Source of the DNA: Linanthus parryae
Taxonomy: Eukaryota > Streptophyta > Magnoliopsida > Ericales > Polemoniaceae
NCBI GenBank assembly: GCA_023055425.1
Contig: JALGPY010000001.1
Location: 139,649,368-139,713,367, forward strand
Direction: 5' to 3'
Length of the DNA: 64,000 nt
Numbering within the stretch: the stretch's first letter is position 1; each line of letters starts with the position of its first letter. The position numbers and the translations under genes are program-made. Positions 1 through 64,000 of the stretch are shown one piece after another. The notes under the pieces were generated by a model. It ran no database searches, was not told the origin of the DNA, and saw nothing but the letters and a program-made list of their open reading frames with translations.

Positions 1-405
1 GTACGAACGACCCCGATCGAAAAACGCTAATGTTTTCACGTTTCTGGTAACATAGGTTCAAACCAAGTTAGGGAGCTTGTTTTAAACCGTATTTGGATAT
101 ATTTAGTTTGCAAACATATTTAGGAAATTTGAGATTTTTAAAATTTTAAGGTGGGTCATAAAAACTGTTTCACGTAAAATGCCATGTAAAGACGCATTTT
201 TGACGTCAAGTTGTTGAAGAGGCCAATTAAAATTGGCCGCAAGATCTAGAATTGTTTGAACGGTAGAATTTTTACTACAGGACTAAAAGTTTCGTCGTAG
301 TCCATTCCGAGGTTTGGCGAAACTCTTTGGCTACTAGACGAGCCTTGTATCGAGAAACAGTTTCGTTCGGGTTGTATTTTGTGCGAAAAACTCATTTATT
401 TCCTA
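1..405 (-). pseudogene. Ty1/copia reverse transcriptase fragment
   Basis: Read on the minus strand, this stretch spells the N-terminal half of a Copia RT (RVT_2 family) in several frames. In order these are a KWVF-like start with a stop in place of W, then SRYKARLVAK, then MDYDETFSPVVK, then QLDVKNASLHG, then VCKLNISKYGLKQAP near the left edge. In the intact family these motifs surround the template-binding fingers and the first catalytic Asp (LDVKNAFLHG). Several frameshifts and stops separate the blocks, so it is dead. The window edge cuts it on the left. On the right it ends where the duplicated block A begins, and no LTR is visible. It is probably a different Copia copy from those at 11 kb and 61 kb. 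Confidence 0.85.
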
Positions 406-427
406 TTATGTTTGCATGTGGTGGGGT

Positions 428-643
428 TTTTTTTTCTATAAAATTGAAAGTGTTGGTGTTAGTGTCATTTTTCCTAATTACTTTCTTACAATCTTGGCTC
501 CGGATGCAGCTATTTTGTTCTTTTATGTGTTGTTACTGGGTTCCATCTTTCCTAACCCAATTCTCAGCTACATTGTTCGTGAATCTTTAAAGGCTCGTGC
601 TGAAGTTAATTTACATCCATTTCATGATTGTATCTATAATTAA
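428..643 (+). other. Conserved hydrophobic reading frame (exon-like), copy A
   Basis: This is an open frame of about 65 codons ending in TAA at 641-643, with strongly hydrophobic stretches (for example FPNYFLTILAPDAAILFFYV). It has an almost identical counterpart at 15,750-15,960; I count about four amino-acid differences in about 64 residues, fewer than the surrounding non-coding DNA would suggest. There is no convincing start codon in the shared part, so if it is coding it is an internal or terminal exon. A pyrimidine-rich TTGCAG acceptor-like site follows at about 990, also shared. I do not recognise the family. Confidence 0.4.
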
Positions 644-1224
644 TGACAGTGAGAAATCGATGGATGTGAATGATTTACTTTGAGAAACGACATATATATT
701 AGGATGCTAGCTAGGTATGAAATTGGATTTGTTAATTACTGTTGTTCTTATTTACTGTCGCCACCAGTTCTAACCCCTATCATTTTAAACTGATTCACGC
801 AATTGAAGTTACGGCAGTAACTGCTTTCCCTTTAACATGGTGATGTGATTATTGAACAAATAGATAACAATTTTCATCCGACATTGCATTTCTTGCTAGT
901 ACTACATGTTCTCTTTTCATTTTCTACACATACTTTTGTGTTTTGTTAAAATAATTTTGTGAAAGTAATGATGTCTTCCCTTGGTGTTGCAGCTCCATGA
1001 GCCTGACAGCAGGGTCTCCTTTAAAGCATGCAATTTTCTGACTTCCTATCCAAAGCTTCTTGCGATATCACCCAAGTGAGCGAGTGTTCTATTGTACAGT
1101 AAGGTCACATAATCGCAAAAGATGCTTGCGCATGAGATTAATAATGTGCTTTTGACTTAGCTTTTGTCCAAAGATATTAATTTAAACAGAAATCAAACCA
1201 AACTTTCACATCTTACATCACTCT

Positions 1225-1735
1225 TTCCCATTTCTTCCATTATTTCATAAGTACAAATAGAACTATCATCCTCACCATTAACAAGTTCAACTATATTATC
1301 TGCCAAACCATTATTTTTTCTGGTCACCCATCTATGAGTGTACACTTTCCAAGAACGTAACTGAAAAATATCGATAAGAAGATACCACTTTCCTTCTTAA
1401 GTGTCTTTCTTTGGACTGCATCAATCAGGGATTGATTATCACCTTCAAAACAAATTCTTGCTTCTGAATTCCACTCATGTGATTTTCGTATAGCTAGTCT
1501 GAGAGCTGAAGTCTCCGCATTGAATGAAGAAACTGCATACTCAAAGCTCCACCACCATTTGACAATTTTGCCAGTATTGTTGTTGATGACCCAACTCAAA
1601 TGAGAGTTTTGTCAAAATATACCAGTCTGCATCATAATTGCATTTCACCCATCCATCTTGAGGAGGACACCATGAACTGTCAGGAGGTCCAGCTTTCTTG
1701 CCATCCTTTGTGGATATCTGATGATTTTCTGGGCT
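1225..1735 (-). pseudogene. LINE-derived RNase H-like (RVT_3) remnant, copy A
   Basis: The minus strand encodes pieces of the RNase H domain found at the C-terminus of plant L1-type LINE ORF2. In order these are a WCPPQDGWVKCNYDAD start containing the first catalytic Asp, then SSFNAETSALRLAI with the catalytic Glu, then FEGDNQSLIDAV with the third acidic residue, then a terminal RKNNGLAD. At least two frameshifts break it, one near 1,600 and one near 1,370. The same remnant at 16,640-17,600 keeps the upstream zf-RVT part, so the LINE insertion predates the duplication. Confidence 0.75.
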
Positions 1736-2274
1736 AGTAGGCTTCCTGAATCTGGGTATAGTATTTTTAGCATCTCATAATCACATAGCTGAGATTAATT
1801 GGAGTGATTGAACAAATAAGCATTTATGGCGGTCCAATTGTGCCAGCAACATGTTCCTATTATTTGAATTGTACCTGTCTCCTTCTTGTTCTGGACACTC
1901 TGCTCCACCACATCTGCTAGACATGCTAGACATTGCTTGAAAAGAGTAGGAGGGTTTTTCTTTCTTTCTTTCACAGGGAACTAGTTATACATTGAGAGGT
2001 TGATGAAGAACTTTCAATGCTCATATTATTTTTTACTGTAATAGCATGTCTCAATAAAAATGTTGAAAATGTCAGTTCTTTAATGTTATGTGACATTTCC
2101 TTTGATATCACAAGTTCGCGATGAAGTAAAATGACATCGAAGGAAATTGAGCGGGAACCTTCATTACTTGCTATGACACGAGTAATTACGAGACTCTATA
2201 ACAAGTGTTGGGTTATTCAAGTGTGCTCAACCATGTGTCTACTGTGAGTGTATGTATTCATCCACTTAACGTGA

Positions 2275-2609
2275 CTTATATTATATAAGTCTTATAACTC
2301 AGTGCATTTTTTTAGTAACAAACTTAGAAATAACTTGATTATCTACTTCAAATCTGCACTGCAGTTCTCTATAATCAAATATGTTTCCTCTTGGCTGTAT
2401 AACTATTCAACGAGTGTAGGATGGATTCTCATAAGTGCTAATGTAGCAGCTGACACATTAGCAAAATCCGTTAGAAGCATTTAAAAAATAGGGAGGCAAA
2501 GTTTAGATTAGTTGTTGAGGAGGAGAAAAAGCTTTGTAATGTTGGTGTTTAGCTCTTAATGAATTTCTTTTGGTAAGAAAATTGGTAATCATTCGTTGAG
2601 CATGCAGAA
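2275..2609. other. Private insertion in copy A
   Basis: Flanking bases run continuously in copy B (joined at about 17,980), so about 335 bp here are an insertion in A or a deletion in B. I find no clear terminal inverted repeats or target duplication. A short plus-strand frame ending ANVAADTLAK resembles the C-terminal end of an RVT_3 RNase H, which suggests that it may be another retroelement scrap. Confidence 0.4.
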
Positions 2610-3591
2610 ATAAAAACAATGTGAAATGCTAAGGGTGTTCGGAATCATTCTTTGAGCATGACGACAGGCGATAAGCCTTCATTTTGCAAACATGTCCTCA
2701 TTCTTGCTAACATGAACTTATATTTTAGTCAACAAAATGAGAGTAATGAATTGGATTTTAGTGACCTTTTTCTAACTATAAAATTGTGAAATTGGAAATG
2801 AGAGTAATGGATTGGATTTGCAGATAAAACACGGACTCAAGAAGATTCAGAGAGCTAGGTATTGTTTAAGTTTATGTAGTCAGTTTGTTTACATAGTCAT
2901 TATTAGTCTCCCCACATTACATTGTTATACGTCTTCTGCTTACTGGATGAATGGTTTACGCAGTCAATTTGTTTACATAGTCATTATAAGTCTCTCAAGA
3001 TTACATGGTTATACATCTTCAGTTTAGTTGGTGAATTCAGAAAAGGTATGTCAATTTGTTAGAGTGGCCAAAACTGCATTGGTGGTTTCCAACTTTCCAT
3101 GTTTTGGTTTTTGTTACAATTTAATACAAAACTTTTTCATTTCAAAACACATCTGGTACTTACATTTTGTTTTTGTTTCAATCTAGTACACAATGATAAT
3201 TATGCCCTCAAAATTTCTCACTCTTGCCCACGACTATTTTTATCACATAGAGGTGATTATCATTATCATATCAAGTTTGAATCCATGAACAAAAAGCTCA
3301 CGTGTATGCAAAACTACTCGCACGTTGTACTACACCATTGTAATAAATATTTTCTCGTGGAGATGGGACACCGGTTTCGACCATTCTGGGAGCTTGATAA
3401 TGAGTTTGTTTAGTGACATTAAAGTAAGGAATGGGAAACAGAGTTGGGTATCAATCGCACTATATCAATAAGAGGCATCAAATTAATGCTATTTGGATCT
3501 TGGTGGCCTTTTCCCTGTTAACATTGTGTATTTCTTGGGTTGCATTAGAGCTTTATAGCTACTTTCTACGGCTTTTAGTGCAATCTACGCG

Positions 3592-4170
3592 CAGGCCCGT
3601 CCCTAGTGCAAGGCCAAATTTGGTTAGGGCCTCCATTTTATAACAACAAGAGGATTATTCATATAGTAATATATTTCCTAATTAATCTAACATAGTTAAT
3701 CCAATAATTTTCCATCAAAATTCTAAGCAACAACTTAATTTCATAGCGGAAATCTCATGCACACCCTCATCGCACTAGCTTATGATATTCCTTTATTTAC
3801 TGCTCTAATTTCTATTAACCTATTAAATTTTCTTTAATTATATTTTGCTTTCATTTACATTCTTTTCATATACGTACATATTTTGTTTCATTCTCTATTT
3901 TAAAAGATTGAGTTACTGGAAAGAAAATATAAGATGTGAGATTGAACTTATATTGGGTTATTTGATTCATTTAGTCAATAAGTCTTATTGAAAGAAACTG
4001 TGATGGAAAATGGGTGCTAGCTCGCTGGTAGAGCGTTTGAATCCCCGGCATGAATTCCCGGGTTCGAAGCCGGCTATATGATGTAGTTCTAAGAAAAACA
4101 GTGATAACATGTTTAAGAGGATCATACAACAAACTCGCCTAGGGCCTCATAAAAGCTAGAGACGGCCATG
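3592..4170. mobile_element. Non-autonomous hAT element
   Basis: The element is flanked by a perfect 8-bp target duplication, TCTACGCG, at 3,584-3,591 and 4,171-4,178. Its ends are imperfect inverted repeats: CAGGCCCGTCCCTAG on the left, and CATGGCCGTCTCTAG when the right end is read inward. Related sequence at about 6,800 contains the target once with no insertion, which acts as an empty site. An 8-bp duplication and CA-starting termini fit the hAT superfamily. There is no transposase reading frame, so it depends on an autonomous partner. Confidence 0.85.
4011..4078 (+). other. tRNA-like sequence (tRNA-Ala-like; possible SINE head)
   Basis: An A-box-like TAGCTCGCTGGTAGAGCG starts at 4,018 and a B-box GGTTCGAAGCC lies at 4,061-4,071, about 28-30 bp apart as in an RNA polymerase III internal promoter. 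The ends resemble plant tRNA-Ala (GGGTG..TAGCTC and CCGGGTTCGA). The anticodon arm is degenerate, so this is not a working tRNA. It lies inside the hAT element at 3,592-4,170. It may be a nested SINE or a tRNA pseudogene; I see no clear 3' tail or target duplication of its own. Confidence 0.55.
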
Positions 4171-4178
4171 TCTACGCG

Positions 4179-4660
4179 TCAGTTGTGTCTATTGCATGAG
4201 TAGGTGGTGTTTACCTGAGCATGTATCTACTATGAGTGCATGTGATCGTCCGTACAACATGAATGTTTGTTACAAGTTTCGCTGATTAGAATAATAGTTT
4301 GTAGTTGAATTACGAATGGATAAAGGATTATTAGAGTTAGTTGATGTCATTCTTTAAAAATGTGATATGTAATATAGGCCTTCATGTTCCTTTAGACACG
4401 TGAACTTATGTCTTCCTCAACCGATCTCTTGTAGGATATCAAGCGGAAGGTGTTACGAGATTTTTTCCCTCTTATGGAATTGTGAAATTGGAGGAAACTA
4501 AATCGATCCTCGAGATGGTAGTGAAAGATGTCATCTAGGAAATGATGGACATGCACAAGGCCGGAATCGGTGGTTTGACATAAAAAAAGCTGCGCGTCGA
4601 AGACGAAAGCTGTATAATAGAAAAATTGGTAAACTCCTGATAGAAGCATGTGAGAAGAGA
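4179..4660. repeat. Dispersed repeat unit, copy 1
   Basis: This sequence is shared with 6,797-7,258 and about 60,210-60,720. It starts around TGTCTATTGCATGAGTAGG and ends around TCCTGATAGAAGC. All three are in the same orientation, and all end where another element or unrelated DNA begins. A shorter relative occurs in the 2,200-2,280 and 17,920-17,970 stretches. No conserved reading frame runs through the copies, so I treat it as non-coding. Confidence 0.7.
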
Positions 4661-5414
4661 ATGACGATAATAATTTACGATTCTATCCCGCAAGGATCCC
4701 GTCGCTCAAACTGGTCTTTCAATAGAAATCAACTAGTGTTGCGGTAATTACTGCTTCAAATGTTTTCAGATAAGATCTTAAAAGGCATCTATCCAATGGG
4801 CGATCGGAGCGACCTAGACTGGACCTCCATAATCTTTCTCCTTTGGTCGAAGGTATTTTTATTTTATTAGTGAAATTCTAAAACAATTACACAACATTTT
4901 ATGGTTGTGTTACTTTTGACTCTATACTATTTTTAGCGACTCAAAAACGGATGTTTCAGCTGAGGTATGCAATCATCCTTATCATGGACGCAAAGCAAAC
5001 ACACTAGAAGAACAAATTCTAATACTGAAATTAAACGCAAGCAAAGCTCCTTACAGAAACAATGACAAGGTTATATGCTCCGTGGAAACAAGGATGCTCG
5101 CGAATGTTCACAAGAATGCTTTCACCAGTAGCACCGTTTACTAAATAGCGAAGTACTACACCTATAGTGATGAAAACTTATTGAAAGATCTTATGTCATA
5201 CGAAAATGCCAAAAACAGCCTCATGGACCATGACTGTGCTTTAGACCCAGTTTTCACTTTTGGAGTCATAGCTCAAGATGAATTGCTATGGGATGAACGA
5301 AAATCTGTAAAGACAACTGTGAGAGAAGAGAGATTCCCATACATTTAGACTTGACCTGATCAAGGTCGTGTCGTGTCAGGATAGAGAAATCATACTTGCC
5401 TAGGCTCACTGAAG
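4661..5414. other. Unassigned AT-rich sequence
   Basis: I see no conserved coding frame, terminal repeat or RNA gene in this stretch. It precedes the kinase fragment and may be decayed intron or upstream sequence of that gene. Confidence 0.4.
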
Positions 5415-5560
5415 ATAAAGAATCGACAACTTACATTCTTGGAGGTCAAATGATTTCCAGCCGGTTGTTGGGAAAGGTGGATTTGGAACAATTTTACATG
5501 TATAGTTAGGGGAGACCCAAGTTGCTGTGAAGATCCAGCAGAAACTTCATCAGTGAATTA
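5415..5560 (+). pseudogene. Receptor-like kinase fragment (glycine-rich loop)
   Basis: On the plus strand, NRQLTFLEVK is followed in another frame by DFQPVVGKGGFGTILHV, a stop, then TQVAVKI. These match the start of a plant receptor-kinase catalytic domain in order: the juxtamembrane 'R.(F/L)T..EV' motif, the GKGGFGT ATP loop at about 5,466-5,490 and the VAVK lysine at 5,521-5,532. The spacing is right for subdomains I-II. The wording is closest to malectin-like LRR receptor kinases. A frameshift, a stop at about 5,500 and the absence of all later subdomains make it a relic exon. Confidence 0.65.
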
Positions 5561-5639
5561 AAAATCGCACAAATATGTGTAATAGTATCATTTTTAGCGT
5601 GTCCAAAACCTTGTTCGCGATGTTCGTATCGGCATCCAA

Positions 5640-6500
5640 AGGTCCCATTGGAGATTAAAATTGATGTCGTGCAGAGATCAAAAAGGACACAAAAGGAAAA
5701 TGAAGACCAACGGAGGGGAGGGGATGCCTCTTATATGGTGCAAAACTACTGACTAATTCTTCAGGTTTGAATACTGTAAGAGTGTAAGGTAAAAAACTTT
5801 GTATGACAATGATAGACATTAGTATCCAAAAACTCAAACTCTTCAAGAAAACAAAACCAATATAACATTGACCGTCACAAACAAGCCAGGAAATTCCCAA
5901 AGACATCAAAAGTACAGGGCACAATCACTAAGAGGTGTCAACTATATGATGGCTTTGGCAGAGTATTGTCAAGCTTCTTGTAACATTCTAGATAAATATT
6001 TAATTACAAATGTTACAGATTTACAAATTCCAGGAGGCTGTGGAATCAAAATTGTAAAAATATATGTAATCGTACCACTTCAGGCGTGTTGGAAGATGTA
6101 TAACCTTGTTTGCTTGGTGATGGTACCCGCATTGACAGGTCTCATTGGAGATTATAATTGATGTCCTGCACAGAACAGGAAGAGGAAAAGCAAAAACAAA
6201 TAAGTTCTGTGTATGGTACTTCATAAATAAATCTTGTACTTCCCTTCACCTGTAGGTGCAAAACAACTGACTAAATCTTCAGGTTTGGTTTTTTCAAGCA
6301 TATCTTCTTCTATAGATAAGACAGCCCAACCTCTAGAGCATACTTTGCCAAATCTGATTGCTAATATGTTTTTATCATTTCTATTTTTTAAAATTTCCCA
6401 TCGGATGAAGCAACAGTCAGAGTCACAGTGAGCATTTTTTTTTTTTTGAAAGAGTCCCAGTGAGCAATATACTATAGCAAAAGTCTTAAAAAACAATTAA
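5640..6500 (-). other. Two diverged copies of an unidentified exon-like sequence
   Basis: Minus-strand frames at 5,655-5,800 and 6,150-6,330 share a KPE(E/D)LVS(S/C)FAP peptide followed by similar downstream sequence ending near GGACCCATTGGAG or its equivalent. The two are about 500 bp apart in the same orientation, so this looks like a local tandem duplication. The distal one has the longer frame (about 91 codons, starting near 6,496). I do not recognise the protein and the shared part is short. It could be a remnant of a host gene. Confidence 0.35.
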
Positions 6501-6600
6501 AATATTGTTTTTTTAAGATTTTTTCTTTATTTGGTTTTTTAGACACTGTTGTTGTTTCATCTCCCAAACATGTTTGAATTGATTTTTTTAGTGCTTCAAA

Positions 6601-6620
6601 AGAGCACCACGTGGTGCTCT
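6601..6620. repeat. Perfect 20-bp palindrome with a G-box core
   Basis: AGAGCACCACGTGGTGCTCT equals its own reverse complement and contains CACGTG at the centre. A second near-palindrome, CACTTA-A-TAAGTG, follows at about 6,651-6,663. No gene start is nearby, so I cannot assign regulatory use. Confidence 0.8.
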
Positions 6621-6699
6621 ACATTCAATGGTTGTGTGCCAATCACTTAATAAGTGGTAGGCCCCACTGATAGCTTGTATAAATGGAGGACTTTAATTG

Positions 6700-7258
6700 G
6701 ACATCCAATTGGTTTGCATTAGAGCTTAAAGTCCTCCCATGGGGGAGGAGTTACAGGTGCATGGAAATAAGGTTTATAACTATTTTATATGTCTTTTAGT
6801 GCAATCTACGCGTCATTCGTGTCTATTGCATGAGTAGGTGGTGTTTACTCGAGCATGTATCTACTATGACTGCATGTGATCATTCGTTCAACATGAATGT
6901 TTGTTACAATTTTCGTTGATTAGAATAATAGTTTGTAGTTTGAATTAACGAATGGATAAAAGATTATTAGAGGTAATCGATGTCATTCTTAAAAAATGTG
7001 ACATGTAATATAGGCCTTCATCTTCCTTGAGACGATCTCTTGTAGGATATCGAGCGAAAGGTGTTACAAGATTTTTCCACACTTATAGAATTGTGAAATT
7101 AGAGGAAACTAAATCAATCCTCGAGATGGTTGTGAAAGATGTCATCTAGGAATAGATGGACATGCAGAAGGCCGGAATCGGTGGTTTGCCAAATAAAAAT
7201 GATGCAAGTCGAAGCTGAATGCTGTATAATAGAAAAATTTGTAAAATCCTGATAGAAA
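6700..7258. repeat. Dispersed repeat unit, copy 2
   Basis: This aligns with 3,530-3,591 plus 4,171-4,660 of copy A and with about 60,060-60,720. It has an uninterrupted TCTACGCG where copy A carries the hAT element, so it serves as an empty site. It ends at the start of the Ty3 LTR-like sequence near 7,259. Confidence 0.7.
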
Positions 7259-7640
7259 CATGATACGGGTATGTATCGGGACACAGACACAGGCCCGAGA
7301 TGGGGAACACGCGAACGAGTCGCACCAGGCTATCTCAAGGACTACGTCACGAAGTATTTTCGTATTTATTTATTTATTTTATTTTACGACGTTGTTAGTT
7401 AACGGAGTTGAGTTTTCTTTTCGGTTCTTTCCTGGCCCATGTGAGTGAACCGACTAGGTCTAGGTTTGCATTATTTAAACACTTGTAGTTTTCAGTTTAT
7501 TTTATCAGATGATTGAGAAAGAATTTCTTCATTTGATCAAACGCCAGTTGATTAAAACAGCGCGATAGGCTATAAGCTACTTATGAGTTTTGTCGATTTC
7601 TCATAAAAATCGTCAACCCGATACCTTTGTGTATTAAATT
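7259..7640 (+). mobile_element. Probable 5' LTR of a Ty3/gypsy element
   Basis: This stretch lies between repeat copy 2 and a primer-binding-site-like TTGGTGCTTTCATTGA at about 7,639, in the place a 5' LTR should occupy upstream of the gag remains at 7,888. It starts near TGATACGGG. No 3' LTR copy exists in the window, so both ends are inferred from context and not from a repeat alignment. Confidence 0.5.
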
Positions 7641-7887
7641 GGTGCTTTCATTGATCCCGACAGACAAGAAACTGCGCCGTCTACCCACAAACAAAACCAT
7701 CGCCACAACCAAGCAGCTTGTTTTCTTTCTGTCTTTTTCCGCCGGACACCTCTAAACCTCGCCAAAAACAATTCCTTTACCTTTTGTTTCTCTCTCTAAA
7801 TCTGCACAACCCTCCCCCACAGCCTCACGTTGCTTTGTAATTTTCAACGCTAGCCTTCCTTCACATCAACCACAACAGCTTGCTACG

Positions 7888-9003
7888 ATGTTAACACCCA
7901 AAGAAACCTCTGTGGAGTCTCTCCACGAACTCATAACATCACTCGCGGAGGAGCTAAAAGCCATGGACGCCAGATTGGAGAGGAGGTTTGCTAGCCTCGA
8001 GGCTAGGTTACCAGCCTCCACCCCACCGGCGATGTCCCAGCCACCTCCTGCGGCGCAATCAACCACGGCTCACCCACATGTTACGCGGGTTCTTCCAGGC
8101 ATAGGCATCACCGCCCAGTTTAGCGACAACCCCGCTGCCGTGCTCGACCCCGCCACAGATCGCAACCCGGCGTACTTGCAGGTCCGGGTCAAGGGCAAAT
8201 CAGACCCTCACAGCCGCCATGGCCACCGGACACAGGCCACAGTACCCACACGTTCCTCTGCACGATGAAGCTGCGACCATTCGCCGACGGGACATTCAAG
8301 GTCAGCGCTGGACAGCCCACGGGGACGGTTACGGGGATGACGACGACCCGTTCGATTCCGACCCCGATGATTTCTGTTACGAAAATCGCCACGGCCGTCG
8401 CACAGCACCGGTTCCAGATAGAAATGGTCCGAAGCTACGAATGGAGGCTCCCCGCTTTTCAGGTATTGACCCGCATACCTGGAAATTTAAAGTTCAAGAA
8501 TATTATGCGTATTATCGAATTACACCGGTGGGACGGCTTCAGTTAGTTGGTGTGCTGTTAGAGGGTGAAGGCGATGAATGGTTCTGTTATTGGTGGAACA
8601 ATTTCGGGTTTGTCAGCTGGGACGCATTCTTACAGGAAGTACAAGTGCGGTTTGAGTCCAACTATTATCATGACTACTTTGGCCAATCAGCCAAGTTGCG
8701 ACAGTAGACAACTGTAGTTGTGTATCAGGCAGAGTTTGAGAAGCTACTAAACAAGACTGGATCGACATCCGACGACCAGTTGATTTCCCTATTTGCTTCG
8801 GGTTCGAAAGACCCGCTGGGGCGTGAATTGGGACTACGCCATCCTAGTTCGCTAACGGAGGCCTTTTTACTTGCTCGTGAGCTCGAAGCCATTCGATCTC
8901 CCCGCCAGCACATGCCATTACCGTGGCTCAGCCGGTTACTTCCGCCGTTCCCTCAGCTCAGTCTCCATCCACAACACATCGTCTCACCCCAGTTGAACGT
9001 CAG
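7888..9003 (+). pseudogene. Ty3/gypsy gag remnant
   Basis: The fragment starts with an ATG at 7,888 and a short coiled-coil N-terminus (LEERF-type heptads). It changes frame between about 8,205 and 8,268, then encodes the gag core: PRFSGIDPHTWKFKVQEYY, then GDEWFCYWW, then RFESNYYHDYFGQ. An in-frame TAG lies at 8,705-8,707, followed by VYQAEFEKLLNK and SLTEAFLLARELEAI. Near 8,920 the frame shifts again, and HRLTPVERQ, normally just before the zinc knuckle, is the last gag-like peptide. At about 9,003 gag stops and an LRR sequence begins. No protease or pol follows. A Ty3 element is clear; the lineage is not. Confidence 0.85.
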
Positions 9004-9724
9004 GACATTAACCCATTTGCATATATCCGAGTGCTTACTTCTACAGCATATGCCCCCAGCTCTATCAGACCTGATTCAACTGAAGGTCCTCAAGGGATTT
9101 CATGTCGGAGAACCCAGCCCGCAACGCAAATCATGTACTCTCCAGAATTTGACCAAACTTTCTAAACTCGTGAAGCTACACATCATCGCCAGCGTCAAAG
9201 GATTTCCAAATACTGATCAATTAACTCAACTGCAAAAGTTCGAATCCCTGGACAAGCTAGTAATTACTTGGAGAAAGAGACCAAGTAAAACACGCGATGA
9301 TGATAAATCAATAACGTCATCTGCTACTACAGTAAGAAAAACCTTGACATGTAGTGAAGACCCCTCCACACTCTGTGGAGGGGATCAACGGCAATTTTCA
9401 TCTTGCTTGGTCACACTAGACCTTCGGTGTGTTCCCAATACTGTAACTCGCGATTGGTTAAATCCAGTTGTTTTCAAAGGTCTGAAAAGGCTCTACATAA
9501 GAGGTGGGGATTTTTCTGATCTAGGACAAAGGTTGGAGGGTGAACCGGAAGAGGAAATTGCGAAAGAAAAACAGTGGACAGTAAAGGCATTGCGGCTCAA
9601 GTACTTAAGCGAGTTGAAGATCGACAAGAGTGAACTGGACAGTTTGTTTCCGGAACTAGTGATCCTTGAGGACGAGCACTGCTCAAAAATCACTTCCTCA
9701 AGTGGTGGTATATTCTATTATTGA
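8720..9724 (+). CDS. Chimeric ORF: gag C-terminal part joined to the LRR end of an NLR (RPP13-like protein 4 type)
   Basis: One open frame of about 334 codons ends with TGA at 9,722-9,724. Roughly residues 1-65 are gag, about residues 66-94 are gag DNA read out of frame, and from about residue 95 (base 9,003) it is a leucine-rich-repeat tail. LRR landmarks are LTHLHISECLLLQHMP, LIQLKVLKGFHVG, CTLQNLTKLSKLVKL, FKGLKRLYIRGGDF and VKALRLKYLSELKID. This order matches the C-terminus of RPP13-like protein 4 proteins, plant NLRs that sense pathogen effectors. The NB-ARC and N-terminal parts are absent. The LRR part is about 240 residues with no internal stop. Expression and function are unknown, and a truncated pseudogene is the safest reading. 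Confidence 0.75.
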   Translation: MYQAEFEKLLNKTGSTSDDQLISLFASGSKDPLGRELGLRHPSSLTEAFLLARELEAIRSPRQHMPLPWLSRLLPPFPQLSLHPQHIVSPQLNVRTLTHLHISECLLLQHMPPALSDLIQLKVLKGFHVGEPSPQRKSCTLQNLTKLSKLVKLHIIASVKGFPNTDQLTQLQKFESLDKLVITWRKRPSKTRDDDKSITSSATTVRKTLTCSEDPSTLCGGDQRQFSSCLVTLDLRCVPNTVTRDWLNPVVFKGLKRLYIRGGDFSDLGQRLEGEPEEEIAKEKQWTVKALRLKYLSELKIDKSELDSLFPELVILEDEHCSKITSSSGGIFYY

Positions 9725-10449
9725 TAATGTGAAAAACCAATGAAATGAATTGTGTATTGCAAAAAGGATGTGGTCTGTAAGGGAAATATTTTACAGGGGT
9801 TGTTTTTTGTTGTCAAAAGTTTTAGAAATAGATCCTATCAGCTTGTTGGTAATTTGTTGAGCTGCCAAGCTACTACATTTCATGTCGTTTTATGTATGTA
9901 TATGGGGGAGCTTTGAAATGAAGTCTCGTACTCTCATTGTTTCTTCTGTTTCAGAAATAGCCTGCTTCTTTTCAGGATCTTTTTTCTTCTGCTACTAATC
10001 ATGTTACAATCTGTTTAAAGAGCCTTTGGGCCTGTATGGAACTTGGAAAGTGAGAAGCAAAAGTTTATAAAACCATGTCAAATCAATTAAGATGTTTGGG
10101 ATGGAAATAACAGAAAACAAACGGAAAAAGAGAGTTGGCAGAAAGTCGATATGAGAAAATATGAGAAGCGAACGGGAAATAATTTTCCACCCGAATCAGG
10201 TGGAAGATTTCTTCGGGATCTTCCAATTTCCGTCACACCTATTGATGGTCGGATTTGGTTCAAAGACTATTACTTCAGAATTTAGTATCTCTTCCCTTCT
10301 CTTCCCGTGGTGGTGGTTGTCGGCAAGATTGGTGGCGGAGGCGGTGGTGGGTGGTGGCCGTGTTCAGTGCTATTATATCAAATCTACCTCACGACAGTGA
10401 ACAAAAATGAAGAAACAAACAAGTTTAACGCGGTTCACTAGCACAAATA
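9725..10449. other. Flank downstream of the NLR tail
   Basis: AT-rich sequence directly after the LRR stop codon is probably the old 3' untranslated region and flank of the NLR gene. I see no other gene. From about 10,400 the sequence resembles the outer part of the Copia LTR also seen at 60,765-61,018. Confidence 0.45.
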
Positions 10450-10457
10450 CTAACTAC

Positions 10458-11046
10458 TAGGGGTGTAAGGAAAACCGAATAAACCGGTCAAACCGACCGA
10501 ACCAAACCGAAATCCTTGATTTTGGACGGGTTTTTTGGATGTTCGGTTTATGAATGGTTTAAATTTCACAAACCGGTCTAATCGGTTCGGTTTCTTGTTT
10601 GTAAAAATATCACACCGCACCAAACCGAACCGAACCGATATGTTCATAATTTATTTTTATTAAAATATATATTGCATAAAGTATATTAAGTAATCTAAAC
10701 ACATAGAACACAAGTAGATACATTCAATTAAAATTATCATATTAATCTTATTATTTTTTCATTTCTCTCCCATTCTGTCATAAACGATAGTCGTGCAAGT
10801 TTTTTTTTGCGTCTATTTAATCTGTTTCTCCCTTAAATTTGAAATTTGTTGACAATGCAATATTATAATACCCATTCGATAATGTTTATGCAAACCGACC
10901 GAACCGAACTGAATTTTTTGGTTTGGTTTGGTTCGGTTTATCCTTTCAAATGATTTGATTTAGTTACAAAATTAGTAAACCGATGTATTCGGTTTGGTTT
11001 ATTGGTTTCGCACAAACCGCACCAAACCGAACTGCTTACACCCCTA
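10458..11046. mobile_element. hAT MITE, copy 1
   Basis: The terminal inverted repeat is TAGGGGTGTAAG on both ends, with a perfect 8-bp target duplication CTAACTAC at 10,450-10,457 and 11,047-11,054. It is 589 bp, has no coding capacity, and is rich in CCGAACCG/CGGTTCGG blocks that can fold back. It sits in the LTR-like sequence of the Copia remnant. A close second copy is at 12,388-13,238. Confidence 0.92.
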
Positions 11047-11640
11047 CTAACTACATCACGGCGAAGAACGACATTTATTTATCAAGAATAACGATTACAC
11101 ACGACTGCATATGTCTCTAGGAACCCTAAAAGTCATTTTATAGTGCCCAAGTTCGCCCAAAACCGCCTTAAAGTAATAAGGAAACAACCCGGATTTTGCC
11201 CAGCCCCAACTAGGTCGTGCGACCTAGTCCAGAGGTCGTGCGACCTAGTTACAAAGATCGTGCGATCTACTTTCCCCCAAACTGCTGCAGCCTATTTTCT
11301 TTGTCTTCCTTTTTGCTTCTCCTTGGCCCTTGTTGTTGCTCTTTAGTAATTTCTTCACATTCAAGGCATCGATTCCAATAAACCTTCACCTTGACTTGAA
11401 TTTTCTCGCCAACAACAACTGCGCCTCTTCTTGTAAACAAAGCTTGCCTTCTCTGCACCCAATGTCTCTCGTCACAAAGATTCACTGGACCCCACCCGGT
11501 CCGACATGCGCTGAAGGGCCTCACTGGTTCAAGATGTTTAGCAATTTAAGACAATGCTGGAACTTGCTCTCCGGAACTGGCTTCGTGAACATATCTGCGG
11601 GGTTGTCAGGTGTCCCCACATTCTTTACCTTGATACTTCT
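11047..11640 (-). mobile_element. Copia LTR and 3' end remnant (element A)
   Basis: Bases 11,380-11,640 match 61,075-61,300 of the Copia element at the right end of the window, which lies between RNase H and the 3' LTR on the minus strand. The stretch to the left, with hAT MITE copy 1 inside it, should be the LTR, but the exact LTR ends cannot be read here. It contains the palindrome cluster at 11,211-11,268. Confidence 0.6.
11211..11268. repeat. Three spaced short palindromes
   Basis: AGGTCG-TG-CGACCT occurs at about 11,212-11,225 and 11,233-11,246, and AGATCG-TG-CGATCT at 11,255-11,268. Each is a perfect inverted repeat with a TG spacer. The third differs from the others at both mirrored positions, so pairing is preserved. 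Confidence 0.8.
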
Positions 11641-12387
11641 CACGTTTCTCAGAAAATGATACGTGACGTCGATGTGCTTTTGTTCTTTCATGATGAATTT
11701 GATATTTAGTCAAGCAAATCGCACTCAAGCTAGCACATTAGATTATCACGTGATCTTGAAGTAGACCTAGATCATTGATCATTCCTTTAACCCATATTGC
11801 CTCCTTTACTGCTTCTGTTAACGCCGTGTTCTCCACTTCCGTGGTAGACGAAGTCATCGCCGACTGTAGGGTAGCCTTCTAGCTCACAACATAACCTCCC
11901 AGAGTAAAGACATAGCCAGACATTGATCTCCTTCTATCGATATCACCTGCATAGTCCGATTCAGAGAACCCAGCAACCAAGATACTCTCATTAGCCCCAT
12001 AACATAGGCCAGTGTCTACCGTACCCTTAACGAACCTGAATATGCGCTTCACTACCGGCCAGTGCTCCCTACCTAGATGAGCCATAAACCGATTACCACA
12101 CTAACGGATAATGCTATGTCTGGTCGAATACAGACCATAGCATACATGAGGCTTCCAACTATGCTAGCATATGGAACCTTGAACATGTAGTCCTTCTCCT
12201 ACTCAGTCCGAATGGTGTACATTCTTAACTTGATGGTACTTGCCATAGGAGTATTTATAGCTTTAGATGATAACATTATGAATCTGCTCAGGATCTTCTT
12301 GATGTATCTCTGCTGTGACAAGAAAAGCTTATTCTTCTTCCTGTCCCTATAGATCTCAACTCCTACAATCTTCCGAGCAGCACCTAG

Positions 12388-13238
12388 TAGGGGTGTAAGG
12401 AAAACCGAATAAACCGGTCAAACCGACCGAACCAAACCGAAATCCTTGATTTTGGACGGGTTTTTTGGATGTTCGGTTTATGAATGGTTTAAATTTCACA
12501 AACCGGTCTAATCGGTTCGGTTTCTGGTTTGTAAAAATATCACACCACACCAAACCGAACCGAACCGATATGTTCATAATTTATTTTTAATAAAATATAT
12601 ATTGCATAAAGTATACTACCTCCGTTTCTTCTCTATCACACCATTTTGACTTTTTGACTCGTATCTGGGTCACTTTGACCGGGTGATTTGGATAGTAAAA
12701 CGATGTGATTTTTTGATGATTTTTTCACCCTGTTATAGATCAGCTTTTGCTCTACAACACCATCAAAAAATTATCTAAAAGTTTCATCATTTTGCTACAC
12801 AAATTATCGGGTCAAAGTGACCCAGTGAATAGTGACAAAAGTCAAACCGGTGTGATAGAGAAGAAACGGAGGTAGTATTAAATAATCTAAACACATAGAA
12901 CACAAGTAGATACATTCAATTAAAATCATCATATTAATCTTATTCTTTTTTCATTTCTCTCCCATTCTGTCATAAACGATAGTCGTGCAAGTTTTTTTTA
13001 CGTCTATTTAATCTGTTTCTCCCTTAAATTTGAAATTTGTTGACAATGCAATATTATAATACCCATTCGATAATGTTTATGCAAACCGACCGAACCGAAC
13101 CGAATTTTTTCGGTTTGGTTCGGTTCGGTTTATCCTTTCAAATGATTTGATTTAGTTACAAAATTAGTAAACCGATGTATTCGGTTTGGTTTATGGTTTT
13201 CGCACAAACCGCACCAAACCGAACTGCTTACACCCCTA
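12388..13238. mobile_element. hAT MITE, copy 2
   Basis: It has the same TAGGGGTGTAAG terminal inverted repeats as copy 1 and a different perfect 8-bp target duplication, GCACCTAG, at 12,380-12,387 and 13,239-13,246. It is 851 bp because a 260-bp Stowaway MITE plus its TA duplication is nested inside. Without that, it is nearly the same length as copy 1 and closely similar throughout. Confidence 0.93.
12616..12875. mobile_element. Stowaway-like (Tc1/mariner) MITE
   Basis: A perfect terminal inverted repeat of about 27 bp begins CTACCTCCGTTTCTTC, flanked by TA on both sides (12,614-12,615 and 12,876-12,877). The interior also folds back, with GGTCACTTTGACC opposite its complement. Copy 1 of the host MITE provides the empty site with a single TA. 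It has no coding capacity. Confidence 0.93.
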
Positions 13239-13612
13239 GCACCTAGATTCGTCATCACGGATTCCGCACTGAGAGAGTTATTTAACTTATGAATGTCCTC
13301 CATATTTGAGTTGCAATAAGAATATCATCTACATAAAGAACTAGGTAGATACACGACTCACCTTGCAAAAGTTTGTGATACACACATCAATCATACTCTC
13401 ACTTCTGGTATCAATCTTCAACAATATGCTGTGAAACCTCTTGTACCATTGCCTTGTAGACTGCTTAAGTCCGTAGAGAGATCTTTTCAACTTGTACACA
13501 TAGTCTTCTTTCATGAACTTGGAATCCTTCTGGTTGTCTCATTTATATCTTCTCTTCCAACTCCCCGTGTAAGAAAGTTGTTTTCACATCCAGTTGTTCA
13601 AACTCTAAGTGT

Positions 13613-15740
13613 AACACCCTAAAATTTTATAAGGAGTAAAGTTGTAATAAATTTAAACCTTGAGCTGCTTATGTGAATTTCTTGTTAAGTTGTAATAAAT
13701 TAAAACCTTGAGATGCTTATGTGAATTTCTTGTTCAGCAATGTTTCTGACACTTACAAGGTAGGGAATCTTTGAATTGTGAGTACAAACTGGGGCAACTG
13801 TGCAAATACTAAAAAAACTGAGACTTAATGGTAATTTCATACAAATTGAATTTTGGCTGAAAGTGGGTCAATTTGAGAACTAAAGAAATTATGGGGCACT
13901 GATAGAATAATCTTAGATGTTGGAGCCAAATGAAAATTCTGAAAAATACCCAAACCTTCTTTATTAATGTTTTAGCCATAAACTTTACGTAAACTACAAA
14001 ACAACCCCCCAATGCCCCGTGGCCACTTGTGACTCTCCCTCTTGCCACCTCAGCTGTGAGGTGGCATTTCCACCTCCACCTTCCCCACATTCTGCTGGTA
14101 TGACAATTTTTATCACCAACATCATCATCTTCCTTCCTCTTATCCAAAACCACCACAACACCATCACCATCAAAACACCACCAACACTCCACCTCGGCCA
14201 AAACTGCTACTAACCTTGGACCACCTCCGAATGGAGAACAAAAATCCAACATAAATTTGTGAATCCATTACACAGGGAAAGAGGAAATCGAGAATTGGAG
14301 GTGAGGAACCCTAGCTGTAAATCATCTAATTCTCTTTCGGTCTGTTTGGATAGCGTTGGATTTGGGGGTGGATTTGGATTTGGGATGATTTCAAGTGAAA
14401 TCCAACGTTTGTATATATTTTAGGGCCTGTATTTGATTTGAAACAAATCCAAACCCCTAAATCGTTCGTGAATAATTTGAAATTTCAACACAGTAGGTGT
14501 CATTTGAAATCCAGCGAGGCCACCATAGGTAAAGAAGCCTAGTTATAATAATGCAAAAGAAGTGTGTGCAATATGGGTGGATTCTGCGTTTGTGCGCCGT
14601 GGCTACGTTAACTTCTTCGTTTCTTGTTGTTTTTAAAACATTCTTTCATAATCATGATCCTCAGAGCCTGTAGAGTGCACCTAGACCCTGAAAACATGAT
14701 CAGAGCTGGTTTTGGTTAGTTTTTGATCTGTTTCTCTTGAAGTTTTCCCGGCGGGTTTAAGGCCCTGTAAACACTGCAAAATATCCTTCGTTGCTTCATG
14801 ACTTTAAGAAAGGTCTGATCCTGGTTGTACCCTGCACAACACTCTACAAATTTCATGTTTGAAGGATTTAATCAATTTGGACTTTAAATCCTCCCCAAAC
14901 TTGACTGCACGTCGTTGTTGTGCAGTGAAGAACAACCTGCAAATATTTTCTTGCCAACTTCAATTCTATATATCTCACTCAATCCTTGAGCTTTACTGCT
15001 GGTTTTTGATTCTCCATGTTCCTGGAACCTAAGGCTACCGGTTCCATAAGGTTTTGAGGGATCAAGTCTTCCTAGCAGTGTTAGATTAAGGCTCAAAGCC
15101 ATTGGGTTCGATACCCAGTCCTGTGCTGGTAACTCTCACTAAGTGCCGAGGCATGAACTACTTACTTGCTCACACTCATAACTACCCAATTCTCTTTGTC
15201 TTCTGCAAACTACATAATCCAAATGTTGGAAGAAGCTATCAACTTTCAGATTTACAATCATCGGTTGACATAAAGTTCAATACCAAAACTTCAATCATCA
15301 GTTTACATGAAGTTCAATGCCAAAACTACCGTGTAACCCATACAACACATCTTCTAAAATAATTAGTATCCAACTCAGTCACTACATGTGTTTTAATGTT
15401 AATTATCTGAACAAAATTTGAATAAAAACATGTCTATGATCAACTGCCTACTCCTAGAAATAATCAGGAAGGATCAACCAGTTTACAAACAGAAAATGTT
15501 GTCCGGTGTTTCATACCAAACATGTTTTTCATACCAAACATGTTTTTCATTCTGAGTTGATACCAAACATGTTTTTGATAGAAAAAAAAACTATGTTCTC
15601 GAACAAAACGATCTCAAAACAGGGCCTCCAAAAGGCACTAACCTTCTAGGCTTCTTCCACTACTTCTCATCCCAAATTGACTTAACATCTGTTCAGAAAT
15701 AAAACTGAGAGTTCACTATTTGTCTCAAAATTAAAAGTGC
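13613..15740. other. Unassigned sequence with small tandem repeats
   Basis: No recognisable gene. The left edge, TGTAACACCCTAAAATTTT at about 13,611, looks like the first bases of a Ty3 LTR, but no second copy is present. At 13,641-13,736 a unit of about 48 bp beginning GTTGTAATAAATT is duplicated in tandem. At about 15,511-15,580 a motif ATACCAAACATGTTTTT occurs three times. The open frames here (13,809-14,252 minus; 14,884-15,102 minus) have no recognisable domain or repeat support. Confidence 0.45.
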
Positions 15741-15749
15741 ACGGGTATT

Positions 15750-15960
15750 TTTCTATGAAATTGGAAGTGTTGGAGTTAGTGTCATTTTTCCTAATTACTT
15801 CCTTACAATATTGGCTCCAGATGCAGCTATTTTGTTCTTTTATGTGTTGTTACTGGGTTCCATCTTTCCTAACCCAATTCTCAGCTACATTGTTCGTGAA
15901 TCTTTAAAGGATCGTGCTGAAGTTAATTTACACCCATTTCATGGTTGTATCTATAATTAA
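15750..15960 (+). other. Conserved hydrophobic reading frame (exon-like), copy B
   Basis: Counterpart of 428-643, open to TAA at 15,958-15,960. The peptide is nearly the same (for example VSVIFPNYFLTILAPDAA is identical in both). No start codon lies in the shared part. Family not recognised. Confidence 0.4.
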
Positions 15961-16639
15961 TGACAGTGAGCAATCGATGGATGTGAATGATTTACTTTGA
16001 GAAACGACATGTATATTAGGATGCTAGCTAGGAGATTGGATTTGTATCCCACGGTTGTTCTTATTTACTGTCTCCACCAATTCTAACCCCTAGCATTTTA
16101 AACTGATTCACGCAATTGAAGTTACGATAGTAACTGCTTTCCCTTTAACATTGTGATGTGATTACTGACCAAATTTCACGTCTAGTACTATATGTTATCT
16201 CGTCAATATTTACATAGATTTTTGCCTTCGGTAAAATAATATTGTGACATCTTCCCTTGGTGTTGTAGCTCCATGAGCCTGGCAGCAGGGTCTCCTTTAC
16301 ATCATGCAATTTTCAACTTCCTTAGCCAAAGCTTCTCGTGATATCACCAAAGTGAGCGAGCGTTATGTTGTACAACAAGGTCACATAATCACAAAAGATG
16401 CTCGAGCAGGAGTTTTCTCTCGAGTTTATTGTACTGCTTTATTTCTACTCTGCCTGCCCCAATTTCTGTGTCGGGGTGGACTTTTCACGAAGATTAATGA
16501 CGTGCTTTTGACTTGTTATTAATGACGTGCTTTTGACTTGTTATTTTTTTTTGTCCAAAGATATAAATTCAAATAGAAATCTTACCAAACTTTCACATCT
16601 TACATCACTTTTTGCTAGTTCTTCCACTATTTCATCCCT

Positions 16640-17597
16640 ACAAATAGAACTATCATACTCACCATTAACAAGTTAAACTATATTATCTGCTAAACCGTTA
16701 CTTTTTATGGGCACCCATCAATGAGTGTACACTTTCCCCGAACATAACTGAACAATATTGATTAGACAATACCACTTTCCTTCTTAAATGTCTTTCTTTG
16801 GACTGCATCAATCAGGCCTTGATAATCACCTTCAAAACAAATAATTGATTCTGAATTCCATTCATGTGATTTCCAAATAGCTAGTCTGAGAGCTAAGTCT
16901 CTGCGTTGAATGAAGAAGCTGCATTCTCAGAGCTCCACCGCCATTTGACAACTTTTTCAGTATCGTTTCCGATTATCCAACTCAAATGAGCTAGTTTGTC
17001 AAAATATTCCAACCTGCATCATAATTGTATTTCACCGATCCATCTTGAGGAGGACACCGTGAAGTGTCTGAAGGTCTACCTTTCTTGCCATCTTTTGTGG
17101 ATATCGGATGATTTCTGGGCTAGTAGGCTTCCACAATGCCTCAATCTAACTATAGTATTTTTGGGATCTCATTAACACAGTGCAGGGATTAATTGGAGTT
17201 TTATTGAACAAATAAGCATTTATGGTGGTCCTATTGTGCCAGCAACATGTCACTATTAATTGAGTTGTACTTTTCTCCTTCGTGTGCTGGACACTCTGCT
17301 CCACGAGGTCTGCTAGTCATTGCTTGAAAGAGCCACATTGTTTCTTGCATTTGCCAATTATCGTACCTTGCTTTTGTCCAGCTGCATTCCCAAAAAAAAC
17401 TCCATGTTTTCTGGACTATCTAGACAGATGGTAGGACATAAACTTGAATGAGAGCAGTTCCTTTTAGCCAAGTTGCCATTAAATGCAATGGCATTGTTGC
17501 TAACTCTCCACCAGAAGTAGTTAATCTTGGCATACAATTGATTAGTCCATATTGCTTTCCAATACTATGGGCTAAATTGAAAGGAGGAGGGTTTTTC

Positions 17598-17600
<3 letters not shown>
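16640..17600 (-). pseudogene. L1-type LINE ORF2 C-terminal remnant (zf-RVT and RNase H), copy B
   Basis: Read on the minus strand from about 17,560, AKINYFWWRVSNNAIAFNG resembles the zinc-binding reverse-transcriptase domain (zf-RVT) of plant LINEs. It is followed downstream by the RVT_3 RNase H pieces that are also found in copy A. Frameshifts and stops are frequent. On the far side (17,597-17,632) there is a T-run followed by a GT microsatellite. Only the 3' half of the element is visible. Confidence 0.7.
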
Positions 17601-17630
<30 letters not shown>

Positions 17631-17634
17631 TGTC
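17597..17634. repeat. Poly-T/(GT)n microsatellite
   Basis: A run of about 20 T is followed by about nine GT units. It causes spurious reading frames on both strands. Copy A has a shorter CT/T-rich version at about 1,955-1,975. Confidence 0.9.
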
Positions 17635-18992
17635 TTTGAGGTGCTTCCAATCTTTAGGTGTTCACAAGCTGCTTTAGTTCCTGATTTACTGTCAATAGAA
17701 ACTAGTTGTATCTTGTTTAAGAACTGTCAATGCACATTTTTCTTTTTACTGTAATAGCATGTCTCAATAAAAATACTGAAAGTTTCAATTCTTATATGTT
17801 ATGTAAAATTTCTTTGATATCATCGATGAAGTAGAATGATATTAAAGGAAACTGAGCGGGGACCTTCATTACTTGCTATGACACGAGTGATTACGAGACT
17901 CTGTAACAAGTGTTGGGTTATTCAAGAGTGCTCAACTCTGTATCTTCTATGAGTGTATGTATTCATCCACTCAACATGACCGGATAAAAATAATGTGAAA
18001 TGCTAAGGGTGTTCGTAATCATTCTTTGAACATGACGACATGCGATAAGTCTTCGTTTTGCTAATGTGCCTCATTCTTGCTAACGTGAACTTATGTTTTA
18101 GTCAACAAAAGGAGAGGAATGGATTGAATTTTAGTTACCTTTTTCCAACCATAGAATTGTGAAATTGGAGGAAACTAAATCAACACTCGAATATTTTAAG
18201 TTTATTTCTTACGGACTTTTTAGATGCTAACTAGTTGCAGTTAAAATACGGACTCGAGAAATTGGTATGGTTTACGTGGTCATTTTGTTTACAATGTCAT
18301 TATTAGTCTCCGCACATTAAATTGTTATACATGTTATGCTTACTTGATGAATGGTTTACGTAGTCAATTTATTTACAGTCAATATTAGTCTTCTCACATT
18401 ACATGGTTATACTTCTTTAACTTACTATTTTTTAAGGAATGCAATTCAGAATTAGAAATACTACCAAGCAAAGTAGGGTCATACAAAACTATTATCATGC
18501 AACCAACACCCTTCATGGGTGCCATCTTTAGCTTACTTGATGAATTCAATAAAGGTGCATCAATTTATTAAAACGGCCAGAACTGCACTCTGTGTTATCA
18601 ATGTTTTGACTTTTGTTACAGTTTAATACACAATTTTTTACACGTCTGATACTTACATTTTGTTTTGTTGCAAATTTAGTACACAATGATAATTATGCTC
18701 TCAAAATTTCTTAGTCTTGCCAACAACTGTTTATTAAGCTTTATACTCACAATCTAGATCACCTAAGAATCCAAGGAGGGGGCATCGCTCCCGCTCTCAA
18801 TCCTCGCTCCAACGTTTTCCGCTCGAATTCGCTTATAATTCCCGTTCTTAAAACTTTACATCACACTTTTGCCGACGCTCTGTACTTTATCATTAATTAG
18901 CCCCAATACTAAGATGTCAAGTCTATTGGAAACTAAGTGAGACGGAAATCTAAACTAATTGACATACTCATCCATTTACTGAGGTAGCCTGT

Positions 18993-19601
18993 TGTGCACA
19001 AGAGATTCCGGCGGGGAGACCTCCGTGTACACCGTATGTATAGGATCAGAGATCGCACAGGAAGAGTGGGGTTGTGTGTAGGGAGAGAGTAAGGCAGTAG
19101 CAATGTCTGAGAGAGAGACAGATGTTTGGCAGAGCTTCCGCGTATGGCAAGTGTGTTCTCCTTTGTATGGAAAGGTTAACGTCCTATATATAGCAGAGAA
19201 CGTGACCGTTGTAGTGTGGTTAATGCGCCCAGTAATGGCGGCTTAATTAGCTTAACCATAACGGCACGTTCGTCCGAGTATATAGGGAGCACGTGGTGCG
19301 CGAATACCGGAACCGTTACGAGGTTGACCGGATTGACCGGGTTTATGGAGCTCGTGCCATAAATCTCTCAAAGCAGTTACTAAAGGTCGCGTGCGGGCTG
19401 GGCTCGCACGCGACAGGGCTTACTCTAGCCTCCAAACCACTAAGTCCCTACAAGTCCCGTGCGGTGGTATGCGAGGGCTCTGTCTCGCAGCCCCCACATG
19501 GATCAGCTCGGCTGGTGATCCAATGTGTGTGGAGCACAATATGGTGTGCTGGATGGTTGCCACGTGGCCAAGATCTGTCAGCTCAGAAAGCACTATCTAC
19601 A
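18993..19601 (-). repeat. 3' LTR of outer Tat element
   Basis: 609 bp, TGTGCACA at the left and ATCTACA at the right, so TG...CA on either strand. It matches the other LTRs of the family at 24,727-25,351, 39,619-40,236 and 55,416-55,992 plus 59,786-59,835. It lacks 8 bp and 10 bp present in its partner LTR. Confidence 0.95.
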
Positions 19602-19615
19602 TTAGCCCCCTTTCT
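19602..19615 (-). other. Polypurine tract of outer Tat element
   Basis: On the minus strand AGAAAGGGGGCTAA lies directly before the 3' LTR, the position where plus-strand DNA synthesis is primed. The identical sequence is at 39,605-39,618 in the inner element. Confidence 0.85.
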
Positions 19616-20324
19616 GCGCGTGAAGACTCATAGCTGTATAGACTTCCATGCGCAGAAACCAACATACGCGTCGTCGCCACGCACCAATTCAAATACGGGT
19701 AAGTTCAGCCCCCGTGCGTGCCATTATTACCTAAAACCCCTAGAGTCGTGCCGTCTGGCTTTTAGGGTTTTAGGCGTGACGTCAGCTTGTCCTGTGATTG
19801 CGCGATTCGACGGTGACGGTTGCGATTCGACTACTGAAAGGACGCAACCCTTCATTATTTTTGGATAAATACTTTGTATCCTTCACTGTTGCAAAGCATC
19901 ACTTCTTTCTTTTAAAGTGAATGGTACCCGGAGATCTTCGATAGCAGATTCTAATAATCAATCACCAGTTCAGAACTGCAAATCGTCTTCTTCAGTTGTG
20001 CATATCCAAGCAGGCTTCGAAAAAACAAGGTTGGCCTTGTTCAATTCCGCTTTAAAATACCAGTGTATGCTTTGGACTGTGTTGGATCTGCAAACTCATA
20101 AAACTTGTGAAGAAGCTTTGATCTTTGAACCCACTTTGGCTTTAATCCTTCGATAATAAAAACTTCGGATGTGGGGTTTTGAAATTGCTGATAATGCAAC
20201 CCTCTAATTTCTGAAATTGATACCAGAAACTGTTCATCTTTCTTTCCCATAGACCTTGAATCTCGAAAATTCAAACTGAAGTGTAGCACCTTTCTCCCCC
20301 TTTTTTTCTTGCTCTTCCGCAGGA
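19616..20324 (+). promoter_or_regulatory. Upstream region of the antisense gene (outer copy)
   Basis: About 700 bp between the polypurine tract and the ATG at 20,325, conserved in the inner copy (38,932-39,604). A TATA-like GATAAATA at 19,864-19,871 is also kept in the inner copy (39,350-39,357), about 420-455 bp before the ATG. If it is used, the mRNA has a leader of about 400 bases. No conserved ORF is present. Transcription from here is inferred and not shown. Confidence 0.4.
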
Positions 20325-23300
20325 ATGGCTAAGACAAAAGGAACCAGGCCCGCAAAGGAAGACGAAGAGATACCCGATCTTCCGCAGGCTTTGTGGCGAA
20401 AAGCCCCCTATCTAGGTGGCAACGATTTCTACCATGCGAGGGTTAAGGCGAAGAGGATGCCTGCTCCTGTCCCGATTGAGGGATTGCTAACACTGACTCG
20501 CCCAGTTAACTCAGCCTTGCTCGAGTTAATTGGCTCCGAGGATGTGGTTCGACTGGGAATCGAAAACGGGTACTTCCCCTACACTGCGATTTCTACCCAA
20601 GCTTTCGTCCAGAAATTGGACTATATGGATGAGTGGGTTGACCACGTGTTGACCCATCATGCTGCGACTCTTGATGAAGCCGGCGTATACTTCGCTGTTC
20701 GTGCTATGAAGGGTGCTGCCGTGAAGCTGGATCAGTCCATGCTTCTAGACCTTCTTTCCCGCTACTCGCCTGCGACTCACACATTCCACTTTGCTGAGTT
20801 CGAGGCTGCCCCCACACTCGAGGACGTGCATATGCTGTACGATCTTTCTCCCATGGGTGAGGTGGACCCTTTGAGTCCTTTGAGGACGGCTACGGAGATT
20901 GCTCTGTACACGCAGATGGAGGAATGCCTGGCAGAGGTAAAGAAAATCTCCACCCGGTGGACTACTACAAAAGCCCTTCCAAACTGGCAGTTGGTTGATA
21001 CGTCTGCGAAGAACACCTGGAACAAATGGTTGCAGTACTTCTTTCGAGACTATGCGAACAGCAGCATCACTAAGAAGCTTCTGAGTGAGAACCCAGAGGC
21101 CGAGAATTATGTAGAGGGTAAAGGCTATCACTTGACCCTTTGTGCTTTCCTCTGTGCTTGGTTGTCGAGGTACTTGATTGACGGTCATCCACATGATGGG
21201 GTCTTCTACCATGTTTTGCCACTTGCTGTGAGGCTCGCCCTTGGCCAGAGAGTCGCACTCGGACCCTTGGTCTTGGGCACGCTGTACTACAGGCTTGATC
21301 AGCTGATTCTAGCCATGAAAGAATCGCGTGGCCGCCTGGATGTACTGACTTTTGTCAATATTTCCTTTTTGACAATGTGGGTTTTCGAGCGATGGCCATC
21401 CTATGCCCCAACTGCTCTCAAACCCGACAAGTGGTGTCCCCCAGGCGAGACGGAGGAGCGTAACAGCGGCAGGGCTGCGCGATGGTTCGGAGCGAACAAT
21501 ACCAAGTGTGTTTGGAGCTTGATATGCGACAAACGGAAAGAGTTTACTGCCAGGCCCTATGCCACACGCATTGAGAACGTGCGATGGTTTCCAAAGCTGT
21601 ACCCCTCTAAGGGTGTTGTCTTCTCAGAAGAGCTTCTCTTCGAAGAGGGATCGCATTTCCATGAGCGCTATCGCGAGTTCTTTTGCTGGTGCTTACGAGG
21701 TTCCCTTCCCGCCCTCGCAGAGCATATTCGTGAGCTCGCACCAAGGTACGAGAGGATTACCGTGGATGTTGACCCCACTCGAGTTTCTCCCCAGTTCGGC
21801 TTCGATGCAGTGGCACCCTCAATCTGGCCCCAGTCCATAATTAGGGGCTGCTATAAGCGCTTGCTAACGAAGGAGTGTAAGACAGTATTCATGAACAATC
21901 TTCCCTTTGAACAGCCTGCAGGGACCCGCGAGGGTGGTTGTTCTCAGAACTGGCTCGCATACTGGGTCGCCCAGCAAACGAGGATTGAGACGCAGTCAGT
22001 CGCACAGCCAAGTAGAGCTCCCTTGATCAAGAGAAATTCTTTTCCATTTCGCCCCAATTGCAGCCTGAGCGAGTCTGAATATGGTTGCTACTCACTGTTG
22101 GATCGTGAGAACCATTTGTGTCCTGACGTTATTCTGAAGGAGAAGGTCGCCGCAGTTAAGAAAGGCGACACGCATGTCGTCAGATACAGCAAGGCATTTG
22201 CTGAGGTAAGCAATTTTTCCCGCGTGCGTTAAGCTTCTTGATTTCCTTATGCTGACGCCTTTATTCTGTACTGTTTGCTGTAGTGTCATGTGCGGAGATT
22301 CGCATCTGGTGATCGCTCCAAGTCATTGGTTGACACCATTGTTGCCACCAGAAGACAAAAGCAGCCGTTTCTGCTAGCATGGAGGATGGACCCTGAGGTC
22401 GAAACCAAGATTCGCGCAGTCATGAATGCTTTTGCTGACTCGCTTATAGACAATGCTCCGGCCTCGTCTCCTCCCGGAGATGATCCGTCCCCTCCAGCGA
22501 CTGCGGCGCCGAGAGTGGAGAGGCCCAGGAAAAAGGGAATTACAATTTCTTCCCCCAGAAGTGCTCCAACTTCTCCCTCGGTGAGGTCCCTTTCTGTCAA
22601 GGATAAAGGCAAGGGTCGCATGCCCAGCAAAGTGCGGAAAGAGCTCGCAGTTGAGACTTTCGTTCCATTCAACTAGGAGGAAGAAGGAGAGAGGCAGGAG
22701 CCCAGAGAAAGTGATAAAGAGGAAGAAGAAAGGACAGCGGTGATGCACGAGGAAGAATCAGGAGGTACCTCCGTCGAGTTTCCTTTCTCATTATCAGAAT
22801 TCTTTTGCAGTTCTTTCTTAAACCAATCATTTCTTCGCAGATGATGATGATGATGAGATCATCGGTGGCCTTTTGGCCAAGAGACAAAAGAGAGATACCC
22901 ATTCTGGCGTTCCAGACGATCCCATAAGCGAGGACGTTCTTGCTGAGTCCAGGAAGACAGCCGCAGAGGCTGCTAAAAGAAGAAGACAGCGGGAAGAGGA
23001 GGAGCTCGAGCGTGTGAGACAGCGGAGCCTCGAAGAGCAACATGTTGACGACTTAGTGCGTCCAGCTAGCGAGGAAGATGAGCTTCCCGAAGAAGTGGCT
23101 CCTCAGGCAGAGGAGGAGGATGCGATTCCAGAAGAGGATGCAGCAGCCCTGGAGCAAGCCCAAGCGGACTTTGAAGAAATCGCAGGCGGCGATAAAGGTG
23201 AGATCTTCAACCTCGCAGTAACTTATAGAGATGTTATTGTGGGTGCTTTAAAGCATGGTGTGTCAAAGGCTGACATTCGCCGTTGGCTAGTAGACAAGTG

Positions 23301-24620
23301 CGGAGAACCTTCAGGTAACCATTTGAGCGATATGCATGTACTAGACCTGAGCAACTTGAAACAGAATCATGACTGGTTTCTTCGCATCCCAGGTCACGCT
23401 CCTTTTAAAGACTTGCTTAATGAGGACACACTAATAGGACATGGTTCCACGTCTTTAGTGTATGACGAAGATACATCAATCCCACCCTCGCGTGGAGGTG
23501 CTTGCTCTTAGCTTTAGCAAAGATAGTAAAATATCATTCAATGCGAGTTACCTCATACCATCGCATTTTGTGTCGCAGGCAATGCTGAGGAACCTGCGCT
23601 GGAGCAGAGAAGTCAGCCTTCTGCGTCCTACGTTCCGATTCCGAGCCCCCATACCGAGAAGCCCGTCGCAGCTACTGGACACGCAGATGAGCCTCTCGAG
23701 GACATCATCGAACTTTCCGATGATGCTGAAGCTGATGCTGTGCTAATGGATGAAGATGCCCATATTGGTGCTGAGGAAGTAAGGACAAGTGCTGCTGATG
23801 CTTCCGCATCTGAGAGCGTCCCTCGCCAAGCGGCTTCGGCTGTCACTTCGCCTCCGGCGATGACTGAGTCGGTGGCACCTCTTCCTGCGTGGAGCTTTTG
23901 GGGCTCGCAGGTTGGGAATGCAGTCGCAGCTGGTGCGGCCTATACTCTTCCTCCTGACTACGAGAGGTTAGAGCTCGCGGCTGACAGGAGAGCTATGGAG
24001 CGAGGACAGTCTTCGACCACCCCGGCAGCGCGCATTCCTTCTCTTCATGAGATTCTGGAAGGAACTGGTAAGTAGAGATTTACTGTTTGCATCTCGCATT
24101 ATTCACTTGCGAGTTTGTCATCATGACTTGGCTTTGACATTGCTTTAGGTTTGAAGCAAACTGATGTGGACTGGGTGGTTCGGATGCGCCTCACCTACCC
24201 CCAATCGTTTGTGATCTGGAGATAGGGCCCTTCGACAGGAGGCTGTTTCTTACTGAAGCCATTTGGATTTTGGAACAGCTGTCTGCGGCTACGCCTGCGA
24301 CTATTTCTGTCCAAAGTGCTGAATTGCTTTGTGGCATGTGCCAAAATCTCCTGACCAAAGTTCAAGGCAGGCTGGGTTTCAGATTTCTCATGAAAAGAGT
24401 TACTCTGATTCGCGCAGCCGTAACTTTGAAGCTCGGCCACCAGAACCTCGCAGCCGAGAAGCAGAAGGTGGAGCAGCAAAAGCAAAAGGTTGACGAAGCT
24501 CTGAAGCTCTATCATGAGATGAATGCCAGGTGCGAGCAACTGAAACAAGAAGTGGAGCAGGTAGAGAAGCTGAGCCATCAGTTCGCGCCCCATGACTCCT
24601 TGATCAAGAATTTGCTTTGA
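20325..24620 (+). pseudogene. Antisense five-exon PMD/DUF7745-like gene, outer copy (disabled)
   Basis: Exons by comparison with the intact inner copy are 20,325-22,205, 22,284-22,764, 22,841-23,497, 23,579-24,067 and 24,149-24,620, all introns GT-AG. Exon 1 (627 codons, no stop) has the PMD-like part (THTFHFAEFEAAPTLEDV; FVQKLDYMDEW). Exons 2-3 are Pro/Ser-rich, then acidic and coiled-coil with a KRQKR basic patch. Exon 4 has DIIELSDD, and exon 5 is a Gln/Lys/Glu-rich coiled coil. Two lesions separate it from the inner copy: TAG at 22,674-22,676 where the inner copy has CAA, and a 4-bp deletion at about 24,212 that shifts exon 5. It lies on the strand opposite to gag-pol of its element. Confidence 0.8.
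22206..22283 (+). other. Intron 1 of the antisense gene (outer copy)
   Basis: GAG|GTAAGC donor and TTTGCTGTAG acceptor, phase 0. The same intron in the inner copy is at 36,978-37,050. In-frame stops inside it show that it must be removed to join exons 1 and 2. Confidence 0.75.
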
Positions 24621-24721
24621 CTTTTCAAATTTTGAAAAACATAGCAAGTAAATTAGCTGAAACATTAATGTAATGTTGCTAGGGTTTCTCCCCCCTTTTT
24701 TTAACAAAAAGAATCAACTTG
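24621..24721. other. 3' flank of the antisense gene, cut by the inner insertion
   Basis: Short sequence after the exon-5 stop that continues at 40,242 beyond the inner element. The equivalent uninterrupted sequence inside the inner element is at about 34,500-34,638. Confidence 0.6.
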
Positions 24722-24726
24722 CCCGT

Positions 24727-25351
24727 TGTAGATACTGCTTTCTGACATGACAGATCTTGGCCACGTGGCAAACATCCAGCACACCATATTGTGCTCCACA
24801 CACACTGGATCACCAGCCGAGCTGATCCATGTGGGGGCTGCGAGACAGAGCCCTCGCATACCACTGCACGGGACTTGTAGGGACTTAGTGGCTTGGAGGC
24901 TAGAGTAAGCCCTGTCGCGTGCGAGCCAAGCCCGCACGCGACTTTTAGTAACTGTTTTGAGAGATCTATGGCACGAGCTCCCTAGACCCGCAATCCGGTC
25001 AAACCCGGTCAACCTCATAACGGTTCCGGTATTCGCGCACCACGTGCTCTAACGGTCCCTATATACTCGGACGAACGTGCCGTTATGGTTAAGCTAATTA
25101 AGCCGCCATCAATGGGCGCATTAACCACACTACAACGGTCACGTTCTCCAGTATATATAGATCGTCAACCTTTCCATACAAAAAAAGAACGCATTGCCAT
25201 ACGCGGAAGCTCTGCCAAACCTCTGTCTCTCTCTCAGACATTGCTACTGACTTACTCTCTCCCTACACACACCCCTACTCTTCCTGTGCGATCCTTGATC
25301 CACTACGTACGGTGTACACGGAGGTCTCCCTGCCGGAATCTCTTGTGCACA
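24727..25351 (+). repeat. 5' LTR of inner Tat element
   Basis: 625 bp, from TGTAGATACTGC to TTGTGCACA. A TATA box, TATATATA, lies at about 25,152-25,159 and is the likely promoter for genomic RNA. The 3' partner lacks a 7-bp CAATCCG-type segment near 24,990. Confidence 0.95.
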
Positions 25352-25354
25352 TTT

Positions 25355-25373
25355 TGGTGAACCCGACGTGAAC
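25355..25373 (+). other. Primer-binding site of inner Tat element
   Basis: TGGTGAACCCGACGTGAAC starts four bases after the LTR; TGG pairs with the CCA end of a tRNA. The same 19 bases lie at 55,394-55,412 (minus) in the outer element. I do not assign the tRNA species. Confidence 0.75.
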
Positions 25374-25391
25374 TTACCAGCAAAAGCAACC

Positions 25392-28004
25392 ATGTCTCAG
25401 GAGGATGATGTCAGCAACCGATCGCCTTCCACCGAAACTCCCTCGGGAGACGAGACCCGCCGTACTCCGACGACTCCCGGCGAAGCACCGACGTTAGAGT
25501 CTTTGGACGCTACTGTCCAAAGTCAGGCGAAAGCTCTCAAGTCTCAATCTGCGCAATTAGAACGAATCTTGGCCGTTCTGGGCACCCTTGCGCCAAATCC
25601 TCCACCAGCCACCGCTATCCCTCAGGGAGGAGGAACCCCTACCGCTCCAGGATTGGGAGTGTCAGCCACACCTCCCAATCCTCATCTGCAGACTCCACCG
25701 TCGGCTACGCAGCTGCCTTCAGTTCAGGGGTCAACGGCACAGATGCTGCCTCCTGCTGCTCACGCCTCTCAGCCCTCGGCTTTGGCGTCCAACCCAACTC
25801 TGCAGTACACTCTGCCTCCACCAACGACGATCTGGGGAAATGCGGGTAGCCAATATGCTCCCAATCCTCCGGCGGCGTACGTGTCGCCACCGCCTACGGC
25901 AACCCCTCCGTCAATTACCGAGGGGAGCATTCCAGAATGCATGACGTCTTTGCAAAAGCGCGTGGACACCATCCTGGCTCATCAGTCATTCGCGGATACC
26001 ATTATCCCGAAGTTAGACAACGATCCACCCATTCCACGAGAGATCTATCTCATGCCTAACCCGGCGGGGTACAAGGCTCCGAAATGGGATAAGTTCGAGG
26101 ACGTCAATGGAAACGCTCATGAGCATGTCATGCGTTTCATTGATGTCATGGGTCCGTACGGAGCCGATCCCAAACTGCTGATGCGAGAGTTCCCAAAATC
26201 CCTTGGGAACGTAGCATACAAATGGTACCGAACATTGGAGGCCGGATCCGTGAAGACTTGGGACGACATGGTCCAGAATTTCTATACCAAGTTCTTCCAG
26301 ATGGAAGAAAAGGTGACGATGATCCATCTCTCGCGGATGTACCAGAAGCGCGAGGAGGACGGAATCACCTTCATTAAGAAATTCAGGGCGAAATCCTTGG
26401 AGTGCAAAGATCCAATGCCCGAAAGCCGTCTCGTAGAGATATGCCTACAGTGCATGCGAGATGAATACAAAGGTATGCTCATCAATCTGCAAACACCTAC
26501 GTTTTCAAAGCTAATCGAATGCACGAAGAACATCGAGCCCATAGTCGAGAGACAGAAAAAGAAGAGCGCTCCAGAGCGACCTGCGAGCGGCACCACTTAC
26601 AAGATCGGGAGGTTTAGCTACAAGCGGGGACGCGAAGCTGAGGTCAATACAGTTTCGCCCCAGAAACAAGCAAGGGTTGCGAACTTCGATGTACCGCCTC
26701 TGCCATGCTCGGTAGAGGAAGCAAGTGACCTCTGCAAACAGTGGCGCAAGGACGGCGTCCTGCCACCGCCCGAGAAAACACCCTCCAAGGAGATGGTGAG
26801 GGACCCTAAGTGGTGTGAGTACCACGGCAAGATCATGCATCCCACCGCCGAATGCAAGAAACTCAGGTTCGCGTTCGATCAGAAGATGAAGAACGGCGAG
26901 CTAATCGTCAGCGACAACAGGAAAGACGTGCGCAACAACCCGCTTCCTGCCCATACAGAGTCAGGCTCGAAAGGCAAAGAGGTCGCTATGATCTCGATCG
27001 TCGACTTGGAAGAAGTCGCAGAGGATGGCCTGCCCATCGTTGCCGAGGTCCATGAAGACGAAGACTATAGCATGGACACAGAGGATGAACGTGCCGACCG
27101 CATGAAAGGGTCGCATGGCTTCAACAAATTCTTCGATGAAATGAATTTCTCCGAGAAGTGCCGGACTGATATGACAAAAGCAATCTTAAGGATAGCGGAG
27201 GACTACGAGGAGGACCTCGTGGTCTCCAACGGGAGAGTCATCAGGGCGTCTCGTTCCACAGAAAAGATCATGACCTTTTCTGCCAGCGACAAGAAGACGG
27301 ATGCGAGTCATCATAGGCCTTTGTACGTGACCGCCATCATCAACGGCGTCGAATTCAAGCGAGCATTCGTCGATGGAGGAGCAGCGGTTAATGTTGTTCC
27401 ACTCCACACACTGAAGCTAGCAGGGATCCCCGAGCACAAGGTAGTCAAGCGTCCATCTCCACTGGTGGGATTCGGAAGCGACTCTAGAATGACGATCGGA
27501 TGGATCCGCCTGGGCGTCCAGATTGGCAAGATCAAGTGATCGGCGAAGTTCTATGTCATAGACGCGAACACCACATACCACATGATTATAGGTCGAGCCT
27601 GGATTCATCGCTTCGACGCAGTCCCTTCGACGGCTCACCAGGTTATGAAAGCTATCTGGAACGACAGAATAGTCGAGATACCGGCTTCGACTAACCCGTT
27701 CAACTTGGACGAAGCACATCTCAGCGAGGCGGTGTGGTTCACTGAGATGGCGGACGAGCAAACACCCGGGCCATTCAACCCTACTCCTTTGCCTCTCTGG
27801 GAGGACATCAAGGACCAGTCACCTGCGGGCGTGATGGTGACAAGGGAAGATGCCAAGGAAAAGCCGCCTACACGCGAAGAGGCGCCACGTATCGCATATC
27901 ATCGAAAGAATGTGTACACTTTGAAGAGGATCGCAAAGCATGACCCCGAGGGCAAGGAGATAGAGAGCTTCTACGCCAATGGGAAGAAATGCTATCGCAT
28001 ATGA
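25392..28004 (+). CDS. Gag-protease polyprotein of inner Tat element (one internal TGA)
   Basis: I take ATG 25,392 (MSQEDD) as start because the outer copy begins the same way and upstream codons belong to the primer-binding site. The N-terminus is Pro/Ser/Thr-rich. The gag core spans about residues 250-370 (REFPKSLGNVAYKWYRTLE; TWDDMVQNFYTKFF). A zinc-knuckle variant reads WCEYHGKIMHPTAEC. The aspartic protease has VDGGAAVN with the Asp at residue 661 (27,372), then IIGRAWIHRFDAVPST. The TGA at 27,537-27,539 interrupts the protease, and the same frame continues to a second TGA at 28,002-28,004. The first looks like a CGA-to-TGA mutation. Gag packages RNA and the protease matures the particle. 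Because of the internal stop, full Gag-Pro would need readthrough. Confidence 0.85.
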
Positions 28005-28016
28005 AGGTGCGCGGGG

Positions 28017-31000
28017 ATGTCCTCACACGGGCATGGGGATGTCCCTGGGCAAATCAATCAAATCGAACAAGTTGCGCTGAAGGAAGAGCCAACACAAGGC
28101 ACTCCAGACGAGAAACTCAAAGAAGCGCCTGAATGCATGGAAGACAGGCCAAGACCACAAAAGCAAGAACTAAAGGAAGTGTTCCTTAGCCCGAATGAGG
28201 AAAAGAAAAGGCCAGTCTTCCTGAGTGCGGACCTCACAAGCGAAGAGGAACAAGGACTGCTACAGCCCCTAACTGAATACAAAGACGTGTTCGCATGGGA
28301 GTATGATGAGATGCCAGGTCTGGATACAAGCATCACCATGCATCGTTTAGACATCATCCCAGGGTCTAAACCGGTCAAGCAAAGCACCAGAAGCTTCAGG
28401 CCAGAACTCAACGTGAAGATCAAGCAGGAGATTGTCAAACTCCTAGATGCCAAGTTCATAGAGCCGAATCATCATCCCACATGGCTGGCCAACATCGTGC
28501 CGGTGGTGAAGAAGAACGGACAGCTCCGCATCTGCGTGGACTTCCGAGATCTCAATCGCTTCTGCCCTAAGGACGATTTCCCACTGCCCAACATCGATTT
28601 GCTTATCGATTCAACAGCAGGCCATCGCATGTTCAGTTTCATGGACGGTTTCAGCGGGTACAATCAAATCAAGATGGATCTCGAAGATGCGCAGAAAACT
28701 GCATTCATCACTCCTGTGGGGGTATTCAATTACACGGTGATGCCGTTCGGTCTAAAGAACGCGGGCGCGACCTATCAGCGGGCCATGATGGCTCTATTCC
28801 ACGACATGATGCACAAAGAGATGGAATTCTATGTGGATGACCTGGTGGTTAAATCCAAGCACGAAGCGGATCACCTTGCGGACCTGCGAAAGGTGTTCAA
28901 CAGATGCAGGAGCTTTCAACTGAAAATGAACCCCATGAAATGCGCGTTCGGCGTGACTTCGGGGAAGTTCTTGGGATGTGTAGTTCATCGCCAAGGGATC
29001 GAGCCTGACCCTGCGAAAGTGTCAGCCATCACCAGCATGACGCCACCCCACAACCAAAGTACCTTGAAGACATTCTTGGGAAAACTGTCATATCTACGGA
29101 GATTCATCCCAGCAATTGCAGAAATCACATGCTGTTTCAGCACTCTTCTCAAGAAGGACGCCGCGTACAACTGGGCTCCGGACCACGAAGCCGCATTCGA
29201 AAAGCTGAAAGAGCTACTCACGTCCTCAAAGATAATGATCGCGCCTCAACTGGGATCACCGCTTCTGCTATATCTTACATCAACAAGGAGATCTATAGGA
29301 GCACTCTTGGCTCAGGAGTATGAAGGCCAAGAGAGGCCCATCTACTATATCTCTCGCATTGTGCAGCCTGCTGAATCAAGGTACACAGACATCGAACGTC
29401 ATTGCCTTGCTTTATTCTTTGTGATAGAGAAGTTGAGACACTATTTTGCATCACACAAAGTAGTGGTGGTCACCAAGAGCGACCCCATAAGATATTTGCT
29501 AAATCACACTACTCCGGGCGGGAGATTGGCGAAATGGTACATGACCATCTCTCAATACGATATCACATGCGTGAAACCAAGAGCGATCAAGTCGCAGGCG
29601 GTAGCGGATCTGTTGGCACAGTTTCCCGACAACAGCCACGAACCCGTGATCGAAGAAGAGCTCGAAGGCCCTGAAATCTACGCAATCGACGTGCCCTATT
29701 GGACCCTCCACTTCGACGGTTCGTCAACCAGAAAAGGCGGAGGCATTGGGATAGTCTTGACAAAGCCAGACGGGGAAGTCATACAGATGTCCGCAAAGCT
29801 CAACTTCGCAGTCACGAACAACGAGGCGGAATACGAGGCCCTCATCGCGGGACTCCGTGCGGCGAAAGCTTTGGAGGTGAGCAACTTAACGGTCATGGGA
29901 GATTCCAAACTGATTGTTAAGCAAGCCTCGGGCGAATATGGTTTAAAGGAGATCAACCTCCTGTCATACCGCACCCTAGTACAAAAGCTGATGCAGCAAT
30001 TTTGCGATGTGAAATACGAGCACAAGCCCCGAGCGGACAACAGGCACGCAGACGCCTTAGCAACCTTGGGATCTAAGGTCAGCATAGACAAATGCCCCGC
30101 AAGGATTTCCATTGAAGTACGAACATCGTCGGCATTAACAGAAGATGCGTGCGACGACGAACACATGGATGACGCAGACTGGCGGAAAGCAATCCTGCAA
30201 GCTATTGCGAAAGGCACCAGCAACAAAAGCTGGGCACTCACAAAAGGGTACTGCATCCACGACAATACCCTTTACTACAAGGGTCCTGGAGGAATACTCA
30301 TGCGATGTGTCTCCGAGCAAGAGGGACAACAGCTGTTAGAAAAGATTCACCAACACGCTTGCGGAGAAAGCGAGGTGTCAATCTACAGAAAGGCTCAGAG
30401 ATATGGCATTCATTGGCCAGGCATGTCAACAACTGCAGCCCTGATACAAGGGAAGTGCGAAAGTTGCGCACTAATCAAAGACTCTCTACTCGTCGCCCTA
30501 ACCGATGACGACACGGACTGGAGGAAGCCACTGTTTGATTTCCTCACCCAGGGCACCGTGCCCGAATCGAGAAAAGAAGCCGAAAAATTGAAAAGGAAAG
30601 CGTCTCGATACGTGGTACAGGAAAACCTGCTTTGGCGAAGAGGTCACGAGGGCAACTTGCTGCGATGTCTAGATGGCAGAGAAGCACAAGAAGTTATGGA
30701 CCTTTCTCATCAGGTGGAACACCAAGGAGGTGCGAAATTATGCAGACAGCTCCTCTCAATCGGATATTTCTGGCCCACGATGGAAGTCGATTGCCGCACC
30801 AAAGTGCGACGCTGCCAGGAATGCCAATTCAAAGGAAACCTAGTGCACGCTCCCGCCGTGGATCTACATGCATTAGGGACGCCATGGCCATTTCACACAT
30901 GGGCTCTGGACTTCATCGGTCCCATCCGACCGACGTCGCATGGGAACCATTTCATTCTCATCGCAACCGAGCTGTTCACCAAATGGGTGGAGGCAATACC

Positions 31001-31742
31001 ACTGAAGACGGCAAACGCGCTGGCTGTGGTCAACTTCATCCAGGAATGCATCGTATGCAGGTTCGGAATCCCAAATACCATTCTTTCAGATAACGGTACT
31101 CCTTTTGTTAATCGCCAGGTAGCTGCAAAACTAGCGGAGTACAATATCAGGCAGATATGCTCTACCCCTTATTACCCAAAGGGAAACGGACAAGCCGAAG
31201 CGACTAACAAAACGCTGTTGAGAATTCTGAGCAAGATGGTCGCAGACGACCACAAGAAGTGGGCCGACTCCCTAAGTATAGCTCTGTGGGCCTACCGAAC
31301 TTCTCCAAGGACACCCACAGGGGCCTCGCCATTCCTACTATGTTATGGGGCCGAAGCTGTAGTACCTGCGGAGGTTAGAGTCAATTCGGCAAGACTGGCC
31401 TTCCATGCACTCTATGAAAATCAACGCGATCATGACTTAGTCTTGCTGGAAGAAAAGCGAGAACAAGCTAAAAGAACCAACAAGCGATACCAGGAAAGAA
31501 TCACTCGCGCCTACAATAAGACAGTCCAGCGAAGAGATTTCGCAGTCGGAGACCTGGTCTTGCGCGCATCTGACCACTCTATGCGGGAAGCAACTCACCC
31601 AAAGTTCGCAGCTAATTGGGAAGGACCCTTCGAAGTCACAGAAGTCTTCGATAGTGGCTACTGCAGCATACGAAGGTTGCACGGCACAACCTCAACTCCG
31701 AGTTCAGTCAACATGCGCTGGATCAAGAAGTACTATCCCTGA
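28017..31742 (+). CDS. Pol polyprotein of inner Tat element (RT, RNase H, second RNase H, integrase)
   Basis: 1,241 codons with no internal stop. RT covers about residues 90-330, with FYVDDLVV (Asp 274/275). The first RNase H, about 390-500, has LYLTSTRRS where the first catalytic Asp is expected, so it is probably inactive. A second plant-type RNase H, about 560-690, keeps Asp 567, Glu 603, Asp 629 and Asp 679. Two related zinc-binding modules follow (718-820 and 831-935). The integrase core has Asp 965, Asp 1025 and Glu 1061 with the D-35-E spacing. Pol is in the same frame as Gag-Pro, separated only by TGA and four codons. It converts genomic RNA to DNA and inserts it. The second copy is at 42,597-45,416. 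Confidence 0.95.
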   Translation: MSSHGHGDVPGQINQIEQVALKEEPTQGTPDEKLKEAPECMEDRPRPQKQELKEVFLSPNEEKKRPVFLSADLTSEEEQGLLQPLTEYKDVFAWEYDEMPGLDTSITMHRLDIIPGSKPVKQSTRSFRPELNVKIKQEIVKLLDAKFIEPNHHPTWLANIVPVVKKNGQLRICVDFRDLNRFCPKDDFPLPNIDLLIDSTAGHRMFSFMDGFSGYNQIKMDLEDAQKTAFITPVGVFNYTVMPFGLKNAGATYQRAMMALFHDMMHKEMEFYVDDLVVKSKHEADHLADLRKVFNRCRSFQLKMNPMKCAFGVTSGKFLGCVVHRQGIEPDPAKVSAITSMTPPHNQSTLKTFLGKLSYLRRFIPAIAEITCCFSTLLKKDAAYNWAPDHEAAFEKLKELLTSSKIMIAPQLGSPLLLYLTSTRRSIGALLAQEYEGQERPIYYISRIVQPAESRYTDIERHCLALFFVIEKLRHYFASHKVVVVTKSDPIRYLLNHTTPGGRLAKWYMTISQYDITCVKPRAIKSQAVADLLAQFPDNSHEPVIEEELEGPEIYAIDVPYWTLHFDGSSTRKGGGIGIVLTKPDGEVIQMSAKLNFAVTNNEAEYEALIAGLRAAKALEVSNLTVMGDSKLIVKQASGEYGLKEINLLSYRTLVQKLMQQFCDVKYEHKPRADNRHADALATLGSKVSIDKCPARISIEVRTSSALTEDACDDEHMDDADWRKAILQAIAKGTSNKSWALTKGYCIHDNTLYYKGPGGILMRCVSEQEGQQLLEKIHQHACGESEVSIYRKAQRYGIHWPGMSTTAALIQGKCESCALIKDSLLVALTDDDTDWRKPLFDFLTQGTVPESRKEAEKLKRKASRYVVQENLLWRRGHEGNLLRCLDGREAQEVMDLSHQVEHQGGAKLCRQLLSIGYFWPTMEVDCRTKVRRCQECQFKGNLVHAPAVDLHALGTPWPFHTWALDFIGPIRPTSHGNHFILIATELFTKWVEAIPLKTANALAVVNFIQECIVCRFGIPNTILSDNGTPFVNRQVAAKLAEYNIRQICSTPYYPKGNGQAEATNKTLLRILSKMVADDHKKWADSLSIALWAYRTSPRTPTGASPFLLCYGAEAVVPAEVRVNSARLAFHALYENQRDHDLVLLEEKREQAKRTNKRYQERITRAYNKTVQRRDFAVGDLVLRASDHSMREATHPKFAANWEGPFEVTEVFDSGYCSIRRLHGTTSTPSSVNMRWIKKYYP

Positions 31743-31975
31743 CTTCTCTCATTTCATACGTTCTATGATAACGTTGTTTAATGTCTCATGTGGCTATGAT
31801 TTACGCAATCTCCTCTCCCATATGAGAGGATTGTAATATCATCTCTCCCATATGAGAGCATTGTAATAAAAGAATTCTCCCAAATGAGAAGTTCACATTT
31901 CTAGCTGTTTATGTTGCTCTATTCAGTTTGTTATTACTTTTAGCAATGGTTTATTCGCCGCAATAGCAATCAATG
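31743..31975 (+). other. Pol 3' untranslated leader to the array, with small hairpins
   Basis: Three related motifs, CTCTCCCATATGAGAG-like, at about 31,812-31,890 are each followed by TTGTAATA or similar. AATAAA at about 31,866 could be a polyadenylation signal for pol transcripts. The mirror copy at about 42,450-42,530 keeps the motifs. Confidence 0.5.
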
Positions 31976-31979
31976 CAAA

Positions 31980-33135
31980 CGCGATCTTAAGTGATCATCT
32001 AAGCCTATCTCTTACGATAGCAGCCAATACAATGCGATCTTAAGTGATCATCTAAGTCTATCTCTTACGATAGCAGCCAATGCAATGCGATCTTAAGTGA
32101 TCATCTAATCCTATCTCTCACGATAGCAGCCAACGCAAATGCGATCTTAAGTGATCATCTAAGCCTATCTCTTACGATAGCAGCCAACGCAAATGCGATC
32201 TTAAGTGATCATCTAAGTCTATCTCTTACGATAGCAGCCAATGCAATGCGATCTTAAGTGATCATCTAAGCCTATCTCTCACGATAGCAGCCAACGCAAA
32301 TGCGATCTTAAGTGATCATCTAAGCCTATCTCTTACGATAGCAGCCAACGCAAATGCGATCTTAAGTGATCATCTAAGCCTATCTCTTACGATAGCAGCA
32401 AATGCAATGCGATCTTAAGTGATCATCTAAGCCTATCTCTCACGATAGCAGCCAACGCAAATGCGATCTTAAGTGATCATCTAAGCCTATCTCTTACGAT
32501 AGCAGCAAATGCAAATGCGATCTTAAGTGATCATCTAAGCCTATCTCTCACGATAGCAGCCAGTACAAATGCGATCTTAAGTGATCATCTAAGCCTATCT
32601 CTCACGATAGCAGCCAATGCAAATGCGATCTTAATTGATCATATGAGCCTATCTCTTACGATAGCAGCCTGTACAAATGGGATCTTAATTGATCATATAA
32701 GCCTATCTCTTACGATAGCAGCCTGTCTAAATGCGATCTTAATTGATCATATAAGCCTATCTCTTACGATAGCAGCCTGTACAAATGTGATCTTAATTGA
32801 TCATATAAGCCTATCTCTCACGATAGCAGCCTGTCTAAACGCGATCTTAATTGATCACTCAAGCCTATCTGCTACGATAGCAACTTATATGCAAAGTGAT
32901 TTTAGTTAATCATCTAAGTCTATCTGTTACGATAGCAACTTATATGCAAAGCGATTTTACTTGATCGCTCAAGCCTATCTGTTACGATGGCAACGCATGC
33001 GCAAAATGATCTTATTGGATCTTCTAAAAGTCTATCTGTTGCGATAGCAGCTTATGCGAGAAACAATCTCAAGCAATTCTCTAATAAAGCCTATCTGCCA
33101 TGATAGCAATTCGCACTACTTAACGATCTTAATTG
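31980..33135 (+). repeat. 54-bp tandem array in the 3' UTR of inner Tat element
   Basis: About 21-22 units spaced 52-58 bp apart. A typical unit has GCGATCTTAAGTGATCA, then CCTATCTCTTACGATAG (a CTATC/GATAG hairpin), then CAGCC and a short variable part. Units are most alike at 31,980-32,640 and decay to the right. The outer element has a shorter array of a diverged variant at 41,590-42,395. Such arrays between pol and the 3' LTR are known in Tat/Ogre elements and can seed satellite DNA. Confidence 0.95.
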
Positions 33136-33839
33136 ATCTGCAACATTGTGGAAATGATCGTAAATGATCCACAATGGCCAACCACAAGCCCATCTGCCGG
33201 ATGGCACAGCTGCGAAGATACGATCTCGATCGATCTAGTGAAACACCCGCGAATCGATATATCGCAGATGCGAAACAATTACACAGCACTATGCAAGGCG
33301 AAATATGCCGGAACGCATGCGAAATTGTATTTTGTTGTAAAGAGACAGCATATAATACAAAAAGGCTATTTATCATTATGAGTCAAATGACTTACAATTT
33401 ATCTGTCTAGATAGCAGCTTACAAGCGAAAAGCTCAAATCTAACTACGCAGCCAACATGGCTTACAATACATTCGAAAAATGGCTGACAAGCCAGAGACA
33501 CACTAGGGAACTCCCGACTAAGAAAAAGAGGAACCCACCGGTCCTGACACCGGCAGTGCAACACGCAGATCTGCGGCCAAAGATCTATAGCAAAAGGGAT
33601 GTTGCCGCGAAGAGATCAACTTGTCATTCGCTACATCCCTAGCAGCAAGATCGGGGATGCGATACGCCCAAGACCCCAAGGAATGACAAGAGCCTCTGTC
33701 TGATCAAGATAGGCGCCGGAGGAGCTTCCTGTGCCGACAGATGCTACTCTGCAAAACAGGTGAAGCAGTCATTCCTCTGGTGATGGACCCCTTGTCATGT
33801 TGGACAAGGGCATTGACGAGCACCCCGAGCTCACAAATG
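33136..33839. other. Tat family-specific non-coding region (inner)
   Basis: Conserved in opposite orientation with about 40,925-41,590 of the outer copy. It contains hairpin pieces related to the array at its left end. No reading frame is kept in both copies over more than a short stretch. It may be the 3' part of the small antisense transcript. Confidence 0.5.
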
Positions 33840-34178
33840 TCAGGGCGACGGAGCCTTCTCCAGGGATGCTGAAGAAGAATTCCGCCGTTCATTACGAGAC
33901 AGTAGCACGGTCACTTCGGCGCTGCACCTCGCCACGAGGCGGCCGGAAACATGACCTGCACACATAATACACGAAGAAATTTCTTCGAACACACGTGAGA
34001 TATTATCTGCATCTTCTTTATGATGGTTATAAAGAGCAATAAGCCTCATAAAGTGGATCTTGGAAACTATTTCTATAGCACAAAGCGCAAACTCAGGATT
34101 CAAAACTTGAAGTTGCCATGAATCAACGAAAAACAAGCGTTGAAGCCAGTGGTCGTAAGGACTCACGGCAAAGCACAT
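33840..34178 (-). CDS. Small antisense ORF behind a TATA box (inner copy)
   Basis: 112 codons from ATG 34,178 (MCFAVSPYD) to 33,840. The outer copy at 40,576-40,923 has a homologous ORF of 115 codons. The two align without frameshift through MCFAVSPYD.WLQRLFFVDS, NPEFALCAIEIVSKIHFMR, IALYNHH.ED and AGHVSGRL. I recognise no family. A TATA box lies 36-43 bp upstream in both copies, so an antisense transcript with a very short leader is plausible. A TTGCAG acceptor-like site before GTCATG (outer 40,794-40,799) leaves open that the C-terminal part is a separate exon. Confidence 0.5.
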   Translation of the reverse strand: MCFAVSPYDHWLQRLFFVDSWQLQVLNPEFALCAIEIVSKIHFMRLIALYNHHKEDADNISRVFEEISSCIMCAGHVSGRLVARCSAEVTVLLSRNERRNSSSASLEKAPSP

Positions 34179-34213
34179 CTTTGGGACGAAGAACCCAAAT
34201 AACAAACACAGGG

Positions 34214-34221
34214 TTTATATA
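34214..34221 (-). promoter_or_regulatory. TATA box of the small antisense unit (inner)
   Basis: TATATAAA on the minus strand within GGTCTATATAAACCC, 36-43 bp before the ATG at 34,178. The outer copy has the same TATATAAA at 40,534-40,541 with the ATG at 40,576. Confidence 0.6.
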
Positions 34222-34638
34222 GACCCTGTGGAGACTCTTCAATTGCCAAGGATGAGTCAGCAGAATTCAAAAAGAGGGTAAGTTCAATCACTTACGCCTT
34301 GAAAAGCGGTAACAATCAATTACCCTACTAAAGGCTACGACGATTCAGTTGCGTATCCTAATAAATGACGGATGGTCATGATTCGGATGGACTTCCCAAC
34401 AAAAGCGTGCTTATCTGCCGATAAATTAGCGCGAAAATCAAGCAAAGTATCAATTGCTGACGTCATGATTGGATATGCACAAAGATATCCTGTCAAATCC
34501 CGAAAAGGGCAAAACGGGCAAATTCATTGTTCGTTGTTAAAAAAAAAGGGGAGAAACCCTAGCAACATTACATTAATGTTTCAAAACATTACATTAATGT
34601 TTCAGCTATTTCCTTGCTATTTTTCAAAATTCGAAAAG
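34222..34638. other. Spacer between the two antisense units (inner)
   Basis: Conserved with 24,621-24,726 plus 40,242-40,533 of the outer copy. It holds the likely 3' end of the large antisense gene and the upstream region of the small one. A 19-bp motif around ACATTACATTAATGTTTCA is duplicated at about 34,565-34,603. Confidence 0.5.
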
Positions 34639-37600
34639 TCAAAGCAAATTCTTGATCAAGGAGTCTTGGGGCTCGAATTGCTCGCTCAGCTTCTCCACCT
34701 GTTCCACTTCTTGCTTCAGTAGCTCGCATCTAGCATTCATCTCATGATACAGCTTCAGAGCTTCATCAACCTTTTGCTTCTGCTGCTCCACCTTCTGCAT
34801 CTCAACTGCGAGATTCTGGTGACCGAGTTTCAAAGTTACAGCTGCGCGAATCAGTGTGACTCTGTCCTTAAGGAATTTGAAACCAAGTCTGCCCTGGACT
34901 TTGATCAGGAGATTTTGGCACATGCCGCACAGCAATTCAGCACTCTGGACCGAAATGGTCGCAGGTGTAGCCGCAGACAGCTGCTCCAGTATCCAGATGG
35001 CTTCAGTAAGGAATAGCCTCCTGTCAAAAGGCCCGATCTCCAGAGATCTCACAAACGATCGAGGGTAGGTGAGGCGCATTCGAACCACCCAGTCTACATC
35101 GGTTTGCTTCAAACCTAAAGTGATTTCAAAAATGAGTTACGATGTTAAAACTCGCAAGCGAGTAATGCGATGTGCGAACGGTAAAGCTTCACTTACCAGT
35201 TCCTTCCAGAATCTCATGAAGAGAAGGAATGCGGACTACCGGGTTGCTCGAAGATTGCGCCCGCTCCATGGCTCTCCTATCAGCTGCGAGCTCCAACCTC
35301 TCGTAGTCAGGAGGAAGAGTGTAGGCCGCACCAGCTGCGACTGCATTCCCAACCTGCGAGCCCCAAATGCTCCACGCAGGAATAGGTGCCTCTGGCTCAG
35401 TCATGGACGGAGGCAAAGGAACAGCCGAAGTCGCCTGCTGAAGGACGCTCTCGGATGCGAAAGCATTAGCAGCACTTGTCCTTACCTCCGCAGCACCAGC
35501 ATGGACACCTTCATCCATCGGCACAGCATCAGCTTCGACATCATCGGAAAGTTCGATGATATCTTCGATAGGCTCACTTGCATGTCCAGCAGCTGCGATG
35601 GGTCTCTCGGTATGGGAGCTCGGAATTGGAACATAGGACGCAGAAGGCTGACTTCTCTGCTCCAGCTCAGGTTCCTCAGCATGACCTGCGATATTAAATG
35701 CGATGATATGAGGTAACTTGTGTTATAAGTTATTTCGCTATCTTTTACTAAAGCTAAGAGTAAGCACCTCCACGCGAAGGTGGGATTGAGGTATCCTCAT
35801 CATACACTAGGGACGTGGAACCGTGCCCTATCAGTATGTCCTCACTAAGCAAGTCTTTAAGAGAAGCGTGACCTGGGAGGCGAGTAAACCAGTCATGATT
35901 CTGCCTCAAGTGGCTACAGCCTAGTACGTGCATATCACTCAAATAATTACCTGAGGGTTCTCCGCATTTGCCTACCAACCAACGGCGAATGTCAGCCTTT
36001 GACACACCGTGCTTTAACGCACCCACAATAACATCTCTATAAGTTACTGCGAGATTGAAGATATCACCTTTATCGCCACCGGCGATCTCTTCGAAATCCG
36101 CCTGGACTTGCTCCAAGGCCGCTGCATCCTCTCCGGGAACCTCATCTTCCTCCTCCACATGAGGAGCCACTTCTTCGGGAAGCTCGTCTTCCTCGCCAAC
36201 TGGGCGCGTTAAGTCGTCAACATGCTGCTCTTCGAGGCTCCGCTGTTTCACACGCTCGAGCTCCTCTTCCTCTCGCTGCCTTCTTCTTTCAGCAGCCTCC
36301 GCGGCTGTTTTTCGGGACTCAGCAAGAACGTCCTCGCTTATGGGATCATCTGAAATGCCAGAATGGGCATCTCTCTTTTGTCTCTTGGCCACAAGGCCAC
36401 CAACGGTTTCATCATCATCATCTGCGAATACACAATTGGTTCAACGAAAAGAATTGCAAAGAAGTTATGATAACGGGAAAAGAAATGCGACGGAAGTACC
36501 TCCTGATTCTTCCTCGTGCATCACAACTGTTGTTTCTTCTTCTTCATCACTTGCTTGGGGCTCCTGCCTCTCTTCCTCTTCCTCTTGGTTGAATGGAACG
36601 AAAGTCTCAACTGCGAGATCTTTTCGCACTTTGCTGGGCATGCGACATTTGCCTTTGTCCTTGATAGAAAGGGACCTCACTGGGGGAGAAGCTGGAGCAC
36701 TTCTAGGGGAAGAAATCGTAATTCCCTTTTGCCTAGGTCTCTTCACTCTCGGCGCCGCAGTCGCTGGAGGGGACGGGTCATCTCTAGGAGGAGACGGAGC
36801 CGGAGGATTGTCTATCAGCGAGTCGGCAAAAGTCTTCATGACTGCGCGAACCTTTGTTTCGATCTCGGCGTCCATCCTCCATGCTAGCCGGAACGACTCC
36901 CCTTGCCTTCTGGTGGCAACAATGGTGTTAACCAGCGATTTGGAGCGATCACCAGCTGCGAACCTCCGCACATGACACTGAAATAGTGCAGAATGAAAAT
37001 ATCAGCGTAAGGAAATCAAGAAACTTAACGCACGCGAAGAAATTGCTTACCTCAGCAAACGCCTTGCTATATCTGACGACATGCGTGTCGCCCTTCTTGA
37101 TTGCGGCGACTTGCTCCTTCAGAATGAAATCAGGGCACAAATGGTTCTCACGGTCCCACAGTGAGTAGTAACCATACTCAGACTCGCTCAGGCTGCAAGT
37201 GGGGCGAAACGGAAAAGAGTTTCTTTTGATCAAGGGAGCTCTACCTGGCTGCGCCGCCGCCTCCGTCTCAATCCTCGTTTGCTGGGCAACCCAGTATGCG
37301 AGCCAGTTCTGGGAACAACCACCCTCGCGGGTTCCCGCAGGCTGCTCAAAGGGAAGATTGTTCATGAAGACTGTCTTGCACTCCTTTGTCAGCAAGCGCT
37401 TGTAACAGCCTCTGATGATAGACTGGGGCCAGATTGATGGGGCCACTGCATCAAAACCAAACTGAGGAGAAACTCGAGTTGGGTCAACATCCACTGTAAG
37501 CTTTTCATATCTTGGCGCGAGCTCACGAATATGCTCTGCGAGGGCAGGAAGGGAACCTCGCAGACACCAGCAAAAGAACTCACTATAGCGCTCGTGGAAA

Positions 37601-38931
37601 TGCGGCCCCTTTTCAAAGAGAAGTTCTTCTGAGAAGACCATACCTTTGGAGGGGTATAGTTTTGGAAACCATCGTACATTCTCGATACGCGTGGCATAGG
37701 GCCTGGCAGTAAACTCCTTCCGTTTGTCGCATATCAAGCTCCAAGCACACTTGGTGTTGCTTGCTCCAAACCATCTCGCAGCTCTTCCGCTGTTGCGTGC
37801 TTCTGTCTCGCCTGGGGGACACCACTTATCAAGTTGGAGAGCAGTTGGAGCATAAGACGGCCAGCGCTCGAACACCCACATTGTCAAAAAGGAAATATTG
37901 ACAAAGGTCAGAACATCGAGGCGGCCACGCGACTCCCTCATAGCCAGAACCAGCTGATCGAGCCTATAATACAGCGTGCCCAAGACCAAGGGTCCGAGTG
38001 CGACTCTCTGGCCAAGAGCAAGCCTCACAGCAAGTGGCAACACATGGTAGAAGACTCCGTCATGGGGGTGACCATCAATCAAGTACCTCGACAGCCAGGC
38101 ACAGAGAAAAGCACAAAGGGTCAAATGATAACCCTTGCCCTCTACGTAATTCTCGGCCTCCGGGTCCTCACTCAGAAGTTTCTTAGTAATGCTGCTGTTC
38201 GCATAGTCTCGGAAGAAGTACTGCAACCATTTGTTCCAGGTATTCTTCGCATACGTATCAACCAGCTGCCAGTTCAGAAGAGGCTTTGTAGTGGTCCACC
38301 TAGTGGAGATTTTCTTTACCTCTGCTAGGCACTCCTCCATCTGCGTGTACAAGGCAATTTCCGCAGATGTCCTCAAGGGACTCAGAGGGTCCACCTCACC
38401 CATGGGGGAAAGCTCGTACAGCATTTGAACGTCCTCGAGTGTCGGGGCAGCCTCGAACTCAGCAAAATGGAACGTATGAGTCGCAGGCGAGTAACGAGAC
38501 AGAAGATCTAGAAGCATGGATTGATCCAGCTTCACGGCAGCACCCTTCATAGCATGGATAGCAAAGTATACGCCGGCTTCGTTAAGAGTCACGGCGTGAT
38601 GATCCAACACGTGGTCAATCCACTCATCCATATAGTCCAATTTCTGGACGAACGCCTGAGTAGAAATCGCAGTATATGGGAAGTGCCCGTTCTCGATCCC
38701 CAATCGAACTACATCCTCGGAACCAACCAACTCGAGCAAGGCTGAGTTAACTGGGCGAGTCAGCGTCAGCAATCGCTCAACCGGAACAGGATCAGGCATC
38801 CTCTTCGCCTTTACCCTCGCATGGTAGAAATCTTTGCCGCCTAAAAAGGGGGCTTTTCGCCACAAGGCCTGTGGAGGCTCGGGTATCTCTTCATCTTCCT
38901 TGACGGGTCTGGTTACTCTTGTCTTGGCCAT
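34639..38931 (-). CDS. Antisense five-exon gene of the Tat element, PMD/DUF7745-like, intact frame
   Basis: Exons (minus) are 38,931-37,051, 36,977-36,500, 36,421-35,768, 35,685-35,197 and 35,114-34,639. Introns are GT-AG with phases 0, 1, 1, 1; intron 3 has a weak GTGCTT donor. Lengths sum to 3,978 bp, about 1,325 residues with no stop. Residues about 30-480 resemble the plant mobile domain or DUF7745 (THTFHFAEFEAAPTLEDV; ENGHFPYTAISTQAFVQKL), which in host proteins acts in nuclear silencing or is uncharacterised. Next come a Pro/Ser linker, basic patches (RPRQKG, KRQKR), an acidic coiled coil, a helical GALKHGVSKADIRRWLV segment, a SUMO-interaction-like DIIELSDD at about 1,045-1,052 and a C-terminal coiled coil. 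A nuclear protein is inferred. The ATG at 38,931 (MAKTRV) is chosen because the outer copy starts there. Confidence 0.8.
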
Positions 38932-39604
38932 TCCTGCGGAAAAGCAAGAAAAAGGGGGGAGAAATACCACACTTCAGTTTGAATTTTGGAATTCGAGATC
39001 TATGCAAAGGAAAACGAACAGTTCCGGTACCGATTTCAGAAATTGGGGAGTTGCAAGATCCAATATTGTTGAAAGATTAAAACGAAGCGGGTTCAAAGAT
39101 CAAAGCCTCTTCACAAATTCCATGGGTTTACAGATTCAACGCAGTTCAAGGCAAACACTGGTATCTTAAATCAAAAGTAAACAAGGCCAACCTTGTTTTC
39201 TTGAAGCCTGCTTGGATATGCACAATTGAAGAATACGATCTGCAGTTCTGAACTGGTGATTGATTATCTGGATCTGCTCTCGAAGATCTCCGGGTACCAT
39301 TCACTTTAAGAGAAAGAAGTGATGCCTTGCAATAATGGGGGATACAAGGTATTTATCCAAAACAATGAAGGGTTGCGTCCTTTCGATAGTCGAATCGCAA
39401 CCGTCACCGTCGAATCGCGCAATCACAGGACAAGCTGACGTCACGCCTAAAACCCTAAAGGTCAGACGGCACGACTCTAGGGGTTTTAGGTCATAATGAC
39501 ACGCACGGGGGCTGAACTTACCCGTATTTGAATTGGTGCGTGGCGGCGACGCGTATGTTGGTTTCCGCGCATGGAAGTCTATACGGCTATGAGTCTTCAC
39601 GCGC
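38932..39604 (-). promoter_or_regulatory. Upstream region of the antisense gene (inner copy)
   Basis: Counterpart of 19,616-20,324. It carries a TATA-like GATAAATA (minus strand, 39,350-39,357). It sits directly beside the 3' LTR, so the LTR could act as a divergent promoter. No coding frame is kept between the copies. Confidence 0.4.
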
Positions 39605-39618
39605 AGAAAGGGGGCTAA
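39605..39618 (+). other. Polypurine tract of inner Tat element
   Basis: AGAAAGGGGGCTAA immediately before the 3' LTR. Confidence 0.88.
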
Positions 39619-40236
39619 TGTAGATACTGCTTTCTGACATGACAGATCTTGGCCACGTGGCAAACATCCAGCACACCATATTGTGCTCCACACACACTGG
39701 ATCACCAGCCGAGCTGATCCATGTGGGGGCTGCGAGACAGAGCCCTCGCATACCACTGCACGGGACTTGTAGGGACTTAGTGGCTTGGAGGCTAGAGTAA
39801 GCCCTGTCGCGTGCGAGCCAAGCCCGCACGCGACCTTTAGTAACTGTTTTGAGAGATCTATGGCACGAGCTCCCTAGACCCGGTCAAACCCGGTCAACCT
39901 CATAACGGTTCCGGTATTCGCGCACCACGTGCTCTAACGGTCCCTATATACTCGGACGAACGTGCCGTTATGGTTAAGCTAATTAAGCCGCCATCAATGG
40001 GCGCATTAACCACACTACAACGGTCACGTTCTCCAGTATATATAGATCGTCAACCTTTCCATACAAAAAAAGAACGCATTGCCATACGCGGAAGCTCTGC
40101 CAAACCTCTGTCTCTCTCTCAGACATTGCTACTGGCTTACTCTCTCCCTACACACACCCCTACTCTTCCTGTGCGATCCTTGATCCACTACGTACGGTGT
40201 ACACGGAGGTCTCCCTGCCGGAATCTCTTGTGCACA
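39619..40236 (+). repeat. 3' LTR of inner Tat element
   Basis: 618 bp, TGTAGATACTGC to TTGTGCACA, followed by target duplication CCCGT. It differs from the 5' LTR by two substitutions (in CCTTTAG and CTGGCTTAC) and the absence of 7 bp. Confidence 0.95.
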
Positions 40237-40533
40237 CCCGTTTTGCCCTTTCCGGGATTTGATAGGATATCTCTGTGCATATCCAATTATGACATCAGCA
40301 ATTGATACATTGCTTGATTTTTGCGCTAATTTCTCGGAAGATAAGCACGCTTTCGTTGGGAAGTCCATCCGAATCATGACCATCCGTCATTTATTAGGAT
40401 ACGCAACTGAATCGTCGTAGCCTTTAGTAGGGTAATTGATCGTTACCGCTTTTCAAGGCGTAAGTGATTGACCTTACCCTCTTTTCGAATTCTGCTGACT
40501 CATCTTTGACAACTGAAGAGTCTCCACAGGGTC

Positions 40534-40541
40534 TATATAAA
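40534..40541 (+). promoter_or_regulatory. TATA box of the small antisense unit (outer)
   Basis: TATATAAA within GGTCTATATAAACCC, 35-42 bp before the ATG at 40,576. It is conserved with 34,214-34,221. Confidence 0.6.
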
Positions 40542-40575
40542 CCCCGTCTTTGCCATTTGGGTTCTTCATCCCGAA

Positions 40576-40923
40576 ATGTGTTTTGCCGTGAGTCCTTACG
40601 ACTGCTGGCTTCAACGCTTGTTTTTCGTTGATTCATGGCAACTTGAAGTTGTGAATCCTGAGTTTGCGCTTTGTGCTATAGAAATAGTTTCCAAGATCCA
40701 CTTTATGAGGCATATTGCTCTTTATAACCATCATCAAGAAGATGGAGATGATATCTCATGTGTGTTCGAAGAATTTTCTTCGTGTATTATGTTTGCAGGT
40801 CATGTTTCCGGCCGCCTCCCGGTGAGGTGCAGCGCCGAAGTGACCGTGCTACCGTCTCGTAATGAACGGCGGAATTCTCCTCCAACATCCCTGGAGGAGG
40901 ATTTCTTGCCTCTTCGTTCTTGA
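40576..40923 (+). CDS. Small antisense ORF (outer copy)
   Basis: 115 codons plus stop. It is homologous to 33,840-34,178 through its first 85-90 residues with no frameshift, and diverges after NERRNS. It is antisense to the pol of its own element. The family is not recognised. That the outer, otherwise broken element still keeps this frame is either slow decay or recent insertion. Confidence 0.5.
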   Translation: MCFAVSPYDCWLQRLFFVDSWQLEVVNPEFALCAIEIVSKIHFMRHIALYNHHQEDGDDISCVFEEFSSCIMFAGHVSGRLPVRCSAEVTVLPSRNERRNSPPTSLEEDFLPLRS

Positions 40924-41589
40924 ACTCAGGAGGCTCGTCAATGCCCTTGTCTATCATGACAAGGAACCCATCACCAGAGGAATGACTGCTTCCCCTGTTT
41001 TGCACGGCGGCATACGCCATAACAGGAGGTTCCTCCGGTGCCTATCTTGATTAGGCAGAGGCCTTATTCACCTCTTGGGGTCGTGGACGTACCGTTACCC
41101 AGATCTTGCCGCTAGGGACGTAGCGAATGACAAGTTGATCTCTTCGCAGCAGCATCCCTTTTGCTATAGATCTTTGGCCGCAGATCTGTGTATTGCCGGT
41201 GTTAGGACCGGTGGGTTCATCCTTTCTCAGTTAGGATTCCCTCGATGTGTTACTTCTCGTTTGTAAGCTACCTTTCGAATGTATTGTAAGCCATGTTGGC
41301 TGTGTAGTTAGATTTGAGCTTTTTCGCTTGTAAGCTGCTATCTAGACAGATAAATTGTAAGTCTTTTCGACTCATAATGATAAATAGCTTTTGTATTATT
41401 CGCTGAGCTGTTGCAACAAAATACAATTTCGCATGCGTATCGGCATATTTCGCCTGGCATAATGCTATATACACGTTCCGCATTTGCTATCTGCCATATG
41501 GATTCGCAGACGTTTCACTAGATCGTTCGAGATCATATTTTCGCAGCTGTGCCATCTTGGCAGATGGGCTTGTGATTAGCCTTCAGATG
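40924..41589. other. Tat family-specific non-coding region (outer)
   Basis: Inverted counterpart of 33,136-33,839. No conserved coding frame. Confidence 0.5.
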
Positions 41590-42395
41590 CACGTGCTATC
41601 ATATCAGATAGACCTTTGTAGATCACTTAAGATCATTTTCACAATATTGCTATCGTAGCAGATAGTCTTTAGTAGATCAATTAAGATCGTTCTTCGCGCG
41701 AGTTGCTATCGTGGCAGATAGGCTTTACTAGATCAATTAAGATCGTTTTTTTCGCATGAGTTGCTATCGTAGCAGATAGGCTTTAAAAGATCAATTAAGA
41801 TCGTTTTTTTCGCATGAGTTGCTATCGCAACAGATAGGCCTTAGAAGATCAATTAAGATCGTTTTTCGCATGAGTTGCTATCGTAACAGATAGGCTTTAG
41901 AAGATCAATTAAGATCGTTTTTTCGCATGAGTTGCTATCGTAACAGATAGGCTTTAGAAGATCAATTAAGATCGTTTTTCGCATGAGTTGCTATCGTAAC
42001 AGATAGGCTTTAGAAGATCAATTAAGATCGTTTTTTGCATGAGTTGCTATCGTAAAAGATAGGCTTTAGTCGATCAATCAAGATCGCATTTGCATAGGCT
42101 GCTATCGTTACAGATAGGCTTAAATGATCAATTAAGATCGCATTTGCATAGGCTGCTATCGTAACAGATAGGCTTTAAATGATCAATTAAGATCGCATTT
42201 GCATAGGCTGCTATCGTAACAGATAGGCTTTAAATGATCAATTAAGATCGCATTTGCATAGGCTGCTATCGTAACAGATAGGCTTTAAATGATCAATTAA
42301 GATCGCATTTGCATAGGCTGCTGTCGTGACAGATAGGCTTAAATGATCAATTAAGATCGCATTTGCATAGATTGCTATTGTAGCGGATAATCCAT
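41590..42395 (-). repeat. Tandem array in the 3' UTR of outer Tat element
   Basis: About 14 units of 54-59 bp. A typical unit, read on the plus strand, is TTGCTATCGTAACAGATAGGC, then a short spacer, then GATCAATTAAGATCG. It has the same hairpin plan as the inner array (CTATC/GATAG) but a different subfamily: the left half shares TTTTTTCGCATGAG and the right half CATTTGCATAGGC. Confidence 0.92.
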
Positions 42396-42596
42396 TGTTA
42401 ACAGTTATAACAAACTGAAATAAATCAAAATTGACATTCAGCAATATGAAGTTTCTCATTTGGGAGAACTCTTTTATTATAACGCTCTCATATGGGAGAG
42501 ATGAGATTACAATCCTCTCATATGGGAGAGGAGCTTGTGTAAATAGTAGCCATACAAGACATTAAGCGACGTTATAAAATGCATAAATGAGAGAAG

Positions 42597-45416
42597 TCAG
42601 GGATAGTACTTCTTAATCCAGCGCATGTTGACTGAACTCGGGGTTGAGGTTGTGCCGTGCAACCTTCGTATGCTGCAGTAGCCACTGTCAAAGACTTCTG
42701 TGACTTCGAAGGGTCCTTCCCAATTGGCTGCGAACTTTGGGTGAGTCGCTTCTCGCATACAATGGTCAGATGCGCGCAGGACCAAATCTCCAACTGCGAA
42801 ATCTCTTCGCTGGACCGTTTTATTGTAAGTGCGAGCGATTCTTTCTTTATACCGCTTGTTGGTCCTTTTGGCTTGTTCTCGCTTTTCCTCCAGCAAGACT
42901 AAGTCATGATCACGTTGATTTTCGTAGAGTGCGTGGAAGGCTAACCTTGCCGAATTGACTCTCACCTCCGCAGGTACCACAGCTTCGGCCCCATAACATA
43001 GTAGAAATGGCGAGGCCCCCGTGGGTGTCCTTGGAGAAGTTCGGTACGCCCATAGAGCTATGCTTAGGGAGTCGACCCACTTCTTGTGGTCGTCTGCGAC
43101 CATCTTGCTCAAAATCCTCAACAGCGTTTTGTTGGTCGCTTCGGCTTGTCCGTTCCCCTTCGGGTAATAAGGGGTAGAACATATCTGCCTGATATTGTAC
43201 TCCGCTAACTTCGCAGCTACCTGGCGATTAACAAAGGGAGTACCATTATCTGAAAGAATGGTGTTTGGGATTCCGAACCTGCATATAATGTTTTCTTGAA
43301 CGAAGTTGACCACAGCTAGCGCATTTGCCGTCTTGAGTGGTACCGCCTCCACCCATTTGGTGAATAGCTCAGTTGCAGTGAGAATAAAATGATTCCCGTG
43401 TGACGTTGGTCGGATGGGACCGATGAAGTCTAGAGCCCATGTGTGAAATGGCCATGGCGTCCCTAATGCATGTAGATCCACGGCGGGAGCGTGCACTAGG
43501 TTTCCTTTGAATTGACACTCCTGGTCGTACTTTGGTGCGGCAATCGACCTCCATCGTGGGCCAGAAATATCCAATTGAGAGGAGCTGCCTGCATAATTTC
43601 GCACCTCCTTGGTGTTCCACCTGATGAGAAAGGTCCATGACTTCTTGTGCTTCTCTGCCGTCTAGACATCGCAGCAAGTTGCCCTCGTGACCTCTTCGCC
43701 AAAGCAAGTTTTCCTGTACTACATATCGAGATGCTTTCCTCTTCAATTTCTCGGCTTCTTTTCTCGATTCAGGCACGGTGCCCTGAGTGAGAAAATCAAA
43801 GAGTGGCTTCCTCCAATCCGTGTCGTCATCAGTTAGAGCGATGAGTAAAGAATCTTTGATTAGTGCGCAACTCTCGCACTTCCCTTGTATCAGGGCTGCG
43901 GTTGTTGACATGTCTGGCCAATGAATGCCATATCTCTGAGCCTTTCGATAGATTGACACCTCGCTTTCTCCGCAAGCATGTTGGTGAATCTTTTCTAACA
44001 ATAGTTGTCCCTCTTGCTCGGAGACGCATCGCATGAGTATTCCGCCAGGACCCTTGTAGTAAAGGGTGTTGTCATGTATGCAGTACCCTTTTGTGAGTGC
44101 CCAGCTTCCACTGCTTGTGCCTTCCGCAATAGCTTGTAGGATTGCTTTTCTCCAATCCGTGTCATCCATGTGTTCGTCGTCGCACGCATCTTCTGTCAAT
44201 GCCGACGATGTTCGCACTTCAATGGAGATCCTTGCGGGACATTTGTCTGTGCTGACCTTAGATCCCAAGGTTGCTAAGGCGTCCGCATGCCTGTTGTCTG
44301 CTCGGGGCTTGTGCTCGTACCTCACATCGCAGAATTGCTGTACCAGCTTTTGTACTAGAGTCCGATAAGACAGAAGGTTAATCTCCTTCAAACCGTACTC
44401 GCCCGAGGCTTGCTTGACGATCAGCTTGGAGTCTCCCATGACCGTTAGATTGCTTACTTCCAAAGCTTTCGCCGCACGGAGCCCCGCGATGAGAGCCTCA
44501 TATTCCGCTTCATTGTTTGTGACTGCGAATTTGAGCTTTGCGGACATCTGTATGACCTCCCCATCCGGCTTGGTCAAGACTATCCCAATGCCTCCACCTT
44601 TCCTTGTTGACGAGCCGTCGAAGTGGAGCGTCCAATAGGGCACGTCGATTGCATAGATTTTAGGGCCTTCGAGTTCTTCTTCGATCACGGGCTCGTGGCT
44701 GTTGTCGGGGAACTGTGCCAACAGATCCGCTACCGCCTGCGACTTGATCGCTCGCGGTCTCACGCATGTGATATCATATTGAGAGATGGTCATGTACCAT
44801 TTCGCCAATCTCCCGCCAGGAGTAGTGTGAGTTAGCAGATATCGTATGGGATCGCTCTTGGTAACCACTACTACTTTATGCGACGCAAAGTAGTGTTTCA
44901 ATTTCTCTATTACGAAGAACAAAGCAAGGCAATGGCGCTCGATGTCTGTGTACCTTGATTCAGCAGGCTGCACGATGCGAGAGATGTAGTAGATAGGCCT
45001 TTCTTGGCCTTCGTACTCCTGAGCCAAGAGTGCTCCTATGGATCTCCTTGTTGATGTCAGATATAGCAGAAGCGGTGATCCCAGTTGAGGTGCGATCATT
45101 ATTTTTGAGGACGTCAGCAAATCCTTCAGCTTTTCGAATGCGGCTTCGTGCTCCGGAGCCCAGTTGTACACGGCGTCCTTCTTGAGAAGAGCACTAAAAC
45201 AGCAGGTGATTTCTGCAATCGCTGGGATGAATCTTCGCAGATATGATAGCTTTCCCAAGAATGTTTTCAAGGCACTCTGGTTATGGGGCGGAGTCATGCC
45301 AGTGATAGCTGACACTTTCGCAGGGTCGGGCTCGATCCCTTGGCGATGAACCACGCATCCCAAGAATTTCCCTGATGTTACCCCGAATGCGCACTTCATG
45401 GGATTCATCTTCAGCT
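42597..45416 (-). pseudogene. Pol of outer Tat element (truncated and frameshifted)
   Basis: Starts inside the RT just after the YVDD region (MNPMKCAFGVTSGKF) and runs through the degenerate RNase H, the second RNase H, both zinc modules and the integrase to the same C-terminus as the inner copy (MRWIKKYYP). A 5-bp deletion at about 43,525 removes the first Cys of the second zinc module and shifts the frame, splitting the protein into two open frames (45,408-43,369 and 43,604-42,597). The RT fingers and catalytic motif are missing because of the rearrangement at 45,417. Confidence 0.92.
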
Positions 45417-45732
45417 GAAAGTCTCAACTGCGAGCTCTTTCCGCACTTTGCTGGGCATGCGACCCTTGCCTTTATCCTTGACAGAAAGGGACCTCACCGA
45501 GGGAGAAGTTGGAGCACTTCTGGGGGAAGAAATTGTAATTCCCTTTTGCCTGGGCCTCTTCACTCTCGGCGCCGCAGTCGCTGGAGGGGACGGATCATCT
45601 CCGGGAGGAGACGAGGCCTGAGCATTGTCTATAAGCGAGTCAGCAAAAGCATTCATGACTGCGCGAATCTTGGTTTCGACCTCAGGGTCCATCCTCCATG
45701 CTAGCAGAAATGGCTGCTTTTGTCTTCTTGTC
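45417..45732 (-). other. Inverted fragment of antisense-gene exon 2 replacing part of gag-pol
   Basis: About 316 bp that encode, on the minus strand, exon 2 of the PMD-like gene (MDPEVETKIRAVMNAFADSL to VRKELAVETF). It lies between RT and protease sequences of the outer element and is inverted relative to its normal place. It replaces about 1.6 kb (inner equivalents about 27,290-28,918). The sequence is closer to the outer copy of the gene than to the inner one. The junctions share GAAAG (5 bp) and GTCTTCT (7 bp) with both partners. Confidence 0.88.
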
Positions 45733-45815
45733 GCTGGCAGAAAAGGTCATAATCTTTACTGTAGAGCGAGACGCCCTGATGACTTTCCCGTTGGATACTA
45801 CAAGATCCTCCTCGT
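45726..45815 (-). pseudogene. Gag-pro fragment of outer Tat element (left of insertion)
   Basis: About 85 bp matching inner 27,210-27,295 (VVSNG.VIRASRST.KIMTFSASD). It is separated from the rest of gag at 53,563 by the large-LTR element. Confidence 0.85.
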
Positions 45816-48800
45816 TGTAATACCCCGTATTTTAGTTGGGGGTTATTTAGTAATTTCGAGAAATATTTGAGAATTTTAAGAAATTTATATTTCAAAATTA
45901 TTCTTGGGTTCTTCTTACCCTTCAAGTATAAGGGTGTCATTGGGCATATATGATTATATAGAATTTCGTTTTGATTAGTTTTATAACCTTGGATAATACT
46001 ATACAAAATTTATTTTATATATTTGAGAGATACTTGTAGTTTTCTAAAAGTGAATTTTGACATTTATATACAATGTGGTTTATTTGAAATTATTTGGGAA
46101 TTTTCTAATTTATGAAAATTAACTTTTTTTGTATTACCTATTAATTGGAAATTATATTTTCACGAGCTTTATTCTGGGATTTTATACTTCAACACCATCC
46201 ATCAACTCATGTAATTGATACTTTCACCCAAGTACTCTCACCAATATTTTGGTCAATACCAATAAAATAGTGTCTCTTCATGACTACTCATATACACACA
46301 CACACACACACATATCCCTCAATAATTCACTACTACCTACCATCTTGTATGTGAATCTTCTTGTAGAATTCTTCACCACCAACCCCCACCATCAACCTCA
46401 TTTCATCAACCCTCATTTCATTTCACTTTCTCTCTTCAAGAATAGTCAAATACTCTCTCTTTTCTCTCCAAAAACTCCATTCCCGTTTTTGGAGGAAGAC
46501 CTTCACAAAACACCATCAAATCTTCATTTTCTAGCCTCCAATATATGAAAAACTTGATTCCAAGCTAGGTATAACCATGGAGGGAGTTATTCTACCATTC
46601 TACTCATGGATTGATGGCTAATTTCCCCCATTTCCTCACCATCTTCTTGAATATTGGGGTAACATCTCTTCTAGTCTTCAATTCATTCATGCATGTCCAT
46701 CTCTTGCTTTGATTGATGAAATTTCATCTTAGTTTTCTTCATTTCCATGCTTGATTCTTCATTTCCATGGTTAGATCATGTGATTGACCCCAAAATTTTG
46801 ACTATTTCATGAAACTCACACTAAAACTCATATGCACTTTGTAAATTTCTAGGTAGTTAAACTTGCATGTCAAGAACACTATGATAATTTGTGTCAAGAG
46901 CATATAAAAATCTTAATTCATGCTTAAAATGATGTTATTAGGGTGAAAATCAAGTCTTTATAAGTTGCATCTATCATTAGAACCATTCTTGTTGATTTTT
47001 GAAAAAATTACATGTTCATACAATCTGACCAGTTTGTGAAAAACGTATATTATCTCTAAATTTTGTCTCTGTGGAATTTTTAAATATTTCATATTCTGAA
47101 ACTAGACTCAAAGAGAGTCATTTTGAAAGAAAATTCAACTCCATAGCCTTTATGGTTAGGGAGATATGCTCATTTTAAGTTGCATGTTTTCTGAAACTCT
47201 GTTTTTGGACAAGTTTTGCTATTTTTGGTAAAAATCTCATTTCCAGAAACATATGGCACTCAATCTTTCTTGTGATAAAACTAGACACACAAGGGATTCA
47301 TTATAGAGAATATGGGCATTTTTAATATTCTCCAAGTAGTAGTAATTGGTCTTCAAAGTTGAAATTTTCTGCCAAACTTGTCTCTGCATAGCAGTGCTTG
47401 TTATTTTTGTAACTTGAGTTTTATAATAGCTATTCATGATTTTCTTGGTTTTTCTGAAAGTAGACACATGTAGGTTGATCATGAATTTATTTCAAAATTT
47501 TAGGAGATGTTTTTATATGGTTAACATGCCTCTACATTCAGAGCTACAATTCTATCCAGAATTGTAGATTCACATGTTTTACAAAACTTGAATTTTTGAA
47601 ATTTTAAGTGTATTGTTTGATTTATTTTGATAAGTGAACATCATTATATGTGCATTGGTGACATATAGGACTACTTTTCATGTAGGTTCGCATTTGTATT
47701 ATGCATGCGTAAATTAGTTGTAACGAGTACGCTATACGTGTAATTGTAGACCTCGACTTCGTAGGAGAGAGCGGTTGTCGTCGGAGTGCTAGGCTTAGTT
47801 TCTTGCTTTTGATTGTGCTTCATCTCAGTGGTAAGTACATATGTACGGCCTTTTCATATCAAAATATGCGTATGTGTTTGATGTTTCAAATGATTGTTTG
47901 TTATATGAAATAGTATGAGAATGCATGTTTTCCACTCGAAAGTTGTTAAACTATTTTATTCATCTCCATTGAGAACTCTCGGAAACTACTTGTGAAATTT
48001 TGATACTCTGATTCTGGTTATGTCACAGAGAAGAAATAAAATACCTCTAATAGACTTAGGACGATGTACAGAGTACTGTTATTAATGGGAGGCGTCAAGC
48101 GATCCTCCATTTTTTTATGGCTAAGACCATTGAAGCAATGCTTCTTATTATTGGATAGAACGTTAATGTTCACAAATCCGCCCCCGATGAGCTAAAATGT
48201 ATCAAGATATTGAGGCCAAGGGGTTTATAGAGCTATAGAGTGCTACTTATACTTGTAAGGGTCACTACGGTATAGGGGTGTCGACACTTAAGGCCTTTTA
48301 GCTAATGTTATGAGCGGGGTTGACGAATGGGCTCCCTTAACGCTCGGGTGAAATAGGGTTGATAGACCCTAGAAGGAACCCTTAGTGATTATTTCGTGAT
48401 CCCTCTGTCTACATCGATCCTGCTGGTGGCTCTAGACATGCCTCAGCTAAACTTAACGGTTAAATTGGAATTGAAAGAAAGTTTGATTACTCTATTGATG
48501 TTGTTTGTGGCTCTTGATTGCCTAATCTAATCAAATGATTTGAAATATTTGTCTAATTGTGATTTAATATCATTATCAGGTCAAATGGACTTGTTTATTG
48601 TTGATATTCTACTTGTTTAAGAATATGTTGACTACTTGTGGTTTATAAATGTTTTAAATATGATGGTTCTCGCTACGCGGTTACTCATAAATGTTCCGAA
48701 TTGTTCCAACTCTTTTGCTCATTGATTTTAAAATCTCTTTATTTTCTTCAACTCATGCTTCCGTGCCACTCGTTGCTTTACATGTCGTAGTGTGTATTTA

Positions 48801-49077
48801 CTCAGTTTTTACTGATCATTTTCTTCAAAACTGCGTCGGATTTTTCCATTTTAAAACCGCAGGTCATCAATCAAGGTGGGGGATGGAAAGCGTATCGAGA
48901 CGAAGAAGTTTATTTAAGTCAGATCACTTATTAGATCACAAACGTGTTGTTTTAAATTGTGCTTATTATCGAGATTTTGTTATGTACTTTGACCGAAATG
49001 TAAACCTAATAGTTAATAATCTACTTTTGGTTATCGATTGTCGCGTTAACCCTGAACCGAGATCCCGGGTCGTTTCA
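45816..49077 (+). repeat. 5' LTR of large-LTR element
   Basis: TGTAATACCCC to GGGTCGTTTCA. Contains an (AC)n microsatellite at about 46,272-46,292. Small open frames inside it (for example 46,249-46,548) occur identically in the other LTR and have no recognisable domain. Confidence 0.95.
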
Positions 49078-49079
49078 GA

Positions 49080-49091
49080 TGGTATCAGAGC
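49080..49091 (+). other. Primer-binding site of large-LTR element
   Basis: TGGTATCAGAGC two bases after the LTR, complementary to the 3' end of plant initiator Met tRNA. Confidence 0.9.
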
Positions 49092-50279
49092 ATCGGTTCT
49101 CCGGTTAAAGTGACTTTTCGATTTCCATTAGTAGAGGATAAGAAAGATAAAACGTTTTCAAAACTTTAAATTGACTAGGATAACTTAATTGCAAAATAAA
49201 TAAGGTAATCAAGCCGTCGGGGAGTTTGGGTACTTAAGTATTCTTGAACTCGATTTGTACCTTACGTGTTAAGTGACTGTTAACTGCTTATGTGATCAAT
49301 GCGAAACGACTTGCTTATTTATATGTTTGCTATCCATTGAGCATATTTGCTTACTCTATAGAAATGATTTATCATTGTCGTGTGATCCGTATCCGCGTTC
49401 GCTTTATTGGTTATGTTATTTTGTCGACGAGAGAGTAACGACGCTTTGACTTAGAAGAGCATGAGACCACTCGTTTCATACATTTGAGTGCGACTTTTAA
49501 GATAATACCTTATTTTGTTTCATTTTGAGTTAATTCGACTTGGTCGTTTCCAAAATTAGAAAGTTTTGACCCAAAAAAAAAAGAAAGGTAATATATATTT
49601 TTTTTTAAAAAAGATAGTTTTGGAAAAAAAAATGTTGGGTGTCGAGATACCAAATGCCAAGTGATGTGTACCACTTTGTTTAGCAGTCCGCTGGCGTGAC
49701 TCTTAGTACGACGGTACTATGAGTTGTACCCGCTGTGTAGACTAAGTTGGAACATTTGAAACACATTCGAGTTGTGATGGATAGACACGTTGTGTGACGA
49801 CACATAGTGTTCTTTTCTCCCTCGTATACGTGGAACACTTGAGGTGATTGGTTTATCAAACCCTACACAGGTAAGACAACATTTTTAGTGCGGATGAGTC
49901 CAGTAAAATGACATGTTAGTTGCGATCAAAGTATTTTGTGTCTATAAATTTCAAGATTTGTTTAAACGGTAGAAAATTTTCGAATCGCCTTGTAAACGTG
50001 ATAACTAGTATGTTGGTCTAAACCTTTCAAAATTTAGTGCCGACCTTTTACTTGAGCTAATTGTGTTTGAATCCCTACTATTGATACGAGTGAGTATAGA
50101 CCTTACCGACCGAGTGCTCGTTCTCGTTAATTTAAGTGTTGCATGTGCATTAGCCTTGCATAAAACTTGCATGTGCATTAGCATTGCATACAACTCTCTT
50201 GTGCATTAGTTGCATTCTCGTGAAGCATGTTCGTAGTTTCACTCAAAAGTTTTCTTAAGCTTCGGGGACGAAGCTTCAT
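49092..50279 (+). other. Non-coding interior of large-LTR element
   Basis: No gag, pol or other domain on either strand; A-rich tracts at about 49,572-49,632. Near the right end, AAGCTTC-GGGGAC-GAAGCTT (50,257-50,276) is a perfect 7-bp-stem hairpin. Confidence 0.8.
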
Positions 50280-50295
50280 TTTAAGGGGGATATAA
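50280..50295 (+). other. Polypurine tract of large-LTR element
   Basis: TTTAAGGGGGATATAA directly before the 3' LTR. Confidence 0.8.
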
Positions 50296-53200
50296 TGTAA
50301 TACCCCGTATTTTAGTTGGGGGTTATTTAGTAATTTCGAGAAATATTTGAGAATTTTAAGAAATTTATATTTCAAAATTATTCTTGGGTTCTTCTTACCC
50401 TTCAAGTATAAGGGTGTCATTGGGCATATATGATTATATAGAATTTCGTTTTGATTAGTTTTATAACCTTGGATAATACTATACAAAATTTATTTTATAT
50501 ATTTGAGAGATACTTGTAGTTTTCTAAAAGTGAATTTTGACATTTATATACAATGTGGTTTATTTGAAATTATTTGGGAATTTTCTAATTTATGAAAATT
50601 AACTTTTTTTGTATTACCTATTAATTGGAAATTATATTTTCACGAGCTTTATTCTGGGATTTTATACTTCAACACCATCCATCAACTCATGTAATTGATA
50701 CTTTCACCCAAGTACTCTCACCAATATTTTGGTCAATACCAATAAAATAGTGTCTCTTCATGACTACTCATATACACACACACACACACACATATCCCTC
50801 AATAATTCACTACTACCTACCATCTTGTATGTGAATCTTCTTGTAGAATTCTTCACCACCAACCCCCACCATCAACCTCATTTCATCAACCCTCATTTCA
50901 TTTCACTTTCTCTCTTCAAGAATAGTCAAATACTCTCTCTTTTCTCTCCAAAAACTCCATTCCCGTTTTTGGAGGAAGACCTTCACAAAACACCATCAAA
51001 TCTTCATTTTCTAGCCTCCAATATATGAAAAACTTGATTCCAAGCTAGGTATAACCATGGAGGGAGTTATTCTACCATTCTACTCATGGATTGATGGCTA
51101 ATTTCCCCCATTTCCTCACCATCTTCTTGAATATTGGGGTAACATCTCTTCTAGTCTTCAATTCATTCATGCATGTCCATCTCTTGCTTTGATTGATGAA
51201 ATTTCATCTTAGTTTTCTTCATTTCCATGCTTGATTCTTCATTTCCATGGTTAGATCATGTGATTGACCCCAAAATTTTGACTATTTCATGAAACTCACA
51301 CTAAAACTCATATGCACTTTGTAAATTTCTAGGTAGTTAAACTTGCATGTCAAGAACACTATGATAATTTGTGTCAAGAGCATATAAAAATCTTAATTCA
51401 TGCTTAAAATGATGTTATTAGGGTGAAAATCAAGTCTTTATAAGTTGCATCTATCATTAGAACCATTCTTGTTGATTTTTGAAAAAATTACATGTTCATA
51501 CAATCTGACCAGTTTGTGAAAAACGTATATTATCTCTAAATTTTGTCTCTGTGGAATTTTTAAATATTTCATATTCTGAAACTAGACTCAAAGAGAGTCA
51601 TTTTGAAAGAAAATTCAACTCCATAGCCTTTATGGTTAGGGAGATATGCTCATTTTAAGTTGCATGTTTTCTGAAACTCTGTTTTTGGACAAGTTTTGCT
51701 ATTTTTGGTAAAAATCTCATTTCCAGAAACATATGGCACTCAATCTTTCTTGTGATAAAACTAGACACACAAGGGATTCATTATAGAGAATATGGGCATT
51801 TTTAATATTCTCCAAGTAGTAGTAATTGGTCTTCAAAGTTGAAATTTTCTGCCAAACTTGTCTCTGCATAGCAGTGCTTGTTATTTTTGTAACTTGAGTT
51901 TTATAATAGCTATTCATGATTTTCTTGGTTTTTCTGAAAGTAGACACATGTAGGTTGATCATGAATTTATTTCAAAATTTTAGGAGATGTTTTTATATGG
52001 TTAACATGCCTCTACATTCAGAGCTACAATTCTATCCAGAATTGTAGATTCACATGTTTTACAAAACTTGAATTTTTGAAATTTTAAGTGTATTGTTTGA
52101 TTTATTTTGATAAGTGAACATCATTATATGTGCATTGGTGACATATAGGACTACTTTTCATGTAGGTTCGCATTTGTATTATGCATGCGTAAATTAGTTG
52201 TAACGAGTACGCTATACGTGTAATTGTAGACCTCGACTTCGTAGGAGAGAGCGGTTGTCGTCGGAGTGCTAGGCTTAGTTTCTTGCTTTTGATTGTGCTT
52301 CATCTCAGTGGTAAGTACATATGTACGGCCTTTTCATATCAAAATATGCGTATGTGTTTGATGTTTCAAATGATTGTTTGTTATATGAAATAGTATGAGA
52401 ATGCATGTTTTCCACTCGAAAGTTGTTAAACTATTTTATTCATCTCCATTGAGAACTCTCGGAAACTACTTGTGAAATTTTGATACTCTGATTCTGGTTA
52501 TGTCACAGAGAAGAAATAAAATACCTCTAATAGACTTAGGACGATGTACAGAGTACTGTTATTAATGGGAGGCGTCAAGCGATCCTCCATTTTTTTATGG
52601 CTAAGACCATTGAAGCAATGCTTCTTATTATTGGATAGAACGTTAATGTTCACAAATCCGCCCCCGATGAGCTAAAATGTATCAAGATATTGAGGCCAAG
52701 GGGTTTATAGAGCTATAGAGTGCTACTTATACTTGTAAGGGTCACTACGGTATAGGGGTGTCGACACTTAAGGCCTTTTAGCTAATGTTATGAGCGGGGT
52801 TGACGAATGGGCTCCCTTAACGCTCGGGTGAAATAGGGTTGATAGACCCTAGAAGGAACCCTTAGTGATTATTTCGTGATCCCTCTGTCTACATCGATCC
52901 TGCTGGTGGCTCTAGACATGCCTCAGCTAAACTTAACGGTTAAATTGGAATTGAAAGAAAGTTTGATTACTCTATTGATGTTGTTTGTGGCTCTTGATTG
53001 CCTAATCTAATCAAATGATTTGAAATATTTGTCTAATTGTGATTTAATATCATTATCAGGTCAAATGGACTTGTTTATTGTTGATATTCTACTTGTTTAA
53101 GAATATGTTGACTACTTGTGGTTTATAAATGTTTTAAATATGATGGTTCTCGCTACGCGGTTACTCATAAATGTTCCGAATTGTTCCAACTCTTTTGCTC

Positions 53201-53557
53201 ATTGATTTTAAAATCTCTTTATTTTCTTCAACTCATGCTTCCGTGCCACTCGTTGCTTTACATGTCGTAGTGTGTATTTACTCAGTTTTTACTGATCATT
53301 TTCTTCAAAACTGCGTCGGATTTTTCCATTTTAAAACCGCAGGTCATCAATCAAGGTGGGGGATGGAAAGCGTATCGAGACGAAGAAGTTTATTTAAGTC
53401 AGATCACTTATTAGATCACAAACGTGTTGTTTTAAATTGTGCTTATTATCGAGATTTTGTTATGTACTTTGACCGAAATGTAAACCTAATAGTTAATAAT
53501 CTACTTTTGGTTATCGATTGTCGCGTTAACCCTGAACCGAGATCCCGGGTCGTTTCA
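50296..53557 (+). repeat. 3' LTR of large-LTR element
   Basis: Same length as, and apparently identical to, 45,816-49,077. Confidence 0.95.
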
Positions 53558-53562
53558 CTCGT

Positions 53563-55375
53563 AGTCCTCCGCTATTCTCAAGATCGCTTTCGTCATATCT
53601 GTCCGGCACTTCTCAGAGAAGTTCATCTCGTCGAAGAATCTGCTAAAGCCGTGCGACCCCTTCATCCGATCGGCACGTTCGTCTTCTGTGTCCATACTGT
53701 AGTCCTCGTCATTGTGGACCTCGGCGATGATGGGTCGACCGTCCTCTGCGACCTCCTCCAAGTCGACGATTGAGATCATGGCAACCTCCTTGCCTTTTGA
53801 TTCTTGCTCCGCGTGGGCAGGAAGCGGATTGTTGCGCACATCCTTCCTGCGATCGGTGACGATCAGCTCGCCGTTCTTCATCTTCTGGTCGAATGTGAAC
53901 CTGAGCTTTTTACATTCCGCTGTGGGGTGCATGACCTTGCCGTGGTACTCGCACCACTTAGGGTCCCTCACCATCTCCTTAGAGGGTATCTTCCCGAGCG
54001 GTGGCAGGACACCGTCCTTGCGCCACTGTCTGCAAAGGTCGCTTGCCTCCTCTACCGAGCATGGTAGGGGTGGTACGTCGAAGTTCACAACCTTCGCTTG
54101 CTTCTGGGGTGAAACTGTATTAACCTCAGCTTCGCGTCCCCTCTTGTAACTGAATCTCCCGATCTTGTAGGTGGCGCCGCTCGAAGATCGCTCCGGAGCG
54201 TTCTTCTTTTTCTGCCTCTCGACTATAGGCTCAATGTTCTTCGTGCATTCGATTAGCTTTGAAAACGTAGGTGTTTGCAAATTGATGAGCATACCTTTGT
54301 ATTCATCTCGCATGCACTGCAGGCATATCTCTACGAGCCGGCTCTCGAGCATTGGATCTTTGCACTCCAAGGACTTCGCCCTGAATTTCTTGATGAAAGT
54401 AATCCCATCCTCCTCGCGCTTCTGGTACATCCGCGAGAGATGGATCATTGTCACCTTTTCTTTCATCTGGAAGAACTTGGTGTAGAACTTCTGGACCATG
54501 TCGTCCCAAGTCTTCACAGATCCAGCTTCCAACGTTCGGTACCACTTGTACGCTACGTTCCCTAAGGATTTCGGGAACTCTCGCATCAGCAGTTTGGGAT
54601 CAGCTCCGTAAGGCCCCATGACATCAATGAAACGCATGACATGCTCATGAGCGTTTCCGTTGACATCCTCGAACTTGTCCCATTTAGGAGCCTTGTAACC
54701 CGCCGGGTTAGGCATGAGATAGATCTCTCGTGGAATAGGTGGATCGTTGTCTAACTTCGGGATAATGGTATCCGCGAATGACTGATGAGCCAGAATAGTG
54801 TCCATGCGCTTCTGCAGAGATGTCATGCACTCTAGAATGCTTCCTTCGGTAGCTGAAGGAGGGGTTGCCGCAGGCGGGGGCGACATATACGCCGTCGAAG
54901 GATTGGGGACATATGGACTACTCGCATTGCCCCAGATCGCCGTTGGAGGAGGCAAAGGGTACTGCAGAGTCGGGTTAGACGCCAAAGCCGAGGTCTGAGG
55001 AGTATGAGCAGCGAGAGGCAACATCTGAGCTGTTGACCCCTGAATCGAAGGCAGCTGCGTAGTCGCTGGTGGAGTCTGCAGATTGGGGTTGGGAGGTGTG
55101 GTTGACACTCCCAGTCCCGGAGCAGTAGGGGCTCCTCCTCCTTGAGGGACGGCGGTGGATGATGAAGGATTTGGCGCAAGGGTGCCCAGAACGGCCAAGA
55201 TCCGTTCCAATTGCGCGGACTGAGCTTTGAGAGCTTTCACCTGACTTTGGACAGTGGCGTCCAAAGACTCTAGCGTCGGTGTCTCGCCGGGAGTGGTAGG
55301 AGTACGGCGGGTTTCCTCTCCCGAGGCGGTTTCGGTGGAAGGCGATCTGTTGCTAATATCATCCTCCTGAGACAT
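53563..55375 (-). pseudogene. Gag of outer Tat element (interrupted)
   Basis: From ATG 55,375 (MSQEDDISNRS) the frame is open for about 604 codons until the large-LTR insertion at 53,562. It has the same plan as inner gag: Pro-rich N-terminus, gag core (FPKSLGNVAYKWYRTLE), WCEYHGKVMHPTAEC knuckle and the acidic DTEDERADRMKG region. It resumes for about 85 bp at 45,815 and is then lost to the rearrangement. Apart from the insertion no stop is seen in this part. Confidence 0.9.
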
Positions 55376-55393
55376 GGTTGCTTTTGTTGGTAA

Positions 55394-55412
55394 GTTCACG
55401 TCGGGTTCACCA
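55394..55412 (-). other. Primer-binding site of outer Tat element
   Basis: Reverse complement of the 19-base site at 25,355-25,373, three bases from the LTR. Confidence 0.75.
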
Positions 55413-55415
55413 AAA

Positions 55416-55992
55416 TGTGCACAAGAGATTCCGGCGGGGAGACCTCTGTGTACACCGTATGTATAGGATCAGAGATCGCACAGGAAGAGTGGGGTTGTGT
55501 GTAGGGAGAGAGTAAGGCAGTAGCAATGTCTGAGAGAGAGACAGAGGTTTGGCAGAGCTTTCGCGTATGGCAAGTGTGTTCTCCTTTGTATGGAAATGTT
55601 AACGTCCTATATATAGCAGAGAACGTGACCGTTGTAGTGTGGTTAATGCGCCCAGTAATGGCGGCTTAATTAGCTTAACCATAACGGCACGTTCGTCCGA
55701 GTATATAGGGACCGTTACAGCACGTGGTGCGCGAATACCGGAACCGTTACGAGGTTGACCGGGTTTGACCGGATTGACCGGGTTTATGGAGCTCGTGCCA
55801 TAAATCTCTCAAAGCAGTTACTAAAGGTCGCGTGCGGGCTGGGCTCGCACGCGACAGGGCTTACTCTAGCCTCCAAACCACTAAGTCCCTACAAGTCCCG
55901 TGCGGTGGTATGCGAGGGCTCTGTCTCGCAGCCCCCACATGGATCAGTTCGGCTGGTGATCCAGTGTGTGTGGAGCACAATATGGTGTGCTG
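55416..55992 (-). repeat. 5' LTR of outer Tat element, part 1
   Basis: Begins TGTGCACA and is interrupted by the Copia element; it continues at 59,786-59,835. The total is 627 bp, 18 bp longer than its partner at 18,993-19,601. Confidence 0.93.
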
Positions 55993-56168
55993 TGTAGGGT
56001 TTTGATTCATGGATCGCGCAAACGGAAGCATAATCAAACAAACAACCGTGCAAAACCCTCCAAGGATCACAAGTCTAGATGCATCACGATAGTGAAGGTA
56101 AGAAATCATAAACACACCTTTGGGTTCTCCTTGATGACTTCAAACGCGAATAGTGTCACGTTCTCTAT
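55993..56168 (-). repeat. Truncated 3' LTR of Copia element
   Basis: Matches 58,352-58,527. The match stops after CTCTAT, where the gag sequence begins. Confidence 0.9.
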
Positions 56169-56670
56169 CATTCGGTTGCAACACGAGATCGGTTGCCAAC
56201 TCTTGGCCGACCGGGAACCCAAGCCTGGCGAGATTCTCCAAGTACCCAATCATTCGGAGTACATGGGGTCCCACCGGGTTCCCTTCTGCCAGATGACATT
56301 TGAACAGTGCCTTTGAGACCTCATACCTCTCTACCCTCGCCTGCTCTTGGAAGAGCTGCTTTAGATGTTCGATCATATCGACAGCATTCATGTTCTCATG
56401 TTGCTTCTGAAGCTCAGAGCTCATGGTGCAAAGCATTAGGCAGGCCGCATCATTAGCGTCATCAACACGCTTTTGATACGCCTTTAAGGCAGCAGGTGTC
56501 TGATTCTCTGGACCTTCTGGAACATGCTCCTCTATTGCGTACAGTTTCTTCTCTTGCTTGAGAACAATTCTCAAGTTTCTGTACCAATCAAGAAAGTTGG
56601 TTCCAGAGAGTTTGTCCTTCTCAAGGACAGATCGTAGGGAATGTTGTGAACTCGATGAGTTGTTTGCCAT
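56140..56670 (-). pseudogene. Truncated Copia gag fused to LTR
   Basis: ATG at 56,670 (MANNSSSSQHS). Copia gag landmarks are KLSGTNFLDWYRNLRIVL, AYQKRVDDANDAACLML and ARVERYEVSKALFKC. Genuine gag ends at LVLQPND. The last residues (RERDTIRV) are read from LTR sequence because of the deletion. 176 codons remain; family members are usually part of a polyprotein of well over 1,000 residues. The zinc knuckle, protease and pol are absent. Confidence 0.88.
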
Positions 56671-58337
56671 TTGGAATTCTACAAAAGGAAAATACGCAAG
56701 TTTTAGTATTTGTGAATTTTTTGACTATATTTAATAATGGCTAGTTTATTAAATATATCTCCCACTATTTTTCTACGGATTAATAACCCTCAAGATATTA
56801 ATGCGGAAAATATCTTTATATTTTCTAGTGGGCCAAGATCCATCTTTTTCATCTCCTTATGAGCTTGCTTTGGCAAGTCACCCATAATTCAACTACTTCT
56901 TAGGTAGGAACAATTCCAATTGCATCCCACATGCAACTCTTGGTTCAACCGGGCAAATAACTCCTTATTTATCCATCCATATGGATAATCCCAATTGATT
57001 GCCTCTAGGTTTCTTAATCAAATTAATAGCCTAGTTGTGTTCAACCTCTTACCTAAACAATTGCACATTGTTACGTGCCATCGCATTCCATCATTATGAA
57101 CCAAGTCGCCATGCTTTGGCACGCACGAACTTGATAAATAATGATGATAATGAGTGTTTAAATAACGAGAAGGCAAGAACACAATATTTAAAATTTGAGG
57201 GATTTTTCAATTTTAATTATTTTGTTGATCAATATCAACTAATCTATCTATTTGAGTTTGGGCACAACTCCAAATAATAGATCCGGGTTGTCTAATTATC
57301 TTATTATCCTAATTGCATGCATCATCCATACACCAACCACACAAATAATAAGACAATAAATAAACAACCACAAAACAGAAATTAAACGTGATGTGGATAT
57401 GGCCTTTTCTAGACTAAGATAATTCCAAGCCAATGGAATTATCTATGAACCCTAAACAAACACATCTCCATGCGTCTTGATCTTTTGGTCCATCCTTCAT
57501 AGTCATGTGGTGTGCTCCATGCTCCATGCTCCATCTTTTGTGGCTTCTTTGGCTTTGGGCTTCTTTTCTTCAATCTTGGCTAACAATCTACTTTATCTAG
57601 CACTAGCTAATATCTATACTAAATAAAATAAATCTCACAAGTTGAGAAAAAAAATGGCACGCAGGCCATAAAACCCTAATTAATTATTACAATTATTTGA
57701 TCAGCTCGCAGGCCGTAAAACCAAACCACAAAATTAAACATCCACATCAAACCACATCCTAAGGCCATATCCAATCACCATGCGATTTGCACATAAACAG
57801 TTAAAATCCAAATTTTAACGCGCTTGGTCAATTTTAATTGATTTTAGGATTTCTAGGGTTAAAACGGTCCATGGGCCCAACAATCCAATTGCCCGGGCCC
57901 AACAAAGTGAACCATAAGGCCCTAGGGCCGGGCCGGCCCAAAACCCGCAAGCTAGGCCCGCGGGTTAGGGCCGCCCGGCCCCTTAGGGCGCCAGTCTTGG
58001 GCGGCAAGCAAGGGGGGCGGTCCCCTAGGGGGCCGAACCTCCTTATGGAGGTTGTTTCCAAAACAACCTCCTTGCTTGGAGCCCAAGTTTGGTTGTTTCC
58101 TTGTTTTGGGAGAACTCCTTCTTCTCCAAGGATGCCCAAACCCTAGATCTAAGATCCTAAAATTTCTCAAACTCACCAATTCATGCATCCAATGCAAAAT
58201 TGGATCTTGTTATGATTAATTCTTTGACAAATTGCATCCAATGCTTGATTTGTCTTGTTTTACGCGATAAACAACAAATTAAGGTGTAAAACAACAAGAA
58301 TGTAACACATAAACTACGTTTATGCTCTATGACCTGT
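56671..58337 (-). other. Copia leader region
   Basis: About 1.67 kb between the primer-binding site and gag. It includes a GC-rich stretch (57,880-58,080) with GGCC-rich blocks that give overlapping open frames on both strands. No domain is recognised; I consider it non-coding. Confidence 0.55.
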
Positions 58338-58350
58338 GGCTCTGATACCA
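58338..58350 (-). other. Primer-binding site of Copia element
   Basis: On the minus strand TGGTATCAGAGCC, one base from the LTR at 58,352. Initiator Met tRNA type. Confidence 0.9.
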
Positions 58351-58351
58351 C

Positions 58352-59780
58352 TGTAGGGTTTTGATTCATGGATCGCGCAAACGGAAGCATAATCAAACAA
58401 ACAACCATGCAAAACCCTCCAAGGATCACAAGTCTAGATGCATAACGATAGTGAAGGTAAGAAATCATAAACACACCTTTGGGTTCTCCTTGATGACTTC
58501 AAACGCGAATAGTGTCACGTTCTCTATAGTTGATCCACGCCTAGAGTTGATCCTAGATCTCCAATCTCCTTGGTGCTAGCCCGGAATGAGAGGAGGGTGA
58601 AGGAATCACGCAAAACGAGGCAAAAAGAAGGGCTCGGCCTCCTTTTGGCGTCGGGGACGAGGGGGCGGCGGCAAGGGGGCGGCGTCCTCCTTGTTGCTTG
58701 CTCTCTCTCTCCTTTGTTCTCTCCCACTCTTGTTATGTTCTCTTTAGAGCATAAGTTATGAGGAAGGAAGGAAGGAGGGTCCTTTATATAGTCCAACAAC
58801 TTCTTGTTAACTACCTAAAGGACTTATTCTAGTCCAACTATAATTCAATTTAGTCCCTTCCTTGCAAATTAGTCCCTACTAAGTTTGCAAGGGTTTGCAA
58901 AGTGATCCTTCTAATTAATTAATCCAATTAATTAATTCCAAATCTAGTACAACTCTATATAGCGTGTGACCCGATAGGTTCTATCTAGTTGGTAGCAACT
59001 CTTTGCTAATATGGAGCGGTTTCTAGCAAAACATCCATTCTAGCCAACTAATAGAATAGTCATCTAGACAACCTTGTACAAGTAATTGTCTCATCCCTTT
59101 GCCTCCATATCCGGATTGGACACGAGACATACAAGTCACACTCGTATATCCAATCCATAGTTTCTCGATCCATGGAATAGCCTTACTCTTGCAAATAACA
59201 TCAATATCCCATATATTGATTTATTTGAGTCTGGCCAGACATTCTATAAGCACTATCCCTCGAGTGGCCTAGGATATTTGCTCCCGTTATGTGGGAGGGG
59301 CAAATCCTCTCTACGTCGACTACGATCTCTAAGCTTGCTTCTCATTGTATCCAGTACACGCCTTTATAACTACCCAGTCACGGTGTAGCGTTTAACGCTA
59401 CCAAGATCACAATGATCCACAACTAGAATATCTAGTGACTTCAAGTCTTAGGATGACAATACCATTGTACCCGAGAAGCACTTGTGACTCAACATAACAT
59501 GTATGTAGCCTTCTCGGTGATGGGTCAATCCAGTGCAACATTCCGTAATGCACACCTATGTGTTGGATCGTGATATCTTCATATCAATCCAACCCCATAC
59601 TAGTCTATAGATGATTGTCCCACTTAATCATTATACTTGACTAGGGATATTTAAGATAAACAACACGATTGTAAATCTAAGGACTTCATTATATTAAATA
59701 TCCAATAAATAATAAATGAATTTCTAGCCACATACAAATTCATACTAAACTAGATTGCCTCTAGGACATCTATTCCAACA
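58352..59780 (-). repeat. 5' LTR of Copia element
   Basis: 1,429 bp, TGTAGGGTTTTG at the left and TATTCCAACA at the right. No coding domain. Confidence 0.9.
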
Positions 59781-59785
59781 TGCTG

Positions 59786-59835
59786 GATGGTTGCCGCGTG
59801 GCCAAGATCTGTCAGCTCAGAAAGCACTATCTACA
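59786..59835 (-). repeat. 5' LTR of outer Tat element, part 2
   Basis: Last 50 bp of the LTR, ending ATCTACA and followed by target duplication CCTGC. The preceding TGCTG belongs to the Copia target duplication. Confidence 0.93.
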
Positions 59836-59840
59836 CCTGC

Positions 59841-60720
59841 TACCTCCCTATATGTCAAGTTCTCAACTTTCTCATTGCTAACACTTAGTCAAGTTAAAAT
59901 TGCATTGCTTTCTTCAATATGAGACGTTCTAATCTCATATCTAACCTTTGTATTCACTGTCATCAAACATATATTACACAAATGTATGTTACAATAAGAG
60001 GCATCAAATTACTACTATTTGCTTCTTGTTGGTCTTTTCCCGGTTAACATTGTGTATTTCTTGATTTGCATTAGAGCTTATAGTCCTCGGATGAGGGAGG
60101 AGTTACAGGTGTATGGAAATGAGGTTTGTAGATATAAATTTGTTTTGATGTATCATCTACGTCTGTTAGTGAAATTTACGTGTCAGACATACATTATGTT
60201 TGAAGTCGTGTCTATTGCATGAGTAGGGAGTGTTTACTCGAGCATGTATCTACTATGAATGCATGTGACATCCGCTCAACATGAATGCATGTTACAAGTT
60301 TCGTTGATTAGACTAATATTTTGTAGTTTCAATTAACGGGGTGATGAAAGAGAATTATATGGATTATTAGAGGTAATCGATGTCAATCTTTAAAAATGGG
60401 GACATGTAACATAGGGCTTCATATTCCTTTAGACGCTTGAACTTATGTCTTTCCTCAACCTATCCCTTTGTAGAAAATCTTGTAAGAAATAAAGTGGAAG
60501 GCATTTTTCCGCACTTATGGAATTAAGAAATTGGAAGAAACTAAAAACCGATCCTTGGTATGGCGGTGAAAGATGCCATTTAGTAAATGATGGACATGAT
60601 TATTATAAAAGCCTAATCTCTCGTTCGAATCCAAGGCAGAAGCTGTATAAGAACGTTATATTAATGCTTCACAAATCATAAAAAATGTAAATTCCTGATA
60701 GGAGAAGATGATGAGAAGTC
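59841..60720. repeat. Duplicated block, copy B (right half)
   Basis: Resumes the copy-B sequence interrupted at 18,988. It matches 3,440-3,591 and 4,171-4,660 without the hAT element. About 25 bases unlike copy A precede the Copia primer-binding site at 60,749. No gene. Confidence 0.7.
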
Positions 60721-60748
60721 AACTGTTGTAACAGAACACCGGTTTCAG

Positions 60749-60761
60749 AGCTCTGATACCA
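60749..60761 (-). other. Orphan Copia primer-binding site
   Basis: On the minus strand TTGGTATCAGAGC lies just beyond the LTR at 60,765-61,018, on the side away from pol. Only about 30 bp of internal sequence follow before the repeat block. Confidence 0.75.
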
Positions 60762-60764
60762 ATT

Positions 60765-61018
60765 TGTTATGACAAACCACCTTGTGAACAATATACGAAT
60801 AAAATAAGAACACATTATTTTTACGTGGTTCGCTAGCGAAAGATTCACTAACTACGTCCACAGCGGAAAAGAACCCTTTATTTCACAAGAGGAATGATTA
60901 CAATGATGTTTGCATACATAATAGTGTGACTACTAGGCTCTTTATATAGTGCTAGGAAAATCCCCAAAGTTTCCAAATCTGATTTGGAAACAAACTTATT
61001 TTTTTAACTAATCCAACA
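60765..61018 (-). repeat. Copia LTR (element B)
   Basis: 254 bp, TGTTATGAC at the left and ATCCAACA at the right (TGTTGGAT...GTCATAACA on the minus strand). It lies at the 3' end of the pol remnant to its right, but is followed by a primer-binding site on the left. Confidence 0.75.
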
Positions 61019-64000
61019 CCGCCTTTGACTTCCAATTCAACTCAAGACTTACTTGTTTCCACCCGCCTTTGACTTGAATTCTCTTGTCAACAGCAGTTGC
61101 TCATCTTCTTGTAAACAAAGCTATGTCTCCGCACCCAATTTCGCTCATCACAGAGACTCACTTGACACCCACGGGGTCCGACATGCTCCTAAGGGCCTCA
61201 CTGGCTCAAGATGTTGAGCAATTCCAAAAAATGCTGGAACTTACTCTCTAGAACTGGCTTCGTGAACGTATTCGCGAGGTTTTCAGATGTCACCGCCTTC
61301 TTCACCTTGATCCTGCTCTAGTTTATCAGAAAATGATACCTGACGTCGATAAGCCTTTCATGATGAACCTTGTCCTTAGTCAAGCAAATCGCACTCAAGC
61401 TATCACAATTGACTATCTCCTGATCTTGAAGTAGGCCTAGATCATTGACCATACCTTTAAGCCATATTGACTCCTTTGATGCTTCTATTAAATCAAGGTA
61501 CTCTGCCTCGTGGTTGACAAAGTCACATTCGGTTTTAGCGTAGCCTTCCAACTCACAACAGAACCTCCCAGAGTTAACACATAGCCAGTCATTTATCTCC
61601 TTCTATCAATATCCCCTACATGGTCCGAATTCGAGAACCCAGCTACCAAAAATGTCTTCATTAACGCATAACATAGCCCAATGTATGACGTACCCATGAG
61701 GTACCTGAATATGCAGTTCACCGCCTGCCAGTGCTCCCAACCTAGATGAGCCGTAAAACGACTTACCACACTAACATCAAATGTTATGTCCGGTCGAGTA
61801 CATACCATAGCACACATGAGGCTTCCAACTGCACTAACATATGGAACCTTGGACATGTACTCCATATCCTCCTCGGTCTGAACGTTGTACATTCCTAGCT
61901 TGTTGTTAGTTGTCATAGGAGTATTTATAGCTTTAGCTGATAACATCCCGAATCTCCCCAAGAACTTCTTGATGTATCCCTGTTGTGATAGGAAAATCTG
62001 CTTCTTCTTCTTCCTATCTCTGTTGATCCCAACTCTTAAAATCTTCCGAGCAGCTTCCAAATCCTTCATCTCGAGTTTCACGCCAAGAGAACTCTTCAAT
62101 TCCCGTATGTCCTTCATATCATGGGTTGCAATCAAGATATCATCCACATACAGAACTAGGTAAATACGTGTCTCACCTCACAAGATCTTGTGATACACAC
62201 AACAACCATACTCACACTTCTGGTAACCACTCTTCAACGTGAAGCTGTCAAACCTCTTGTACCATTGCCTCGGGGACTCCTGAAGTCCGTAGAGAGATCT
62301 TTTAAACTTGCACACGTGGTATTCTCTTCCGGGAACTTGGAATCCCTTCAGTCGTCTCATGTATATTTCCTCCTCCAACTTTCTGTGTAGGAAAGCTATT
62401 TTCACGTCTAGCTGCTCAAGCTCTAAGTCGTGCTGCGCCCCCAACGCTAGTAGCACCCTGAGTGAAGTATGTCCGATCACCGGTGAGAAGATCTCGTTGT
62501 AGTCAACCCCTTCTTTCTGACTAGACCCTCTTGCAACTAACCTTTCTTATACTTGATGCCCTCTCCAGCTATTGTTCCTTCCTTTCTTCTGAAAACCCAC
62601 TTGCAAGTGACTACCTTCCTTCCCGCTGGCAATTTAACAAGCTCCCAAGTCGAGTTCTTTCTAAGAGACTCCATATCTTCTCCCATTGCGACAAACCATT
62701 GTGCTGACTCAGAACTAGATATCACATCCCTATCGGTGGATGGCTCATCCTCCACCTCCTCTGCTACCTGCAATGCATATCCCCCCATACCATCATCTTT
62801 GTATCTCACTGTAGGATTTATGACTCTCCTTGGTCTTCCTTCAGAAATACTATGATGAACTGGTTCCTCTGGTAGTGACGCATCCCCATCAGACGCTTCT
62901 GTGTGTTCCTCTTCGGTTTCCGACACGATGTAGGAATTTCGGACTCCTTAGGATCAGCAGGATCCAAATTTTTCCCCACCTTCTTCTATGCATCTCCAAC
63001 TTCTATCTCCATAGAATTCTTCAACATTTAACTCTCATAAAAAACTACACTCATGCTGAGTATAATTTTGTTATCTGCCCAAACCTTGTATCCCTTCACA
63101 CATGCCCCAAATCCCATGAATACTCTCTTCTTCTCCCTTGGTTCTATCTTGCCATCATCTACATGATAATAGGAAACGCAACCAAAAACCCTCAGAGCCG
63201 AGTAATCTGCTTCTTTTCCAGACCAAACTTCAATAGGAATCTTGCATATGTGCGGGTTCTGATTTACGAGATAGCATGTCATGGAAATTGACTCTCCCCA
63301 AAAACCCCTAGAAATACCTGCATTCAAAATCATAGACCTTGCTTTCACTAAAGTGTCTGATTCCTTCTCTTAGCTACACCATTATGCTGTGGTGTGTGCC
63401 GAACGGTGTGAAGGCGAGCAACCCCCTGATCCATGCATATTTTATCAACTCTAATGAACAAAACTCCAAGTCCTTGTTCATGCGCAACCTCTTCACCTTA
63501 TTTCCCACTTGATTCTCACCAAGTTCTTCCACTCCTTGAATTTTTTGAAGGCTTCACTCTTGTGCTTCATCACGAATATCCAAGTCATCCTTAAGTAGTC
63601 GTCTACGATGCTCAGGAAATATCTGTACCCGCCAATTGCCTCAACTCGAGATGGACCCCAACAATCCGAATGGATATAATCAAGAATACAATTCTTTCTA
63701 TGAACCGCCTTAGGGAACTCGCTATACTGTAGCTTCCCATACACGCAGTGCTTACAAAACCCTTGCATCTTGGGCGCACGCCCAGTGAGATTGTCTTTCT
63801 TGTGAAGTTCCTGCATTTCGCGTTCACTCATATGACCGAGCCTCATATGCCATAGATTGGTTTGATCAGATTCCTTAATCTTTGCTGAGACAACTCCAGC
63901 TGAACATGTGATCGTCGAACCTTGCAACATGTACAAAGTCCCACTTTTAACTCCCTTGAGAATCACCTTTGTAACAACATGAGCGGATTACTATCCTGAC
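61019..64000 (-). pseudogene. Ty1/copia pol remnant (element B), cut by the window end
   Basis: Minus-strand order from the right edge: GAG-pre-integrase and zinc motif (LWHMRLGHMSEREMQEL; CKHC), integrase core start (DYIHSDCWGP), integrase middle (WGESISMTCYLVNQNPH at 63,028-63,348), RT start (TWELVKLPAGRKVVTCKWVF at 62,537-62,926), RT middle (LEQLDVKIAFLHRKLEEEIY at 62,178-62,480), VDDILIATHD and RNase H (61,593-62,147), and the RNase H end (61,318-61,551). At least five frameshifts or stops separate these blocks, so it is not functional. It shares its family with the remnant at 11,640-13,612. Confidence 0.92.

Follow-up and report, generated by a model that had tools for sequence, protein, structure and literature searches.

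The locus described here raises the question of how a large gene divided by introns can be carried antisense by an LTR retrotransposon that passes an RNA stage, and what its product may do for the element. Tat antisense genes have been known since the 1990s, with their function unsettled. PMD, a domain found both in retrotransposons and in host silencing proteins, is itself of unknown function. The window, which is the whole stretch of 64,000 nucleotides of Linanthus parryae DNA that was analysed, holds members of one large family that unites both, with a PMD gene in antisense orientation, four introns and measurable selection. Judged from the sequence, it is fairly likely that the gene serves a Tat-type LTR retrotransposon as an accessory gene, whose antisense PMD protein would be expressed from its own promoter and have a role in the nucleus, a reading that leaves out any step against silencing. 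Earlier publications describe PMD in Gypsy elements of plants and antisense genes in Tat elements, and also put forward the counter-silencing idea; the multi-intron layout, which looks unusual, and the evidence of selection are added here.

The carrier element and its antisense gene

The carrier has inserted into another element, in which a second copy of the gene is found. The features are as follows.

24727-40236, forward strand: Tat-type Ty3/gypsy element, carrier of the antisense gene
24727-25351 and 39619-40236: LTRs of this element
24722-24726 and 40237-40241: flanking TSD, CCCGT
25368-31742, forward strand: gag-pol frame (gag, RT, RNase H, RVT_3-type second RNase H, integrase; from Pfam)
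31963-32992: internal tandem repeat
20325-24620, forward strand: second gene copy (copy B), inside the element that received the insertion

The carrier is young: across an alignment of 618 bases its LTRs differ by 2 substitutions, and also by an indel of 7 nt. Its gag-pol frame has stop codons at 27537 and 28002, giving ORFs at 25368-27539, 27582-28004 and 28017-31742 that share one frame with two stops between. This differs from Ogre, where approximately 274 bp lie between separate gag-pro and pol ORFs (PMC6317226, consulted in part). According to the same portion of that source, Tat elements are marked by a polyprotein with a second RNase H (aRH), situated in Ogre/Retand in the interval from RNase H to integrase (PMC6317226). 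In the carrier, Pfam places RVT_3 at aa 566-683, after RT_RNaseH (414-514) and before Integrase_H2C2/rve (888-1054), and if RVT_3 is read as aRH, the element belongs to the Tat lineage. Ogre and Retand traits are mixed here, with PMD being typical of the former and an antisense ORF and tandem repeats of the latter. The tandem units of the two window elements are related, as judged by eye.

The gene runs from 38931 to 34639 on the reverse strand, in the interval between pol and the 3' LTR, and comprises five exons and four GT-AG introns encoding 1,325 aa and a stop. The earlier note had described an antisense five-exon gene of about 1,325 codons in a Tat element, larger than pol; its coordinates and exon structure were confirmed, as was its size (a 1,325-aa protein against a 1,241-aa pol ORF). 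As a coding gene lying antisense between pol and the 3' LTR, it fits the antisense accessory genes of Tat elements. On the gene strand, one frame extends over 660 codons; in 200 mononucleotide shuffles the longest reached 220. For comparison, 29 further copies were sampled from the host genome, chosen as those matching exon 1 best (40 of 7016 first-look candidates were scored). This choice biases the sample to young, complete copies, and since copies were located via the gene itself, those free of the gene lie outside it. Junctions were counted in 29 copies for introns 1-3 and in 20 copies for introns 3-4.

37051-38931, reverse strand: exon 1, with ATG at 38931 (ATG in 29 of 29 copies) and PMD (aa 126-499)
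36978-37050, reverse strand: intron 1, 73 nt; GT 29/29, AG 29/29; pi 0.090
36500-36977, reverse strand: exon 2, with basic patches and acidic stretches
36422-36499, reverse strand: intron 2, 78 nt; GT 29/29, AG 27/29 (the other two gapped)
35768-36421, reverse strand: exon 3
35686-35767, reverse strand: intron 3, 82 nt; GT 29/29, AG 29/29; pi 0.041, no higher than exon 3
35197-35685, reverse strand: exon 4, which diverges most among the exons and contains the SIM-like IIELSDD; shared variants 54 N:53 S
35115-35196, reverse strand: intron 4, 82 nt; GT 19/20, AG 20/20
34639-35114, reverse strand: exon 5 and stop codon (TGA in 19/20), C-terminus helical and coiled-coil-like by eye; shared variants 11 N:56 S

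The ATG, splice sites and stop codon are retained in nearly all sampled copies. All five exons are open in 11 of 20 copies, and exons 1-3 are without a stop in 17 of 29 and with one in the other 12. In copy B the four junctions are the same, as had been claimed for both copies; the accompanying claim of intactness fails for copy B, in which a stop interrupts exon 2 and exon 5 has a deletion of 4 nt. Between the window copies, all four introns differ by 14-22% and the exons by 11-12%; within the family, introns 1, 2 and 4 are more variable than the adjoining exons, with intron 3 as the exception. From the kept splice sites and the mostly more variable introns, we infer that the antisense gene is spliced. 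In rough splice scoring, donors 2 and 3, the leader donor and acceptors 1 and 2 all fall below 4.

Selection on the coding sequence

Comparison of the two window copies gave dN/dS values of 0.12 for the gene, 0.044 for PMD, 0.036 for pol and 0.097 for gag. Those of the gene may be underestimates, as simple dS in its exons (0.43) is roughly double the divergence of its introns (0.21). When dN is scaled to the intron rate, the values are approximately 0.25 overall and 0.12 in PMD. In the family, dN/dS over 435 pairs from 30 rows is 0.151 for exons 1-3 and 0.066 for PMD. In the earlier note, a ratio near 1 across many copies had been named as counting against the gene, and neither the window pair nor the sampled pairs approach it.

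The distribution of variants points in the same direction. Those common to several copies comprise 65 N:155 S and no stops (8:75 in PMD), compared with 246 N:221 S and 8 stops among singletons (Fisher p 1e-8; PMD 5e-10), and the singleton ratio of 1.11 is also under the neutral 2.3. Third positions of the antisense frame hold 148 of the 220 shared variants. With shared indels counted once per copy, 21 of 28 in exons 1-3 are of 3 nt, and 68 of 81 in introns 1-3 and the leader intron are of 1 nt. The synonymous excess in shared variants indicates that the antisense strand encodes a protein kept by selection during the spread of the element, and a coding gene under selection can be regarded as almost certain. 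Constraint on exons 2 and 4 is only weak.

Putative promoter and passage through RNA

Upstream of the ATG, four features were recognised on the gene strand.

39436-39443, reverse strand: TGACGTCA site, unchanged in all 29 other copies as well as in copy B
39348-39357, reverse strand: TATA-like box GATAAATACC, assigned to the putative antisense promoter; the same in all 29 copies, with one change in copy B
39192-39325, reverse strand: probable leader exon (5' UTR), its start assumed to lie some 30 bases downstream from the TATA box; pi 0.020 versus 0.042 in the putative intron after it
38934-39191, reverse strand: probable leader intron, with GT and AG in 29 of 29 and raised diversity

The TGACGTCA site is presumably of bZIP type. 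Its retention, together with that of the TATA box, in all 29 copies suggests that the gene is served by a promoter of its own immediately internal to the 3' LTR, in a region reaching approximately 39443. The leader intron acceptor has the top score among those listed by the rough splice scoring, and its donor is absent from those scoring at least 4. An N-terminal extension from the in-frame upstream ATG at 39300 is open in 30 of 30 rows, yet it is not called coding, because its N:S is 13:7 and copy B has a stop in it. A promoter of its own has also been reported for Grande gene23 (PMC7264820, PMC11963269, both consulted in part).

The strand opposite gag-pol encodes the PMD protein, and in the proposed mechanism it is probably transcribed from the promoter directly inside the 3' LTR, with introns being removed from the antisense RNA only. 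Sense genomic RNA would hold the introns as their reverse complement, so that they would not be spliced there and would be retained through reverse transcription. Antisense orientation would in this way account for an intron-bearing gene passing an RNA stage. The gene also supplies defined junctions for RNA data and a defined protein for tests.

The PMD protein and its possible roles

A PMD/DUF7745-like domain had been claimed for the protein. The PMD part is borne out by a profile match (PF10536, E 4e-26; 92.4 bits against a Pfam cut-off of 34.9), and the DUF7745 part is not (PF24924, 16.8 bits, below the cut-off of 26). With exon 1 as query, a PDB sequence search gave no match at E 0.001 (best E 0.88), and a protein database search gave none among 8000 scored candidates at the same threshold. 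In viral contigs, one stretch fitted a pattern and none was confirmed. An AlphaFold2 model of exon 1 from a 2-row alignment (mean pLDDT 30.3) was set aside.

In position and antisense orientation, the gene resembles the additional ORFs of Tat/Retand elements (Grande gene23, RIRE2, Retand ORF4 and PRAREs), which most copies retain; in about half, the region also contains tandem repeats (PMC7264820, PMC11963269). Nonetheless, Transposase_28 occurs in 97% of Retand clusters, whereas here PMD is found, and a multi-intron antisense gene is absent from the consulted portions of these descriptions (PMC7264820, PMC11963269). Transposase_28 (PF04195) was not among the Pfam matches up to E 1 of the element's polyprotein and antisense protein; a genome search for it gave 0 matches and its 14 controls likewise 0, and is hence no measure of absence. 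PMD itself has been reported in 57% of Ogre elements (PMC6317226), in clades PMD-A1/A2 restricted to Gypsy (PMC5418596) and as the commonest of atypical domains (PMC9289625); these ORFs encode PMD as here, with orientation and introns not given in the parts consulted.

The product is likely to be a nuclear accessory protein, acting in the nucleus on the element's behalf. Among its functions, the first choice is a predicted anti-silencing role, which is put forward tentatively: the protein would act on the host's PMD silencing machinery (of the MAIN/MAIL1-PP7L type), either as a decoy or by modifying it, and so ease transcription of the element. The earlier note had suggested, as a possibility, a silencing suppressor or a nuclear-targeting factor. 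The host proteins MAIN and MAIL1 favour silencing (PMC5418596, PMC7156037, each consulted in part), and their likeness to the window protein is one of shared domain, not of sequence comparison. A counter-silencing role has been published as a suggestion, with VANC of VANDAL21 named as the precedent for an element-coded anti-silencing protein (PMC8616336, consulted in part); VANDAL21 is a DNA transposon, unlike the Tat LTR element, and VANC is likened by description rather than by sequence. A wider arms race, in which the multi-intron gene of the Tat family blocks the host PMD silencing complex and the host counters, is doubtful. If true, the host answer would be the tandem arrays of PMD genes and at least one retained gene (L009) related to the element's own.

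A nuclear factor for a later step, which would help to import the pre-integration complex or to select the integration site via basic patches and a SIM-like motif, is possible though rather unlikely. The basic patches and SUMO-interaction-like motif that had been claimed are both present, the latter once (IIELSDD, aa 1047), with the core IEL[SC]DD kept in 22 of 22 rows and the full DIIELSDD in 14 of 22. The Grande antisense protein, moreover, has been reported as nuclear, with an import role discussed (PMC7264820). However, the motif pattern arises in 15% of 2,000 shuffles. We know of no import or integration-site role for PMD.

It is improbable that the protein instead limits its own element, a form of copy-number control that would lower the harm to the host from carrier copies. 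An antisense promoter could oppose sense transcription and host PMD proteins favour silencing (PMC5418596, PMC7156037), but loss of the gene from the most active copies would then be expected, and every exon is open in 11 of the 20 copies sampled. Retrotransposons can be regulated by antisense transcripts (PMC7264820, PMC12786077, in the parts consulted), which could let the RNA alone matter, through dsRNA or transcriptional interference, with an incidental frame; given the third-position and synonymous bias of shared variants, the low dN/dS of PMD and the kept splice sites, this is strongly disfavoured and very improbable. Recent capture of a host PMD gene as a passenger is disfavoured and scarcely credible, for although PMD is found in host genes and L009 is the nearest non-family relative among 13 other PMD tree rows, L009 is only 31% identical, the gene belongs to a large family and occurs with the same introns in the 11% diverged copy B, and shared variants show selection.

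The preferred reading, an accessory gene of the element, can be set beside other PMD loci of the genome. L009, which occurs once at full length, and L001-L008, all taken as host PMD genes, share 24-31% identity with the window PMD across the part that aligns, and the match of L016 spans 48 aa only. A C-terminal domain common to the window protein and L009 and L010-L014 was sought, and no homology was found (hhalign probability <1%). The C2 locus (L069+L011) had been considered as a sense PMD ORF with gag-pol, which was withdrawn: its pol shares only 36% identity with the pol of the C68 element, although L011 and L010 PMD are 74% identical and L010 and C68 pol 83%, so that the gag-pol and the PMD of C2 may belong to different elements. 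At three further loci, a PMD gene lies antisense to a related pol. A contrast between sense PMD genes without introns and antisense genes with them was also rejected, since L010 is antisense and yet one uninterrupted ORF; the presence of introns is thus not decided by orientation alone.

Structure and conservation of the antisense gene

One Tat-type Ty3/gypsy family is present as two copies within the window, with element 1 inserted into element 2 in the opposite orientation. The main features are as follows.

24727-40236 (+): element 1, with LTRs of 625 and 618 bases and TSD CCCGT
38931-34639 (-): five-exon plant mobile domain (PMD, PF10536) gene, antisense inside element 1
20325-24620 (+): copy B, the copy of this gene carried by element 2

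Along element 1, gag and pol (RT, RNase H, second RNase H and integrase) are followed by a tandem array of 54-bp units, then by the antisense gene and the 3' LTR. Its LTR pair differs by two substitutions and one 7-nt indel. Its gag-pol frame is interrupted by stops at 27537-27539 and 28002-28004, and its antisense gene is open. Tandem arrays occupy the corresponding position in both elements (31963-32992, 54 bp; 41594-42389, 56 bp), with units that by eye look related but diverged. A 318-bp piece (45417-45734), 98% identical to 22344-22661 in copy B exon 2 and inverted relative to that part, abuts the cut end of element 2 pol with a 5-base overlap.

Candidate introns of at least 50 nt were sought as GT/AG site combinations in four gap regions, where 10 of 1,008 combinations gave a single open frame. 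Two of these use donor 37050, which scores well, and the longer of the two was chosen as the gene model, with five exons and 1,325 codons. Rough splice scoring puts two donors (36499, 35767) and two acceptors (36977, 36421) below 4. The PMD has been located at aa 126-499 (Pfam, E 4e-26), while the DUF7745-like similarity proposed in the earlier note falls under the Pfam cut-off. Copy B has all four junctions as in element 1 (pairwise alignment places acceptor 2 with an offset of 3 nt), but its exon 2 contains a stop and its exon 5 has lost 4 nt, so this copy is broken.

Of 7,016 first-look candidates in the host's own genome (1.51 Gb, 121 contigs), 40 were scored as matches over the full length of exon 1, at 96-100% identity and with the window copy among them. 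Thirty were analysed (the window's and 29 others) and the remaining 10 left out, with exons 4-5 sampled in the first 20 of the 29; this sample is biased toward complete copies near the window copy in sequence. The ATG, donors 1-3 and acceptors 1 and 3 are each kept in 29/29 copies and acceptor 2 in 27/29, the other two being gapped; donor 4, acceptor 4 and the stop codon are kept in 19, 20 and 19 of the 20 copies, respectively. Exons 1-3 lack a stop in 17/29 copies, exons 4-5 are open in 17/20, and all five exons in 11/20.

Between the element 1 gene and copy B, introns diverge by 14-22% and exons by 11-12%. Within the family, pi is 0.090, 0.070 and 0.041 for introns 1-3 and 0.028, 0.027 and 0.046 for exons 1-3, so that intron 3 is not more variable than exon 3. 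Divergence of the 20 copies from the window is higher in intron 4 (12.7%) than in exon 4 (10.2%) or exon 5 (6.9%), and is 2.8% in intron 3.

Selection on the encoded protein

The clearest sign of selection is the contrast between variants found in one copy (singletons) and those shared by several. In exons 1-3, singletons comprise 246 nonsynonymous and 221 synonymous changes (N:S) with eight stops, against 65:155 and no stops for shared variants; in the PMD the counts are 78:84 against 8:75 (Fisher test, p 1e-8 and 5e-10, respectively). The base-change spectrum predicts a neutral N:S of 2.3 among singletons and 2.0 among shared variants, so singletons also lie below the neutral expectation. 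This pattern indicates that the protein is the target of selection, acting among copies that go on multiplying, and at the sequence level it has shown that the antisense gene's predicted product is a protein under selection. Shared variants point to weak constraint on exon 4 (54:53) and strong constraint on exon 5 (11:56); singletons there are 156:61 with five stops and 182:54 with 17 stops, counts probably inflated through frameshifted copies kept in the sample.

Over 435 pairs, dN/dS is 0.151 for exons 1-3 and 0.066 for the PMD. Between the two window copies it is 0.12 overall (PMD 0.044, exon 2 0.30, exon 4 0.43), with 0.036 for pol and 0.097 for gag. Little weight is given to the absolute value, since dS is roughly double the divergence of the introns.

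Introns and the upstream region

Only an antisense RNA would contain the introns in sense orientation. Genomic RNA has their reverse complements, and reverse transcription would therefore copy them unspliced, which agrees with their presence in both window copies and in the copies examined. A review describes plant LTR elements as generally intronless and singles out Ogre and EVADE as exceptions (PMC12786077). Two motifs lie upstream of the gene.

39443-39436: TGACGTCA, identical in 29/29 copies
39357-39348: GATAAATACC, identical in 29/29 copies

Downstream of both, a GT at 39191 and an AG at 38934 are kept in 29/29 copies, and the region can be read as a putative own promoter, leader exon and leader intron. 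Pi is 0.021, 0.020 and 0.042 for these three, 0.028 for exon 1 and 0.030 for the LTR; the promoter stretch is accordingly just modestly less diverse than the LTR, and one 60-base block inside it reaches 0.045. Copy B differs by 4% as far as 39365 and by about 14% over the stretch from there to the ATG, a step which may reflect constraint or recombination.

Other PMD loci and possible function

Beyond the family, the analysis took in six PMD loci, L010-L015, and the flanks of L010, L011, L013 and L014. Related pol runs opposite to the PMD gene at three loci.

C68 (L070 pol, L013 PMD): PMD in two ORFs
C46 (L071 pol, L010 PMD): PMD in one ORF of 963 aa
C90 (L014 PMD, L072 pol): two ORFs; the part of pol seen is an integrase piece

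We infer that pol and PMD at each belong to one element; at C2 (L011), the neighbouring pol is not the one matching its PMD. C68 and the window share 42% identity in pol (787 aa) and 23% in PMD (264 aa). Judging from these distances and the three opposite-strand arrangements, antisense PMD genes are probably carried, as one or two ORFs, by two or more Tat families of this genome that are only distantly related.

A further PMD gene, L009 (C57:122936000-122942000), is found at full length once (one of five matches), with a DHDPS gene about 7 kb away and no match to window gag/pol in the 26 kb covered. Among the rows compared it is closest to the window PMD (31% identity over 543 aa), with which it clusters at 100/99 support in a 15-row tree whose long branches were flagged by the tree tool. 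L009 is a candidate domesticated gene or source gene.

MAIN and MAIL1 have been described as silencing factors (PMC5418596, PMC7156037, PMC9899485), and counter-silencing has been suggested for element PMDs (PMC8616336). Following that suggestion, such a role is our first choice for the antisense PMD protein, albeit a tentative one held at somewhat below even confidence. We infer antisense transcription, splicing and a nuclear action of the protein. No multi-intron antisense PMD gene appears among the titles and abstract openings surveyed, and the older literature may hold an earlier description.

Dense clusters of PMD matches with many long open frames occur at C57:126.33-127.71 Mb, C46:154.9-155.9 Mb and C2:29.2-29.9 Mb, holding by eye 46, 14 and 10 of at least 127 matches listed (matches, not genes).
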